In this document: piece after piece, positions 1-42,732 of the stretch
Layout: each line of letters starts with the position of its first letter
How positions within the stretch are numbered: the stretch's first letter is position 1
The notes under the pieces: model-generated
Seen by the model: the letters and a program-made list of their open reading frames with translations, nothing else
The model's database searches: none
What the model was told of the DNA's origin: nothing
Position numbers and translations under genes: made by a program
From: Bacteriovoracales bacterium
Lineage (GTDB): Bacteria; Bdellovibrionota; Bacteriovoracia; Bacteriovoracales; Bacteriovoracaceae
NCBI GenBank assembly: GCA_026713835.1
Contig: JAPONP010000152.1
Location: 1 to 42,732 of the forward strand
Direction of reading: 5' to 3'
Length of the DNA stretch: 42,732 nucleotides

Positions 1-160
1 ACCTTCTATTGCAACCGGCTGCAATTGTGCCGGGCTTCGTCTTTAAGCAAAAAATGCCCTCAACGTGCCACAAGCACGCCTTCAGACATTTTTTGCTTTC
101 ATCCTTGCCGGGCACAATCTCGCTCGCTTTCATCACGAAGTTGGTTTTGGGATAGGCTCT
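1..160. mobile_element. Truncated miniature inverted-repeat element, family A
   Basis: Non-coding element cut by the window start. The right end (142-160) is TTGGTTTTGGGATAGGCTC followed by TTA. The left end, from position 1, matches 9161-9185, where the same sequence is preceded by TAAGAGCCTATCCCAAAACC, the inverse of the right end, so the two ends form terminal inverted repeats. Inside are an 18-bp near-palindrome (8-25, ATTGCA / TGCAAT arms), an inverted repeat ATTGTGCC (24-31) / GGCACAAT (111-118), a perfect 12-bp inverted repeat AAGCAAAAAATG (45-56) / CATTTTTTGCTT (87-98), and CGTGC (64-68) / GCACG (74-78). Together they would fold into one long hairpin. No transposase is encoded, so movement would need one supplied elsewhere. 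The TTA/TAA at the borders resembles the TNA targets of IS5-type elements, which is inference. Confidence 0.75.
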
Positions 161-190
161 TAATTTCTTGAAAACAAGTTTCCACCATTT

Positions 191-219
191 TTGACATCGT
201 TGTAAAGGGGGCCATCTAA
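191..219 (+). promoter_or_regulatory. Possible promoter of the tesA operon
   Basis: TTGACA at 191-196 is a consensus -35 hexamer. A 17-base spacer leads to ATCTAA (214-219), a poor -10. It is the only -35-like signal between the miniature element and the tesA start at 294. Confidence 0.3.
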
Positions 220-293
220 GCGGTTGAAAACTCAAAGGAATCCCTTTATGATGGAAAACACTCGATTGGAAAAGGAACCCCTGGGAAGCCCCA

Positions 294-1058
294 ATGATTT
301 TTTGTAAGACCAAACTCCTCTCCCTCTCATTTTCCCTTCTCCTCCAGGTAGGGGCCGGGGCGGCGGCCCCAAACGATGCTCCGTCCCCTCCCAAAAAACT
401 GACTCAGAAGCTCTTATGGGTCTTATCCCAAGCCTTTCCAAAAAAGGCTTCGTCCCCAAGCGATGTCCCATCCGCAAGCGATGCCCCGTCGTCCTCTCCC
501 AACAAACTGACCCTACTCATCATTGGAGACTCCCTGAGTGCAGGCTATAAAATCGATCCTCAAAAAAGTTACCCCAAGCTCTTAGAAACCCTACTCGAGC
601 GCAAGTACCCCTCCACTCAAACCACCATCGTCAACTCCAGTGTCAGTGGCTCTACCAGTGCTTCAGCCCCGGGTCGTCTGCGCCAATATGCCTCGCGCTT
701 TTCTCCCGATGCCGTCCTCATCGCCCTAGGCTCCAACGATGGGCTTCGAGGTCGTCCCTTGAAATCCATGAAAAAAAATCTTCAACAAACCATCGATTTG
801 GCCCAATCCATGAAAATGAAAATCATCTTGGCCGGAATGAAAATCCCGACCAATTACGGCCAACGCTATCAAAAGCAATTCGGCGATGTCTTTAAGGAGT
901 TAGCCGACAAAAACGACCTTATCTTCATTCCCTTCCTTCTCAAAGGAGTGGCCATGCAATCGGAATACAATCTTCCCGACGGCATTCACCCCAACGAAAA
1001 GGGGCAAAAAATCATGGCCGAAACCGTTATGCCCTACTTGGAAAAGCTCTACCAATGA
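294..1058 (+). CDS. tesA: TesA-like SGNH/GDSL esterase-lysophospholipase
   Basis: Predicted periplasmic SGNH hydrolase (arylesterase / acyl-CoA thioesterase I / lysophospholipase type) of 254 residues. The N-terminus is a signal peptide (hydrophobic residues 8-25, AGAAA before a Pro-rich stretch). An Ala/Ser/Pro linker to about residue 70 makes it longer than E. coli TesA. The catalytic blocks are visible: GDSLS (nucleophile Ser80), GSNDG (146-150) and DGIHPN with Asp229 and His232. The ATG at 294 has GGGAAG upstream. The stop overlaps the next start by four bases (ATGA), so it is translationally coupled to the ABC ATPase. The tesA neighbourhood with ybbA-ybbP is conserved in E. coli, which supports the assignment. 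Confidence 0.9.
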   Translation: MIFCKTKLLSLSFSLLLQVGAGAAAPNDAPSPPKKLTQKLLWVLSQAFPKKASSPSDVPSASDAPSSSPNKLTLLIIGDSLSAGYKIDPQKSYPKLLETLLERKYPSTQTTIVNSSVSGSTSASAPGRLRQYASRFSPDAVLIALGSNDGLRGRPLKSMKKNLQQTIDLAQSMKMKIILAGMKIPTNYGQRYQKQFGDVFKELADKNDLIFIPFLLKGVAMQSEYNLPDGIHPNEKGQKIMAETVMPYLEKLYQ

Positions 1059-1714
1059 TCCTCGTCAAAAACATCTGCAAAAAATTCAAGCAAGGAGATG
1101 CGATTATTTGGGCGTTAAAAGATGTTAGCTTTGAGATTTTGGAACCGACGACATTTGCCATTATCGGTCGTTCGGGAAGCGGCAAGACAACCCTTCTTTC
1201 CCTTCTTGCGGGCCTTGAGTCCCCCGATAGCGGGGACATTTTGATCGAAGACCAAAATATAACGACCCTCACGGAAAAGGAGATGGGGCGATTTCGCTCA
1301 AAAAATATAGGGATCGTCTTTCAACAATTCCACCTGATGCCCCATCTGAGCGCATGGGAAAACGTGGCCCTTCCCCTAGAGATTTTGGGCGATAAAGACG
1401 CAGAGGAGAAGGCCAAACAGTATCTCGAAAAATTGGGCCTTCAAAACCGAATCTCCCACTTTCCGGATCAACTCAGCGGTGGGGAATGTCAGCGAGTGGC
1501 CATTGCGAGGGCCTCCATTCAACGCCCCAAGGTGCTTTTGGCCGATGAACCCACGGGAAATCTCGATGCCAAATCCTCAAAAATGACCATGGATCTTCTC
1601 TTTTCCCTGGTGGAAGAAAATAAAATGTCCCTGATTTTGGTCACCCATGATTTGGAGTTGGCCAATCGCTGCGCTCTCCAAAAAACTCTTTCCAAGAGCC
1701 TATCCCAAAAGTGA
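1055..1714 (+). CDS. ybbA: YbbA-type ABC transporter ATPase (LolD-like), altered C-terminus
   Basis: ATP-binding subunit of 219 residues for the MacB/LolD-type permease encoded next. It has Walker A GRSGSGKTT (38-46), signature LSGGE (140-144), Walker B LLADEP (161-166) and switch His198. In relatives the chain continues with a final strand after the H-loop helix. Here, after Cys206, it runs into an unrelated tail whose last residues (KSLSQK) are encoded by a family-A repeat end at 1694-1710, with the TGA directly after it. The natural 3' end therefore seems to have been replaced. All catalytic motifs lie upstream, so the protein may still work. The stop overlaps the next GTG by four bases. 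Confidence 0.88.
   Translation: MILVKNICKKFKQGDAIIWALKDVSFEILEPTTFAIIGRSGSGKTTLLSLLAGLESPDSGDILIEDQNITTLTEKEMGRFRSKNIGIVFQQFHLMPHLSAWENVALPLEILGDKDAEEKAKQYLEKLGLQNRISHFPDQLSGGECQRVAIARASIQRPKVLLADEPTGNLDAKSSKMTMDLLFSLVEENKMSLILVTHDLELANRCALQKTLSKSLSQK
1694..1710. repeat. Family-A repeat end inside the ybbA 3' end
   Basis: AAGAGCCTATCCCAAAA is identical to the family-A terminal sequence at 9142-9158 and is the inverse of 144-160. It encodes the last six residues of the ATPase, immediately before the TGA. Only this 17-bp end is present; no second end lies nearby. Confidence 0.75.
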
Positions 1715-4293
1715 ATTCCATGAAAAAAATCCTTCTTCTCTCGCTTAGAGAGATTAAAAATGATAAACGCTTTTGCTTTCTTTTTATTCTCAATCTTTCC
1801 CTGGGACTTTCCGGTCTCATCGCCTTGGAGTTTTTCAAAAATTCTTTGGATATCACCCTAAAAAACCAATCCAAATCCGTTTTTGGGGCCGATTTAGGAC
1901 TTTCGGCCCGTCGTGAAATCTCAAAAGAGGAACGAGATATGGTCCTTTCCGCTGCCGGAATAGCGGGAAAAGATATGGAAGAAGCCCGGGTCACGACAAC
2001 ATTTTCCATGGCCTCAAACCCTTCGGGAGATTCCATCCTCACTCTCATCAAAGCCGTGGAAAAAGGCTATCCCTTTTACGGCCATATCGAATTACGCCAT
2101 AAAAAGACAATCACTGCAACCGAAAATGAATTATGGGAAGGATCCATCGCATGGGTTTATCCCGAAATTCTTTTGCGGCTCAAGCTCAAAGTCGGAGATA
2201 AAATTACCGTAGGCCGGGCGCAATTTCGTATTGCCGATGTCATCGAATACGACCCCAGCAGCAGAGTTATGTCCAGCGTGGCCCCGAGAATTTATATCGC
2301 CCATAAAAATCTTTCGGCCACCAAACTCTTGGAAAGCAAAAGCCTGGCCTGGTATTCCCGTCTCTATAAAATTCCGGGTCAAAGTTTTGAAGAGATCAAA
2401 AGGATCAAAAAAGACGTCTTCTCTCGCTTGGACGATCCCCAAGTTAGAGTCAAAACCCACGAAGATGCGGGTGACTCCCTGGCAAGACTTCTGGCCTATC
2501 TCAACGATTTTTTGGGGCTCGTCTCTATCGCCGCCATCTTTTTATCGGGAATCGGTATCGCTTTTCTCTTTAAATCCTTTCTCCAAAGAAAAATTCACTC
2601 CATCGCCATTCTCGTGGCCCTTGGAATGGATCGAAAAAAGGCCATCGCCCCCTACTTTCTCCAAACCCTTTTCTTGGCCGCCATCGCCTCTTCCATCGCC
2701 ATCGTTTTGGGTTGGCTCCTTCTTCCCCTTTTCGGACGCATAAGTCTAGGCCTTCTTCCCTTCCCCATCGATTTTTCCATTGACCCCCTATCCTTTCTCT
2801 TTGCGACCCTTCTGGGATTCCTCTGTCCCATGGCCATCTGCCTTCCCCTGGGCATCCGCCTTAGAAATCTCAAAGCGTCCATTTTATTAAATGCCAAACA
2901 AACCCTTGGATACCGATGGGATCTCCCCACGGTTTTGGCCCTCCTTCCGGGACTTTTAGGTCTTTTCGCCTTAGCCGTTTGGCAATCCCACTCTCCCCTT
3001 ACGGGGACGTTATTCACCTCCTTGTTCTTGGGCCTAGGGATCGTCATGGGGGGAATTGCATGGGTTTTACTCTCCTCCCTGGAATACCTAAGCCCTCTTT
3101 GGTTTCGTCGATTCAAAAGACGGGAACCTTCCTTGCGATGGGCCCTGAGAGACCTGGCCAGATATCGCTTTTCCTCCATCTCTTGCTTTCTCTCTCTATC
3201 CCTTGGGATCCTCCTCTTGGGCCTCATCCCCCAAGTCCAATTTGCTCTGGGCAAGCAGTTGACGAGAAGTGAAGATTCCAAACTTCCGGGCCTTTTTCTC
3301 TTCGACATTCAATCGGAACAATTGCCCCCTCTCAAAAAATTGCTTGCCCAAAACGGCTTGAAAGATATAACGATTTCTCCCATGGTTCGGGCCCGCCTGG
3401 TTTCGGTGAATGGAAATCCCTTTGATAAGGGAGAAGCCATCTCGGAGGATATGAACCGAGAGGAAGAAAGGGAGATGCGCTTTAGAAACCGCGGCATCAA
3501 TCTCTCCTACCGGGAAAGGCTCGGCCCATCGGAAAAGATCATCAAGGGAACCCACGTTGCCCACGGCCCGGGAGAGCTTCCCTCCATTTCCTTAGAAAAA
3601 CGCTTTGCGGATCGTTTAGACCTCGAACTAGGGGATGTCCTGACCTTCGATGTTCAGGGGATCGAAGCCAAAGGAGTCGTCCGAAGCCTTAGAAATGTCA
3701 AATGGCTAAGTTTTCAAATCAATTTTTTCATCATCTTTTGGCCCGGTGTCTTAGACGATGCCCCCCAAACTTTTTTGGGCACCATCCCCGATCTTCCTCA
3801 AGAACAAAAAGCCTTGCTTCAAAACCAAATCGCTTCCCAATTGCCCAATATCTCGGCCGTGGATATTTCAAAAACCGTGGCCAAAATCTCTTCCATCACC
3901 GATCAAATGAGCTTGGCCTTAAAGCTCATGGCCGCTATGTGTGTCCTCACGGGCATGGCCGTCCTCTATTCCATCGCGTCCCATAATAGCTCATCTCGCC
4001 GCCGGGATATCGGTCTTTTGAAGGCCCTTGGAACCCGTTTTGAGACGATCAAAAAACTCTTTCTCTACCAATTTGGCCTCATCATCACCGCCGCCGCTCT
4101 CCTGGGATTTTTGAGTTCTCTCGTGGCCTCCATCGTCCTCTCCCATTTTCTCTTCCACACCTGGTCCTTTTCTCCGATCGTTCCCGCCCTGCTCTTTGGA
4201 ACCACGGTCACGGTGGCCGTCATGGCCTCCTCTTTGGCCATACAAAACGCCCTTAAAGTGCCTCCGAAAAAACTCCTCGATCAAAACTTTTAA
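1711..4293 (+). CDS. ybbP: YbbP-type FtsX-family ABC permease
   Basis: Large inner-membrane permease of 860 residues with two FtsX-like regions, matching the length and layout of YbbP (about 800 residues). A first membrane segment lies near residues 20-36 and is followed by a soluble periplasmic-type domain. A cluster of membrane helices spans about 265-470, a second soluble region about 500-720, and the final helices about 740-850. It pairs with the ATPase upstream; the role of YbbAP in other bacteria is poorly defined but is associated with membrane lipids or lipoproteins, and the TesA neighbour fits that. The start is GTG 1711, overlapping the previous stop; an in-frame ATG lies at 1720. 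Confidence 0.88.
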   Translation: MNSMKKILLLSLREIKNDKRFCFLFILNLSLGLSGLIALEFFKNSLDITLKNQSKSVFGADLGLSARREISKEERDMVLSAAGIAGKDMEEARVTTTFSMASNPSGDSILTLIKAVEKGYPFYGHIELRHKKTITATENELWEGSIAWVYPEILLRLKLKVGDKITVGRAQFRIADVIEYDPSSRVMSSVAPRIYIAHKNLSATKLLESKSLAWYSRLYKIPGQSFEEIKRIKKDVFSRLDDPQVRVKTHEDAGDSLARLLAYLNDFLGLVSIAAIFLSGIGIAFLFKSFLQRKIHSIAILVALGMDRKKAIAPYFLQTLFLAAIASSIAIVLGWLLLPLFGRISLGLLPFPIDFSIDPLSFLFATLLGFLCPMAICLPLGIRLRNLKASILLNAKQTLGYRWDLPTVLALLPGLLGLFALAVWQSHSPLTGTLFTSLFLGLGIVMGGIAWVLLSSLEYLSPLWFRRFKRREPSLRWALRDLARYRFSSISCFLSLSLGILLLGLIPQVQFALGKQLTRSEDSKLPGLFLFDIQSEQLPPLKKLLAQNGLKDITISPMVRARLVSVNGNPFDKGEAISEDMNREEEREMRFRNRGINLSYRERLGPSEKIIKGTHVAHGPGELPSISLEKRFADRLDLELGDVLTFDVQGIEAKGVVRSLRNVKWLSFQINFFIIFWPGVLDDAPQTFLGTIPDLPQEQKALLQNQIASQLPNISAVDISKTVAKISSITDQMSLALKLMAAMCVLTGMAVLYSIASHNSSSRRRDIGLLKALGTRFETIKKLFLYQFGLIITAAALLGFLSSLVASIVLSHFLFHTWSFSPIVPALLFGTTVTVAVMASSLAIQNALKVPPKKLLDQNF

Positions 4294-4301
4294 AATAAAC
4301 C

Positions 4302-5273
4302 GTGAACATTTCATCCCCATTGCATTTTATCGCCAGACACCCCATCGGAATGATTTTGACGGGCTTTCTTGGAGGCACCCTCCTGCCCGATCTGGCCTCC
4401 CTCCTCAATCCCTTTATCCTCCCCATACTCATGGGGGTCGTCTTTCTCTCCTTTCTCAAGCTCGATCTCGCCCCTCTATGGGCCGAACTCAAGGACTGGA
4501 GGAGGCAGGCCTTTCTCTTTCTCATCTCCATGGCGATCATCCCCCTCGCCGTCTTTCTTGCGGCCAAGGCCTCCATCCATCTTTTTGCTCTCGATCCCGC
4601 CCACCTTCCGGCCGCCCTCTTGCTCTTTTCCTGCCCCACTTCGAGCTTGGCCACCACCTTGAGCTTGCTCTTCGACGGTCGTTTTGAACGCACCGTCGCC
4701 AATATGCTCTTCACTCTCTCCTTGGCCCCACTGACATTGCCTCTCACCATGTCCCTTTTGCTTGGGGAAACCGTGGGTCTTTCCTACGCCCACATGACCC
4801 AAACCCTTCTTCTCCTCCTCTTTATCCCTGCCATAGCGGCTTTGGCGGCCAAACGGTTCCGTTCCAACGGGGTTTCCTTTCTCACCCGCTTTAGCTATCC
4901 GATCTCCCTCATCCTCTTGGTTTTTGTGGTCATAGGGGCCCTCAAGGGGTTTTTGCAGGTGGCCTTAGATCATCCGGCGAACGTTTTCAAAACCCTTATC
5001 TTCTCCTCCTTTCTCATGGTCATGACCTTTTCCCTGGGCTACGCCCTTGGAAGAGGCAATCCAAGGGATCGCATGACATTGGCCATTATCTCCGCTTGGC
5101 CCAACCTAGGTCTTTCCATCGGTTTGGCCCACACCTTCTTCAAAGACTCTTGGCCTTACGCCACAATTTGTTTAGCCGTCATGGTGATCCCCTGGTATTT
5201 GACCATCTTCATGGCCAAGTTCACCTCGGAAAAAATCACCGAACGGGAGAGGGTAGCCGGAGTTGAGGGATGA
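4302..5273 (+). CDS. Bile acid:sodium symporter (BASS) family transporter
   Basis: Integral membrane protein of 323 residues with about nine or ten hydrophobic helices spread along the whole length. The pattern and size fit the SBF/BASS superfamily (sodium-coupled uptake of organic anions). Helix-break motifs such as FSCPTSSLATTLS (about 110-122) and the SAWPNLGLSIG segment (about 266-276) resemble the crossover helices that bind sodium in that family. The GTG start lies eight bases after ybbP, so it is probably in the tesA operon. The substrate cannot be predicted. It ends one base before a convergent small gene. Confidence 0.75.
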   Translation: MNISSPLHFIARHPIGMILTGFLGGTLLPDLASLLNPFILPILMGVVFLSFLKLDLAPLWAELKDWRRQAFLFLISMAIIPLAVFLAAKASIHLFALDPAHLPAALLLFSCPTSSLATTLSLLFDGRFERTVANMLFTLSLAPLTLPLTMSLLLGETVGLSYAHMTQTLLLLLFIPAIAALAAKRFRSNGVSFLTRFSYPISLILLVFVVIGALKGFLQVALDHPANVFKTLIFSSFLMVMTFSLGYALGRGNPRDRMTLAIISAWPNLGLSIGLAHTFFKDSWPYATICLAVMVIPWYLTIFMAKFTSEKITERERVAGVEG

Positions 5274-5274
5274 A

Positions 5275-5541
5275 TCAAAAGGGCGGCCCGGAAAAGCCTT
5301 TAAAGTTTTCTATTTCTTGAAGATAGTAAGCCGTCTCTAGGGATATTTTTCTCAGGTATTCAATCCTACTCGCCACGGAACTAAGCCGTCTGGTTTTCAC
5401 GACAAAGGGAGGAAGCTCCCGGCTTGGAGGGGATGGGGCCTCGATCCCATGGGCCCTCTCTTTCGAGGTTTTTCCTCGGGGAAAGGGCAAAACATTGCCC
5501 TTGTGATCCTCGGGATACAATGTTCCATCGGAAAAATCCAT
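5275..5541 (-). CDS. Small protein of unknown function
   Basis: Candidate 88-residue soluble protein. The start is ATG 5541, preceded by AGGAG with about nine bases of spacing; the frame stays open upstream to 5586 but without a ribosome site. The sequence is polar and Pro/Arg-rich, with a C-terminal helix rich in Arg, Leu and Glu. No signal peptide, membrane segment or known motif is visible. It converges on the BASS gene with one base between the stops. Its reality rests on the ribosome site and the tight packing, so confidence is moderate. Confidence 0.45.
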   Translation of the reverse strand: MDFSDGTLYPEDHKGNVLPFPRGKTSKERAHGIEAPSPPSRELPPFVVKTRRLSSVASRIEYLRKISLETAYYLQEIENFKGFSGPPF

Positions 5542-5612
5542 AAGCCAACTCTCCTTTTCCTCTTTCCATCTTGGCCCAATTCTCATTCAATTCAAGCTCT
5601 TGGGCCCATAGA

Positions 5613-5627
5613 GTGTAAAACTTTCAC
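5613..5627. promoter_or_regulatory. Recurrent GTGTAAAA palindrome, copy 1
   Basis: GTGTAAAACTTTCAC is an imperfect inverted repeat that differs by one base from the copy at 26876. It lies between the divergent small gene (minus, start 5541) and lipoprotein (plus, start 5762), where an operator would be expected. The binding factor is unknown. Confidence 0.35.
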
Positions 5628-5761
5628 ATGAGGGCCCCCCTGTGGGGTTCCTGACTATTTCTATTGGAATACTTCCGCTAAAAACGACCCCATTGCCCCT
5701 TTTTTCTAAAGTTTTTAATGGGTTAACCGTTAAGTTAAAAAAGAAAGGGTGGAGACTAACC

Positions 5762-6523
5762 TTGAAAAGACTGCAAATGATCCCCATAGTTTTACTTTCC
5801 ATCTCCCTAATGGGCCTTGTGGGATGCAAGAGCAAGGGAGGGAGCGGCGGCGGACGAGGCGGCCCTTTTATGGCAGATCGTCCTTGGACAAATGATCCGG
5901 TTCGTATAGCAGAGCTTAGAAGGCGTCTTCTCGATAGTGATTCCTTTGCTTCTTCCCATAATGCTTCCATCAATATCGAGCATTTTGGTTCGAGCCCAAC
6001 CTTGGATAGATGTCGTTTTCTCGGCATTAAAAAGATCAAGTTCGATTGTTGGAAGAGTAAAGCTGAGCGAAAAAGAAGATGGCAGAGAAGCCAAGGGAGT
6101 GTTAACTTGAGCGGACATTTTGGAAGCACCTCCATTGAAAATGACTCTCCGGAAGAGTATCAAAAGAGAATAAAACAATTTCTCCACCACAATGTCTTCT
6201 ACGATCAAAATATAACCATTGAAGAGATCTCTTTGAATTCTCTTCCCTCTCCACTTTCCAACCATGTTCTTATTCTGTCCAATCTTACGAGAGGAAGAGA
6301 GCGTCAAGGAAGAGCCATAAAAGTGACTCGAAGAGAGATAGAAAATGAAGGGGGAAATGGCGAATGGAAAGTCGTCCAAAGATCTTTTATTTTTAGCTTT
6401 GATGTTCCCGTGGAGGCCAATCCCATTTACGAGGGAGTCGTTGAAAGAAAGAGTCAAGATCAAAATGTTCAAAGGTATAATGAAACCTATCTAAATGGTA
6501 ATAGACTCAGTGTCTCTCATTGA
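5762..6523 (+). CDS. Predicted lipoprotein of unknown function
   Basis: Lipoprotein of 253 residues. The start is TTG 5762, chosen because GGAG (5751-5754) lies seven bases upstream and because it gives a proper signal peptide: KR, then a hydrophobic core, then LVGC as lipobox. The ORF is open upstream to 5642, but that extension is not signal-like. After the lipid-anchored Cys comes a Gly/Ser spacer (KSKGGSGGG), then a basic, polar domain with two Cys (about residues 84 and 95). No family is recognised. Its 3' end overlaps the nuclease-like gene by 29 bases, so the two are probably co-transcribed. The general plan (lipobox, low-complexity spacer, basic domain) resembles that of the lipoprotein at 15675. 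Confidence 0.7.
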   Translation: MKRLQMIPIVLLSISLMGLVGCKSKGGSGGGRGGPFMADRPWTNDPVRIAELRRRLLDSDSFASSHNASINIEHFGSSPTLDRCRFLGIKKIKFDCWKSKAERKRRWQRSQGSVNLSGHFGSTSIENDSPEEYQKRIKQFLHHNVFYDQNITIEEISLNSLPSPLSNHVLILSNLTRGRERQGRAIKVTRREIENEGGNGEWKVVQRSFIFSFDVPVEANPIYEGVVERKSQDQNVQRYNETYLNGNRLSVSH

Positions 6524-7337
6524 AAACATTTTTGAATCCGCCCGGAATTTCTCTCAATCCTCTCATCAACATTCAATTTATGGAAAAGATGACACCTACA
6601 TTAAGGGAAGAGGCAAGGAAGATTATATACCGCTTTCTTTTTTGAAAGAGAAAATCAAATCTTTGGATTCTAACGAACTCTTAAAGGCAGGTTTTATCTT
6701 TAGCTCCTATCGCCTAGGCGACGGTGATCCTTTTTCAAATTGGTATTTGTCTCAATTTGGTAAAAAGCCCTCTCAATCTTTGCTTAAAAAACTCTCCATT
6801 CTTTATATTCCCGATCACAAGGTCATTTTTGATACCGTTGGGATCGTCTCCCAATGCTACGAGATTCTTCAAGATCATCATGTCGTCATCAATAATAAGA
6901 ATTTGCCGACTCAAATGGGAGAATGGTATGCAAAAAGTATTTTTGGTCTCAAACAAGTTATGTCAACTTCTCAAAGGGGATTTGACTTTTTTATTGGCGA
7001 CAAACATATAGAGGTCAAAGTTCATTGGGGAGATCGGTCTTCCCCAAAGGGAGTCAAGATCAGAAAATCTTTGGTTCGGCTTTCGGATTTTGTCATCATT
7101 ATGTATGTGGCCAAGAATTTTACCATTCGCGAGATATGCTTTTTAGACAGCGATTTTGTGGAGAGAAAATTTCATGGGAAAAGCCATGTTCTCTTTCTCA
7201 AAAATCAAGATATTTCATCCTATTTTTTTTCCAAATCATCCAAGCATTTTGACAAAATCGTCAATAGATCATCTCTTATGAAATTCGCTTCGCCTCTTTT
7301 TGCCATGAGACTCGATGAACAGGTTTGGCCGGGATAG
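6495..7337 (+). CDS. PD-(D/E)XK nuclease-like protein
   Basis: A 280-residue cytoplasmic-type protein with no signal peptide. Residues 141-175 match the restriction-endonuclease-like core: an acidic helix (MGEWYAKSIFG, Glu143), then Asp164 in GFDFFIG, then Glu173-Val-Lys175 in HIEVKV. This D...ExK arrangement is the metal-binding active site of PD-(D/E)XK enzymes. The flanking regions (1-135 and 190-280) are not recognised. No methyltransferase or other restriction partner adjoins it. The start ATG 6495 lies inside the lipoprotein gene and has no clear ribosome site, so coupling is likely; GTG 6510 is an alternative. A structural prediction would be needed to exclude a chance motif. Confidence 0.65.
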   Translation: MVIDSVSLIENIFESARNFSQSSHQHSIYGKDDTYIKGRGKEDYIPLSFLKEKIKSLDSNELLKAGFIFSSYRLGDGDPFSNWYLSQFGKKPSQSLLKKLSILYIPDHKVIFDTVGIVSQCYEILQDHHVVINNKNLPTQMGEWYAKSIFGLKQVMSTSQRGFDFFIGDKHIEVKVHWGDRSSPKGVKIRKSLVRLSDFVIIMYVAKNFTIREICFLDSDFVERKFHGKSHVLFLKNQDISSYFFSKSSKHFDKIVNRSSLMKFASPLFAMRLDEQVWPG

Positions 7338-7349
7338 GACTTCGTTCGC

Positions 7350-7796
7350 CTAGGGTTCGCTTCCAAGATTTGTAAAGAGAGAAAGGCGATGGGTATGGCG
7401 CCCACCTTCAAATGGGGTTTCTATCCAGGCTTTGACGATTTCGACGATCTCTTCTTCCGATGTGACTCTGGCCCCCAGGCAAAGGACATTGGAATCGTTA
7501 TGGCCTTTGGCCATCTTGGCCTGCTCTGCAGTGGTGCAAAGGGCCGCTCGAATGCCACGGTAACGATTGGCCGCCATGGACATTCCGATTCCCGTTCCAC
7601 AGATGAGAATCCCGCAACAGTTCGGATCGACCGTCATTTGGGAGATGAGCTCTTGGGCCTTGAGGGGGTAGTCGATTCTCTCTTCGGTCCCGGGGCCTAG
7701 GTCGATGGGTTTGTGTCCCCATTTTTGAAGGTGTTGGAGCAGTATTTTTTTGGCCCCGACCCCTGCATGGTCACTGGCAATAAAAACCCCCATCAT
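7350..7796 (-). CDS. rpiB: Ribose-5-phosphate isomerase B
   Basis: RpiB/LacAB-family sugar-phosphate isomerase of 148 residues (E. coli RpiB has 149), interconverting ribose 5-phosphate and ribulose 5-phosphate in the pentose-phosphate pathway. Family signatures are present: SDHAG (8-12) near the N-terminus, catalytic Cys66 in ICGTGIGMSMAANR, and the GHNDSNVLCLG segment. The start ATG overlaps the TAA of ahcY by one base (TAATG), giving translational coupling. Convergent with the nuclease-like gene. Confidence 0.95.
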   Translation of the reverse strand: MMGVFIASDHAGVGAKKILLQHLQKWGHKPIDLGPGTEERIDYPLKAQELISQMTVDPNCCGILICGTGIGMSMAANRYRGIRAALCTTAEQAKMAKGHNDSNVLCLGARVTSEEEIVEIVKAWIETPFEGGRHTHRLSLFTNLGSEP

Positions 7797-9100
7797 TAGT
7801 AACGATAATACGACGGTTTAAAGGGGCCCTCTACGGGAATACCCAAATACTCGGCTTGCTTGGAGGAAAGTTGATCCAATACCACGCCCAAGCGCCCCAA
7901 ATGGTAGAAGGCCACCTTCTCATCCAATTTCTTGGGAAGCGTATAGACCTTGTTCTCGTACTTATGGGCATTTTCCCAAAGCTCGATTTGGGCCAAAACC
8001 TGATTGGTGAAGGAATTGCTCATGACGAAAGAGGCGTGGCCCGTGGCACATCCGAGGTTGACGAGACGCCCTTCGGCCAAGAGGATAATTCTTTTCCCGT
8101 CGGGGAAGGTGTAGAGATCCACCTGGGGCTTAATCTCTTCCCGCCGGATACCCGGCTCCGTATTGAGGTAAGAGGTGTTGATCTCGCTGTCAAAGTGGCC
8201 GATATTGCAGACGATGGCATGATCTTTCATCATCGCAAGATGTCTGGCATCAATAACGTCGATACAGCCCGTGGCCGTGACAAAGATATCGCCGATTTTG
8301 CCGGCCTTATCCATGCTCATCACTTCATAACCTTCCATGGCCGCCTGGAGGGCGCAGATGGGATCGACTTCCGTGATGATAACCCGACCGCCGAGACCCT
8401 GAAAGGATTGGGCACAGCCCTTTCCCACATCCCCGTATCCCGCAACGACACAAACCTTTCCTGCGATCATGACATCCGTGGCCCTCTTGATCCCATCGGC
8501 GAGGGATTCCCGGCAACCGTAAAGATTGTCGAATTTTGATTTGGTGACGGAATCATTCACATTGATGGCCGGGAGGGGCAAAGTCCCCTTTTTCATTCTC
8601 TCGTAGAGTCGGTGAACTCCCGTGGTGGTCTCTTCGGAAAGACCTTTGATTTCACCGACGAGATCGGCCCTTTTGTCCAAAACCATATTGGTCAAATCTC
8701 CCCCGTCGTCGAGGATCATATTGAGGGGACGACCGTCGGGCCACACGAGGGTTTGTTCGATACACCAATCAAACTCCTCCTCGGTCATCCCCTTCCAGGC
8801 GAAAACCGCTACCCCCCTTTTGGCCATGGCCGCAGCCGCATGGTCTTGGGTGGAGAAGATATTGCAAGAGGACCAACGGACTTCAGCCCCCAATTCCATC
8901 AGGGTTTCGATAAGGACAGCCGTCTGAATGGTCATGTGAAGGCAGCCGGCAATCCTGGCCCCACTCAGGGGGCGGGAATTTCCCAGTTCGGAGCGAAGGG
9001 CCATAAGGCCCGGCATTTCGGACTCGGCAATTTCGATCTCCTTTCGTCCCCAGTCGGCCAATGAAATGTCTTTGATTTTGTAGTCGTTATGATCGCTCAT
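7796..9100 (-). CDS. ahcY: Adenosylhomocysteinase (S-adenosylhomocysteine hydrolase)
   Basis: NAD-dependent enzyme of 434 residues that splits S-adenosylhomocysteine into adenosine and homocysteine in the methyl cycle. The NAD-binding loop GYGDVGKG is at 221-228. Substrate-domain signatures include [15 protein letters not shown] (77-91) and the HFDSEI and [11 protein letters not shown] segments, and the chain ends with the family's typical KPSYYRY. The start ATG 9100 has GAGAGGA upstream; the frame stays open to 9139 next to a repeat, but that extension has no ribosome site. The next gene downstream is rpiB. No SAH-riboswitch-like structure was recognised in the leader, which a family-A repeat interrupts. 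Confidence 0.96.
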
Positions 9101-9140
9101 AAGGATCCTCTCTAAGGGTGTTTGAAAAATTTTTCCCATC

Positions 9141-9185
9141 TAAGAGCCTATCCCAAAACCACCTTCTATTGCAACCGGCTGCAAT
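9141..9185. repeat. Family-A element end between ahcY and miaB
   Basis: It begins TAAGAGCCTATCCCAAAACC and continues exactly as positions 1-25, ending with the ATTGCA / TGCAAT near-palindrome (9168-9185). After this the similarity to the element at 1-160 stops, so it is a solo end. It lies 41 bases upstream of the ahcY start and 67 upstream of the miaB start, so it may affect both promoters. Confidence 0.75.
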
Positions 9186-9251
9186 CGACCCCTCATCCTT
9201 GACCAGTGTTCTTTTAGCGGGCCCTCGACAATTCTTTGTGCAGGAGATAAA

Positions 9252-10724
9252 TTGGATGCCATGGATGTTTGCCCCCCCTCCCCTTCGGAACCTGCGCCCA
9301 TCACCTTCGGCGATCAAGTCTTTCCTCACCGGAAGGTCTTTTTTAAGACCTACGGTTGCCAGATGAACCATCACGATACGGAAAGGATGCTCTCTCACCT
9401 CAAAAGACTCAATTTCTACCCCACTGAAAATCGCAAGGAAGCGGATCTCATCCTCTTCAATAGTTGTGCCATTAGAGATTTGGCCAATCAAAAATTCTAC
9501 TCCCATGTGGGGGAAACCAAGGCGAACAAAGGGGGAAAAAAGGGGGTCAAGGTCGGAGTGGGGGGTTGTATTGCCCAGGTGGAGGGGAAGCGCCTTCTCA
9601 AGCGCTTCCCCCATGTGGATTTTGCCTTCGGCACGGACGTGATCGATTCCATCAATGATTTTGTCTATAGGGCCTATAGCGGAGAGGACAAATTTTCCGT
9701 GACCACTTGGGATAGAGCGAGCGATTACTCCATCGAAACCAAGATCACCCACGGCCAACCCCTGGCCTTCGTCAATATCATCAAAGGTTGCGATAAGTTT
9801 TGCTCCTATTGCATCGTTCCCTTCACCAGGGGAAGGGAAAAATCGAGAACCATCGCCGAGGTGGAAGACGATGTGAGGCGGTTGGTGGAGTGCCATGGAG
9901 TTCAGGGCATCACTTTGCTCGGGCAAAATGTAAACTCTTTTGGCAAAGAACATCGCGAATCCCTGGCCGATCTTATCCGTCGCCTCGATAGGATCGAAGG
10001 CCTAGAGATCATCCGCTATACGACCTCCCATCCCTACGATATGGGTGATGACCTCATTGCGGCCCATGGGGAGTGTCATAAATTGGCCGATCACGTTCAC
10101 CTTCCCGTGCAAAGCGGCTCCAATACGGTTCTGGCGAGAATGCTCCGGGAATACACGGTGGAGCATTTCTTGAGCCTTTGCGACAAACTCCGTAAGGCCA
10201 ACCCCAATCTCACCCTTTCTACGGACATCATCGTGGGTTTCCCCAATGAGACGCAAGAGGAGTACCGAGACACCTTGGCCCTTTTGGATCGAGGGAAATT
10301 CGATTTTATCTACGCCTATACCTTTTCTCCCAGGAAAGGAACAAAGGCCGCCCGAATGAACGATTCCCTAAGCGACGAGGAGAGGGGACGGAGGTTAAGG
10401 GAATTGCAAAAGCATCAACTCCGCATTCAAGAAAACCTTAGAAAACCTCTCGTGGGGAAAGTTTTTCGCATTCTCGTGGAAAAAAAGGGTGTGATGAATG
10501 GGGTTGAAAGGTGGCAAGGAAGGAGCAACTGTATGCGCATCGTTCATATCGATCCTCCCCAAAGAAACGATGTCACTACGACTTTTGCAACTTCCGATCT
10601 TGAGTGGCATTGGGTGGATGTGGAGGTCACATCATCCACGGCCCTTTCTTGTCGGGGGAGGTTGCTTAAAGATTACGGCAAGACATTGCCTTCGGGATTG
10701 TCGGCCAAAATCTTATCGGCGTAA
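9252..10724 (+). CDS. miaB: tRNA-2-methylthio-N6-dimethylallyladenosine synthase
   Basis: Radical-SAM methylthiotransferase of 490 residues that acts on i6A37 of tRNAs. The N-terminal UPF0004 domain carries three cluster cysteines: TYGCQMN (Cys36), CAIRDLANQ and GGCIAQ. The radical-SAM motif GCDKFCSYCIVP supplies the CxxxCxxC cluster; LPVQSGSNTVLARM and STDIIVGFPNET follow, then a C-terminal TRAM region. MiaB is preferred to RimO because of the CAIRDLANQ and TYGCQMN forms. The start is TTG 9252, five bases after AGGAG (9242-9246); ATG 9261 is also possible but its spacing is longer. Its 3' end overlaps the convergent glycosyltransferase by 52 bases. Confidence 0.94.
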   Translation: MDAMDVCPPSPSEPAPITFGDQVFPHRKVFFKTYGCQMNHHDTERMLSHLKRLNFYPTENRKEADLILFNSCAIRDLANQKFYSHVGETKANKGGKKGVKVGVGGCIAQVEGKRLLKRFPHVDFAFGTDVIDSINDFVYRAYSGEDKFSVTTWDRASDYSIETKITHGQPLAFVNIIKGCDKFCSYCIVPFTRGREKSRTIAEVEDDVRRLVECHGVQGITLLGQNVNSFGKEHRESLADLIRRLDRIEGLEIIRYTTSHPYDMGDDLIAAHGECHKLADHVHLPVQSGSNTVLARMLREYTVEHFLSLCDKLRKANPNLTLSTDIIVGFPNETQEEYRDTLALLDRGKFDFIYAYTFSPRKGTKAARMNDSLSDEERGRRLRELQKHQLRIQENLRKPLVGKVFRILVEKKGVMNGVERWQGRSNCMRIVHIDPPQRNDVTTTFATSDLEWHWVDVEVTSSTALSCRGRLLKDYGKTLPSGLSAKILSA

Positions 10725-11737
10725 CCCGCCTCCCTTCTCCTTTTGTTCCCCATAAGGCCACATAAAAATCCAAGCCCATAGCTTAGGTGAATGAGAACCA
10801 CCAGGGGAAGAACCCAAAGGGAAACGGACATTTTTTTTGTCCGAATCCCGGCGTGGGCGAATGTCAAAAGGACATGACCTCCGTAGAGAAGGAGGGGGAC
10901 AAAAATCCCTAGGGGGAGGCGTGCCCACGAGAGAACGGCAAAGGCCGAAAGGAACACGAGATAGAGGACAAGGGCCGGGGGGATCAGGAACAGAGGGTGG
11001 AAAAGGCCTTGAAATTCGAGGATACTCTTTATCCTATAAACGCCGCTTAAAAAAGTCGATTGAATGACCTTGGAAATACGATCCTTTTTGAAATGATAAA
11101 CATAGAGCTTGGGATCATAGACGATCTTTTTTTGGCCTCTTTTAAGTTCAGAAAGTAAGACGTTTTCTTCATTTCGGTAATAGAGATCATTAAAGCGAAG
11201 GCCCTCCTCAAAAATCTCTCTTTTTATCCAGAGATGGCACAAAATCAATTCATGTTCATCTCCTTTTCTCAAAGAACCGCTTTGGTGGTGGCGATGATGG
11301 GTGTGTCCGGTGACAAGTGGATGGGATTGGCAAAAGGAGTAGGCCTTTTGAAAGGAGCTTTCAGCGGGATATCCCATTTCGGGGCCCCCCAACACATCCG
11401 GCCCATGAGTATTCAGGGTTTTTAAGGCCTTGGTCAAATAATGTTTGGGCAATCTCACATCGTCGTCTAAAAAGAGGAGCCAATCTCCGCGAGCTTTTTC
11501 AACGGCCTTATTTCTGGCATGGGCTGGACTCTTTTGAGCGCAGTGCAAGATCACAAGGCGTTTATCCCGAAGGCCCTCGAGATAGATTTTGGTTTTTTCA
11601 TCATCGCCGTTTATAATGAACAAAACTTCTATGGAATCAAAAGGGTCAAGTTCTTCCATCCTTTGCGCAAGACTTGACCAAAGTTTTCTAAGAAGTGTGG
11701 TGCGTTTGAATGTGGGGACGATGATTGAAAGTTTCAA
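10673..11737 (-). CDS. Family 2 glycosyltransferase with C-terminal membrane helices
   Basis: Inverting GT-A glycosyltransferase of 354 residues. The N-terminus is the GT2 signature (KLSIIVPTFKR), followed by AHARNKAVEKARGDW and the metal/nucleotide-sugar motif FLDDDV. After about residue 245 there are three or four hydrophobic segments, so the enzyme is probably anchored in the inner membrane. It begins with TTG 11737, only 14 bases from the start of the divergent HprK-like gene, so the promoters must lie within the opposing genes or within that tiny gap. Context points to a surface polysaccharide or glycan. Substrate unknown. Confidence 0.85.
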   Translation of the reverse strand: MKLSIIVPTFKRTTLLRKLWSSLAQRMEELDPFDSIEVLFIINGDDEKTKIYLEGLRDKRLVILHCAQKSPAHARNKAVEKARGDWLLFLDDDVRLPKHYLTKALKTLNTHGPDVLGGPEMGYPAESSFQKAYSFCQSHPLVTGHTHHRHHQSGSLRKGDEHELILCHLWIKREIFEEGLRFNDLYYRNEENVLLSELKRGQKKIVYDPKLYVYHFKKDRISKVIQSTFLSGVYRIKSILEFQGLFHPLFLIPPALVLYLVFLSAFAVLSWARLPLGIFVPLLLYGGHVLLTFAHAGIRTKKMSVSLWVLPLVVLIHLSYGLGFLCGLMGNKRRREAGYADKILADNPEGNVLP

Positions 11738-11751
11738 GGGGTGGGCCCGAC

Positions 11752-12765
11752 ATGGGAAATCATCTTTATTTTAATTTCTACGGTGTCTGGGCCCATGTGG
11801 ATTCTCCCTGCCCCGAACTGCTCCAAAGGATTGAGTTGGATTTTTCCCATTTCCACTCCCCTCATCTTCTCCCAAAAAGGCCCCATTATCAATTTTATTG
11901 CGAAAAATCGGCCCCTCCATGGCCCAAAATTCCGGCCCTTGCGGTGAGTTTCCAGTCGCCGGGCTCCATGACTTATGATCGAGGGACAAAGAGATATAAC
12001 GATTATTACGGCAAGGCCCTTTCCATCTACGACTACGAGATGGAGGAAGGAAAAATCTATGCTAAGGATTTAGAAAGACTCCACGAAATCTCCTATTTGA
12101 TGATTTTGTCGCGAGTGGGAAAGAGACTCGATATGATGGGAATGCACAAAGTTCACGCCTTTGGCATCATCAAAAATCGAACGGCCCTTTTAGGAATCAT
12201 GCCCATGAAGGGAGGCAAGAGTACTCATTTTTTGGAATTTATAAAATGCCCAAAGGTTTCGATTCTTTCCGATGACACCCCTTTGGTTTCTCGCATGGGA
12301 AAAGTGTTGCCCTTTCCCATTCGAGTGGGGCTTGAGGAGGGAAATCGGATCGATGCTGTAAATGAAGCCTTTGTTTACCAACTCAACCGACAACATTACG
12401 GGAAAAAAACGCTCGTTTCTATGAAAGGCATCCCCAATCCCGTGGGAGGAGATTACGATAGGCTCATTCTCATAAAAGGGGTTCGATTTAACGGGCCTGG
12501 ATGTGAGATTAAAAAATTATCTAAATGGTCCATGGGAATTGAACTTTTCAAATTTCAAGTCATCGGATGGGGGCTTCCCGTGATTTTTGAATACTTTTGG
12601 GAAAGTGGAGTCTTGGATTTTGCAAGAAAGTCTAAAATCGCCCTTTCCCGTCTTTTGGCATCCATCCTTTTATTATGGAGATCGAAAACCTATACTGTCT
12701 TTTTGGGTACAGATCCTCAAAAAAATGTCGAGGTCATAAGTGAGAGGCTTTTAAAACATGAATGA
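11752..12765 (+). CDS. HPr-kinase-like (HprK-related) protein
   Basis: A 337-residue protein resembling the C-terminal kinase domain of HPr kinase/phosphorylase. A P-loop GIMPMKGGKST lies at 148-158, followed by ILSDDTPLV (an acidic pair, as in HprK). The N-terminal 130 residues are specific to this protein. HprK-related kinases occur in peptide-modifying clusters such as lasso peptides, where some phosphorylate a precursor Ser; that is known of the family, not shown here. The start is ATG 11752 after AAGGGG; a TTG at 11725 is open but would overlap the divergent glycosyltransferase. Its stop overlaps the ABC-2 permease start by eight bases. No HPr/PTS gene is present, so a role in sugar regulation is unlikely. 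Confidence 0.72.
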   Translation: MGNHLYFNFYGVWAHVDSPCPELLQRIELDFSHFHSPHLLPKRPHYQFYCEKSAPPWPKIPALAVSFQSPGSMTYDRGTKRYNDYYGKALSIYDYEMEEGKIYAKDLERLHEISYLMILSRVGKRLDMMGMHKVHAFGIIKNRTALLGIMPMKGGKSTHFLEFIKCPKVSILSDDTPLVSRMGKVLPFPIRVGLEEGNRIDAVNEAFVYQLNRQHYGKKTLVSMKGIPNPVGGDYDRLILIKGVRFNGPGCEIKKLSKWSMGIELFKFQVIGWGLPVIFEYFWESGVLDFARKSKIALSRLLASILLLWRSKTYTVFLGTDPQKNVEVISERLLKHE

Positions 12766-13528
12766 TTTTCGCAAACTCTTTTGGGCCCAGGTTCCCTATC
12801 TCACTTTGGCCAATATGAAGTCTAGATATCGCAAGACATTTGCCGGATTTATTTGGGTGGTGATGAATCCCATCCTCCTCTATGGGGCCCAAAGTTTGGC
12901 CTTCAAAACTTTTTTGCGCCTAGAGCTTCCAAATTTTTTCACTTATCTACTCGCCGGTCTTTTGCCTTGGATTTTTATCATCCAGACGGCGGATATGGCC
13001 ACACCGCTTTTAGTCACCAACGGCCATTTTCTCAAGGCCATGAAAGTTCACCCTCTCGTTCTCCTTTTGTCTCAAGTTTTGGATAATTTCATCAATTTCT
13101 CTTTCGCCTTTATCATCCTTCTCATTCCCGTATGCTTTGCGGATGGAGTCTCATGGCATGGACTTTTTTTCCTTCCCATAGGTCTCTTCATTCTGATTTC
13201 CGGAGTGATCGGAATGAGTTGGCTTTTGGCCATCCTTAATATCTTTTATCGGGATGTTCGCTATGTGGTGAGCTTTCTCACGGGGGTCATGTTTTTCTTG
13301 ACCCCCATCTTCTATCCGGTGAGTTACATCCCCGAAAAATACCGTTGGATGGTGAGCATCAATCCTTTTTACAATCTTATTCAACCCGTTCGTTCGACTC
13401 TCTACCAATTTGACTTGGAAAATATGCTCAAGGCCTTTGGCATCGGACTTGGATGGTCCGGAGGGCTTCTCCTTTTAGGGGCCCTTTATTGGAAGAAGAA
13501 AAAGAATGTGATTTATTACCATATCTAA
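12758..13528 (+). CDS. ABC-2 type polysaccharide/teichoic-acid exporter permease (Wzm/TagG-like)
   Basis: Inner-membrane permease of 256 residues with six hydrophobic helices. The N-terminus (LTLANMKSRYRKTFAGFIWV) and the IFYRDVRYVV and FYPVSYIPEKYR segments are typical of O-antigen/teichoic-acid ABC exporters. It pairs with the ATPase 15 bases downstream and overlaps the HprK-like gene upstream. The exported molecule would be a lipid-linked glycan if it behaves like Wzm; the flanking peptidase and ATP-grasp genes leave a peptide or modified polymer open. Confidence 0.87.
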   Translation: MNDFRKLFWAQVPYLTLANMKSRYRKTFAGFIWVVMNPILLYGAQSLAFKTFLRLELPNFFTYLLAGLLPWIFIIQTADMATPLLVTNGHFLKAMKVHPLVLLLSQVLDNFINFSFAFIILLIPVCFADGVSWHGLFFLPIGLFILISGVIGMSWLLAILNIFYRDVRYVVSFLTGVMFFLTPIFYPVSYIPEKYRWMVSINPFYNLIQPVRSTLYQFDLENMLKAFGIGLGWSGGLLLLGALYWKKKKNVIYYHI

Positions 13529-13543
13529 ATTTAAAGGATTAAC

Positions 13544-14302
13544 GTGCCCGATACTATCTTACAGATTCAAAACCTCAATTTAAAATACGAATTGGAATTT
13601 CATCGTAGTGATTCTGTGCGAGATATTTTTGTTGGAATGATTAAAAATCCACTGCAAATGTTGTTTGGGGACAAGGATGTTTTCCACATTATCAAAGATT
13701 TTAATTTGAATTTGAAAAGAGGGGAAAGACTTGGAATTATCGGTGTCAATGGGACGGGTAAGACTTCCCTTTGTCGCTGTATCGCAGGAATGTTACGACC
13801 CGAATCCGGGGAAATCACTATCAAGGGGCAAATGAGATCCATCTTTGATACAAATATCGGCATCCAACCCGAATTGACGGGTAAAGAAAATGCGATATTA
13901 CTTGCCCGCTTTATTTTTCCGGAAGCCAAAAGCGATGAGTTAAAAGAGATCGTTCGCGAATCCTTGGAATTTAGTGAGCTTGGAAAGTTTTTGGATATGC
14001 CATTTAAAAACTATTCAAAGGGTATGCAGGCCAAGCTAGGCCTTTCTCTCATTACGGCAAAACCTACGGATTTATTGATTTTGGATGAGGTTTTTGATGG
14101 TGCAGATCATTTTTTCCAGCAAAAAATATCTCAAAGAACATTGGAGATGATAGAAAAATCCGGTGCCGTTATCTTTGTTTCTCACAATTTTTCACAGCTT
14201 GAGGCGGTTTGCAATAGAATGATTGTCATGGAAAAACAAAACATTCTTTACGACGGCAATGTTTTAAAAGGGATTGAATATTACAAATCCCTAAAACGAT
14301 GA
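13544..14302 (+). CDS. Wzt/TagH-like ABC exporter ATPase
   Basis: ATPase of 252 residues for the Wzm-like permease. Walker A is GVNGTGKTS (67-75), the signature is YSKGMQAKL (157-165), Walker B is LLILDE (177-182), and the switch histidine is in FVSHNFSQLEAV. The degenerate signature YSKGM is characteristic of the O-antigen/teichoic-acid subfamily. It ends right after the nucleotide-binding domain, so it lacks the carbohydrate-binding C-terminal domain of classic Wzt. The GTG start follows AAAGGA. Neighbours on both sides are tightly spaced. Confidence 0.9.
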   Translation: MPDTILQIQNLNLKYELEFHRSDSVRDIFVGMIKNPLQMLFGDKDVFHIIKDFNLNLKRGERLGIIGVNGTGKTSLCRCIAGMLRPESGEITIKGQMRSIFDTNIGIQPELTGKENAILLARFIFPEAKSDELKEIVRESLEFSELGKFLDMPFKNYSKGMQAKLGLSLITAKPTDLLILDEVFDGADHFFQQKISQRTLEMIEKSGAVIFVSHNFSQLEAVCNRMIVMEKQNILYDGNVLKGIEYYKSLKR

Positions 14303-14306
14303 AATA

Positions 14307-14696
14307 GTGAAATTGAGTGATGACGAGTTCTGGCTTCACCAAAAAAGAATCAAACGTGGCGATCATATCAACATAGAAATCGTATCCGAGAGTATGTCTC
14401 CTTTGATAAATAAAGGGGACATACTTCGAGTCCGTCATAAAAAGCTCTTTTCCCCTTTTGATATAGTCGTCTATCGCCATATTGACGGAACCCTTATTTG
14501 TCACTATATATGGGAAAGATCAAGGCTGGATCAAAAGACTTGGCTACTTCGTTCCATTAAGGGAACGGCTTTTGATCTACCTGTACGAGAGAATCAGATA
14601 TTGGGCCATATCACCCATAAAAAAATAGGCCTTAAAATGAAGATCGCTATTTTTTTAAAATTATTTGCCCTTAAAGTAAAAAGAGGACTCCTTTGA
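14307..14696 (+). CDS. S24/S26-type peptidase, Ser-His (SipW/Sec11-like) signal-peptidase fold
   Basis: A 129-residue protein with the signal-peptidase/LexA-type core: VSESMSPLINKGD puts the nucleophile at Ser29. Where bacterial signal peptidase I has Lys, this protein has ICHYI with His66, followed by a KGTAFD segment (Asp90). That is the arrangement of the SipW/Sec11 branch; this comparison is inference. There is no N-terminal membrane anchor, only a hydrophobic-basic C-terminal tail. In a cluster with an exporter it may mature a peptide or protein substrate. The GTG start lies five bases after the ATPase stop, and its TGA overlaps the next TTG start. Confidence 0.65.
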   Translation: MKLSDDEFWLHQKRIKRGDHINIEIVSESMSPLINKGDILRVRHKKLFSPFDIVVYRHIDGTLICHYIWERSRLDQKTWLLRSIKGTAFDLPVRENQILGHITHKKIGLKMKIAIFLKLFALKVKRGLL

Positions 14697-15670
14697 AAGT
14701 AATACATATTCTTTTCATCGACCCTCTCGAAAAACTATCCATTCAAAAAGACGGCACTTTGCTTTTGGCCCATACTTTAAGTGAAATGGGACGCAAGGTT
14801 TATCTCCTCTTTGAAGATGATTTTTATATCCTGTCAAATACCCCTCCCAAAGTTAGAGTCTTTGAGTTTACCTCTCGCTTGGAAAAGAGTAGTTTTCATC
14901 TTTCTTCCTTTTCCCTATCAAATGAAAAAACCCTTTCACTTGGGCAAGATGTTATATTTCATATTCGCCTTGATCCGCCTTTTGACGGGCGCTATTTAAA
15001 ATATCTATGGATGATAGACTTCCTTAAAAATTTTGGAGTAAAATTCTTCAATGACCCTCGAGGAATTTTATTCTTTAATGAAAAGATTTCGAGTTTCTTA
15101 TCCAATTCCTCTCTTCCCTCCTATATAGGGCGCTCTTTTAAAGAATTATTGACCTTTACAAATGATTTAAAAGAGCAGGGATTTACCGATTTGATGCTCA
15201 AGCCACTTGACCTCTATCAAGGCATGGGAATAGAAAAGGTTTCCTTAGAGGATCAATCATTTCTCAAAGAGGCCTTTCAAAAAAAAGTGAAGGCCTCTCA
15301 TTCCCCCGTTCTCGCTCAACCTTTTCTGAAAAAGATCAAAGAGGGGGAGGTTCGGGCCGTCTTTTTTGGAAAGAGGATCTTGGGTACTATTCTTAAAATT
15401 CCTCCCGAAGGATCGTTCTTGGCCAATATCGCTCAAGGGGCCTCTTGCTCTGCTATAGAACTCCCCGAAGAGATTGCACAAGAATGTTCTAAGATCGGTG
15501 ACGCCCTTCTCCCTTATGGGCTTTATTGGTTGGCCTACGATATCCTGGACGGCCATATCAATGAAGTCAACGTCACTTGTCCCGGACTCTTGGTGGAGGT
15601 TTCTTGCGCCCTCAAACGCAACCTGGCCTTGGATTTGGTACAAGAAATGGAAAAGGTCGTTTTAGGATAG
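14693..15670 (+). CDS. Glutathione-synthetase-like (GshB family) ATP-grasp ligase
   Basis: ATP-grasp carboxylate-amine ligase of 325 residues, close to GshB (about 315) in length and motif order: the N-terminal FIDPLEK, IRLDPPFDGRY, FNDPRGILFFNEK, LKPLD, AQPFLKKIKEGEVR, then GSFLANIAQGA (cf. the glycine-rich GshB loop) and the metal-binding INEVNVTCPG. No gshA is in the window, so it may instead join an amino acid to a product of this export cluster. The start is TTG 14693 with AGAGGA six bases upstream, overlapping the peptidase stop. The final codons and TAG fall in a family-A-like repeat (15659-15677) that also holds the stop of the convergent lipoprotein gene. Confidence 0.8.
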   Translation: MKVIHILFIDPLEKLSIQKDGTLLLAHTLSEMGRKVYLLFEDDFYILSNTPPKVRVFEFTSRLEKSSFHLSSFSLSNEKTLSLGQDVIFHIRLDPPFDGRYLKYLWMIDFLKNFGVKFFNDPRGILFFNEKISSFLSNSSLPSYIGRSFKELLTFTNDLKEQGFTDLMLKPLDLYQGMGIEKVSLEDQSFLKEAFQKKVKASHSPVLAQPFLKKIKEGEVRAVFFGKRILGTILKIPPEGSFLANIAQGASCSAIELPEEIAQECSKIGDALLPYGLYWLAYDILDGHINEVNVTCPGLLVEVSCALKRNLALDLVQEMEKVVLG

Positions 15671-15677
15671 GCCCTTA
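15659..15677. repeat. Family-A-like repeat end at two convergent stop codons
   Basis: GTTTTAGGATAGGCCCTTA resembles the family-A end at 16665-16684 with about three mismatches. It supplies TAG to the GshB-like gene (plus) and TAA to the lipoprotein gene (minus). The similarity is short, so some doubt remains. Confidence 0.5.
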
Positions 15678-16526
15678 TCTTGGAATATCTTTTGTTTCGT
15701 CCGTGGCCAAATGAAGTTGAATACCCCAACAAGAGGCATTGCTTCGTCCATTGTAACCACTCCGAGATCCCCAAACGCTGGTATTGGCTTCGGGACAATC
15801 TCCTCTCGTGCGATAGATGCAATCGTAGTTCCAACGAACATCATGTATTTGGAGAACAAATGGTTCTGAGGGACTGTTTCTTGGGATGGATGTGAATTGA
15901 AGAACTTCCGAACACTCCCCCACCTTTACATTATTAAATGTCAACTCTTGCAAAGGGGCCGAGGAATTTTTGCCTCGAATGGAGACTTTGAGAGAAAGTC
16001 TGGTGTAATCAAATCTATTTTTACATTCTTCGTATTTCGTTCGACGCTTCCATTGTTGCTCTAAGGCCCTGTCAAGTCTTCCTTTTGGAGGGGCCGATTC
16101 AGCTAAAACCCTAAGATGAATCCTGGAATCTGAAACCAATATCCCCTGAGTCGCATTACTTTCTCTCATATGCTTTCGAGAGTCCCATTGAGGTGTGCTA
16201 CTCGAGCCATTTCCGGCCCCCTTAGCACTCAATCGATAATAGTCTATAACCTGATCTGCATCGGCCACACCTCGTTTTGTACAATTTTGGGTCGAAGACC
16301 CTGTGGTCTGTACGGTTTTGGGGGCGGGCAATGGATCGTTCGGGTCGGGATCAGTCGGATTTGTGGGGTCGGTGGGGTTCGTGGGGTCGGTGGGGTTCGT
16401 AGGATCCGTTGGGTTGCTGGGGTCAGTAGGGTTCTCGGAACTGTAGTTATTGACCGTTTTTCGCGAAGGGATACAACTATTCGTTATAAAAAAGATGGAC
16501 AATATGATTATTTTAAATAACTTCAA
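15675..16526 (-). CDS. Predicted lipoprotein with Asn-Pro-Thr-Asp-Pro-Thr repeats
   Basis: Lipoprotein of 283 residues. The signal peptide ends at ITNSC (lipid-anchored Cys18). Residues about 34-66 are tandem copies of NPTDPT, a rigid Pro-rich stalk that would hold the C-terminal domain away from the membrane. The domain after residue 70 is basic and contains several Cys that could form disulfides. No family is recognised. It converges on the GshB-like gene with four bases between the stops. The repeat unit is exactly 18 bp in places, so stalk length may vary by slippage. Confidence 0.75.
   Translation of the reverse strand: MKLFKIIILSIFFITNSCIPSRKTVNNYSSENPTDPSNPTDPTNPTDPTNPTDPTNPTDPDPNDPLPAPKTVQTTGSSTQNCTKRGVADADQVIDYYRLSAKGAGNGSSSTPQWDSRKHMRESNATQGILVSDSRIHLRVLAESAPPKGRLDRALEQQWKRRTKYEECKNRFDYTRLSLKVSIRGKNSSAPLQELTFNNVKVGECSEVLQFTSIPRNSPSEPFVLQIHDVRWNYDCIYRTRGDCPEANTSVWGSRSGYNGRSNASCWGIQLHLATDETKDIPR
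16335..16440. repeat. 18-bp tandem repeat encoding the lipoprotein stalk
   Basis: On the plus strand the unit reads approximately GTCGGTGGGGTTCGTGGG. Two or more near-perfect units are flanked by degenerate copies. It encodes the NPTDPT stalk of the lipoprotein on the minus strand. Confidence 0.8.
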
Positions 16527-16658
16527 ATGCTCTACTCCTCGTCAATTCTCATTATAAGCTCTATCTGACTTTTCGGCTTTTTACTGAGATTTATTAGGAG
16601 ATATATGGAAAAACTCGTTTATCCGATCTTTTTTCTTGGATAAAACCCGACAAAATAT

Positions 16659-16684
16659 GAAGGTGGTTTTGGGATAGGCCCTAA
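16659..16684. repeat. Family-A element end upstream of the sigma-like operon
   Basis: The inverse-oriented end GGTGGTTTTGGGATAGGC is followed by CCTAA; the rest of the element is absent. It lies 50 bases upstream of the sigma-like gene, where its promoter is expected. Confidence 0.7.
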
Positions 16685-16733
16685 AGAGAGCTTGCTAGAA
16701 TACATCAATCTTAGGTAGAATAGGAAAAGGTAT

Positions 16734-17237
16734 ATGATCATCTCTAAGCGAGATTTTGGGAAATTTTTTAAAGACTCGTATCCACTTGTTTATTCCTTGA
16801 GCTTTATTTTGGTTCCGGAAACCCTTCAAGCTGAGCAAATTTGTCTGGATTCTCTCGAATTATTGGCCCTCAAGGAAAGAAAGTTGATGATGAGGTTGGC
16901 CCATACCAAATCCCAAAATACCCAACCCTTGTGGGATCAATTGAAAAAAAATCATCTGAAATACGTTTGGATATTGGGAATAAAGCGTTTTACTCAACTT
17001 AAAGGAAATACCGAGACCTGGCATGAAAAGCCGGATGAGTTCTTTTTTACGCAAAATGTTTTGGAACGAGGAATTTTGTTTCTCAAAACAAGGCTTAGAT
17101 TATCTCTAAGTGATATCGAATTTATCACGGATTGCGATCGATACAAAATTTTGTCTTATTTATGCAAATCCAGAGACGATCTTCTTTGGGAATCTCATAA
17201 AAGAAATCTTTCTCTTCCACAAGTTATTGGGAATTAA
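16734..17237 (+). CDS. Diverged ECF-type RNA polymerase sigma-like factor
   Basis: A 167-residue protein with the layout of an extracytoplasmic-function sigma factor, but diverged. Residues about 9-60 resemble region 2 (FKDSYPLVYSLSFILVPETLQAEQICLDSLELL), with LKYVWILGIKRF as the later helix. Residues about 108-155 resemble region 4: LERGILFLKTRLRLSL, then SDIEFITDCDRYKI as helix-turn-helix, then LCKSRDDLLW. The next gene encodes a zinc-finger protein of anti-sigma type, which supports the reading. Whether it still binds core polymerase cannot be told. The start ATG follows AGGAAAAGG. The assignment rests on pattern and context, not strong identity. Confidence 0.6.
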   Translation: MIISKRDFGKFFKDSYPLVYSLSFILVPETLQAEQICLDSLELLALKERKLMMRLAHTKSQNTQPLWDQLKKNHLKYVWILGIKRFTQLKGNTETWHEKPDEFFFTQNVLERGILFLKTRLRLSLSDIEFITDCDRYKILSYLCKSRDDLLWESHKRNLSLPQVIGN

Positions 17238-17255
17238 CTCTGGAGAAATTGTGTA

Positions 17256-17630
17256 ATGGAACAGCTTCGTTTTAATTTTTACCGAAAAAATAGAGATTCC
17301 TATTGTCCCCATTCTCTATGCGCCCTTCATTTTATAGACAATAATTTGCCCCCCAAAGATAGAAAGGCCTATTTAACCCATCTTGAAGATTGCACCGCTT
17401 GTTCTCATCACATTCAATCTCTCAGGAAAGATCTATCGGATATAGAAAAAATGATCCCCTCTATCTCTAAAAATAATCAGATGATTGAAGATTATTCTCA
17501 AAGAATCAAAACCTTAGCCGATGACATTTTATCTTTTCGTCGATACCGACTAAGTGATTTACTCAATATAAGATTTTCATTCAAGGGAATAAAAAAATTC
17601 TATCAATCTTTAATCATGAAACTTGAGTAA
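17256..17630 (+). CDS. Anti-sigma-like zinc-finger (ZAS/HC2-type) protein
   Basis: A 124-residue protein whose residues about 17-55 match the anti-sigma zinc-binding domain: Cys and His in CPHSLCALHFID, an acidic/Pro turn (NNLPPKDR), then HLEDCTACSHH with the H-x3-C-x2-C pattern. No membrane helix follows, so it would be a cytoplasmic anti-sigma-like protein, or would rely on the membrane protein encoded four bases downstream. GGAGAAA precedes the start. Confidence 0.65.
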   Translation: MEQLRFNFYRKNRDSYCPHSLCALHFIDNNLPPKDRKAYLTHLEDCTACSHHIQSLRKDLSDIEKMIPSISKNNQMIEDYSQRIKTLADDILSFRRYRLSDLLNIRFSFKGIKKFYQSLIMKLE

Positions 17631-17633
17631 ATA

Positions 17634-18419
17634 ATGAACTCTATGAAGGTCTTCATTTGTATTGCGCTTGGATCATCTCTTTTTTTCTTTTTTTTATCAC
17701 GGGCACAAATACTTGATTATAATGCTCTTTCCAGATTACAAGACGGGCGTGGGATTTGCTTTTCTCGAATAGTTCAAACATTTACGGCAAGAATGATTCG
17801 TGTCTCCGGCAGTAACTACTTAACACCTGAATTTATGAATATAACTGAGCAATGTTTCGATGATATCACTACTAATTTTTATAATAAATCAACCGAACAC
17901 TTCAAAAAAATTGGTAAGCGAATGAATCGCATTGTCTCTATGGTTCACTTATTTCATGAAGGCGCAAAAGGAAAAATTGCCAACTTTTGGAAACCAATGG
18001 AAAGCAAATCCATCTCACTCCAAAACAGATTTTCAACCATTGAATCATTAAATGATGAAATGGCCCAGAGCTTTGAATCCTACAAATCTAATCTTTTTAA
18101 ACAGTATATTTTTTATTCGAGATTACTCCTTGTATCATTACTGCTCTTAACCTTTTCCCTTGTCATTTATATTATAAGAGAATTTTATCAAAAATCACAT
18201 AAATCTTCCTCTAGTGAAATAGACCACAAAGAAGTATTAAAAAAACATCTCGATCAGATATCAAACGATCATAAACGATTTATAAAAGAGATCGTGTTGC
18301 ATGAATCAAAAAATGAATCGTTTGAAGACACCGTTCCCTTGCGAAAAATGAATCGCCTCATTAAGGGAACAAAGCGTGATCTAATGAAAGACCTAAACTC
18401 TAGTAGAGTTGCCGATTAA
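17634..18419 (+). CDS. Two-helix membrane protein, possible sensor of the sigma-like module
   Basis: A 261-residue protein with an N-terminal membrane segment (about residues 5-23), a roughly 135-residue extracytoplasmic region with Cys residues near 36 and 78, a second membrane segment (about 163-183) and an 80-residue charged cytoplasmic tail. This is the topology of a membrane sensor, but no HAMP, kinase or methyl-accepting domain is seen. Its position directly after the zinc-finger gene suggests it completes a sigma / anti-sigma / sensor unit. It overlaps the convergent 949-residue gene by 20 bases. Confidence 0.55.
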   Translation: MNSMKVFICIALGSSLFFFFLSRAQILDYNALSRLQDGRGICFSRIVQTFTARMIRVSGSNYLTPEFMNITEQCFDDITTNFYNKSTEHFKKIGKRMNRIVSMVHLFHEGAKGKIANFWKPMESKSISLQNRFSTIESLNDEMAQSFESYKSNLFKQYIFYSRLLLVSLLLLTFSLVIYIIREFYQKSHKSSSSEIDHKEVLKKHLDQISNDHKRFIKEIVLHESKNESFEDTVPLRKMNRLIKGTKRDLMKDLNSSRVAD

Positions 18420-21249
18420 GGAGTTGAACCAGTAGTTTTTGGTTTAGTAGCTTGATGTCCTGTAAGTTTTTTCCGGTATCTTTTTGATTCTCAATAAGTT
18501 GATTGAGATCCTTTGGGGTCGGAATCTTTGTATAAAAGAGAACATTGAGGATCTTTTCACCAATCATTTTGGTCAAAATAAAATCTAGAAATTTAATAAG
18601 ATTTTTATGTGAAAAGAGCGAAAGGACTTTCCCATTTTGATTGTGTAGAGCCAACTCGTACATTCCCTTTTTAAGATCATTTTGTCCATGAAGAGTAATA
18701 CTTTTCAAAGGGAAATTAAGGTCTTGGCTTTCCTCTATATGAAACTTTACGAATACTTCAGAGTTATTTGGGTAAAGGGGATGGGAAGGGTATTGCAGTA
18801 ATGATTGAATAAATGTTTTATTTTCAAAAAAGTTTTCACTACTCTGAATATCCTCAAGAGCATTGTCCAGCTTTTGTTCAAAGAGAATCAAATATCCCAT
18901 AATATGCCATGGATAGTTGGAAGAAAGATCGGATATATATTTTTCTATCTTTAGATAATCTTTCAATAGCTCTTTTGAGTCATGTTTTAAAAGCTCTTTG
19001 GTGGAAAGATGGAAAGGATGAAGGCCCTCGGAAATATATCCGGGAAGAAGTTTGCTTTGCTCAAAAAATCTAGGAACGAGGAGAGAACTTGTCCTCGCTC
19101 TCAACTTATTTAGCTCTCCACCGAGAGAAAGGTGGATGATCTGTTTTCCTATAGGAGTTTTAAAAAAGTAACGAAATAGGTTGATATTGATATTTTTGAT
19201 TTTGGGTATAAGTCCAAAATAAGAGTAAAAAGCACGACCGTATTCATCTTGCTTTGATTTAAGTGTGTCCTTCGGCACAAACTCAAGATGAAGGTTTGAC
19301 TTATTTTTATAATCAAGAACGAGAATATCGCTATATTGATCTTCAGGCTCAAATTTGATTCCCAAGAGGTCTTGAGAAAGGAGTGTTTTAGATTTTTCAT
19401 TCCCCATGGGAATTGGATCAATTTGAAAAAAATGGCCCATCTGATAGCAGGATCGGATCAAGCTTTTAAAGAAGTTAGGATGGGTTACCTTTGAAGTGTC
19501 TTTGTTTGTTGTGTTGACCAATCGGCCATTGATAATGGCATCTTGATAAAATTCAAAGCTCAGATCTTTAGAAAGCTCTTTGCGATAAATGGGTGTCGTG
19601 TTTGATTTTTTATTCTTAAAAAAATCTCTAAAGGCTTTATTGATCATCGAAAACCGGCCAAATGTCTTGAGTTCTCCGTTAATCCTAAAGCTAAAACAGG
19701 GGTGTTTTTGGATTTTTTCGTTCTGCCCGGAAACCGAGTTAACCAAAAATTGATTTTCAAGAGAAAGTTTACTACCCTCACTCTCTTTTCTTTTAGAAAG
19801 TATATAAAGATAGGGAGGGATTTCTCCTTTTCCTTTGAGGTTTTTAAATGTTAGAACCCCTTCAATTTTAAGAATTTTGAGTAGTTCTTCGACTTTTTCG
19901 GATAAGCTTGGAATAAATAGCTTTTTAGCACTCAAGACCACAAGAAACCCATCATTTTTCAATTCTGATATTTTATCTTGAATCTTAGATATCAAAAAAT
20001 GGTGAGGATTATTTTTAGGGAATTGGGTTAAATTTAAAACGATCCGATCATAGGCAAAGCGAGTATCTTTGAAGATCGTTGGATCAAAGAAGGATTGTTG
20101 TTTTTTGGCGATCCGTTTAGAGCCTTCCTTCATACGGTAGATATCACAGATATAGGATATAGGATCTTCATGGAATCGTTTTGCATTGTCTGTAAGAAAA
20201 CACAAAAAGTGCAATTCGTAAGCAAGCCTGGCAAATGTACCGTAGCGGTATTCATCACTACAAAATTCCGGACAAACAGCAAACTTCCCCGGAGTTGAAG
20301 AGACTTGGCCTTGGGCCAACCAGTGAGAGAGGGAAAGAGATTCTAGGTGATCCCCGGTATATTGAAGGGTTAGAGTGCGGTATTTTTTTTGATCATGGGC
20401 AGGGCTCCCGACAGTCCAAGACTCAAGAGATTGCGCACTATCGATGCCTCCCTTTCCAATCCATTCGGGGAACTCGGTGATGAGTTGAATCAAAAAGGTT
20501 CCGAAATGGTGGTGGGAGAGTGCATGGGAATAATCCATCTCTTCTGTCGGTCGGAGATTATTATGGGAAAATATCTTTTGTAATTCTGCAATGGAAACCC
20601 TTTCATAAATGCGGTCGATTTTATAGAGCAGTTCTTCAATCGGCCAATTGATTTTCGGACGATACCAACTATAGTGGTTGGCGGTGATGGCCAAAGATTC
20701 GAGTTGAGAGGAACTTCCCCTTCGAAAGAGTTTGGTCAAATAAGAGTTGGGATTCAAAAGATCATTTTTTTGGATTTTATGATTTAAGGTCTGACTCAAT
20801 TTAACGAGAAAACGAATTTTAAAGAGATAGACCGTGGCAATTTTGGAAGCAAAGGCCGTTTTAAACCCTTCGAGGTCTTTTGAGTAAATGCTGTCGGAAG
20901 ATCCCAGATGGTCAAAGAGGGAGGAAAAGGAATCGATATCCGGACAATGGAGGGCCCTATGCTCCGCATAAGATAGAAATTCGTTATAGACTTCCTCCTT
21001 GAGGGATTTATTAAAATGGGTTTGAAGGAGTTGGGATTTCACGTCAAGAGCGATGAGCCCAAAGATTTTTGAGAGCTGCATCCCCTCTTTAGAGCTAAGA
21101 GATTCACCGCTCCATTCCGGAATAAGGTATTTTTTGGGGTGGAAGGAGTCCTTTTCCCGGGCCGCCGGCAAAACGACGCTGCCCCCAAGTGTTGCAAGGG
21201 GAAGCCTTGGGTTCATCCAGGATTTAAGCCGAAAGGTATTGTTTTCCAC
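18400..21249 (-). CDS. 949-residue protein of unknown function, distantly methyltransferase-like
   Basis: Large cytoplasmic-type protein without a signal peptide or membrane segments. The GTG start at 21249 is preceded by GGGGGAAGGAG. A central stretch (about residues 400-500: YDRIVLNLTQFP, then DGFLVVLSAKKLFIPSL, then a short strand region) is laid out like the catalytic half of N6-adenine DNA methyltransferases of the Eco57I/TaqI type. The NPPF/Y motif is replaced by NLTQF and no SAM motif I is evident. A late LRARTSSLLVPRFFEQ segment recalls target-recognition linkers. If this resemblance is real, the protein would be a catalytically dead relative. It could equally be an unrelated lineage-specific protein. 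No restriction genes adjoin it. Confidence 0.6.
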   Translation of the reverse strand: MENNTFRLKSWMNPRLPLATLGGSVVLPAAREKDSFHPKKYLIPEWSGESLSSKEGMQLSKIFGLIALDVKSQLLQTHFNKSLKEEVYNEFLSYAEHRALHCPDIDSFSSLFDHLGSSDSIYSKDLEGFKTAFASKIATVYLFKIRFLVKLSQTLNHKIQKNDLLNPNSYLTKLFRRGSSSQLESLAITANHYSWYRPKINWPIEELLYKIDRIYERVSIAELQKIFSHNNLRPTEEMDYSHALSHHHFGTFLIQLITEFPEWIGKGGIDSAQSLESWTVGSPAHDQKKYRTLTLQYTGDHLESLSLSHWLAQGQVSSTPGKFAVCPEFCSDEYRYGTFARLAYELHFLCFLTDNAKRFHEDPISYICDIYRMKEGSKRIAKKQQSFFDPTIFKDTRFAYDRIVLNLTQFPKNNPHHFLISKIQDKISELKNDGFLVVLSAKKLFIPSLSEKVEELLKILKIEGVLTFKNLKGKGEIPPYLYILSKRKESEGSKLSLENQFLVNSVSGQNEKIQKHPCFSFRINGELKTFGRFSMINKAFRDFFKNKKSNTTPIYRKELSKDLSFEFYQDAIINGRLVNTTNKDTSKVTHPNFFKSLIRSCYQMGHFFQIDPIPMGNEKSKTLLSQDLLGIKFEPEDQYSDILVLDYKNKSNLHLEFVPKDTLKSKQDEYGRAFYSYFGLIPKIKNININLFRYFFKTPIGKQIIHLSLGGELNKLRARTSSLLVPRFFEQSKLLPGYISEGLHPFHLSTKELLKHDSKELLKDYLKIEKYISDLSSNYPWHIMGYLILFEQKLDNALEDIQSSENFFENKTFIQSLLQYPSHPLYPNNSEVFVKFHIEESQDLNFPLKSITLHGQNDLKKGMYELALHNQNGKVLSLFSHKNLIKFLDFILTKMIGEKILNVLFYTKIPTPKDLNQLIENQKDTGKNLQDIKLLNQKLLVQLLNRQLY

Positions 21250-21511
21250 GCCAACTCCTTCCCCCTTTTTGGAGCCGAGGACTGAAAAATGAATTGACGA
21301 CGATCCACCTTGGGGAATATGTATCAGGACACTTTAATGAACTCTCATATCTTTATCAACCAAAATTTTCCTTCCTTTTTTCTCGGCTTTTCGCTTTTTC
21401 ATGGGATTATGGAGGCCATCGGAAAAAAGAGGCGATGCAGCATGGAAATTTATTTTAAAGCACCCTATGTTTTTTGCCGATAGTGAGTTGCCCCCAATAA
21501 GGAAACGAAAG

Positions 21512-22030
21512 ATGAGCGACACCAAAAGATCTCCCAAGGATTCAGAGTTTGACGATATCATGCGCGAAATGGAGGAGTTGGAAAAAAAGGCTCATTTGAG
21601 AAACTTTGAGTTGATAAAAGATCCCAAGAGCTTTTCTTTAGAAGCTAAGCCCGATGGATCGCCCCCTTTTTTCCTTAAAACCGATAAAAGTAGTGACGAT
21701 CATCTCGAGGAAAGCTCTCGGCTAGAATCTATCATAGGAAAAAATTTAAACGATCTTAAACACCCTTCAGCTTCCCGGGAAATTGTCCCCGGCCCACTTG
21801 GAAATCAGAGTATCTGCGACAAAAAAGAGGGAGAGAATCCCGTTCATGGGCGGCCCTCATCCGGTATGAGAATTCATCTCGATGGGCAAACGGAGCTTCA
21901 GCTCTGCCTTGACGCCGTTGGTCTTAGCCTTAAAATCAAGGTTGTAGAGGGAAAGTCCCTGGAAATTGAAACCAAAGATGGGATCAAATTCTCTCTTCCC
22001 CTCTCCCCGGAAACCAAAAAAGTAGCCTAA
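21512..22030 (+). CDS. Acidic, partly disordered protein of unknown function
   Basis: A 172-residue protein. The start ATG 21512 was chosen because AGGAAACGAAAG precedes it; the frame is open from 21401 without a ribosome site. Residues 1-50 are rich in Asp, Glu and Lys with a short coiled-coil-like helix (EFDDIMREMEELEKKAH). The middle is Ser/Pro-rich and probably disordered. The last 45 residues form an amphipathic beta-type domain (MRIHLDGQTELQLCL to IKFSLPL). No family recognised. It lies 56 bases upstream of coaD and may share its transcript. Confidence 0.65.
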   Translation: MSDTKRSPKDSEFDDIMREMEELEKKAHLRNFELIKDPKSFSLEAKPDGSPPFFLKTDKSSDDHLEESSRLESIIGKNLNDLKHPSASREIVPGPLGNQSICDKKEGENPVHGRPSSGMRIHLDGQTELQLCLDAVGLSLKIKVVEGKSLEIETKDGIKFSLPLSPETKKVA

Positions 22031-22042
22031 GGGTGTCAAATA

Positions 22043-22057
22043 GCGTAAAACTACCCC
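22043..22057. promoter_or_regulatory. Recurrent GTGTAAAA motif, degenerate copy 2
   Basis: GCGTAAAACTACCCC, preceded by CAAATA as at 26870, shares the left half of the motif at 5613 and 26876 but not the CAC arm. It lies in the 56-base gap upstream of coaD. Confidence 0.2.
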
Positions 22058-22086
22058 CTAACCTGCGACACTGATGGACAAAATCC

Positions 22087-22608
22087 ATGGCCGTTTCTGC
22101 CCTTTATGCCGGTACCTTTGACCCCTTCACCAACGGCCATCTCGATATTGCGAAAAGGGCCTTAAAGGTCTTCTCCCCTCTCACCATCCTCGTGGCCCTA
22201 CCCCCCCAAAAAACTCCATTTTTGGATGCCAAGACGAGGGTGGGGATCATTTCAGAAATTTTTGCCAAAGAGAAAAATGTCCGGGTTATCGGATGGGATC
22301 GGTTGGTTGTGGATTTTGCGAGAGAAAACGATATTAAAGTCATCGTCCGGGGACTTCGACCCACAGGGGATTTTGATAGCGAGTTTCAAATGGCCACAAT
22401 GAATAGAAATCTCGACTCTGATATAGAAACCGTTTTCATTACCACGAGTTCACACAGCTATTACGTCTCCTCATCTCTCGTAAGAGAGGTCTTTCTCCAC
22501 GGTGGGGATGTCCAATCGTTTGTTCCCCAAGTTGTTTATAAAGAGATGAAGAGACATTATGAATCAAAGTTAGCCTTTCCTAGGACAATAAATAATGACC
22601 AAAAATAG
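22087..22608 (+). CDS. coaD: Phosphopantetheine adenylyltransferase
   Basis: Penultimate enzyme of coenzyme A synthesis, transferring AMP from ATP to 4'-phosphopantetheine. It has 173 residues, close to the usual 160. The nucleotidyltransferase signature is YAGTFDPFTNGHLD (the T/HxGH motif) near the N-terminus. RGLRPTGDFDSEFQMATMNR and YYVSSSLVRE (the ISSTxxR equivalent) complete the active site. The ATG at 22087 has only a weak ribosome site. The aminotransferase start follows eight bases after its stop. Confidence 0.96.
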   Translation: MAVSALYAGTFDPFTNGHLDIAKRALKVFSPLTILVALPPQKTPFLDAKTRVGIISEIFAKEKNVRVIGWDRLVVDFARENDIKVIVRGLRPTGDFDSEFQMATMNRNLDSDIETVFITTSSHSYYVSSSLVREVFLHGGDVQSFVPQVVYKEMKRHYESKLAFPRTINNDQK

Positions 22609-22616
22609 GAGAAATC

Positions 22617-23840
22617 ATGTTAAGTGAAAGAGTACAAAATGCTCGAGAAAGCATTACATTGAAACTCAATGCAACGGCCGAGGAACTACGTCGTGAGGGA
22701 AAAACGATCTATAATTTGACCGCAGGGCAATTGCCTTTCCCCCCCGAATCCCAACTTATCGATGAGATCTCAAAACAACTCCCCAAGTTGGCTTCCTTTC
22801 AGTATTCCCCGGTACCCGGTTTTCCCGAACTCAGAAAAAAGGCCACGGCCTATGTGGAAAAGACTCGGGGGATTCGATGGGAAGAGGGACGTTTCGATTG
22901 CGTTATCAGCACCGGAGCCAAACAGTCTATTTTCAATCTCGTGGCCTCCATCGTTGACCCCGGCGATGAAGTTATCGTCTTGGCCCCCTATTGGGTTTCC
23001 TACCCCGAAATCATTAGGTATTGGGGAGGGCAATGTGTGGTGGTGGGACCTTCTCAAGATGTGGGAAAGGACATAAAAGTACAGAGTATTAAAGAGGCCA
23101 TCACCCCAAAAACCAAGGCCATTCTCCTCAACACTCCGGGAAATCCTTCCGGAGTTTATTATTCGCAGCAATGGGTTCACGAATTTGCCGAACTGATAGT
23201 CTCTTACCCTCAAATCCAGATTCTTAGCGATGAGATCTATTCACAACTCTATTATGACGGGCCGGGACCGCGATTTCCCTACCAATTTCGCCCGGAACTC
23301 TTGGATCGAACCTTTATCATCGACGGCATATCAAAATCCATGGCCTGCACGGGACTTAGAATTGGCTTTTCTTTCGGCCCAAAGAAGACCATGAAGGCCA
23401 TGAGTACAATTCAGGGACAATCCACTTCCGGGGCCAATAGCTTGATCCAAAAAGCCCTTATGAACTATAACTTTTCCGACATTGAAAACTATCTCGACCC
23501 TATTAAGGATCATCTTAGAAATAATAGTGCCCTCGTGCGGGAAAAACTCGATCAATACTCTCTTTCCAAAGCCTGGTATCAAACCAATGGGGCCTTTTAT
23601 TTTTTGATGTCCTTTGAGGGACTTCCCATCCTTGAGCGCTTCAAAAAAAGCGGCTCCAAGGGAAAAGATGGGGATTATGCCGCCGATATTTGCGAAGGAC
23701 TTATTGAAGAAACGGGGGTCGTCATGGTTCCCAGTAGCGATTTTGGCCAAACGAATGGAGGTCGAATCAGTTTGGTTTTAGAAAAGAAGGCCTTAGCGGA
23801 AGCATTGGATTTGGCCTTCGGCTATCTATCCTCAACGTAA
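22617..23840 (+). CDS. Class I/II aminotransferase (aspartate aminotransferase-like)
   Basis: PLP-dependent fold-type I aminotransferase of 407 residues. PLP contacts are visible: NTPGNPSG (172-179), SDEIY (204-208) and the Schiff-base Lys240 in DGISKSMACTGLRIGF. The N-terminal YNLTAGQLPFPP and the GFPELRKK segments fit the AspC/AAT subgroup I-gamma; substrate choice among Asp, Tyr and related acceptors cannot be fixed. AGGAGAAATC precedes the ATG. Probably co-transcribed with coaD. Convergent with a response regulator, 12 bases apart. Confidence 0.92.
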   Translation: MLSERVQNARESITLKLNATAEELRREGKTIYNLTAGQLPFPPESQLIDEISKQLPKLASFQYSPVPGFPELRKKATAYVEKTRGIRWEEGRFDCVISTGAKQSIFNLVASIVDPGDEVIVLAPYWVSYPEIIRYWGGQCVVVGPSQDVGKDIKVQSIKEAITPKTKAILLNTPGNPSGVYYSQQWVHEFAELIVSYPQIQILSDEIYSQLYYDGPGPRFPYQFRPELLDRTFIIDGISKSMACTGLRIGFSFGPKKTMKAMSTIQGQSTSGANSLIQKALMNYNFSDIENYLDPIKDHLRNNSALVREKLDQYSLSKAWYQTNGAFYFLMSFEGLPILERFKKSGSKGKDGDYAADICEGLIEETGVVMVPSSDFGQTNGGRISLVLEKKALAEALDLAFGYLSST

Positions 23841-23852
23841 GCGTTTTGGGTT

Positions 23853-24518
23853 CTAAACAATCTGTCCTCTATCCAAAATCCAGGTCTTATCTCCAACGTG
23901 CAGGATTCTGTAGGGCGAAGCCTCCAATTTGTCTCTCAATCTCGATATTTGAACATTGACGTTATTTTCGTGAATACAAGCACCTTTCCACACTTCACGG
24001 ACGATTTCTTCGTGGCTAACGGCCTTATCCCTGCTCAAAAAGAGTTTGAGAATCTGATTTTCTCTACTGGTAAGCTGAATATGGTTATGCTTAATGAAAT
24101 GGAGAACTCTATCAGCCGAACTATTGTCAAAGATCTTTTCCAACTTGAAGATCAATTCATTTTTCTTGAAGGGTTTGACCATAAAATCGAGGCATCCCCT
24201 TTTGGAACACCATCGAAAAAGGTCTAAATTATCGTACGTTGAAATGACGATAAAAGGGGCCGGGAGGGAGCTTTCACCCTTCTCCTCCAAATAGTCTGTA
24301 AAAAATCCATCCTCCAATTTGAGATCCGCAATAATAAGCTCAGGGGGCGATATATTTTTTTCATCCTCTACCCCATCGTTTATCCTCTTTAAAGCATTAT
24401 TGAACTCCTCAAGCCTTGAAAAATAAAAAGTCCGATAAATACAATCCAAAGTTTCCCGATAAACTATCTGGCAACCGGGTTCATCTTCGAGAATCCAAAT
24501 GATGTTTTCTTTTCTCAT
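23853..24518 (-). CDS. Response regulator with OmpR/PhoB-type DNA-binding domain (copy 1)
   Basis: A 221-residue two-domain regulator. The receiver domain has the acidic pocket in WILEDEPG, a phospho-acceptor Asp in LIIADLKLEDGFF, a Thr in VISTY and the conserved Lys in MVKPFKKNEL. The C-terminal winged helix begins near residue 150 (QLTSRENQILKLF) and ends with the wing hairpin (VGDKTWIL). About 60% identical by eye to the regulator encoded immediately upstream. GGAG precedes the start. No cognate kinase lies in the window, so both are orphans here. Confidence 0.88.
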   Translation of the reverse strand: MRKENIIWILEDEPGCQIVYRETLDCIYRTFYFSRLEEFNNALKRINDGVEDEKNISPPELIIADLKLEDGFFTDYLEEKGESSLPAPFIVISTYDNLDLFRWCSKRGCLDFMVKPFKKNELIFKLEKIFDNSSADRVLHFIKHNHIQLTSRENQILKLFLSRDKAVSHEEIVREVWKGACIHENNVNVQISRLRDKLEASPYRILHVGDKTWILDRGQIV

Positions 24519-24789
24519 ATTATTAGCTCCATAAAAGAAAAATTTAACCAGACAAAATATAAAAATGTTGACTTAGAAAAATCAAGCATTCCGGGACACT
24601 TAAAAATAAATTTAGCTTTTCGATATTGGAGTTTAGAAAAAGGTTATCTCAATAAATAACTTGGGTTTCTTAGAAAACCCTGAAAAAATTTTATCTTTTG
24701 GAATTATGATCCACTAAACGAAGATAAAATTCATACCCGAAGTGCTCAAAGCTCTACACCATGTAAAAATGACATACTTTCAAGATAGT
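24519..24789. other. AT-rich intergenic region between the two regulators
   Basis: 271 bases without a gene. It contains a stem GGGTTT...AAACCC (24663-24680) and an 11-bp inverted repeat AATTTTATCTT (24687-24697) / AAGATAAAATT (24721-24731). Either could act as a weak terminator for the upstream regulator or as part of the promoter region of the downstream one; neither has a clear U-tract. Confidence 0.4.
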
Positions 24790-25509
24790 TTATAAATAGG
24801 CAGACATTGAAGGCTCTGAAGAATGAGATGAGGCCACTTCCGTCTCTAAAATCCAAGTTCTAGTCCCAACATTGACAATACTATAGGGGGAGTTTTCCAA
24901 TTTTTCTCTTATTCTCGATATTTGTACATTGACATTATTTTCATGAATATAGGCACCCTTCCAAACACTTTGAACTATCTCATCATGACTAACGGCCCGG
25001 TCGTGGCTCGAAAAGAATTTCAGAAGCTTTCGTTCTTTTGCTGTAAGATCAATTTTATTGCTTTTAAGAAAATGGAAGACACGATTTATAGATTTATTCT
25101 TGAAAATTTTCTCCAACTTAAAGATTAACTCATTTTTCCTAAAAGGTTTAACCATAAAATCAAGGCTTCCTCCTGCCGTACACTGTCTAAAAAGATCAAG
25201 TTCGTTATAAGTTGAAACGACAAAAAACGGACATGGAAAATGTTTCTCGCCTTTTTCTTCCAGATAATCTGTAAAGAAACCATCTTCTAATTTAAGGTCG
25301 GCAATGATGAGTTCGGGAGCAGGTACACTGAAATTATAGTCTTGACTCGAATCATACACGTTTTTGCATTTGGTATTTTCCAGGTCTTCATTAAACTCTT
25401 TGAGAGAGGTATAATAAAAAGTCTGGTAAAGACAATCTAAAGTTTCACGATACACCATTTGGCATCCGGGTTCATCTTCAAGAATCCAAATGACATTACC
25501 TTTTTTCAT
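24790..25509 (-). CDS. Response regulator with OmpR/PhoB-type DNA-binding domain (copy 2)
   Basis: A 239-residue paralog of the next gene, with the same receiver layout (WILEDEPG, LIIADLKLEDGFF, VSTYNELD, MVKPFRKNEL) and the same winged helix (DLTAKERKLLKFF to VGTRTWIL). It differs by a short insert near residue 50 (KNVYDSSQDYN) and a Ser-rich C-terminal tail. GGAG lies five bases before the ATG. The two genes are separated by an AT-rich 270-base gap, so each may have its own promoter. The pair probably arose by tandem duplication. Confidence 0.88.
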   Translation of the reverse strand: MKKGNVIWILEDEPGCQMVYRETLDCLYQTFYYTSLKEFNEDLENTKCKNVYDSSQDYNFSVPAPELIIADLKLEDGFFTDYLEEKGEKHFPCPFFVVSTYNELDLFRQCTAGGSLDFMVKPFRKNELIFKLEKIFKNKSINRVFHFLKSNKIDLTAKERKLLKFFSSHDRAVSHDEIVQSVWKGAYIHENNVNVQISRIREKLENSPYSIVNVGTRTWILETEVASSHSSEPSMSAYL

Positions 25510-26007
25510 GCTTTCTCCATAATCAATTGATAAAATGAACTGCTGGATGGAAAAAATTTGTTATGGAAGTCCATATTCTCAATTTTTGTTAAAATAAATT
25601 TATTTCTAAAAGAAAAATATTGAATCAGTATTTGCTTGCTTTGAAAGAATACGCTCCTAGTCAACCGAGTAAATTTTTGTTTAACAAACATTTATTGAAT
25701 AACATCCTTGTGAATCTAAAAAACCAATGTTATGAAAAGCAAATTTTTATACTCTCTTTATAAGCTCGATTTACACACTGCAAGAAGCAACGATCTATAT
25801 CAGATTCACAACAGTATTTCTCCCGGAAGGGTAAATTTTTCATAGCAGAAAACCTCCCACATAGACTCAGCGCACCTTTATGCCGATCAAAACGACGGGC
25901 CATGGCTCTTTTTGGATGATTTTACCCGATTTTTTCACTCAAGTTTTTATTTCTCTCGTCCGAAGGCATGGTCAACCTAGAAAACACCTTTTTGGAGGAG
26001 ATGACCT
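25510..26007. other. AT-rich intergenic region, no gene recognised
   Basis: About 500 bases, clearly more AT-rich than its surroundings up to about 25830. TTTGTT / AACAAA arms at about 25675-25687 form a small palindrome. No convincing ORF, tRNA or transposon end was seen. It must hold the promoters of the minus-strand regulator and of the plus-strand small lipoprotein; it could hide a small RNA, but nothing in the sequence shows one. Confidence 0.4.
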
Positions 26008-26241
26008 ATGAAATTTTTTTCCCTATTTTTTACCCTTATCTTGCTTTTGGGTTGTTCCTCAAAACCCCTCGAAAGGAATTTAGCCTCAAATCGAGGTCTT
26101 CATTGCCATTTGAAAAAGCATCCCTCAAAAGACTACTACCAAGTCTATTATAAGGATAGGCTGCTTTTTGACCATTGGTATGATGAAGCCTATGCCATGA
26201 AACTCATGATGCGATCAGCGAAAATGGGCAAATGTGACTAA
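26008..26241 (+). CDS. Small lipoprotein of unknown function
   Basis: A 77-residue lipoprotein: the signal peptide ends at LLLGC with SS at +2/+3, which favours the outer membrane by the usual Lol rule. The mature part is basic, with several Tyr and His (YYQVYYKDRLLFDHWYDEAYA) and two Cys that could pair. A very strong ribosome site (GGAGGAG) precedes the ATG. No family recognised. Confidence 0.75.
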   Translation: MKFFSLFFTLILLLGCSSKPLERNLASNRGLHCHLKKHPSKDYYQVYYKDRLLFDHWYDEAYAMKLMMRSAKMGKCD

Positions 26242-26308
26242 TTGAGGTATTTTTTACATTATATAGGCCACTAATCAATGCTTGACCGACAGACGAGGAA
26301 GGCTTTAG

Positions 26309-26854
26309 ATGATAACGATCCTATCGGGAACAAATCGCAACGATTCCATGACATTAAAGGTGGCCGCCATCGCCCACAGCTATTACGAAGGCCTCCACAT
26401 TCCATCCCAAATTTGCGATCTCAATCGGCTTCCCAAGGGTCTATTTGAGCCGGAGCATTATTGGAATACCCCAAAGGAATTTGCCCCCTTTCAAAAGATG
26501 ATCCTCGATACGGACGGTCTCGTGACGATCGTTCCGGAATACAATGGAGGGATACCGGGGGCCTTGAAGTATTTTATCGATCTGCTCAAATTCCCCGAAA
26601 GTTTACAGGGCAAGCCGGCTTGCTTTGTGGGGGTAGCCGCCGGTCGTTTTGGTGCCCTAAGATCCATGGAACAATTGGAGATGGTCTTTCAATATAGGGG
26701 GGCCCATCTCTACGGCAAAAGGGCCATGTTTATGGATGTGGAGAACAAGCTCGATAAGGAAGGGGATCGTATCACAGATGGTTTTACCAAGGAGGTTTTT
26801 GAGGAAACCCTTTTGGGATTTTCCAAGTTTTCTCAACGGCTTAAAGATCTTTGA
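26309..26854 (+). CDS. NADPH-dependent FMN reductase family protein
   Basis: Flavodoxin-fold reductase of 181 residues. The phosphate-binding loop is SGTNRNDS (about 5-12). PEYNGGIPGALKYFIDLL (about 75-92) is the FMN-isoalloxazine loop typical of the SsuE/ChrR/azoreductase group. Cytoplasmic, with no signal peptide. The natural substrate (quinone, chromate, azo dye or free FMN) cannot be deduced. It stands alone between a small lipoprotein and the operon at 26993. Confidence 0.88.
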   Translation: MITILSGTNRNDSMTLKVAAIAHSYYEGLHIPSQICDLNRLPKGLFEPEHYWNTPKEFAPFQKMILDTDGLVTIVPEYNGGIPGALKYFIDLLKFPESLQGKPACFVGVAAGRFGALRSMEQLEMVFQYRGAHLYGKRAMFMDVENKLDKEGDRITDGFTKEVFEETLLGFSKFSQRLKDL

Positions 26855-26875
26855 TGTTCCGTACTCTTCCAAATA

Positions 26876-26890
26876 GTGTAAAAATTTCAC
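26876..26890. promoter_or_regulatory. Recurrent GTGTAAAA palindrome, copy 3
   Basis: GTGTAAAAATTTCAC lies 17 bases upstream of the -35 hexamer at 26908. It differs by one base from the copy at 5613. The position upstream of -35 would suit an activator site. Confidence 0.35.
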
Positions 26891-26907
26891 CGCAATTTCT
26901 AATTTTC

Positions 26908-26935
26908 TTGACTCCCGGCCTTTTTCCACTATAGT
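26908..26935 (+). promoter_or_regulatory. Promoter of the TatT-like / barrel / lipoprotein operon
   Basis: TTGACT (26908-26913), a 16-base spacer and TATAGT (26930-26935), followed by GGG. The same arrangement (TTGACC, 16 bases, TATGAT, GGG) occurs at 40108-40135, suggesting one housekeeping sigma factor for both envelope genes. Confidence 0.6.
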
Positions 26936-26992
26936 GGGCCGATATTATCCGAAAATTTAGATATCTTTAATAACGACGAAAGGAGAAACTGC

Positions 26993-27769
26993 ATGAAATC
27001 TTTTATCTTGATGATCGCCACGGCACTGAACTTCAGCGTATTGGCCGACACCGTCGAGAAGGCAGATGCCCTCTATGGTGCCAGAGGGGAAAATATGGAG
27101 AATGCGACTCAAGCGGCCCTCATCTATGAAACCTTGGCCGCTAAGGAAGCGGAGAATATGGCCAAGGCCGCCTTGTGGATCAAGCAAAGCCGCGCCATCT
27201 ATTATGTCGCTGTCAAAGAAGATGCGAAGATTATCTATAAGAAAGCCGCCGTACCGGCCCAAGCCGCTGCCGAGCTTTTTCCCGAACCCGAAACTCTCGA
27301 AGAAGAAGAACTCAAGGCCAAAGCCCTCTACTGGTATGGAACCAATGTGGCCCGTACGGGTAGTGTGATCAACCCCAGGCCCGCCTACAAGTCTGTGGAG
27401 ATCATGAAGGCCATTATCGAAATGGGTTATGAGCATATCTACGATTATGGCCCTTACCGGGTTTTAGGGCGTATCCGACATAAGGCTCCGGATTTTTTGC
27501 CTCTAGGGAGTAAGGAAGAAGCGGAAGTTTTTTTGGGCAAAGCCTTTGAAAATACTCTGGTCTCCGAGGAAGTTTCCGTCTCGAGATACGGACTTAATAA
27601 CCTCTATTACGCCCAAACTCTCAAGGCCCGAGGGAAGAAGAGCCGAGGTTGTGAAATCCTAGGACTCTTTGTCCGGCAAGACCCTGAGGCATTGAATAGG
27701 GATCGCATTCCCGAGACCAAAGATGAAATCGAGGAAGCCCGGGCCTGGATTCAAGAATCGGGATGTTAA
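26993..27769 (+). CDS. Secreted TatT-like tetratricopeptide protein (copy 1)
   Basis: A 258-residue periplasmic protein with a cleavable signal peptide (residues 1-18, SVLA before DTV). The helical body resembles the TRAP-transporter-associated TatT family: ADALYGARGE, then repeated Ala-rich helices, then AKALYWYGTNVAR and HIYDYGPYRVLGRI, the best-conserved segment. AAAGGAGAAA precedes the ATG. It is the first gene of an operon with an outer-membrane barrel and a lipoprotein. No TRAP membrane subunits are present, so it may instead be a structural partner of the barrel. A paralog lies at 30179-31180. Confidence 0.72.
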   Translation: MKSFILMIATALNFSVLADTVEKADALYGARGENMENATQAALIYETLAAKEAENMAKAALWIKQSRAIYYVAVKEDAKIIYKKAAVPAQAAAELFPEPETLEEEELKAKALYWYGTNVARTGSVINPRPAYKSVEIMKAIIEMGYEHIYDYGPYRVLGRIRHKAPDFLPLGSKEEAEVFLGKAFENTLVSEEVSVSRYGLNNLYYAQTLKARGKKSRGCEILGLFVRQDPEALNRDRIPETKDEIEEARAWIQESGC

Positions 27770-27806
27770 TTTAACTCAGGCGACCTTGCCCAAGGGGGAG
27801 GATTTT

Positions 27807-29075
27807 ATGAGACTTCACAAAATATCGGCCATTTTTTTCCTTCTCCTCTCCATGGGGCCCCCCGTCGGTTGGGGGGGCAATCTCTCCGCTCCCGTGAGCT
27901 TTGACAGTGCGGACATCCTGCCAAAAGGTGTTCGGAATCTGCGCTACAACTCCATCCTAGGAGGGGCCAATGACAAATTCGGCCCCACGGGTTCCGTGGT
28001 CGGAGTCGGTGATGCCATGAACTTGGAGGTCAGCTACCAACGTCTCATCGACGGCCAAAACACCGAAGAGGAAAGGGGGATTTTGCAGGGCTATTTGGAA
28101 AGGCACGATCGAGGCATGGATGGAATTGCCGGGAAAACCACGGGAGAGGTCAATGTGGCCGTGGATGCCCAAGTGCCCATCTTGGCCTGGGGGATCACCG
28201 ATAAATGGACTATGGCCATGGTCGTCCCCGTCGTCACCATCCAAACCCATGTGGATACGGGCTTTGTGGCCTCCAATGATCTTCAAAAAATCGCCACTCA
28301 GCTCGTGGGCGAGGGTAAGGGTTTTAAGGCCAAAGAGGTGAAGCAAAAGACGGATGCGGCCATCTCCGATAAAAACGACAAATACGGTTACGATCCTCTC
28401 CCCCGTCCCCTCACCTCTAGGGAGCAGACTTCTTTGGGAGATATTCGCCTCATCAATAAAATTCAGCTTGCCAAAAAAACGGACTACACATTGACCTTTG
28501 TCAACGAATTGACCCTGCCTACCGGGCGAACCGTCGATATCGACCAAGCCGTAGATGTGGCCACCGGAGACGGCCAATTCGATCTTTCCCTTGGGGCCGT
28601 GGCCGCCTATCGTTTGAGTGAGCGAAGTTCATTTTGGTCGAGACTCGGCTACACTTGGCAAGTTTCGGATCGGGTGGCCCGAAGGGTTCCGCAAGATGGA
28701 GACAGTTCCCTTTCTCCCGATTTAGACGGGCAAGTCATACGGGATTTGGGCAACTCCCTTTACGCAAGTGTCGGGGGTTCTGTCGATATCTATAAAGGTA
28801 TCGTCTTAAAAGGCCAATACGCTTTTCAGTACAAGGGAGCCGATGAATACGAAGGGGACAAATATGAATCCTATCGATATGATTTCTTGGGAAAAAATAC
28901 GAAACAAAGGCTTCACTCCCTTCAACTGGGAATCAATTATTCCACCGTTTCTCTCTTTCGCCAGAAGAAATTCCCCCTTCCTTTGGATTTTAATTTGATC
29001 TCTGCCATCCCTCTTGCGGGAGAAAACGTCGTCAAAGATTCTTCGGTTGTGGCCGAAGCGGCGGTCTTTTTTTAA
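27807..29075 (+). CDS. Predicted outer-membrane beta-barrel protein
   Basis: A 422-residue protein. The start ATG 27807 follows GGGGGAGG; the frame is open upstream to 27723, but that part overlaps the previous gene and is not signal-like. The signal peptide runs to about residue 22 (PPVGWGG). The body alternates polar and hydrophobic residues with many Tyr and Gly turns and ends in ...VFF, the C-terminal aromatic that directs barrel assembly. A charged insert (about 135-200) may form a long loop or plug. The exact family is not recognised; a channel for the TatT-like partner is a reasonable guess. Confidence 0.75.
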   Translation: MRLHKISAIFFLLLSMGPPVGWGGNLSAPVSFDSADILPKGVRNLRYNSILGGANDKFGPTGSVVGVGDAMNLEVSYQRLIDGQNTEEERGILQGYLERHDRGMDGIAGKTTGEVNVAVDAQVPILAWGITDKWTMAMVVPVVTIQTHVDTGFVASNDLQKIATQLVGEGKGFKAKEVKQKTDAAISDKNDKYGYDPLPRPLTSREQTSLGDIRLINKIQLAKKTDYTLTFVNELTLPTGRTVDIDQAVDVATGDGQFDLSLGAVAAYRLSERSSFWSRLGYTWQVSDRVARRVPQDGDSSLSPDLDGQVIRDLGNSLYASVGGSVDIYKGIVLKGQYAFQYKGADEYEGDKYESYRYDFLGKNTKQRLHSLQLGINYSTVSLFRQKKFPLPLDFNLISAIPLAGENVVKDSSVVAEAAVFF

Positions 29076-29088
29076 TTTAGGATAGGAG

Positions 29089-30195
29089 TTGATGATGATG
29101 ACTATGATGAAAAAGCACAAAACACTTCTTCCCCTTGCCTCTCTCTCCATCCTTTTTGCCCTGACGGCGATGTCTTGCAACGATATTCGCTACGATACGG
29201 CCCCCAAAAACGGTATCCAATTGCCCATGATTGGGGCCCTTGGCATTGAAACCTCTAAGATAAGAAAGGCCCCGGATACGGTAACGGCTTTTTTGTGGCC
29301 CAGTGAAGTCTATTTTGAAAGAGAGCAAGAACTCGGTTTTTTAAGCGACTTTGAGGACTACCAAACTTTTATTCAAAAGACATCTGCTGCAGTGACTTTG
29401 GCCAGTGACGAATTTGATGAATGGACTCTGATCGGTTTTAAAGAAAGCAAGGAAATCGAAAAAGAACTCAAAGACCTCGAAAATGCGCCCATTCGAAAGC
29501 AGATCGCTTCCTTGAACGAAAATCTTAGGGAGCTTCGCAAACAAGGGGAAAGCGGCAAAGAGGAGGCCAAACGGGTTTTTCGCGAAAAGAGAGCATTGGA
29601 AAAGGGAGAAGAACTCGCTCGCATAAAAGAAAGAGAGTCGGCCCTGAACGATCGTCTTCAAAGGATCAGTGCAGAACAGGTCGAGAGAGTGGCCAGGATT
29701 CAGGAGGCCCTCGACCCCCATGCCGTTACCATACAACTCGATGATGCAAAAAATCCCATTTTGGATTCCTACGATTATCCCTTGCGAAGTCTAAACGAGA
29801 AGGCCCAAATCAATTGGATCAAAACCTATCAAAATACGGCGGCCGAAAAAAATATCTTTGAGATCGACCCACAAAACATTCACATTCAGCTAGGGGAATG
29901 GAATGGATCTCAAGTTTACAAGACCCATTACCTCCCCCAAGAAGAGGGTGGTGGGCTTCATCCCGATAGCTCCATTTACGATGTCAGTTTTTCCTCCGAT
30001 GAGGTCTTGAAGTTTAAATTTCGAGAAAGAGACGAACGGGAGAATGAGACGGGTCGAATTTTTGAATTTATCCTGCAACGATCATTATTTGATCGTCACG
30101 TTCGTTTTGTGGGAGATATCCTCGTGACGATTCGAGATGAGGTGGTTCGAAGAGGACAGATGAAGGTTATCCTGGTCAATGATGGAGAAGAATAA
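29089..30195 (+). CDS. Lipoprotein with central coiled coil
   Basis: A 368-residue lipoprotein. The signal peptide ends at ALTAMSC with NDIR following. Residues about 110-215 are a highly charged Glu/Lys/Arg/Leu coiled coil; the C-terminal part (215-368) is a mixed domain with alternating strands. An AGGAG precedes a run of ATG codons (29089, 29092, 29095), so the exact start is uncertain by a few residues. Third gene of the operon after the TatT-like protein and the barrel. It could bridge the membrane and the barrel across the periplasm. No known family. Confidence 0.75.
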   Translation: MMMMTMMKKHKTLLPLASLSILFALTAMSCNDIRYDTAPKNGIQLPMIGALGIETSKIRKAPDTVTAFLWPSEVYFEREQELGFLSDFEDYQTFIQKTSAAVTLASDEFDEWTLIGFKESKEIEKELKDLENAPIRKQIASLNENLRELRKQGESGKEEAKRVFREKRALEKGEELARIKERESALNDRLQRISAEQVERVARIQEALDPHAVTIQLDDAKNPILDSYDYPLRSLNEKAQINWIKTYQNTAAEKNIFEIDPQNIHIQLGEWNGSQVYKTHYLPQEEGGGLHPDSSIYDVSFSSDEVLKFKFRERDERENETGRIFEFILQRSLFDRHVRFVGDILVTIRDEVVRRGQMKVILVNDGEE

Positions 30196-31180
30196 AAAGG
30201 TAACTACTCGCACCTCTAGCAAAAACTGTAATAAAGGCAAGGTAACTGTTCTCCACCCGGATAAGATTGGTAGGAGGCAACGAGGAGCGACTGAGGCGTG
30301 CTTCCTGCACGTCGCAAGGAAGCGACAAGGCAGTCGACTGCCAAGATTGCCGGGGGGTGAGCAGTTACATAAAAAGAGAGATTCGACAATAATAAGATCC
30401 TCTCACTCCCTTCTTTTATTCCTTACCCTGACATTTAGCTTTAATGTATGGGCCAATTCTATCAAAACGGCCGATGCCCTCTTTTTGGCAAGAGGAGACG
30501 ATCCAAAAAACGCCCTTCAGGCTGCAAAGATCTATGGAAACTTAGCCGCCGAAAAGATAAACCCCTTGGACAAAGGGACGTTACTATTTAAACAGTGCTT
30601 TGCCCTCCACTATGTGGTCACCATGAAAGAGGATAAGGAGCTTTCAAAAAGAGCTTCTCTGGCCGCCAAGACCGCTTCGGATCTTTTTCCTGATCCGGAA
30701 ACCTTTGAAGAAGAAGAGCTTAAGGCCAAGGCCCTTCTTTGTTACGGGGTTCATTCGGCCCTCATGGGAAGTACGGTCAATGCCATTCCGGTCTATAAGT
30801 CGGCAGAGGCCATGAAAAAAATCATCGAAATGGGCCATGGAGAAATCTATGATTACGGCCCTTACCAGGTTTTAGGACGCATTAAATTCATGGCCCCCCA
30901 GTCCCTACTTTTAGGGGACAAAAAAGAAGCTGAATACATTTTGGCCAAAGCCTTTGAAAAGACGTTGATTTCTAAAGAACTGCCCATATCCAAAAACGGG
31001 CTCAATAATTTATTTTACGCCCAGGCCCTCGACGCCGTAGGAAAGAAGGAAAGGGCCTGTGAAATCCTAAAACTTTTCGTGGAACAGGACCCCAAGACCT
31101 TACATGAGGATCGCATTCCCGAAACCAAACATGAAATGAAAGAGGCCCGAACCTGGCTTCGAGAATCAAACTGCTGGTAA
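30179..31180 (+). CDS. TatT-like paralog (copy 2), with miniature-element sequence at both ends
   Basis: Residues about 92-333 align along their whole length with the protein at 26993 (ADALFLARGDD, FPDPETFEEEELKAKALL, EIYDYGPYQVLGRIK, DRIPETKHE). The signal-type segment is SLLLFLTLTFSFNVWA. Ahead of it there is no in-frame ATG or GTG except at 30179/30182, inside the previous gene. The intervening residues are translated from the family-B element at 30242-30368, and a TTG at 30347 inside that element is the nearest alternative start. The stop TAA belongs to the next element (GTAAC at 31177). The gene thus borrows its stop, and probably its start, from mobile sequence, and may be poorly expressed or decaying. 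Confidence 0.6.
   Translation: MMEKNKKVTTRTSSKNCNKGKVTVLHPDKIGRRQRGATEACFLHVARKRQGSRLPRLPGGEQLHKKRDSTIIRSSHSLLLFLTLTFSFNVWANSIKTADALFLARGDDPKNALQAAKIYGNLAAEKINPLDKGTLLFKQCFALHYVVTMKEDKELSKRASLAAKTASDLFPDPETFEEEELKAKALLCYGVHSALMGSTVNAIPVYKSAEAMKKIIEMGHGEIYDYGPYQVLGRIKFMAPQSLLLGDKKEAEYILAKAFEKTLISKELPISKNGLNNLFYAQALDAVGKKERACEILKLFVEQDPKTLHEDRIPETKHEMKEARTWLRESNCW
30200..30226. repeat. Family-B outer inverted repeat, left copy
   Basis: It begins GTAACTACTCGC and continues with CTCTAGCAAAAAC. It matches the inverse of 31267-31293 at 25 of 27 positions. It sits five bases after the stop of the lipoprotein gene. Confidence 0.8.
30242..30368. mobile_element. Miniature inverted-repeat element, family B, copy 1
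   Basis: A 127-bp element bounded by GTAACTGTTCTCCACCCGG and the near-inverse CCGGGGGGTGAGCAGTTAC. The interior has CTTCC / GGAAG arms (30301-30322) and the perfect palindrome GGCAGTCGACTGCC (30329-30342), so it would fold strongly as RNA or single-stranded DNA. No protein is encoded, although the host gene's frame reads through it. Confidence 0.72.
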
Positions 31181-31293
31181 CTTCTCGCCCATTCGGCGAT
31201 CTGAGCGGTCATCTCATCCAAATGGGTAGGCTGTGGGCCATGGCCCACAGCCTACCCGCTGTTGTCGTTTTTGCTAGAGATGCGAGCAGTTAC
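31177..31293. mobile_element. Miniature inverted-repeat element, family B, copy 2
   Basis: A 117-bp element with ends GTAACTTCTCGC (31177-31188) and GCGAGCAGTTAC (31282-31293), inverse of each other except for one base. Its centre is a 34-bp perfect palindrome. The left GTAAC supplies TAA to the TatT-like paralog and the right GTTAC supplies TAA (minus strand) to the iron-transporter ATPase gene. Confidence 0.78.
31224..31257. repeat. Perfect 34-bp palindrome
   Basis: Half-site GGGTAGGCTGTGGGCCA, followed immediately by its exact complement with no spacer. It could extrude as a cruciform, or act as a bidirectional transcription barrier between two convergent genes; there is no U-tract. Confidence 0.9.
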
Positions 31294-32336
31294 TGAAGAA
31301 GAACGAGATGGGCCGAGTCGATATCGAAGGCCACCTCATCCCATTCTTTAAAGCTCAAAGTCGTCGGTGTCACGATACGAAAGGGCCGTCCATTCTTATT
31401 CAAGAGGATGGTTTGGAGGTGGGCGCAAGGGCCAAGCTTTTCAACTGTGGCACGGTAGGGGCCTTCATGCCAGCGCAACCCCTCGGGACGAAGATAGAGT
31501 TTGAGAGAAGTGAGAGGGCCCTTCCCTTCGTAGGGGTTCTGGAGTTTAAGAGGGCCAAAGAGAGAGGATTCCACCAGGTCACGTCCCACAGCTCGCCCTT
31601 CAATGGGAATCCAACTCCCCAGGAAGTCAGCCGTCCAGGCTTTTTTGGGGACCTCAAAAAGTTCTTTTGGGGGAGCGCATTCTACTTTTTCCCCACGATT
31701 GATGAGGAGAATGAAATCGCTTACGGACAAAGCATCCTCTCGGTCGTGAAGGACGAAAAGAGAACTCATTTTAAGTTCTTTGAGGTAGGAGATGAGTTCT
31801 TCGCGCATTTTCATTCGGGTCGGAGTGTCGAGGGCACTAAAGGGCTCATCGAATAAAAGGAGCCGAGGACGAGTGATCAAGGTTCGGGCCATGGCGACCC
31901 GTTGCTTTTGTCCCCCGGACAAAGCGGAAGGCCCTCGCTCCAACAAATCGGAAATGTTAAAAAGATCCACCAAAGGATCTAGCCTTTTGTTTTGTTCTTT
32001 GGTCGAAAGGCGAAAGATGCCAAAGAGAATATTGTCTCGAACCGAAAGGTGGGAGAAGAGGGCCGGATCTTGAAAGACCATGGAAACGGGTCTTTTTTGA
32101 GGGGCCTTGAAAAAACCACCTCCGGATAATAGGGTTTTTGAAAGTTTGATCTCTCCTGCGTCCGGAATTTCATGGCCTGCGATCATTTTCAAAATCGTCG
32201 TCTTCCCATGACCGCTCGGCCCAAGAAGGGAGAGGATTTGTCCCTCCTCCAGTTGAAAAGAGAGAGCATTGACACAGGGGCGATTTTGTCCCGGATAGGT
32301 TTTGCTCAAATGGGAGACTTCCAGTAAAGGGGTCAT
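31290..32336 (-). CDS. fbpC: Iron(III) ABC transporter ATPase
   Basis: A 348-residue ATPase of the FbpC/PotA class. Walker A is GPSGHGKTT (39-47), with His where Cys or Ser is usual. It also has signature LSGGQKQRVAMARTL, Walker B LLLFDEPFSALD and H-loop VLHDREDA. The C-terminal 110 residues form a TOBE-type regulatory domain. The start lies one base after the permease stop. The final TAA lies inside a family-B element end, so the 3' end may have been reset by insertion. Assignment to iron rests mainly on the binding protein two genes upstream. Confidence 0.87.
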   Translation of the reverse strand: MTPLLEVSHLSKTYPGQNRPCVNALSFQLEEGQILSLLGPSGHGKTTILKMIAGHEIPDAGEIKLSKTLLSGGGFFKAPQKRPVSMVFQDPALFSHLSVRDNILFGIFRLSTKEQNKRLDPLVDLFNISDLLERGPSALSGGQKQRVAMARTLITRPRLLLFDEPFSALDTPTRMKMREELISYLKELKMSSLFVLHDREDALSVSDFILLINRGEKVECAPPKELFEVPKKAWTADFLGSWIPIEGRAVGRDLVESSLFGPLKLQNPYEGKGPLTSLKLYLRPEGLRWHEGPYRATVEKLGPCAHLQTILLNKNGRPFRIVTPTTLSFKEWDEVAFDIDSAHLVLLQ

Positions 32337-32337
32337 C

Positions 32338-33870
32338 TCAATACCTCTTTAAAATGAGGGGGGTTGCAAGCATAGAGAGGACGACGATCATCAAACCGTA
32401 GAGGGAGGCCTGACCGTAAAGGCCTTCCGAAGCATCGATCCATAATTGAACGCTCAGGATCTCCATACCGGGGGGACGGAGGAGAAGTGGCATGGGAAGT
32501 TCTTTGAGAACGCTCACAAAGACCAGCAAAAAGGCACTGGCCACGCTTCCCTTGAGGAGGGGAAGAAAAACCCTTCTCAAAGTGGAAAGATACCCGTGAC
32601 CCAGATCAAAACTCGCATCCAAAAGGTTTTGTCCCAGTGACTTTTGCCCCCAGGACATGGCCTCAAGGCCTTGGGGGAAAAACCGAATAAAAAGTCCCAC
32701 GGCCAAGGGAATAACCGTTCCATAAAAACGTCCGAGGGCGGTTTGGGCCACAAAAATGACCCCCAAGGCTAAAAGAATACTCGGGATCCCGTAGAGAGAA
32801 AAGGCGATCTTTCTAAAGAGTTTTGCCCCAAAATGGTTCCCCCAAACTTTGAGACCGTAACTCACAAAAGGACCCGATAAAACCAAAGAGAAGGCCAAGG
32901 CAAAGGCCATGAGAAAAGTGTTCAGACATGGGGCCCACCATTTTGTAAAATCCACCTCCTCTGTAAAAAGGTAATAGGAGAGAGTGGCCAGGGGCAAGGC
33001 CACGGAAAGGAAAAAGAGAAGGCCTGCGAAGACCAAGGCCAACGCCCTCGCTACCGATCCCAAGGGATAAACGAAGACGGCTTCGGTCTTTCCCGTAAGA
33101 GATTCATGATGATTCTTCTCCAAGAGATAATCCCGCAGGCAAACCCCCGCAAGGGCCAGGAGGAAAAGGAACAAACCCAAAAGGGCGGCATTTTCCCGGT
33201 GAAAACTATTCAACTGATAGAAAACGGCCGTGGTCAAAGTATTAAAACGAAGTAAGGCGATGGTGCCAAAGTCGGCCAAGACGTAGAGCCCTGCGAGCAG
33301 GGCCGAGCTAAAGAGGGCCGGACGACAGAGGGGAATAAAAACGCCCATGATCGTTCGGAAACGATCGGCACCTAAGTCAAAGGCACTCTCTTCCAAGTGG
33401 GCCCCCATCTTTTTGAGTTGGGAACGACAGATAAGGAAACTATAGGGAAAGGTAAAGAGGGTGAGGATAAAAATAACTCCATCCGCTCCATAGATATTCC
33501 AAAGCTCCCTTCCTAGCCAGTCCGAAAGTATAGCCTTTGGGGCCAAAAGAGAGATATAGGCGATGGCCCCTATATAGCTTGGAATACCCAAGGGAAGGAC
33601 AAAGACAACCTCCCAAAACCTTTTTCCCGGCAAATCCGTTTTGACCACGAGGAAAGCGAGAAGAAAACCAATGGAGACGGAAAGTGTCGTCGTCACGGCC
33701 ACAATGGTGAAAGAATTAAAGAGGAGGGTGAAAAGATGTTTTTGAAACGATCCAAAGTCCCAAACCCCAAGGGCCGAAAAGGCTTTTTGAAGAATGGAAA
33801 AAAGGGGAAGGGAGAAAAGGAGGGCAGCCGCACTATAGCCCCCTCCCACCCAGCGGCTTAAAGTCTGCAA
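32338..33870 (-). CDS. fbpB: Iron(III) ABC transporter permease (two fused domains)
   Basis: A 510-residue inner-membrane permease with about twelve hydrophobic helices in two homologous halves, as in FbpB/SfuB. Each half carries a coupling-helix (EAA-like) segment: ESAFDLGADRFRTIMGVFIPLCRPAL in the first (the GAD...P pattern) and LLDASFDLGHGYLSTLRRVFLPLL in the second. The start is TTG 33870 with AAAGG upstream. Downstream of the binding-protein gene by 39 bases. Confidence 0.9.
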   Translation of the reverse strand: MQTLSRWVGGGYSAAALLFSLPLFSILQKAFSALGVWDFGSFQKHLFTLLFNSFTIVAVTTTLSVSIGFLLAFLVVKTDLPGKRFWEVVFVLPLGIPSYIGAIAYISLLAPKAILSDWLGRELWNIYGADGVIFILTLFTFPYSFLICRSQLKKMGAHLEESAFDLGADRFRTIMGVFIPLCRPALFSSALLAGLYVLADFGTIALLRFNTLTTAVFYQLNSFHRENAALLGLFLFLLALAGVCLRDYLLEKNHHESLTGKTEAVFVYPLGSVARALALVFAGLLFFLSVALPLATLSYYLFTEEVDFTKWWAPCLNTFLMAFALAFSLVLSGPFVSYGLKVWGNHFGAKLFRKIAFSLYGIPSILLALGVIFVAQTALGRFYGTVIPLAVGLFIRFFPQGLEAMSWGQKSLGQNLLDASFDLGHGYLSTLRRVFLPLLKGSVASAFLLVFVSVLKELPMPLLLRPPGMEILSVQLWIDASEGLYGQASLYGLMIVVLSMLATPLILKRY

Positions 33871-33909
33871 AACAAAAACCTTTTGCGTAACGGCTCACCC
33901 CATTCGCAG

Positions 33910-34896
33910 CTACTTGACGGCGAGATCAAGACCGGCCCTCTCTATGAGCTTTTTACTCTTTGGCCAGTTTTTCCCAAGGGTATCCAAAGCCATATCCAGG
34001 GTTTTGTATTGATGAACGGCTTTGGCCTCTTTGGGGGCCTTGAGGGCAGGATTTAAGGGAACCTCCAAGGAGGCATGGGCAAAGAGCTTTTGATTTTCTT
34101 TTTCGACGATCCATCTCATAAAGGCCTTGGATTCCCGAAAGTTTTTGGGATTGTTCAAAAGGGCCACACCGGCACTATTGGTGAAGGTTCCCATTCCCCC
34201 TTGATCGGGATAAACGGCCGCAACTCGATTGTGCTTTTTTTCCAATTTTTGAAGATGATAGTAATAGTTATTCACAAGACCGAATTTAAATTCCCCTCTT
34301 CCCACGGCCATTCTGATATCCGTATGCCCTTTGGTGATGGCCCCGGCATTTTCTTTGACCTTCTTCATCCATTCGAGGGTCTTCTTTTCTCCCCAAGTTG
34401 AACGAAGGGCCCCGATGTGGGCGATCATAGAGGAATTGCCACCACTCGTGATGGCAAACTGCCCTTTCCATTGGGGAAGGGTCAAGTCCCAAAGGGTCTT
34501 TGGCATTTTCTTCTGCGAGATCAAGTCCGTATTGTACATGAGGATACGAGAGCGGGCCGTGAGCCCGACCCACGAATTGTCCTTGGCCCTAAACTTTTGG
34601 GAAATGCCGATCTCAGCCCTGATATCGATTCCCTTTAAGGCCCCTTTAAGACGTAAAAATTCCAACTGCCCCACATCGTTTGAGATGAAAACATTTCCAA
34701 GAGGGTATCTTTGCTCTTCTAAAATTTTGATGACCTTAACGCCGCTTAGGAGCTTGGTCTTGATTTTGGTTTCCCTTTCAAATTTATCCAAAAGGGGACG
34801 GACAAACTTTTCCTTCCTGGACGAATAGACGATAAGATCCGCCCAAAGATCAAAAGCGATGAGAGAGAGGGGAAGAAAAAAGGCGATGAAGCGCAT
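33910..34896 (-). CDS. fbpA: Periplasmic iron(III)-binding protein
   Basis: A 328-residue substrate-binding protein of the FbpA/FutA class. Signal peptide: MRFIAFFLPLSLIAFDLWA before DLIVYSSR. The mature chain begins with the family's typical strand (LIVYSSRKEKFVRPLLDKFE). The LVNNYYYHLQKL segment supplies the adjacent tyrosines that bind iron in this family. An in-frame TTG at 34932, overlapping the pepN stop, would add twelve residues; ATG 34896 gives the cleaner signal peptide. It feeds the permease and ATPase encoded next. Confidence 0.88.
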   Translation of the reverse strand: MRFIAFFLPLSLIAFDLWADLIVYSSRKEKFVRPLLDKFERETKIKTKLLSGVKVIKILEEQRYPLGNVFISNDVGQLEFLRLKGALKGIDIRAEIGISQKFRAKDNSWVGLTARSRILMYNTDLISQKKMPKTLWDLTLPQWKGQFAITSGGNSSMIAHIGALRSTWGEKKTLEWMKKVKENAGAITKGHTDIRMAVGRGEFKFGLVNNYYYHLQKLEKKHNRVAAVYPDQGGMGTFTNSAGVALLNNPKNFRESKAFMRWIVEKENQKLFAHASLEVPLNPALKAPKEAKAVHQYKTLDMALDTLGKNWPKSKKLIERAGLDLAVK

Positions 34897-34928
34897 GAGT
34901 TCTAGGCTAAAAAAAAATGTTTGGTATG

Positions 34929-37535
34929 TCAAACAACTGCCGAGAGAGTTTTATCCAGGATCTCCAAGGTGTTGGGGGAAAGCGCTGAGCGTCGAAAGCT
35001 CTCGAGGATATCTTTGAGCGTCCCCTTTCGCTCCTCGTCCATGGCCGGGTATTGACGGAAGAGGGTCGCCGTCAATCTGGCGCAGATTTGGGGGTTGATA
35101 CCGTCATAGTTTTTGGCAAAATCCACAAAAAAACGGTAGCCACTCCCGTCTTTTCGGTGAAAGAGAAGGGGATTGGAAGCCAGGCCCATCATAAGGGCCG
35201 AGACTTGATTGGGGATGGTGATATGGAAACAATCGTCTTTCATCAAAGGGCCCAGTTTATCCAAGCGACCGGGGAAACGACCGGAAGCCTGGATGCGAAG
35301 CCACTGAGGATAAACCACGGCGTCCGTTTTCCAACGCCTATAAAAATCTGCACTCACTCTTTCCCTTTCAGGATGATCCCAAAGGGTTAAGGCTTCGAGA
35401 GCGGCCATTTTATCCGTCATATTATTGCTCTTGTCGTATTGGGAGGCCATGAGATCGACGGTTTGTTCGTCTTTTCCTTGGGCCATTACAAAAAGAGCGG
35501 TATTTCTAAGAAGCCTTCTCCCTATAGCTTCGGGAGAGGGGTTGTAAGGCCCATCATCTTCTAGCTTATGATAGAGTTCGACAAATCGGTGGTGGAAACG
35601 CTCATCTAAAAGACCGTAGAGAGTCTCTAGGGCCTTGGCGGATTCTTCAAAATCGATGGGCAACTGCTCTTGGGTCACCTCTTCAAAACTTGGAAGTCTC
35701 AGGGCATAAGCCTTGAGGGCCTTATCCAAATTTTGGTCTTTTAGAAGGTGGGCGTAGGCCTCAAAATAAAGCTTTCCAACGAGGGGGGGGGTTCCCTCCT
35801 TGATTTGATCTTTGATTTTAAGAATCTCTCTCATGGCCAATTTTTGAGAGGCCTCGAAACGATTGAAATCATCGGAATCGAATTTCATCAAAAACACCAA
35901 GTCTTGATCGCTATAATCGTAAGAGACATTCACCGGGGAAGCGAAATTGAGATTGAGGGAAGGAACGGCTTCTTTCGGGATACCCGGAAAGGAAAAGGAT
36001 TCCTCTTCCCGAGAAATGACGAGTTCTTTTTTCTTCAAAAGTTTTCCGTCTAGGTCGTAAAAGGCCACCGGGAAGGGAAAAGTGAAGGGGCGGTTTTGAC
36101 TTTGGGTGGGAGTGGACTGGCGGATTTGAAGCTCGATCCCTTTATCTTTTGGTTGAATCCGGGCCCAAACCTTGGGAGTCCCGGCCTGCTCATACCAAGT
36201 CTTTTGAAATTGATCCAAGTCGTATCCACCGGCCAATTCCATAGCGTGGATAAAATCATTGGTCGTAACGGCCTGACCGTCATAGAGTTCAAAATATTTA
36301 TCCATTCCCCGGCGAAAATTTTCCTTTCCGATAAGACCGGCCACCATGCGGATCACTTCGGCCCCCTTATTGTAAACGGTTGCTGTGTAAAAATTGTCAA
36401 CTTTGAGATAGCTTTGCGGGCGTATGGGATGGGCCATGGGCCCTGCATCCTCCGAGTATTGAAGTCTCTTTAAGTCCTTAACGGTTTTGACCCTCTCCAC
36501 GGGACGAGATTGCATATCGGCGGAAAATTCTTGATCCCGATAGACGGTAAGCCCTTCCTTTAACGTCAGTTGGAACCAATCCCGGCAGGTCACTCGATTG
36601 CCCGTCCAATTGTGGAAGTACTCGTGGGCGATGATACCTTCAATATTTTGATAGCGATGATCCGTAGCCGATTCCGGGTCAGCCAAAACGCAGGAGGAAT
36701 TGAAGATATTGAGCCCCTTGTTTTCCATGGCCCCCATATTAAAAGCGTCCACGGCCACGATCATATAGATATCGAGATCGTATTCGAGGCCAAAGGTTTC
36801 CTCATCCCATTTCATGGATTTTTTAAGGGACTCCATGGCATGAAGGCAACGGGCCTCATTGCCCGGATCACAATAGATTTCCAGATTGATCACCCGACCC
36901 GAAAGGATCGAAACGTATCGGTCTCGAATAACTCCCAAGTTCCCGGCCACGAGGGCAAAGAGATAGCATGGCTTCGGGAAGGGATCTTCCCAGACCACGA
37001 AGTGCCGTCCTCCGGAAAGATTTCCCCTTTCGATGGGATTACCATTAGAGAGGAATCTTGGATAGCGTGTTTTATCCCCCTCAATCCGCACCCGATATCG
37101 ACTCATGACATCCGGGCGATCCAAAAAATAGGTGATATGGCGAAACCCCTGGGCCTCGCATTGGGTACAAAAAACGGGCCCACTCCTATAGAGCCCCTCA
37201 AGGGATTTATTGTTTTCGGGATGAATCCGAACACGGGTTTGGAGATTAAACTCTCGGGGCAAATCGTAGAGGGTAAGAGTTTTGCTCGTCACTTGGTAAC
37301 GGGAAGCAGGACACTCTCGACCGTTTAGATGGAGGGAAAGAAGCGTGAGACCTACTCCATCAAGAGTGAGAGGGACAAGGGGCCCCGGAGATTTTTGCTC
37401 GATTTGAAGAGTCGTCGTGACGATCGTCTCCCTTTCAAAGAATTCAACTTTCATCTCCACTTTTTCGATGGAGTGGGATGGAGGGCGATAATCTTTAAGA
37501 TGGGTCATCATGTCGATATTTTGGCCGTCACTCAT
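34929..37535 (-). CDS. pepN: Aminopeptidase N (M1 family, E. coli type)
   Basis: Zinc metallopeptidase of 868 residues (E. coli PepN has 870) that removes N-terminal amino acids. The exopeptidase motif GAMEN is at 268-272, the zinc site HEYFHNW begins at 304, and the third ligand Glu327 is in LKEGLTVYRDQEFS. The cytoplasmic start ATG 37535 follows GGGAGATCCTT; the frame is open further upstream to 37754 but runs through the divergent promoter region. It is the first gene of the minus-strand run leading into the iron transporter, an unusual pairing. Confidence 0.95.
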   Translation of the reverse strand: MSDGQNIDMMTHLKDYRPPSHSIEKVEMKVEFFERETIVTTTLQIEQKSPGPLVPLTLDGVGLTLLSLHLNGRECPASRYQVTSKTLTLYDLPREFNLQTRVRIHPENNKSLEGLYRSGPVFCTQCEAQGFRHITYFLDRPDVMSRYRVRIEGDKTRYPRFLSNGNPIERGNLSGGRHFVVWEDPFPKPCYLFALVAGNLGVIRDRYVSILSGRVINLEIYCDPGNEARCLHAMESLKKSMKWDEETFGLEYDLDIYMIVAVDAFNMGAMENKGLNIFNSSCVLADPESATDHRYQNIEGIIAHEYFHNWTGNRVTCRDWFQLTLKEGLTVYRDQEFSADMQSRPVERVKTVKDLKRLQYSEDAGPMAHPIRPQSYLKVDNFYTATVYNKGAEVIRMVAGLIGKENFRRGMDKYFELYDGQAVTTNDFIHAMELAGGYDLDQFQKTWYEQAGTPKVWARIQPKDKGIELQIRQSTPTQSQNRPFTFPFPVAFYDLDGKLLKKKELVISREEESFSFPGIPKEAVPSLNLNFASPVNVSYDYSDQDLVFLMKFDSDDFNRFEASQKLAMREILKIKDQIKEGTPPLVGKLYFEAYAHLLKDQNLDKALKAYALRLPSFEEVTQEQLPIDFEESAKALETLYGLLDERFHHRFVELYHKLEDDGPYNPSPEAIGRRLLRNTALFVMAQGKDEQTVDLMASQYDKSNNMTDKMAALEALTLWDHPERERVSADFYRRWKTDAVVYPQWLRIQASGRFPGRLDKLGPLMKDDCFHITIPNQVSALMMGLASNPLLFHRKDGSGYRFFVDFAKNYDGINPQICARLTATLFRQYPAMDEERKGTLKDILESFRRSALSPNTLEILDKTLSAVV

Positions 37536-37636
37536 AAGGATCTCCCAGTAAACTTTCTTTTTCGTACATGGTTTCGAGCATCGTTTATATGACGATCTAG
37601 GCACTTTGGTCAATGTTTTAAAAAGAGTGCTGCATT

Positions 37637-37642
37637 TATAAT
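37637..37642 (+). promoter_or_regulatory. Possible -10 of the MnmA-like gene
   Basis: TATAAT overlaps the upstream ATG candidate at 37641. If used, transcription would begin past that ATG and translation would start at TTG 37668, which has AGGGGGAA upstream. No convincing -35 was found. Confidence 0.3.
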
Positions 37643-38786
37643 GGCGAAGAAAGGGGCAGGGGGAACCTTGAGCATTAAACCCAACTCCAGAGTTCTCGTA
37701 GGCATGACAGGAGGCTTGGCCTCTACGGTGGCCGCTTTTTTGCTCAAGGGGCAAGGATTTAAAGTCCTAGGTCTTGGCATCCAATTTTTCCCACAAAGCG
37801 ATAAGGCTAAAGATGAACAAATCCTAGGAGATTTTTGCCATGTGAAGGCTTTGGAGGATGCCAAATCCGTCTGTGATGCTCTCGATATTCCCTTTTATGC
37901 CGTCGATGCCCAAAGTGAATTTCAGGCGAGGATTTTAGATCAAGTGGCGACCTCAAGGCTTGAGGGCCGCTTTTTCTCAACGTGTATGGAATGTCATAAG
38001 ATCAAATTTCGCCTTCTTCAAGAAAAGGCCAAAAAGTTGGATTGCCAATTCATTGCCACCGGACATTTCGCCAAAATTTATCACGGAACGACCAATGAGG
38101 CCGTCCAAATCCATTCTTCCAAGGATGAGGAAAACGATCAATCCCATCTTTTGGCCAAAGTCGATCCCAAGAATGTGAAAAACCTCATCCTTCCCCTGGG
38201 AGATTTAAAAAAAGAGGAGCTAATGGAAGTGGCCGATCGTTACCAACTCAAATATCTCAAGCGTTCCAAAAGGACAGAGAGTTGTTTTTTTAGCGGAGAG
38301 AAGATATCCCATTATATCGAAAATCGGGCCCACCCATCTTTATCAAAATCCGTGAGTTTTTTTGATGGAGAGGAACAACGCCCTCTTGGGTCTAGTGAAC
38401 AGGGAATCCATTGTTTTTTTATTGGGCAACAAGGAGTCCAACCTTCGGATAAAGGCCATCGAATCAATGCCTCTTTTGTGGTAACGGAAATTTGTCTCGA
38501 ATCGAGGCGGGTCATCTTGGGAGAGAGGAAAAAACTGGAGAAAAGACGGATAAAGGTAGAGCGTTTGCGTTTTGATGAGAGTTTTGATCGCACAAAACCT
38601 CGCTCTCTTTATGTCAGGTTTGAAGAAGGCCCAGGATATAAGTGTACTCTTTTTTTTAAAAATAACGATACGGCCTTATTGGAGCTCTCCGAGAGCATCT
38701 ACAATAAGGGGAAAGGGCATGTGGCCGTTTTTTACAATAGTCTTTCAAAAAAGGCTCGGATTTTAGGCCGTGGCACCGTCGAGTAA
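37641..38786 (+). CDS. MnmA paralog with degenerate PP-loop
   Basis: A 381-residue member of the tRNA 2-thiouridylase family that aligns with the next gene throughout. The ATP-pyrophosphatase loop SGGVDSS has become TGGLAST (23-29), losing the Ser and Asp. The two catalytic cysteine positions are kept: Cys117 in CMECHKIKF (cf. VLCNRHIKF) and Cys214 in TESCFFSG (cf. TGICFVG). ATGHFAKI, ENDQSHLL and the C-terminal barrel are also recognisable. It may bind sulfur or tRNA without adenylation, or use a changed nucleotide mode. TTG 37668 with a good ribosome site is a likely true start; ATG 37641 has none. Confidence 0.78.
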   Translation: MAKKGAGGTLSIKPNSRVLVGMTGGLASTVAAFLLKGQGFKVLGLGIQFFPQSDKAKDEQILGDFCHVKALEDAKSVCDALDIPFYAVDAQSEFQARILDQVATSRLEGRFFSTCMECHKIKFRLLQEKAKKLDCQFIATGHFAKIYHGTTNEAVQIHSSKDEENDQSHLLAKVDPKNVKNLILPLGDLKKEELMEVADRYQLKYLKRSKRTESCFFSGEKISHYIENRAHPSLSKSVSFFDGEEQRPLGSSEQGIHCFFIGQQGVQPSDKGHRINASFVVTEICLESRRVILGERKKLEKRRIKVERLRFDESFDRTKPRSLYVRFEEGPGYKCTLFFKNNDTALLELSESIYNKGKGHVAVFYNSLSKKARILGRGTVE

Positions 38787-38821
38787 TTTGCCCCGTTCCC
38801 TTTTTTTTGCTAGGGTGGGGC

Positions 38822-39979
38822 GTGAAAAAAATCGGAAAAAAATATAGGATCGTTGTGGCCATGTCCGGAGGGGTGGACTCCTCCGTAGCCGCCCTTTTGC
38901 TCAAAGAGCAAGGCCATGAGGTCTTGGGCCTTTTTATGAAAAACTGGGAGGAATGGGACGGTGAAGGCACTTGTCAGGCTTCCAAGGATTTTTCCGATAT
39001 GGCCCAAGTTTGCGAACAGATCGGAATAGAATATCGCCAAATCAATTTGTCCAAAGAGTATTGGCAAAACGTCTTCTCCCATTTTATTCGAGATTGCAAG
39101 GAAGGCCTGACTCCCAATCCCGATGTTCTTTGTAACCGCCACATCAAATTCGATATCTTTTTAAAAAAGGCCTTGGAATTTGAAGCGGACTTTGTGGCCA
39201 CGGGCCACTACTGCCAAATCGATCGTACCCTCCCCTTTCCTCGCCTCAAAAAATCCGTGGATACCCGGAAGGATCAAAGTTATTTTCTTCAAGGTGTGAC
39301 GGAGAAAGCCTTGGAAAAAACGCTCTTTCCCATAGGTCATCTCCCAAAGAGCGAGGTGAGAAAGATCGCCCAAAATCACCGTCTTATCACCGGGGACAAA
39401 AAGGATTCCACGGGAATCTGTTTTGTGGGAAAAAGGGCCTTTGGGGAACTTCTGGGAGACTACCTCCACCCTCAACCGGGGTCCATCAAAACCTTGACGG
39501 GAAAGAGGGTTGGAGAGCATAGGGGACTTTCGTTTTATACGATGGGACAACGAAGGGGCCTTGGCCTTGGAGGAGAGGGAGAGGCGTGGTTTGTGGTGGA
39601 CAAGGACATAAACTCCAATACCCTCCTCGTGGAAAGGGGGGAAAATCATCCGGCCCTTTATACGGATCGGCTTTGGGCCAAGGAATTGAGTTGGATCAAT
39701 CCCCGTTCCGGGCAACATTTTTTAACAGATCAAAGCTATTCCCTCAAGGCAAAAATCCGCTATCGTCAACGAGACCAGGATTGTCATCTCACCCTTTTGG
39801 AATCCGGGGAGATCGAAGCCCACTTCTCCCATCCCCAAAGGGGCATTGCCCCCGGACAATACATCTGCTTTTATGAGGGAGATATTTGCTTGGGAGGGGC
39901 CAAAATCCTAAGACGGGAAAAGAGCTTTTATCACCGGGCACAGATTGGCCGTGAGCAAAATGCGATTTCAAACCTTTAG
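38822..39979 (+). CDS. mnmA: tRNA-specific 2-thiouridylase
   Basis: Enzyme of 385 residues that makes 2-thiouridine at wobble U34 of Glu, Gln and Lys tRNAs. It has an intact PP-loop SGGVDSS, FMKNWEEWD, catalytic cysteines in NPDVLCNRHIKF and TGICFVG, RKDQSYFLQGV, and the C-terminal barrel with YTMGQRRGLGLGG. The start GTG 38822 follows GGGTGGGG; the frame also opens at TTG 38807. It lies 35 bases after its degenerate paralog, probably co-transcribed. Confidence 0.96.
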   Translation: MKKIGKKYRIVVAMSGGVDSSVAALLLKEQGHEVLGLFMKNWEEWDGEGTCQASKDFSDMAQVCEQIGIEYRQINLSKEYWQNVFSHFIRDCKEGLTPNPDVLCNRHIKFDIFLKKALEFEADFVATGHYCQIDRTLPFPRLKKSVDTRKDQSYFLQGVTEKALEKTLFPIGHLPKSEVRKIAQNHRLITGDKKDSTGICFVGKRAFGELLGDYLHPQPGSIKTLTGKRVGEHRGLSFYTMGQRRGLGLGGEGEAWFVVDKDINSNTLLVERGENHPALYTDRLWAKELSWINPRSGQHFLTDQSYSLKAKIRYRQRDQDCHLTLLESGEIEAHFSHPQRGIAPGQYICFYEGDICLGGAKILRREKSFYHRAQIGREQNAISNL

Positions 39980-40064
39980 CTCACCATCCACTCTAACCCA
40001 TTGAAGTCACTACATTTTTCCGTTCGACATGCTTCATCAAGAACACTGCAAAAAATGAAAGATA

Positions 40065-40079
40065 GTGTAAATAACCCTG
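40065..40079. promoter_or_regulatory. Recurrent GTGTAAAA motif, degenerate copy 4
   Basis: ATAGTGTAAA matches the left part of the sites at 5613 and 26876; the right arm is replaced, but GTCAC occurs 15 bases on. It lies 28 bases upstream of the -35 at 40108. Confidence 0.25.
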
Positions 40080-40107
40080 TAAAAAGTAGTCACCCTTCCT
40101 TCTTCCC

Positions 40108-40135
40108 TTGACCCATTTCTATATCCGACTATGAT
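40108..40135 (+). promoter_or_regulatory. Promoter of the secreted-protein gene
   Basis: TTGACC (40108-40113), a 16-base spacer and TATGAT (40130-40135), followed by GGG. Same form as the promoter at 26908. Confidence 0.6.
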
Positions 40136-40221
40136 GGGCTCCAATATATTTGGGTTCACAAATTTTTTCATAAGGAAAGAGATTTTGTGTGACCTATAAC
40201 TTAAACAACCAGGAGATTGAA

Positions 40222-41415
40222 ATGAAGAAGAAGACGAAAAAGAGTCTATTGTTTTTAGCACTCGGTGCTATCTGCATCGTTCCGACCATGGCCTTTGGAC
40301 AAGTGACCACTAGCTGTCCCGACTGCTCCCATGTGGTGCCTTACTTTAAAGGCCCCGGTGGACTTATTGCAACGACTGACGGTGCCGATGAAGTCGTTTA
40401 TCTTGCCACCTGTGGCAATGTGGTGAGAAGCGGAACGCTCACAGCTAGTACAAACGGTACGGTCGCAATGTCGTTTGTAGATGAAAACATCGTCTGCGAT
40501 GAAAACAATGCCTCCCTTGAAATTGGCCCTATAACAGACGGTGGCTGGTACTGGCTCACGGGAGCTACGAACTCCGCTGTCGGCTCTTTGGTTAATAAGT
40601 CGATTCTCAATAATACGAGGATTATGCCCACGAATCCCGGTTCAAGTGTCACCATCTTGGAAGGAAATGGGGCAAACTTCCTTGAACATCCTGCTTCAGG
40701 GCGCATCGGAATCCTACCAACCATTGTTCCCGAGCCACCCGTAGATCCCCTGGGATCATGTGGTGCCTACAGGGTCGATGAAGACACCATCAAGCAAAAA
40801 TCAAGCGATTGTGCCTTGGGCGATGGTTCTGCCTATGTTCGAGTCGAAGGTCCGGGCAATTATGGAAGAAGGACACCTATCACAAATGGCATGATTTCCC
40901 GCAATTACACGGGCGATGTCACCGTCAAGATAAACCTCTGGAGTAACGGTGGGGTTGTTTCCACCGATACGACGAGTACTCCGATCGGAACGGGCTATCG
41001 TAATCTTGGGGATTCACTTAGCTTGAGTCAAGTTGTGATCGAAGGCCCTTCCCCCAGTGTCACACTCGAAGACGTGCTTGGAGACGCTAATGCCTCAAGC
41101 TCCCAAACAGTTGTCGAAGGCACTGCAGATAATTCCGGTGATCACGTCATCGTTACAATTGAAGGTGCCGATTCAAGTGACTATTGCACCGACAGTAGAA
41201 GCCAGAATACAACCATTAGCATCTACCTCGTCAGCAACAGCGACACGGAAGATAATTTGCTTCCTGCCGTAAAGGCCTTGAGTGGATCTATGCCTTCAAC
41301 ACTACAAGCTGTTCACGGTAAGACCACGCTCACGATTAAATGCCCTCCGCCTTCAGCCAATAAGGGCCAAAACCTTGTACCGAGCAATCCATTCCCAACT
41401 GACCGGAATGGCTAG
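40222..41415 (+). CDS. Secreted protein of unknown function, Thr/Ser/Asn-rich
   Basis: A 397-residue exported protein. The start ATG 40222 lies six bases after AGGAG and begins a classical signal peptide (KKKTKK, hydrophobic core, TMAFG before QVTTSC); the frame is open from 40189. The mature protein is Thr/Ser/Asn/Gly-rich with alternating strands, and has about eight Cys in spaced pairs (SCPDC near the N-terminus, DYCTDS and IKCPP later). This is typical of disulfide-stabilised surface or matrix proteins, perhaps beta-solenoid in type. Two sections split near the PEPPVDPLG linker (about residue 170). It is monocistronic, with its own promoter and a strong terminator. No family recognised. 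Confidence 0.75.
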   Translation: MKKKTKKSLLFLALGAICIVPTMAFGQVTTSCPDCSHVVPYFKGPGGLIATTDGADEVVYLATCGNVVRSGTLTASTNGTVAMSFVDENIVCDENNASLEIGPITDGGWYWLTGATNSAVGSLVNKSILNNTRIMPTNPGSSVTILEGNGANFLEHPASGRIGILPTIVPEPPVDPLGSCGAYRVDEDTIKQKSSDCALGDGSAYVRVEGPGNYGRRTPITNGMISRNYTGDVTVKINLWSNGGVVSTDTTSTPIGTGYRNLGDSLSLSQVVIEGPSPSVTLEDVLGDANASSSQTVVEGTADNSGDHVIVTIEGADSSDYCTDSRSQNTTISIYLVSNSDTEDNLLPAVKALSGSMPSTLQAVHGKTTLTIKCPPPSANKGQNLVPSNPFPTDRNG

Positions 41416-41427
41416 AAGATAATGTCC

Positions 41428-41466
41428 AAAATCGGCATCGCCGGAGTCAAGGCGATGCCGATTTTT
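41428..41466 (+). terminator. Rho-independent terminator
   Basis: AATCGGCATCGCC pairs perfectly with GGCGATGCCGATT across an eight-base loop and runs into TTTT. It lies 12 bases after the secreted-protein stop. The strongest terminator in the window. Confidence 0.92.
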
Positions 41467-41519
41467 ACCCCTGCCCCATGCACTATTTGAACCCAAGAAG
41501 AGGAAAAGAGAGGCCCAGT

Positions 41520-42335
41520 ATGTGGATCAAAAGTGGAATGAAAAACAAAATTGGAATTTTCGCCGTGGTTCTCTCTTTCCCGGGAATCTGCCTCTCTCCC
41601 AAGCTCAAAGAGGGCCCCATCTCCGAACCTTCTCCTCTGATTTTATCCCTTAAAACGCAGACCCAAAACCATGCCCAACAAACTCAAAAATACTTGGGAA
41701 AGGACTATCTCTACTCCATCAAAGTCCACCAGATGCTCTCCATGGACTTCCAGGGCCCCGAGCAGAAATCCTTAGAAGAGTCCTTGGTGAAAAAAATTGT
41801 TCCCCAAAAATACAAAAAGCTCGCTCCTCAAATCGCCAAAACCATCAAACAGGAATCGAGAAAGCACCGCTTCGACCCCTTTTTTGTCATGGCCGTGATC
41901 AATAACGAAAGCGGTTTTCGCCCTTACGTCAAGGGAGGAGTCGGGGAAATCGGGCTCATGCAAATTCGTCCCCAAACGGCCAAATGGTTCACAAAGAAAT
42001 TTAACCTCCCTTACCGGGGCAAAAAAAGTCTCTATAACCCCAGGGATAACATCAGGATTGGACTGGCCTACTTGGCCTATCTGAGACAATCATCCATCCA
42101 CAAAAAAGGGGATTTCGCCTATTTAGCCGCCTACAATATGGGCCCCAAACGAGTCCGAGAGGTCATCAAAAAGCACAAAAAGGTTCCCCAAACTTACTCC
42201 AACAAAGTCCTCGTCCACTACAAATACCTCTATCGAAAACTTGAAAAGTTTCACCCCCCTCTTCTCGCCTCCCTCACTCCTTCCCGCCGGGGAAAAAGCT
42301 CGTCTCTATTGCCATTATCCCCCCAAGACAATTAG
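41520..42335 (+). CDS. Lytic transglycosylase (SLT domain)
   Basis: Murein-cleaving enzyme of 271 residues. The SLT domain begins near residue 105: catalytic Glu130 in INNESGF, then GEIGLMQIRPQTA, NPRDNIRIGLAYL and AAYNMGPKRV, the order of the Slt70/MltC-type catalytic domain. The N-terminus has a hydrophobic signal or anchor segment (KIGIFAVVLSFPGICLS). The start ATG 41520 was chosen for the AGAGG upstream; the frame is open from 41478. The C-terminal tail is basic and Ser/Pro-rich. Confidence 0.88.
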   Translation: MWIKSGMKNKIGIFAVVLSFPGICLSPKLKEGPISEPSPLILSLKTQTQNHAQQTQKYLGKDYLYSIKVHQMLSMDFQGPEQKSLEESLVKKIVPQKYKKLAPQIAKTIKQESRKHRFDPFFVMAVINNESGFRPYVKGGVGEIGLMQIRPQTAKWFTKKFNLPYRGKKSLYNPRDNIRIGLAYLAYLRQSSIHKKGDFAYLAAYNMGPKRVREVIKKHKKVPQTYSNKVLVHYKYLYRKLEKFHPPLLASLTPSRRGKSSSLLPLSPQDN

Positions 42336-42354
42336 TATGAATAAAAAATCGTAG

Positions 42355-42431
42355 GGAGACGTGCCCGAGTGGTCTAAGGGAACAGTTTGCAAAACTGTGA
42401 TTCACCGGTTCAAATCCGGTCGTCTCCTCCA
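42355..42431 (+). tRNA. tRNA-Cys (GCA)
   Basis: A complete cloverleaf: acceptor GGAGACG (42355-42361) with CGTCTCC (42421-42427), anticodon stem ACAGT/ACTGT with loop TTGCAAA (anticodon GCA at 42389-42391), T-arm ACCGG-TTCAAAT-CCGGT, discriminator T and encoded CCA (42429-42431). The U discriminator is the normal Cys identity element. Confidence 0.97.
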
Positions 42432-42590
42432 TACAAACCCCTGCCCACGGGCCCACAACCCCAAATCCCAACGATTCCAAAACCTTGAAAATCCGTAGGC
42501 CTCACCGGCATTGACGCACCGATATTTCGGGATATTTCCCAGCATTTCACTCGCCGCCCGTCTTTCGCCCGTCCTTGTGCCCGTTCCCTG
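42432..42590. other. Non-coding stretch after tRNA-Cys
   Basis: No gene, hairpin terminator or clear repeat of the tRNA 3' end is seen. It separates the tRNA from the recombinase remnant and is probably eroded mobile-element DNA. Confidence 0.35.
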
Positions 42591-42591
42591 A

Positions 42592-42732
42592 ATTATCTTA
42601 GGGGACTCTCAAACGGAAAGAGAGGATTAGAAGGAGTTGCAACGAATCTTGGGGCATAAATCGCTTTTTGAAACCAAATGCCGCTATGCCAATACCCTCA
42701 ATCGGATCAGGCAAAATAAACATTTACAGTAA
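42592..42732 (+). pseudogene. Tyrosine recombinase (integrase) C-terminal remnant
   Basis: From 42631 to the TAA at 42730-42732 the frame reads KELQRILGHKSLFETK, then CRYANTLNRI. This is the end of a phage-type integrase: LGHKS with the active-site His, and the nucleophile Tyr in RYA. In the same frame a TAG (42628-42630) stands after Asp where relatives usually have Leu (DLKELQ...LGH), and another stop lies about 36 bases further upstream. The Arg-box and N-terminal domains are absent, so the gene is dead. Its place 200 bases after tRNA-Cys fits an old integration at that tRNA. Confidence 0.7.

Follow-up and report, generated by a model that had tools for sequence, protein, structure and literature searches.

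Gene content of the locus

The analyzed window is a stretch of 42,732 nucleotides from a relative of the predatory bacteria of the Bacteriovorax group. It contains a run of five packed plus-strand genes behind a divergent GT2 gene, which lies 14 bp from the first of them. All five open reading frames of the original prediction are present, and its description of them as overlapping or nearly touching is borne out by the spacings (-8, +15, +4, and -4 bp). The genes of the region are:

10673-11737, minus strand: GT2 glycosyltransferase with a C-terminal membrane segment (Pfam Glycos_transf_2, E 2e-20)
11752-12765, plus strand: HprK-like P-loop protein of PEPCK fold, predicted kinase (fold model; no family model)
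12758-13528, plus strand: Wzm-type ABC-2 permease (PF01061, ABC2_membrane, E 3.9e-13)
13544-14302, plus strand: short Wzt-type ATPase, 252 aa (PF00005, ABC_tran, E 1.2e-20)
14307-14696, plus strand: S24/S26-fold protein, predicted small peptidase, here called S26-like (Peptidase_S24, 1.9e-5; TIGR02228, 4.3e-7)
14693-15670, plus strand: glutathione synthase GshB (PF02955, GSH-S_ATP, 1.5e-22; PF02951, GSH-S_N, 4.5e-15)
15675-16526, minus strand: lipoprotein with PTDPTN repeats (HMM from 15 relatives, 8.7e-42)
16734-17237, plus strand: conserved protein of the GshB synteny block (HMM from 13 relatives, 1.2e-27)

The HprK-like protein comprises 337 aa when read from the ATG at 11752, and an alternative TTG start is possible at 11725. 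The GT2, HprK-like, Wzm, Wzt, and S26-like genes (10673-14696) constitute the module considered below, and the last two genes of the list belong to the GshB synteny block outside it.

Proteins of the module

The HprK-like protein has no match in Pfam, NCBIfam, or PHROGs, and its profile gave no direct sequence match to solved structures. Its AlphaFold (AF2) model (pLDDT 88) has a PEPCK-like P-loop kinase fold, and the top PDB match of the model in Foldseek is ATP-PEPCK (E 2e-9, TM 0.58). HprK itself is a member of the PEPCK-like P-loop kinase superfamily. The GGK of the P-loop and the arginines R245 and R300 are conserved in 69 of 69 sequences, S173 and D175 in 65 each. We predict, based on the model, a kinase of PEPCK-like fold with a P-loop and a conserved acidic motif. 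Similarity to the HprK-related kinases A and B (TIGR04352 and TIGR04355) is weak, occurs in some relatives, and is mostly confined to the P-loop (best E 1e-4); the highest score among these relatives is 21.4 bits, where the cut-off is 200, whereas the window protein scores nothing, and the gene neighbors of the family are different. The family was found in Bdellovibrionota, Acidobacteria, Elusimicrobia, and Omnitrophota. A plasmid collection contained no relatives of the HprK-like or the S26-like protein, and nothing was found in literature searches pairing HprK with polysaccharide clusters.

The S26-like protein exceeds the cut-off of Peptidase_S24, and its best NCBIfam match, the archaeal signal peptidase TIGR02228, is below the cut-off (29.9 bits vs 51.85). 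Residues Ser29, Met30, Pro32, Asp52, His66, and Gly100 are invariant in 17 homologs, and the AF2 model (pLDDT 95) is matched by Foldseek to the LexA C-domain and to signal peptidases, the nearest being self-processing domains of the LexA/UmuD type. The Ser29/His66 protein of signal-peptidase fold that had been read from this DNA is thus confirmed in both residues and fold. It is a predicted peptidase of the signal-peptidase/LexA fold with an archaeal-type Ser/His pair.

The permease and ATPase genes are adjacent and associated with glycosyltransferases, having the GT2 gene nearby in the window and GT2 and GT4 genes dominating the neighborhoods. The closest NCBIfam models are galactan Wzm (2.2e-17, 63.5 of 380 bits) and galactan Wzt (1e-45, 155.8 of 400 bits), both under the cut-off, and all scores against the curated exporter subtypes (galactan NF050108/NF050109, TagH, and KpsM) are far under their cut-offs. 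At 252 aa, the ATPase has no space for a C-terminal carbohydrate-binding domain. The locus shares an ABC-2 permease and a short ATPase near glycosyltransferases with galactan-type export systems, where Wzt likewise lacks this domain, but it also carries the HprK-like kinase and the S26-fold protein, neither of which is known to us from such systems.

Another point of comparison is given by kinase-terminated O-antigens, which depend on WbdD in E. coli O9a (PMC3482155) and on a methyltransferase-kinase in Klebsiella O7 (PMC11231755). In these systems a kinase is also coupled to Wzm/Wzt glycan export, but the kinases are of eukaryotic-like or AmiN-like fold and Wzt bears a CBM (PMC3482155, PMC11231755), whereas the predicted kinase of the window is of the PEPCK/HprK fold, its short Wzt leaves no space for a CBM, and there is no methyltransferase.

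GshB as a bystander

Orthologs of GshB were found in 19 of the 24 genomes of the family (38-50% identity). With the window's own locus excluded, its downstream neighbors are common to these relatives, the lipoprotein to 15 and the 16734-17237 protein to 13 of the 19. The window protein groups inside the family clade (support 96/97). It shares both Pfam domains with the GshB of structure 1GSA (phmmer E 2.9e-20 over 300 residues), but differs from curated GshB in scoring under the cut-off of the NCBIfam glutathione synthase equivalog (144.4 of 272 bits). Since the one family ortholog tested is under this cut-off too (151.3), the shortfall is a lineage trait.

The original prediction noted no gshA, which is correct for the window and not for the genome: gshA is located at C194:38074-39180 (PF04262, E 3e-152), not adjacent to gshB. 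As the window gene provides the sole GSH-S_ATP match in the genome and gshA is present, gshB is needed for glutathione. It probably adjoins the cassette because its former upstream neighbors were replaced; one of them, an aminopeptidase (PF10023), gave no match elsewhere in the genome with a single protein query, in itself no proof that it is missing.

We judge GshB to be the ordinary, vertically inherited glutathione synthase of the lineage, outside the module. Its candidacy as a cassette member is rejected on synteny, distribution, and the presence of gshA. The proposed ligation step by a GshB-like enzyme should be given up; GshB stands in ancestral family synteny and follows gshA, not the cassette. 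Scattering of the genes in close relatives, together with an ATP-grasp protein grouping with housekeeping GshB beside gshA, had been named as grounds for regarding the cassette as accidental; for GshB this is essentially the situation, with gshA elsewhere rather than beside it.

Recurrence of the module in related genomes

A GT2 gene is found beside the HprK-like gene in all seven family relatives that possess the latter and within 100 bp of it in 34 of 80 wider loci, and this neighborhood extends across Bdellovibrionota. A Wzm homolog is present in 13 of the 80 loci, compared with 0.33 expected from the genome-wide rate. In the family, the seven genomes with the HprK-like gene all fall within the nine having a Wzm ortholog (Fisher p 1e-4; p 1.5e-3 for genomes of at least 90% completeness). 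Wzm/Wzt also adjoin the HprK-like gene in lineages outside the family. Locus L176 reproduces the window's order of a minus-strand GT2 gene followed by plus-strand HprK-like, Wzm, and Wzt genes; a Wzm homolog is close to the HprK-like gene in L107, L138, and L140; and the S26 gene adjoins Wzm/Wzt in L096, L099, L100, and L103, with the window order in L109. The Wzt profile also caught YbbA-type ATPases, two of which were in its training set, and Wzt was counted only beside Wzm. The joint function originally proposed for the five plus-strand genes is retained, based on this recurring association, for the HprK-like, Wzm, Wzt, and S26-like genes and extended to the GT2 gene, but not to gshB with its ancestral synteny.

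Across phyla, the neighbors of the HprK-like gene are mostly glycosyltransferases, PMT_2, and ABC2_membrane proteins, in a survey that omitted three small and a dozen very long ORFs, so that PqqD is under-counted. In 22 loci, a protein with a nucleotidyltransferase motif is encoded no more than 3 kb from the HprK-like gene (22 of 318 ORFs vs 1 of 256 distant ORFs). The Wzm/Wzt loci of relatives contain GT4, carbamoyltransferase, and radical SAM genes. Most Wzm-positive genomes, but none of four Wzm-negative ones, encode GT4, nucleotidyltransferase-like, and TMTC-like proteins; in the source genome they are encoded on contig C67, on contig C76 (u14), and as a fragment on C214, respectively. The partner genes (GT4, nucleotidyltransferase-like, TMTC-like GT-C, radical SAM, and carbamoyltransferase) are scattered over other loci.

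Possible functions of the module

The gene order, homology, recurring association, and GshB synteny described above are observations. On these we give about an even chance to the interpretation that the GT2, HprK-like, Wzm, Wzt, and S26-like genes form one local part of a surface-glycan or glycoconjugate pathway whose genes are dispersed, with GshB an ordinary bystander. At the inner membrane, glycosyltransferases (the window GT2 and the GT4 on C67) would assemble a lipid-linked glycan, the HprK-like kinase would phosphorylate an acceptor hydroxyl on a sugar or the carrier, and the nucleotidyltransferase-like protein on C76 would probably modify the added phosphate. Wzm/Wzt would export the product, and the S26-like protein may trim a peptide or protein of the pathway. 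Because the other glycan genes of the genome lie on other contigs, the single pathway is inferred from co-occurrence and not from linkage. Some observations stand against this interpretation: the synthesis of a pure glycan offers no obvious task for a soluble S26-fold protein, the exact order of the GT2, HprK-like, Wzm, Wzt, and S26 genes was found in no locus besides the window, and several related loci carry PqqD genes. An HprK-like kinase, an archaeal-type signal peptidase, and an NTP transferase together form a core set of the peptide pathway LPP.

The complete LPP core set consists of an archaeal-type signal peptidase, an RRE, an HprK-like kinase, an NTP transferase, and an exporter, and is found inside capsule loci (PMC13381572). 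The serious rival reading, less likely than not, is that the module makes a counterpart of the LPP RiPPs of Bacillota, a ribosomal peptide or small protein bearing phosphate and sugars. The HprK-like kinase would then phosphorylate a serine, the nucleotidyltransferase and glycosyltransferases would put sugars on it, a PqqD-type RRE would present the leader for removal by the S26-like peptidase, and Wzm/Wzt would take over export from an MsbA-like pump. A small S74-domain protein encoded beside PqqD may serve as the substrate in relatives.

The likeness to LPP and paeninodin-like RiPP clusters (PMC13381572) lies in the HprK-like kinase, the archaeal-type signal-peptidase fold (with the archaeal signal peptidase as best NCBIfam match), perhaps the NTP transferase (in this genome the nucleotidyltransferase-like protein on C76, outside the window), the exporter, and the frequent location in polysaccharide loci; for the kinase and the signal peptidase it is at the superfamily level only. 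In support of a peptide product, nucleotidyltransferase-motif proteins lie near the HprK-like gene in the 22 loci mentioned, and PqqD (PF05402) is found near the HprK-like or Wzm gene in L095, L096, L107, L125, L176, L221, and others; the genes of L221 run radical SAM, PqqD, small S74 protein, TMTC-like, and L125 encodes a fusion of PqqD with the S74 protein. On the other hand, fewer than half of the 80 loci have PqqD, glycosyltransferases dominate the HprK-like neighborhoods, and the exporter belongs to the ABC-2 (Wzm/Wzt) type and is not MsbA-like. No RRE or PqqD gene was found in the window, nor a precursor, as the original prediction had also noted, and gaps of at most 15 bp leave no intergenic room for one; neither PqqD nor a precursor was found in about 0.47 Mb of the genome's other contigs sampled (the source genome was sampled as stretches, about a fifth of it). 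The LPP leader motif YxxPxVLxHQ is in no ORF of the window or the loci. The small S74 proteins, with their repeated FGGI motif, were rejected as simple precursor peptides, Pfam finding in them the Peptidase_S74 chaperone domain.

Phosphorylation, trimming, and export of a polymer or peptide, as originally suggested, may still apply: PqqD and radical SAM genes accompany the same families in relatives, but neither an RRE nor a precursor was found in the window; a PqqD-like gene, proposed as a check, is likewise present in related loci and not in the window. A more specific scheme, which we regard as unlikely, supposes that Bdellovibrionota have an RRE-guided phospho/glycopeptide pathway. In it, the Wzm/Wzt polysaccharide exporter, instead of a peptide pump, would secrete a small protein modified by the kinase and the nucleotidyltransferase, with self-chaperoned S74-domain substrates in relatives and a possible link to surface fibers of predators.

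It is improbable that the HprK-like and S26-like proteins regulate glycan synthesis or export, by phosphorylation or proteolysis of pathway proteins, instead of modifying the cargo. The HprK superfamily does include a regulatory protein kinase, and the S26-like model is closest to self-processing domains, but the recurring pairing of HprK-like and nucleotidyltransferase genes suggests biosynthesis, and the HprK-like gene adjoins glycosyltransferases rather than regulators. Finally, a cassette of the five originally listed genes in which GshB acts as a dedicated ligase is very improbable: the S26-like and gshB genes share a strand and overlap by 4 bp, so that they may be co-transcribed, but the GshB orthologs of 19 relatives stand in another conserved context, GshB occurs in none of the 80 HprK-like loci, and the gene is needed for glutathione.

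Significance

The module belongs to a recurring, undescribed kit that probably serves the synthesis, phosphorylation, and export of a surface sugar polymer or a sugar-decorated peptide. It ties a P-loop kinase family without a database model to glycosyltransferases, nucleotidyltransferases, and ABC glycan exporters. Relatives of the Halobacteriovorax type are culturable, so the glycan and peptide readings are both accessible to test. Should the exported glycan be its substrate, the kinase would represent a further, unrelated route to the phosphorylation of a polymer exported by an ABC system; with a peptide as substrate, RiPP-type phosphorylation would extend to the Wzm/Wzt world.

Structure of the cassette

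The assembly containing the window (contig C152) comprises 2.34 Mb in 235 contigs and is 99% complete. All five tightly packed plus-strand ORFs that the original prediction joined into one export and modification cassette are present, as is the divergent GT2 glycosyltransferase gene, whose start lies 14 bp from the ATG of the HprK-like gene. Family searches of the window proteins confirmed a domain of the ABC-2 permease type, an ABC ATPase domain, an S24/S26 domain, and GSH-synthetase domains. The cassette is real once GshB is taken out and GT2 is put in.

Genes of the cassette and its neighbor
10673-11737, minus strand, GT2
11752-12765, plus strand, HprK-like protein
12758-13528, plus strand, Wzm (ABC-2 permease)
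13544-14302, plus strand, Wzt (ABC ATPase)
14307-14696, plus strand, S26-like protein
14693-15670, plus strand, GshB (neighbor)

In many genera, the divergent GT2 and HprK-like starts are about 10-45 bp apart, or overlap by longest-ORF starts; in the window (11737-11752) and in relatives' loci L106, L112, L113, L115, L118, L139, and L154, the interval leaves hardly any space for promoters.

The HprK-like protein matched no model in Pfam, NCBIfam, or PHROGs. Its predicted structure (pLDDT 88) nevertheless resembles PEPCK and matches ATP-PEPCK (E 2e-9); HprK and PEPCK belong to a common P-loop superfamily. The P-loop GGK stands unchanged in all 69 relatives compared. Two arginines and the SxD motif (S173, D175) vary little or not at all among them. 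The signal-peptidase fold proposed for the S26-like protein is supported: the model of this protein (pLDDT 95) has matches among both LexA-type domains and signal peptidases, and Ser29 and His66 are retained in 17/17 aligned homologues.

Elsewhere in the window, two adjacent related ORFs occupy 37641-39976, the second being MnmA-like with the motif MSGGVDSSVAALLLKEQGHEV and the first having a similar but altered motif, MTGGLASTVAAFLLKGQGF. A tandem pair of related response-regulator-like genes lies at 23856-25509 on the minus strand.

Recurrence among relatives

GT2 adjoins the HprK-like gene in all seven family relatives carrying the latter, and these seven genomes fall within the nine of 24 family genomes with Wzm (p 1e-4). 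A wider scan of 84,980 species genomes was seeded with the conserved P-loop and only the best 80 HprK-like loci were kept, so the list is not exhaustive; they span Bdellovibrionota, Deltaproteobacteria, Acidobacteria, Elusimicrobia, Omnitrophota, Planctomycetes, Actinobacteria, and others. GT2 lies within 100 bp of the HprK-like gene in 34 of these best 80 loci, and Wzm occurs in 13 of the 80; the genome-wide rate predicts 0.33, with the caveat that the loci are not independent. For instance, L176 (Oligoflexia) has GT2 (minus strand) followed by HprK, Wzm, and Wzt (plus strand), the same order as the window. Wzm/Wzt is next to the HprK-like gene in L107, L138, and L140, the order Wzm-Wzt-S26 occurs in L109, and S26 directly neighbors Wzm/Wzt in L096, L099, L100, and L103. 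S26 is further tied to HprK by a recurrent block of GT4 and u54 (a protein group; both plus strand), S26 and GT2 (both minus), and HprK and a TMTC-like gene (both plus). Recurrent adjacency and co-occurrence support a joint function for GT2, HprK-like, Wzm, Wzt, and S26, but not for GshB, found in none of the best 80 loci.

A TesA/YbbA/FtsX-like trio lies about 6 kb from GT2 in the window (294-4293) and adjoins the GT4-S26-GT2-HprK block in L139, L151, L152, and L155, hinting at old shared synteny.

GshB as a neighbor

GshB adjoins the cassette but is no member of it. A full orthologue (38-50% identity) is present in 19 of 24 family genomes, usually preceded by an aminopeptidase lipoprotein of family PF10023 together with a barrel-like protein, and followed by an opposite-strand lipoprotein and then a small plus-strand protein. 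The window keeps the downstream half of this block; the upstream half is absent, and the cassette stands in its position.

Retained GshB-block genes (profiles built without the window's own copy)
15675-16526, opposite strand to GshB, lipoprotein with a PTDPTN repeat run, kept beside GshB (profile of 15 relatives, hit at 15678-16526, 8.7e-42)
16734-17237, plus strand, small protein (profile of 13 relatives, hit at 16734-17234, 1.2e-27)

Moreover, the window GshB is nested in the family clade (support 96/97) and is the sole GSH-S_ATP match in the genome, whose gshA (PF04262) is located on contig C194. Together with the absence from the best 80 HprK-like loci, this removes the ligase from the cassette. 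Two gshA types alternate in the family genomes (G000-G024): 11 have PF04262, 11 have PF08886, and the two were found together in none of them.

Partners elsewhere in the genome

Relatives' Wzm/Wzt loci also hold GT4s, carbamoyltransferases, radical SAM/SPASM proteins, and the protein group u14, which had no match in a Pfam search and is called nucleotidyltransferase-like on its RNS...SDxD motif. Most genomes with Wzm also carry GT4, u14, and u13 (TMTC-like, GT-C), as against 0/4 of those without Wzm. Such partner genes lie on other contigs of this genome; thus the module is spread over the genome, with its kinase-export part in the window.

Partner genes on other contigs
C67, GT4 with protein group u21
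C76, u14, a radical SAM protein, sugar genes
C214, u13 fragment
C235, carbamoyltransferase

Predicted cargo

Glycosyltransferases predominate in the HprK-like neighborhoods, and the closest match of the exporter is a galactan Wzm/Wzt; judging from these sequence features, the exported cargo most likely carries a glycan. A peptide cargo resembling linear polyphosphorylated peptides (LPPs) ranks second. LPP clusters, found inside capsule loci, contain an archaeal-type signal peptidase, an RRE, an HprK-like kinase, an NTP transferase, and an exporter (PMC13381572). The S26-like protein, the HprK-like fold, and the nucleotidyltransferase-motif proteins near HprK-like genes correspond to parts of this list and speak for such a cargo, as do genes for the RRE-type protein PqqD (PF05402) in relatives' loci L095, L096, L107 (immediately after HprK), L125, L176, L221, and others. 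The gene order in L221 runs radical SAM, PqqD, a small protein with a Peptidase_S74 chaperone domain (S74), and a TMTC-like gene, while L125 encodes PqqD fused to the S74 protein in a single polypeptide.

Radical SAM - PqqD - small S74 modules
L221, 6917-9116
L096, 11860-14246
L125, 3316-4113 (PqqD/S74 fused)
L095, 8392-9393

The S74 proteins have a common N-terminal pattern, FGGIxEFNLxEIExExLNDSIYLDVFAGSD, and the small S74 protein looks like an RRE-guided substrate with an auto-processing trimer chaperone. However, both PqqD and the S74 protein are absent from the window and from about 0.47 Mb sampled from other contigs, and, in agreement with the original remark that no precursor peptide was visible, the cassette has no room for one. 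The peptide cargo is therefore placed second to the glycan.

For a glycan-bearing cargo, the kinase may act with a nucleotidyltransferase-motif protein, often encoded beside the HprK-like gene (22 loci; 22/318 near ORFs vs 1/256 distant ORFs). Paeninodin-like lasso peptides and LPPs are tailored by a kinase and NTP transferase pair (PMC13381572). We suggest that the predicted HprK-like kinase would put a phosphate on a hydroxyl and the nucleotidyltransferase would then modify this phosphate; glycosyltransferases would lengthen the glycan, Wzm/Wzt would export the finished product, and the S26-like protein could trim a peptide or protein component.

Pilin-like proteins (class III signal) recur beside the TMTC-like GT-C and HprK-like genes; in several of them, a long fibre body is combined with an S74 chaperone end.

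Pilin-like proteins
L013, 10600-13880
L016, 15626-17542
L101, 4949-7714
L107, 2033-7007
L121-L128
L221, 9311-10000

These proteins are possibly glycosylated fibres of predatory bacteria. The cassette itself is a new form of glycoconjugate system with ABC-type export, probably of a glycan or a glycopeptide, and includes a predicted kinase whose family is unnamed.
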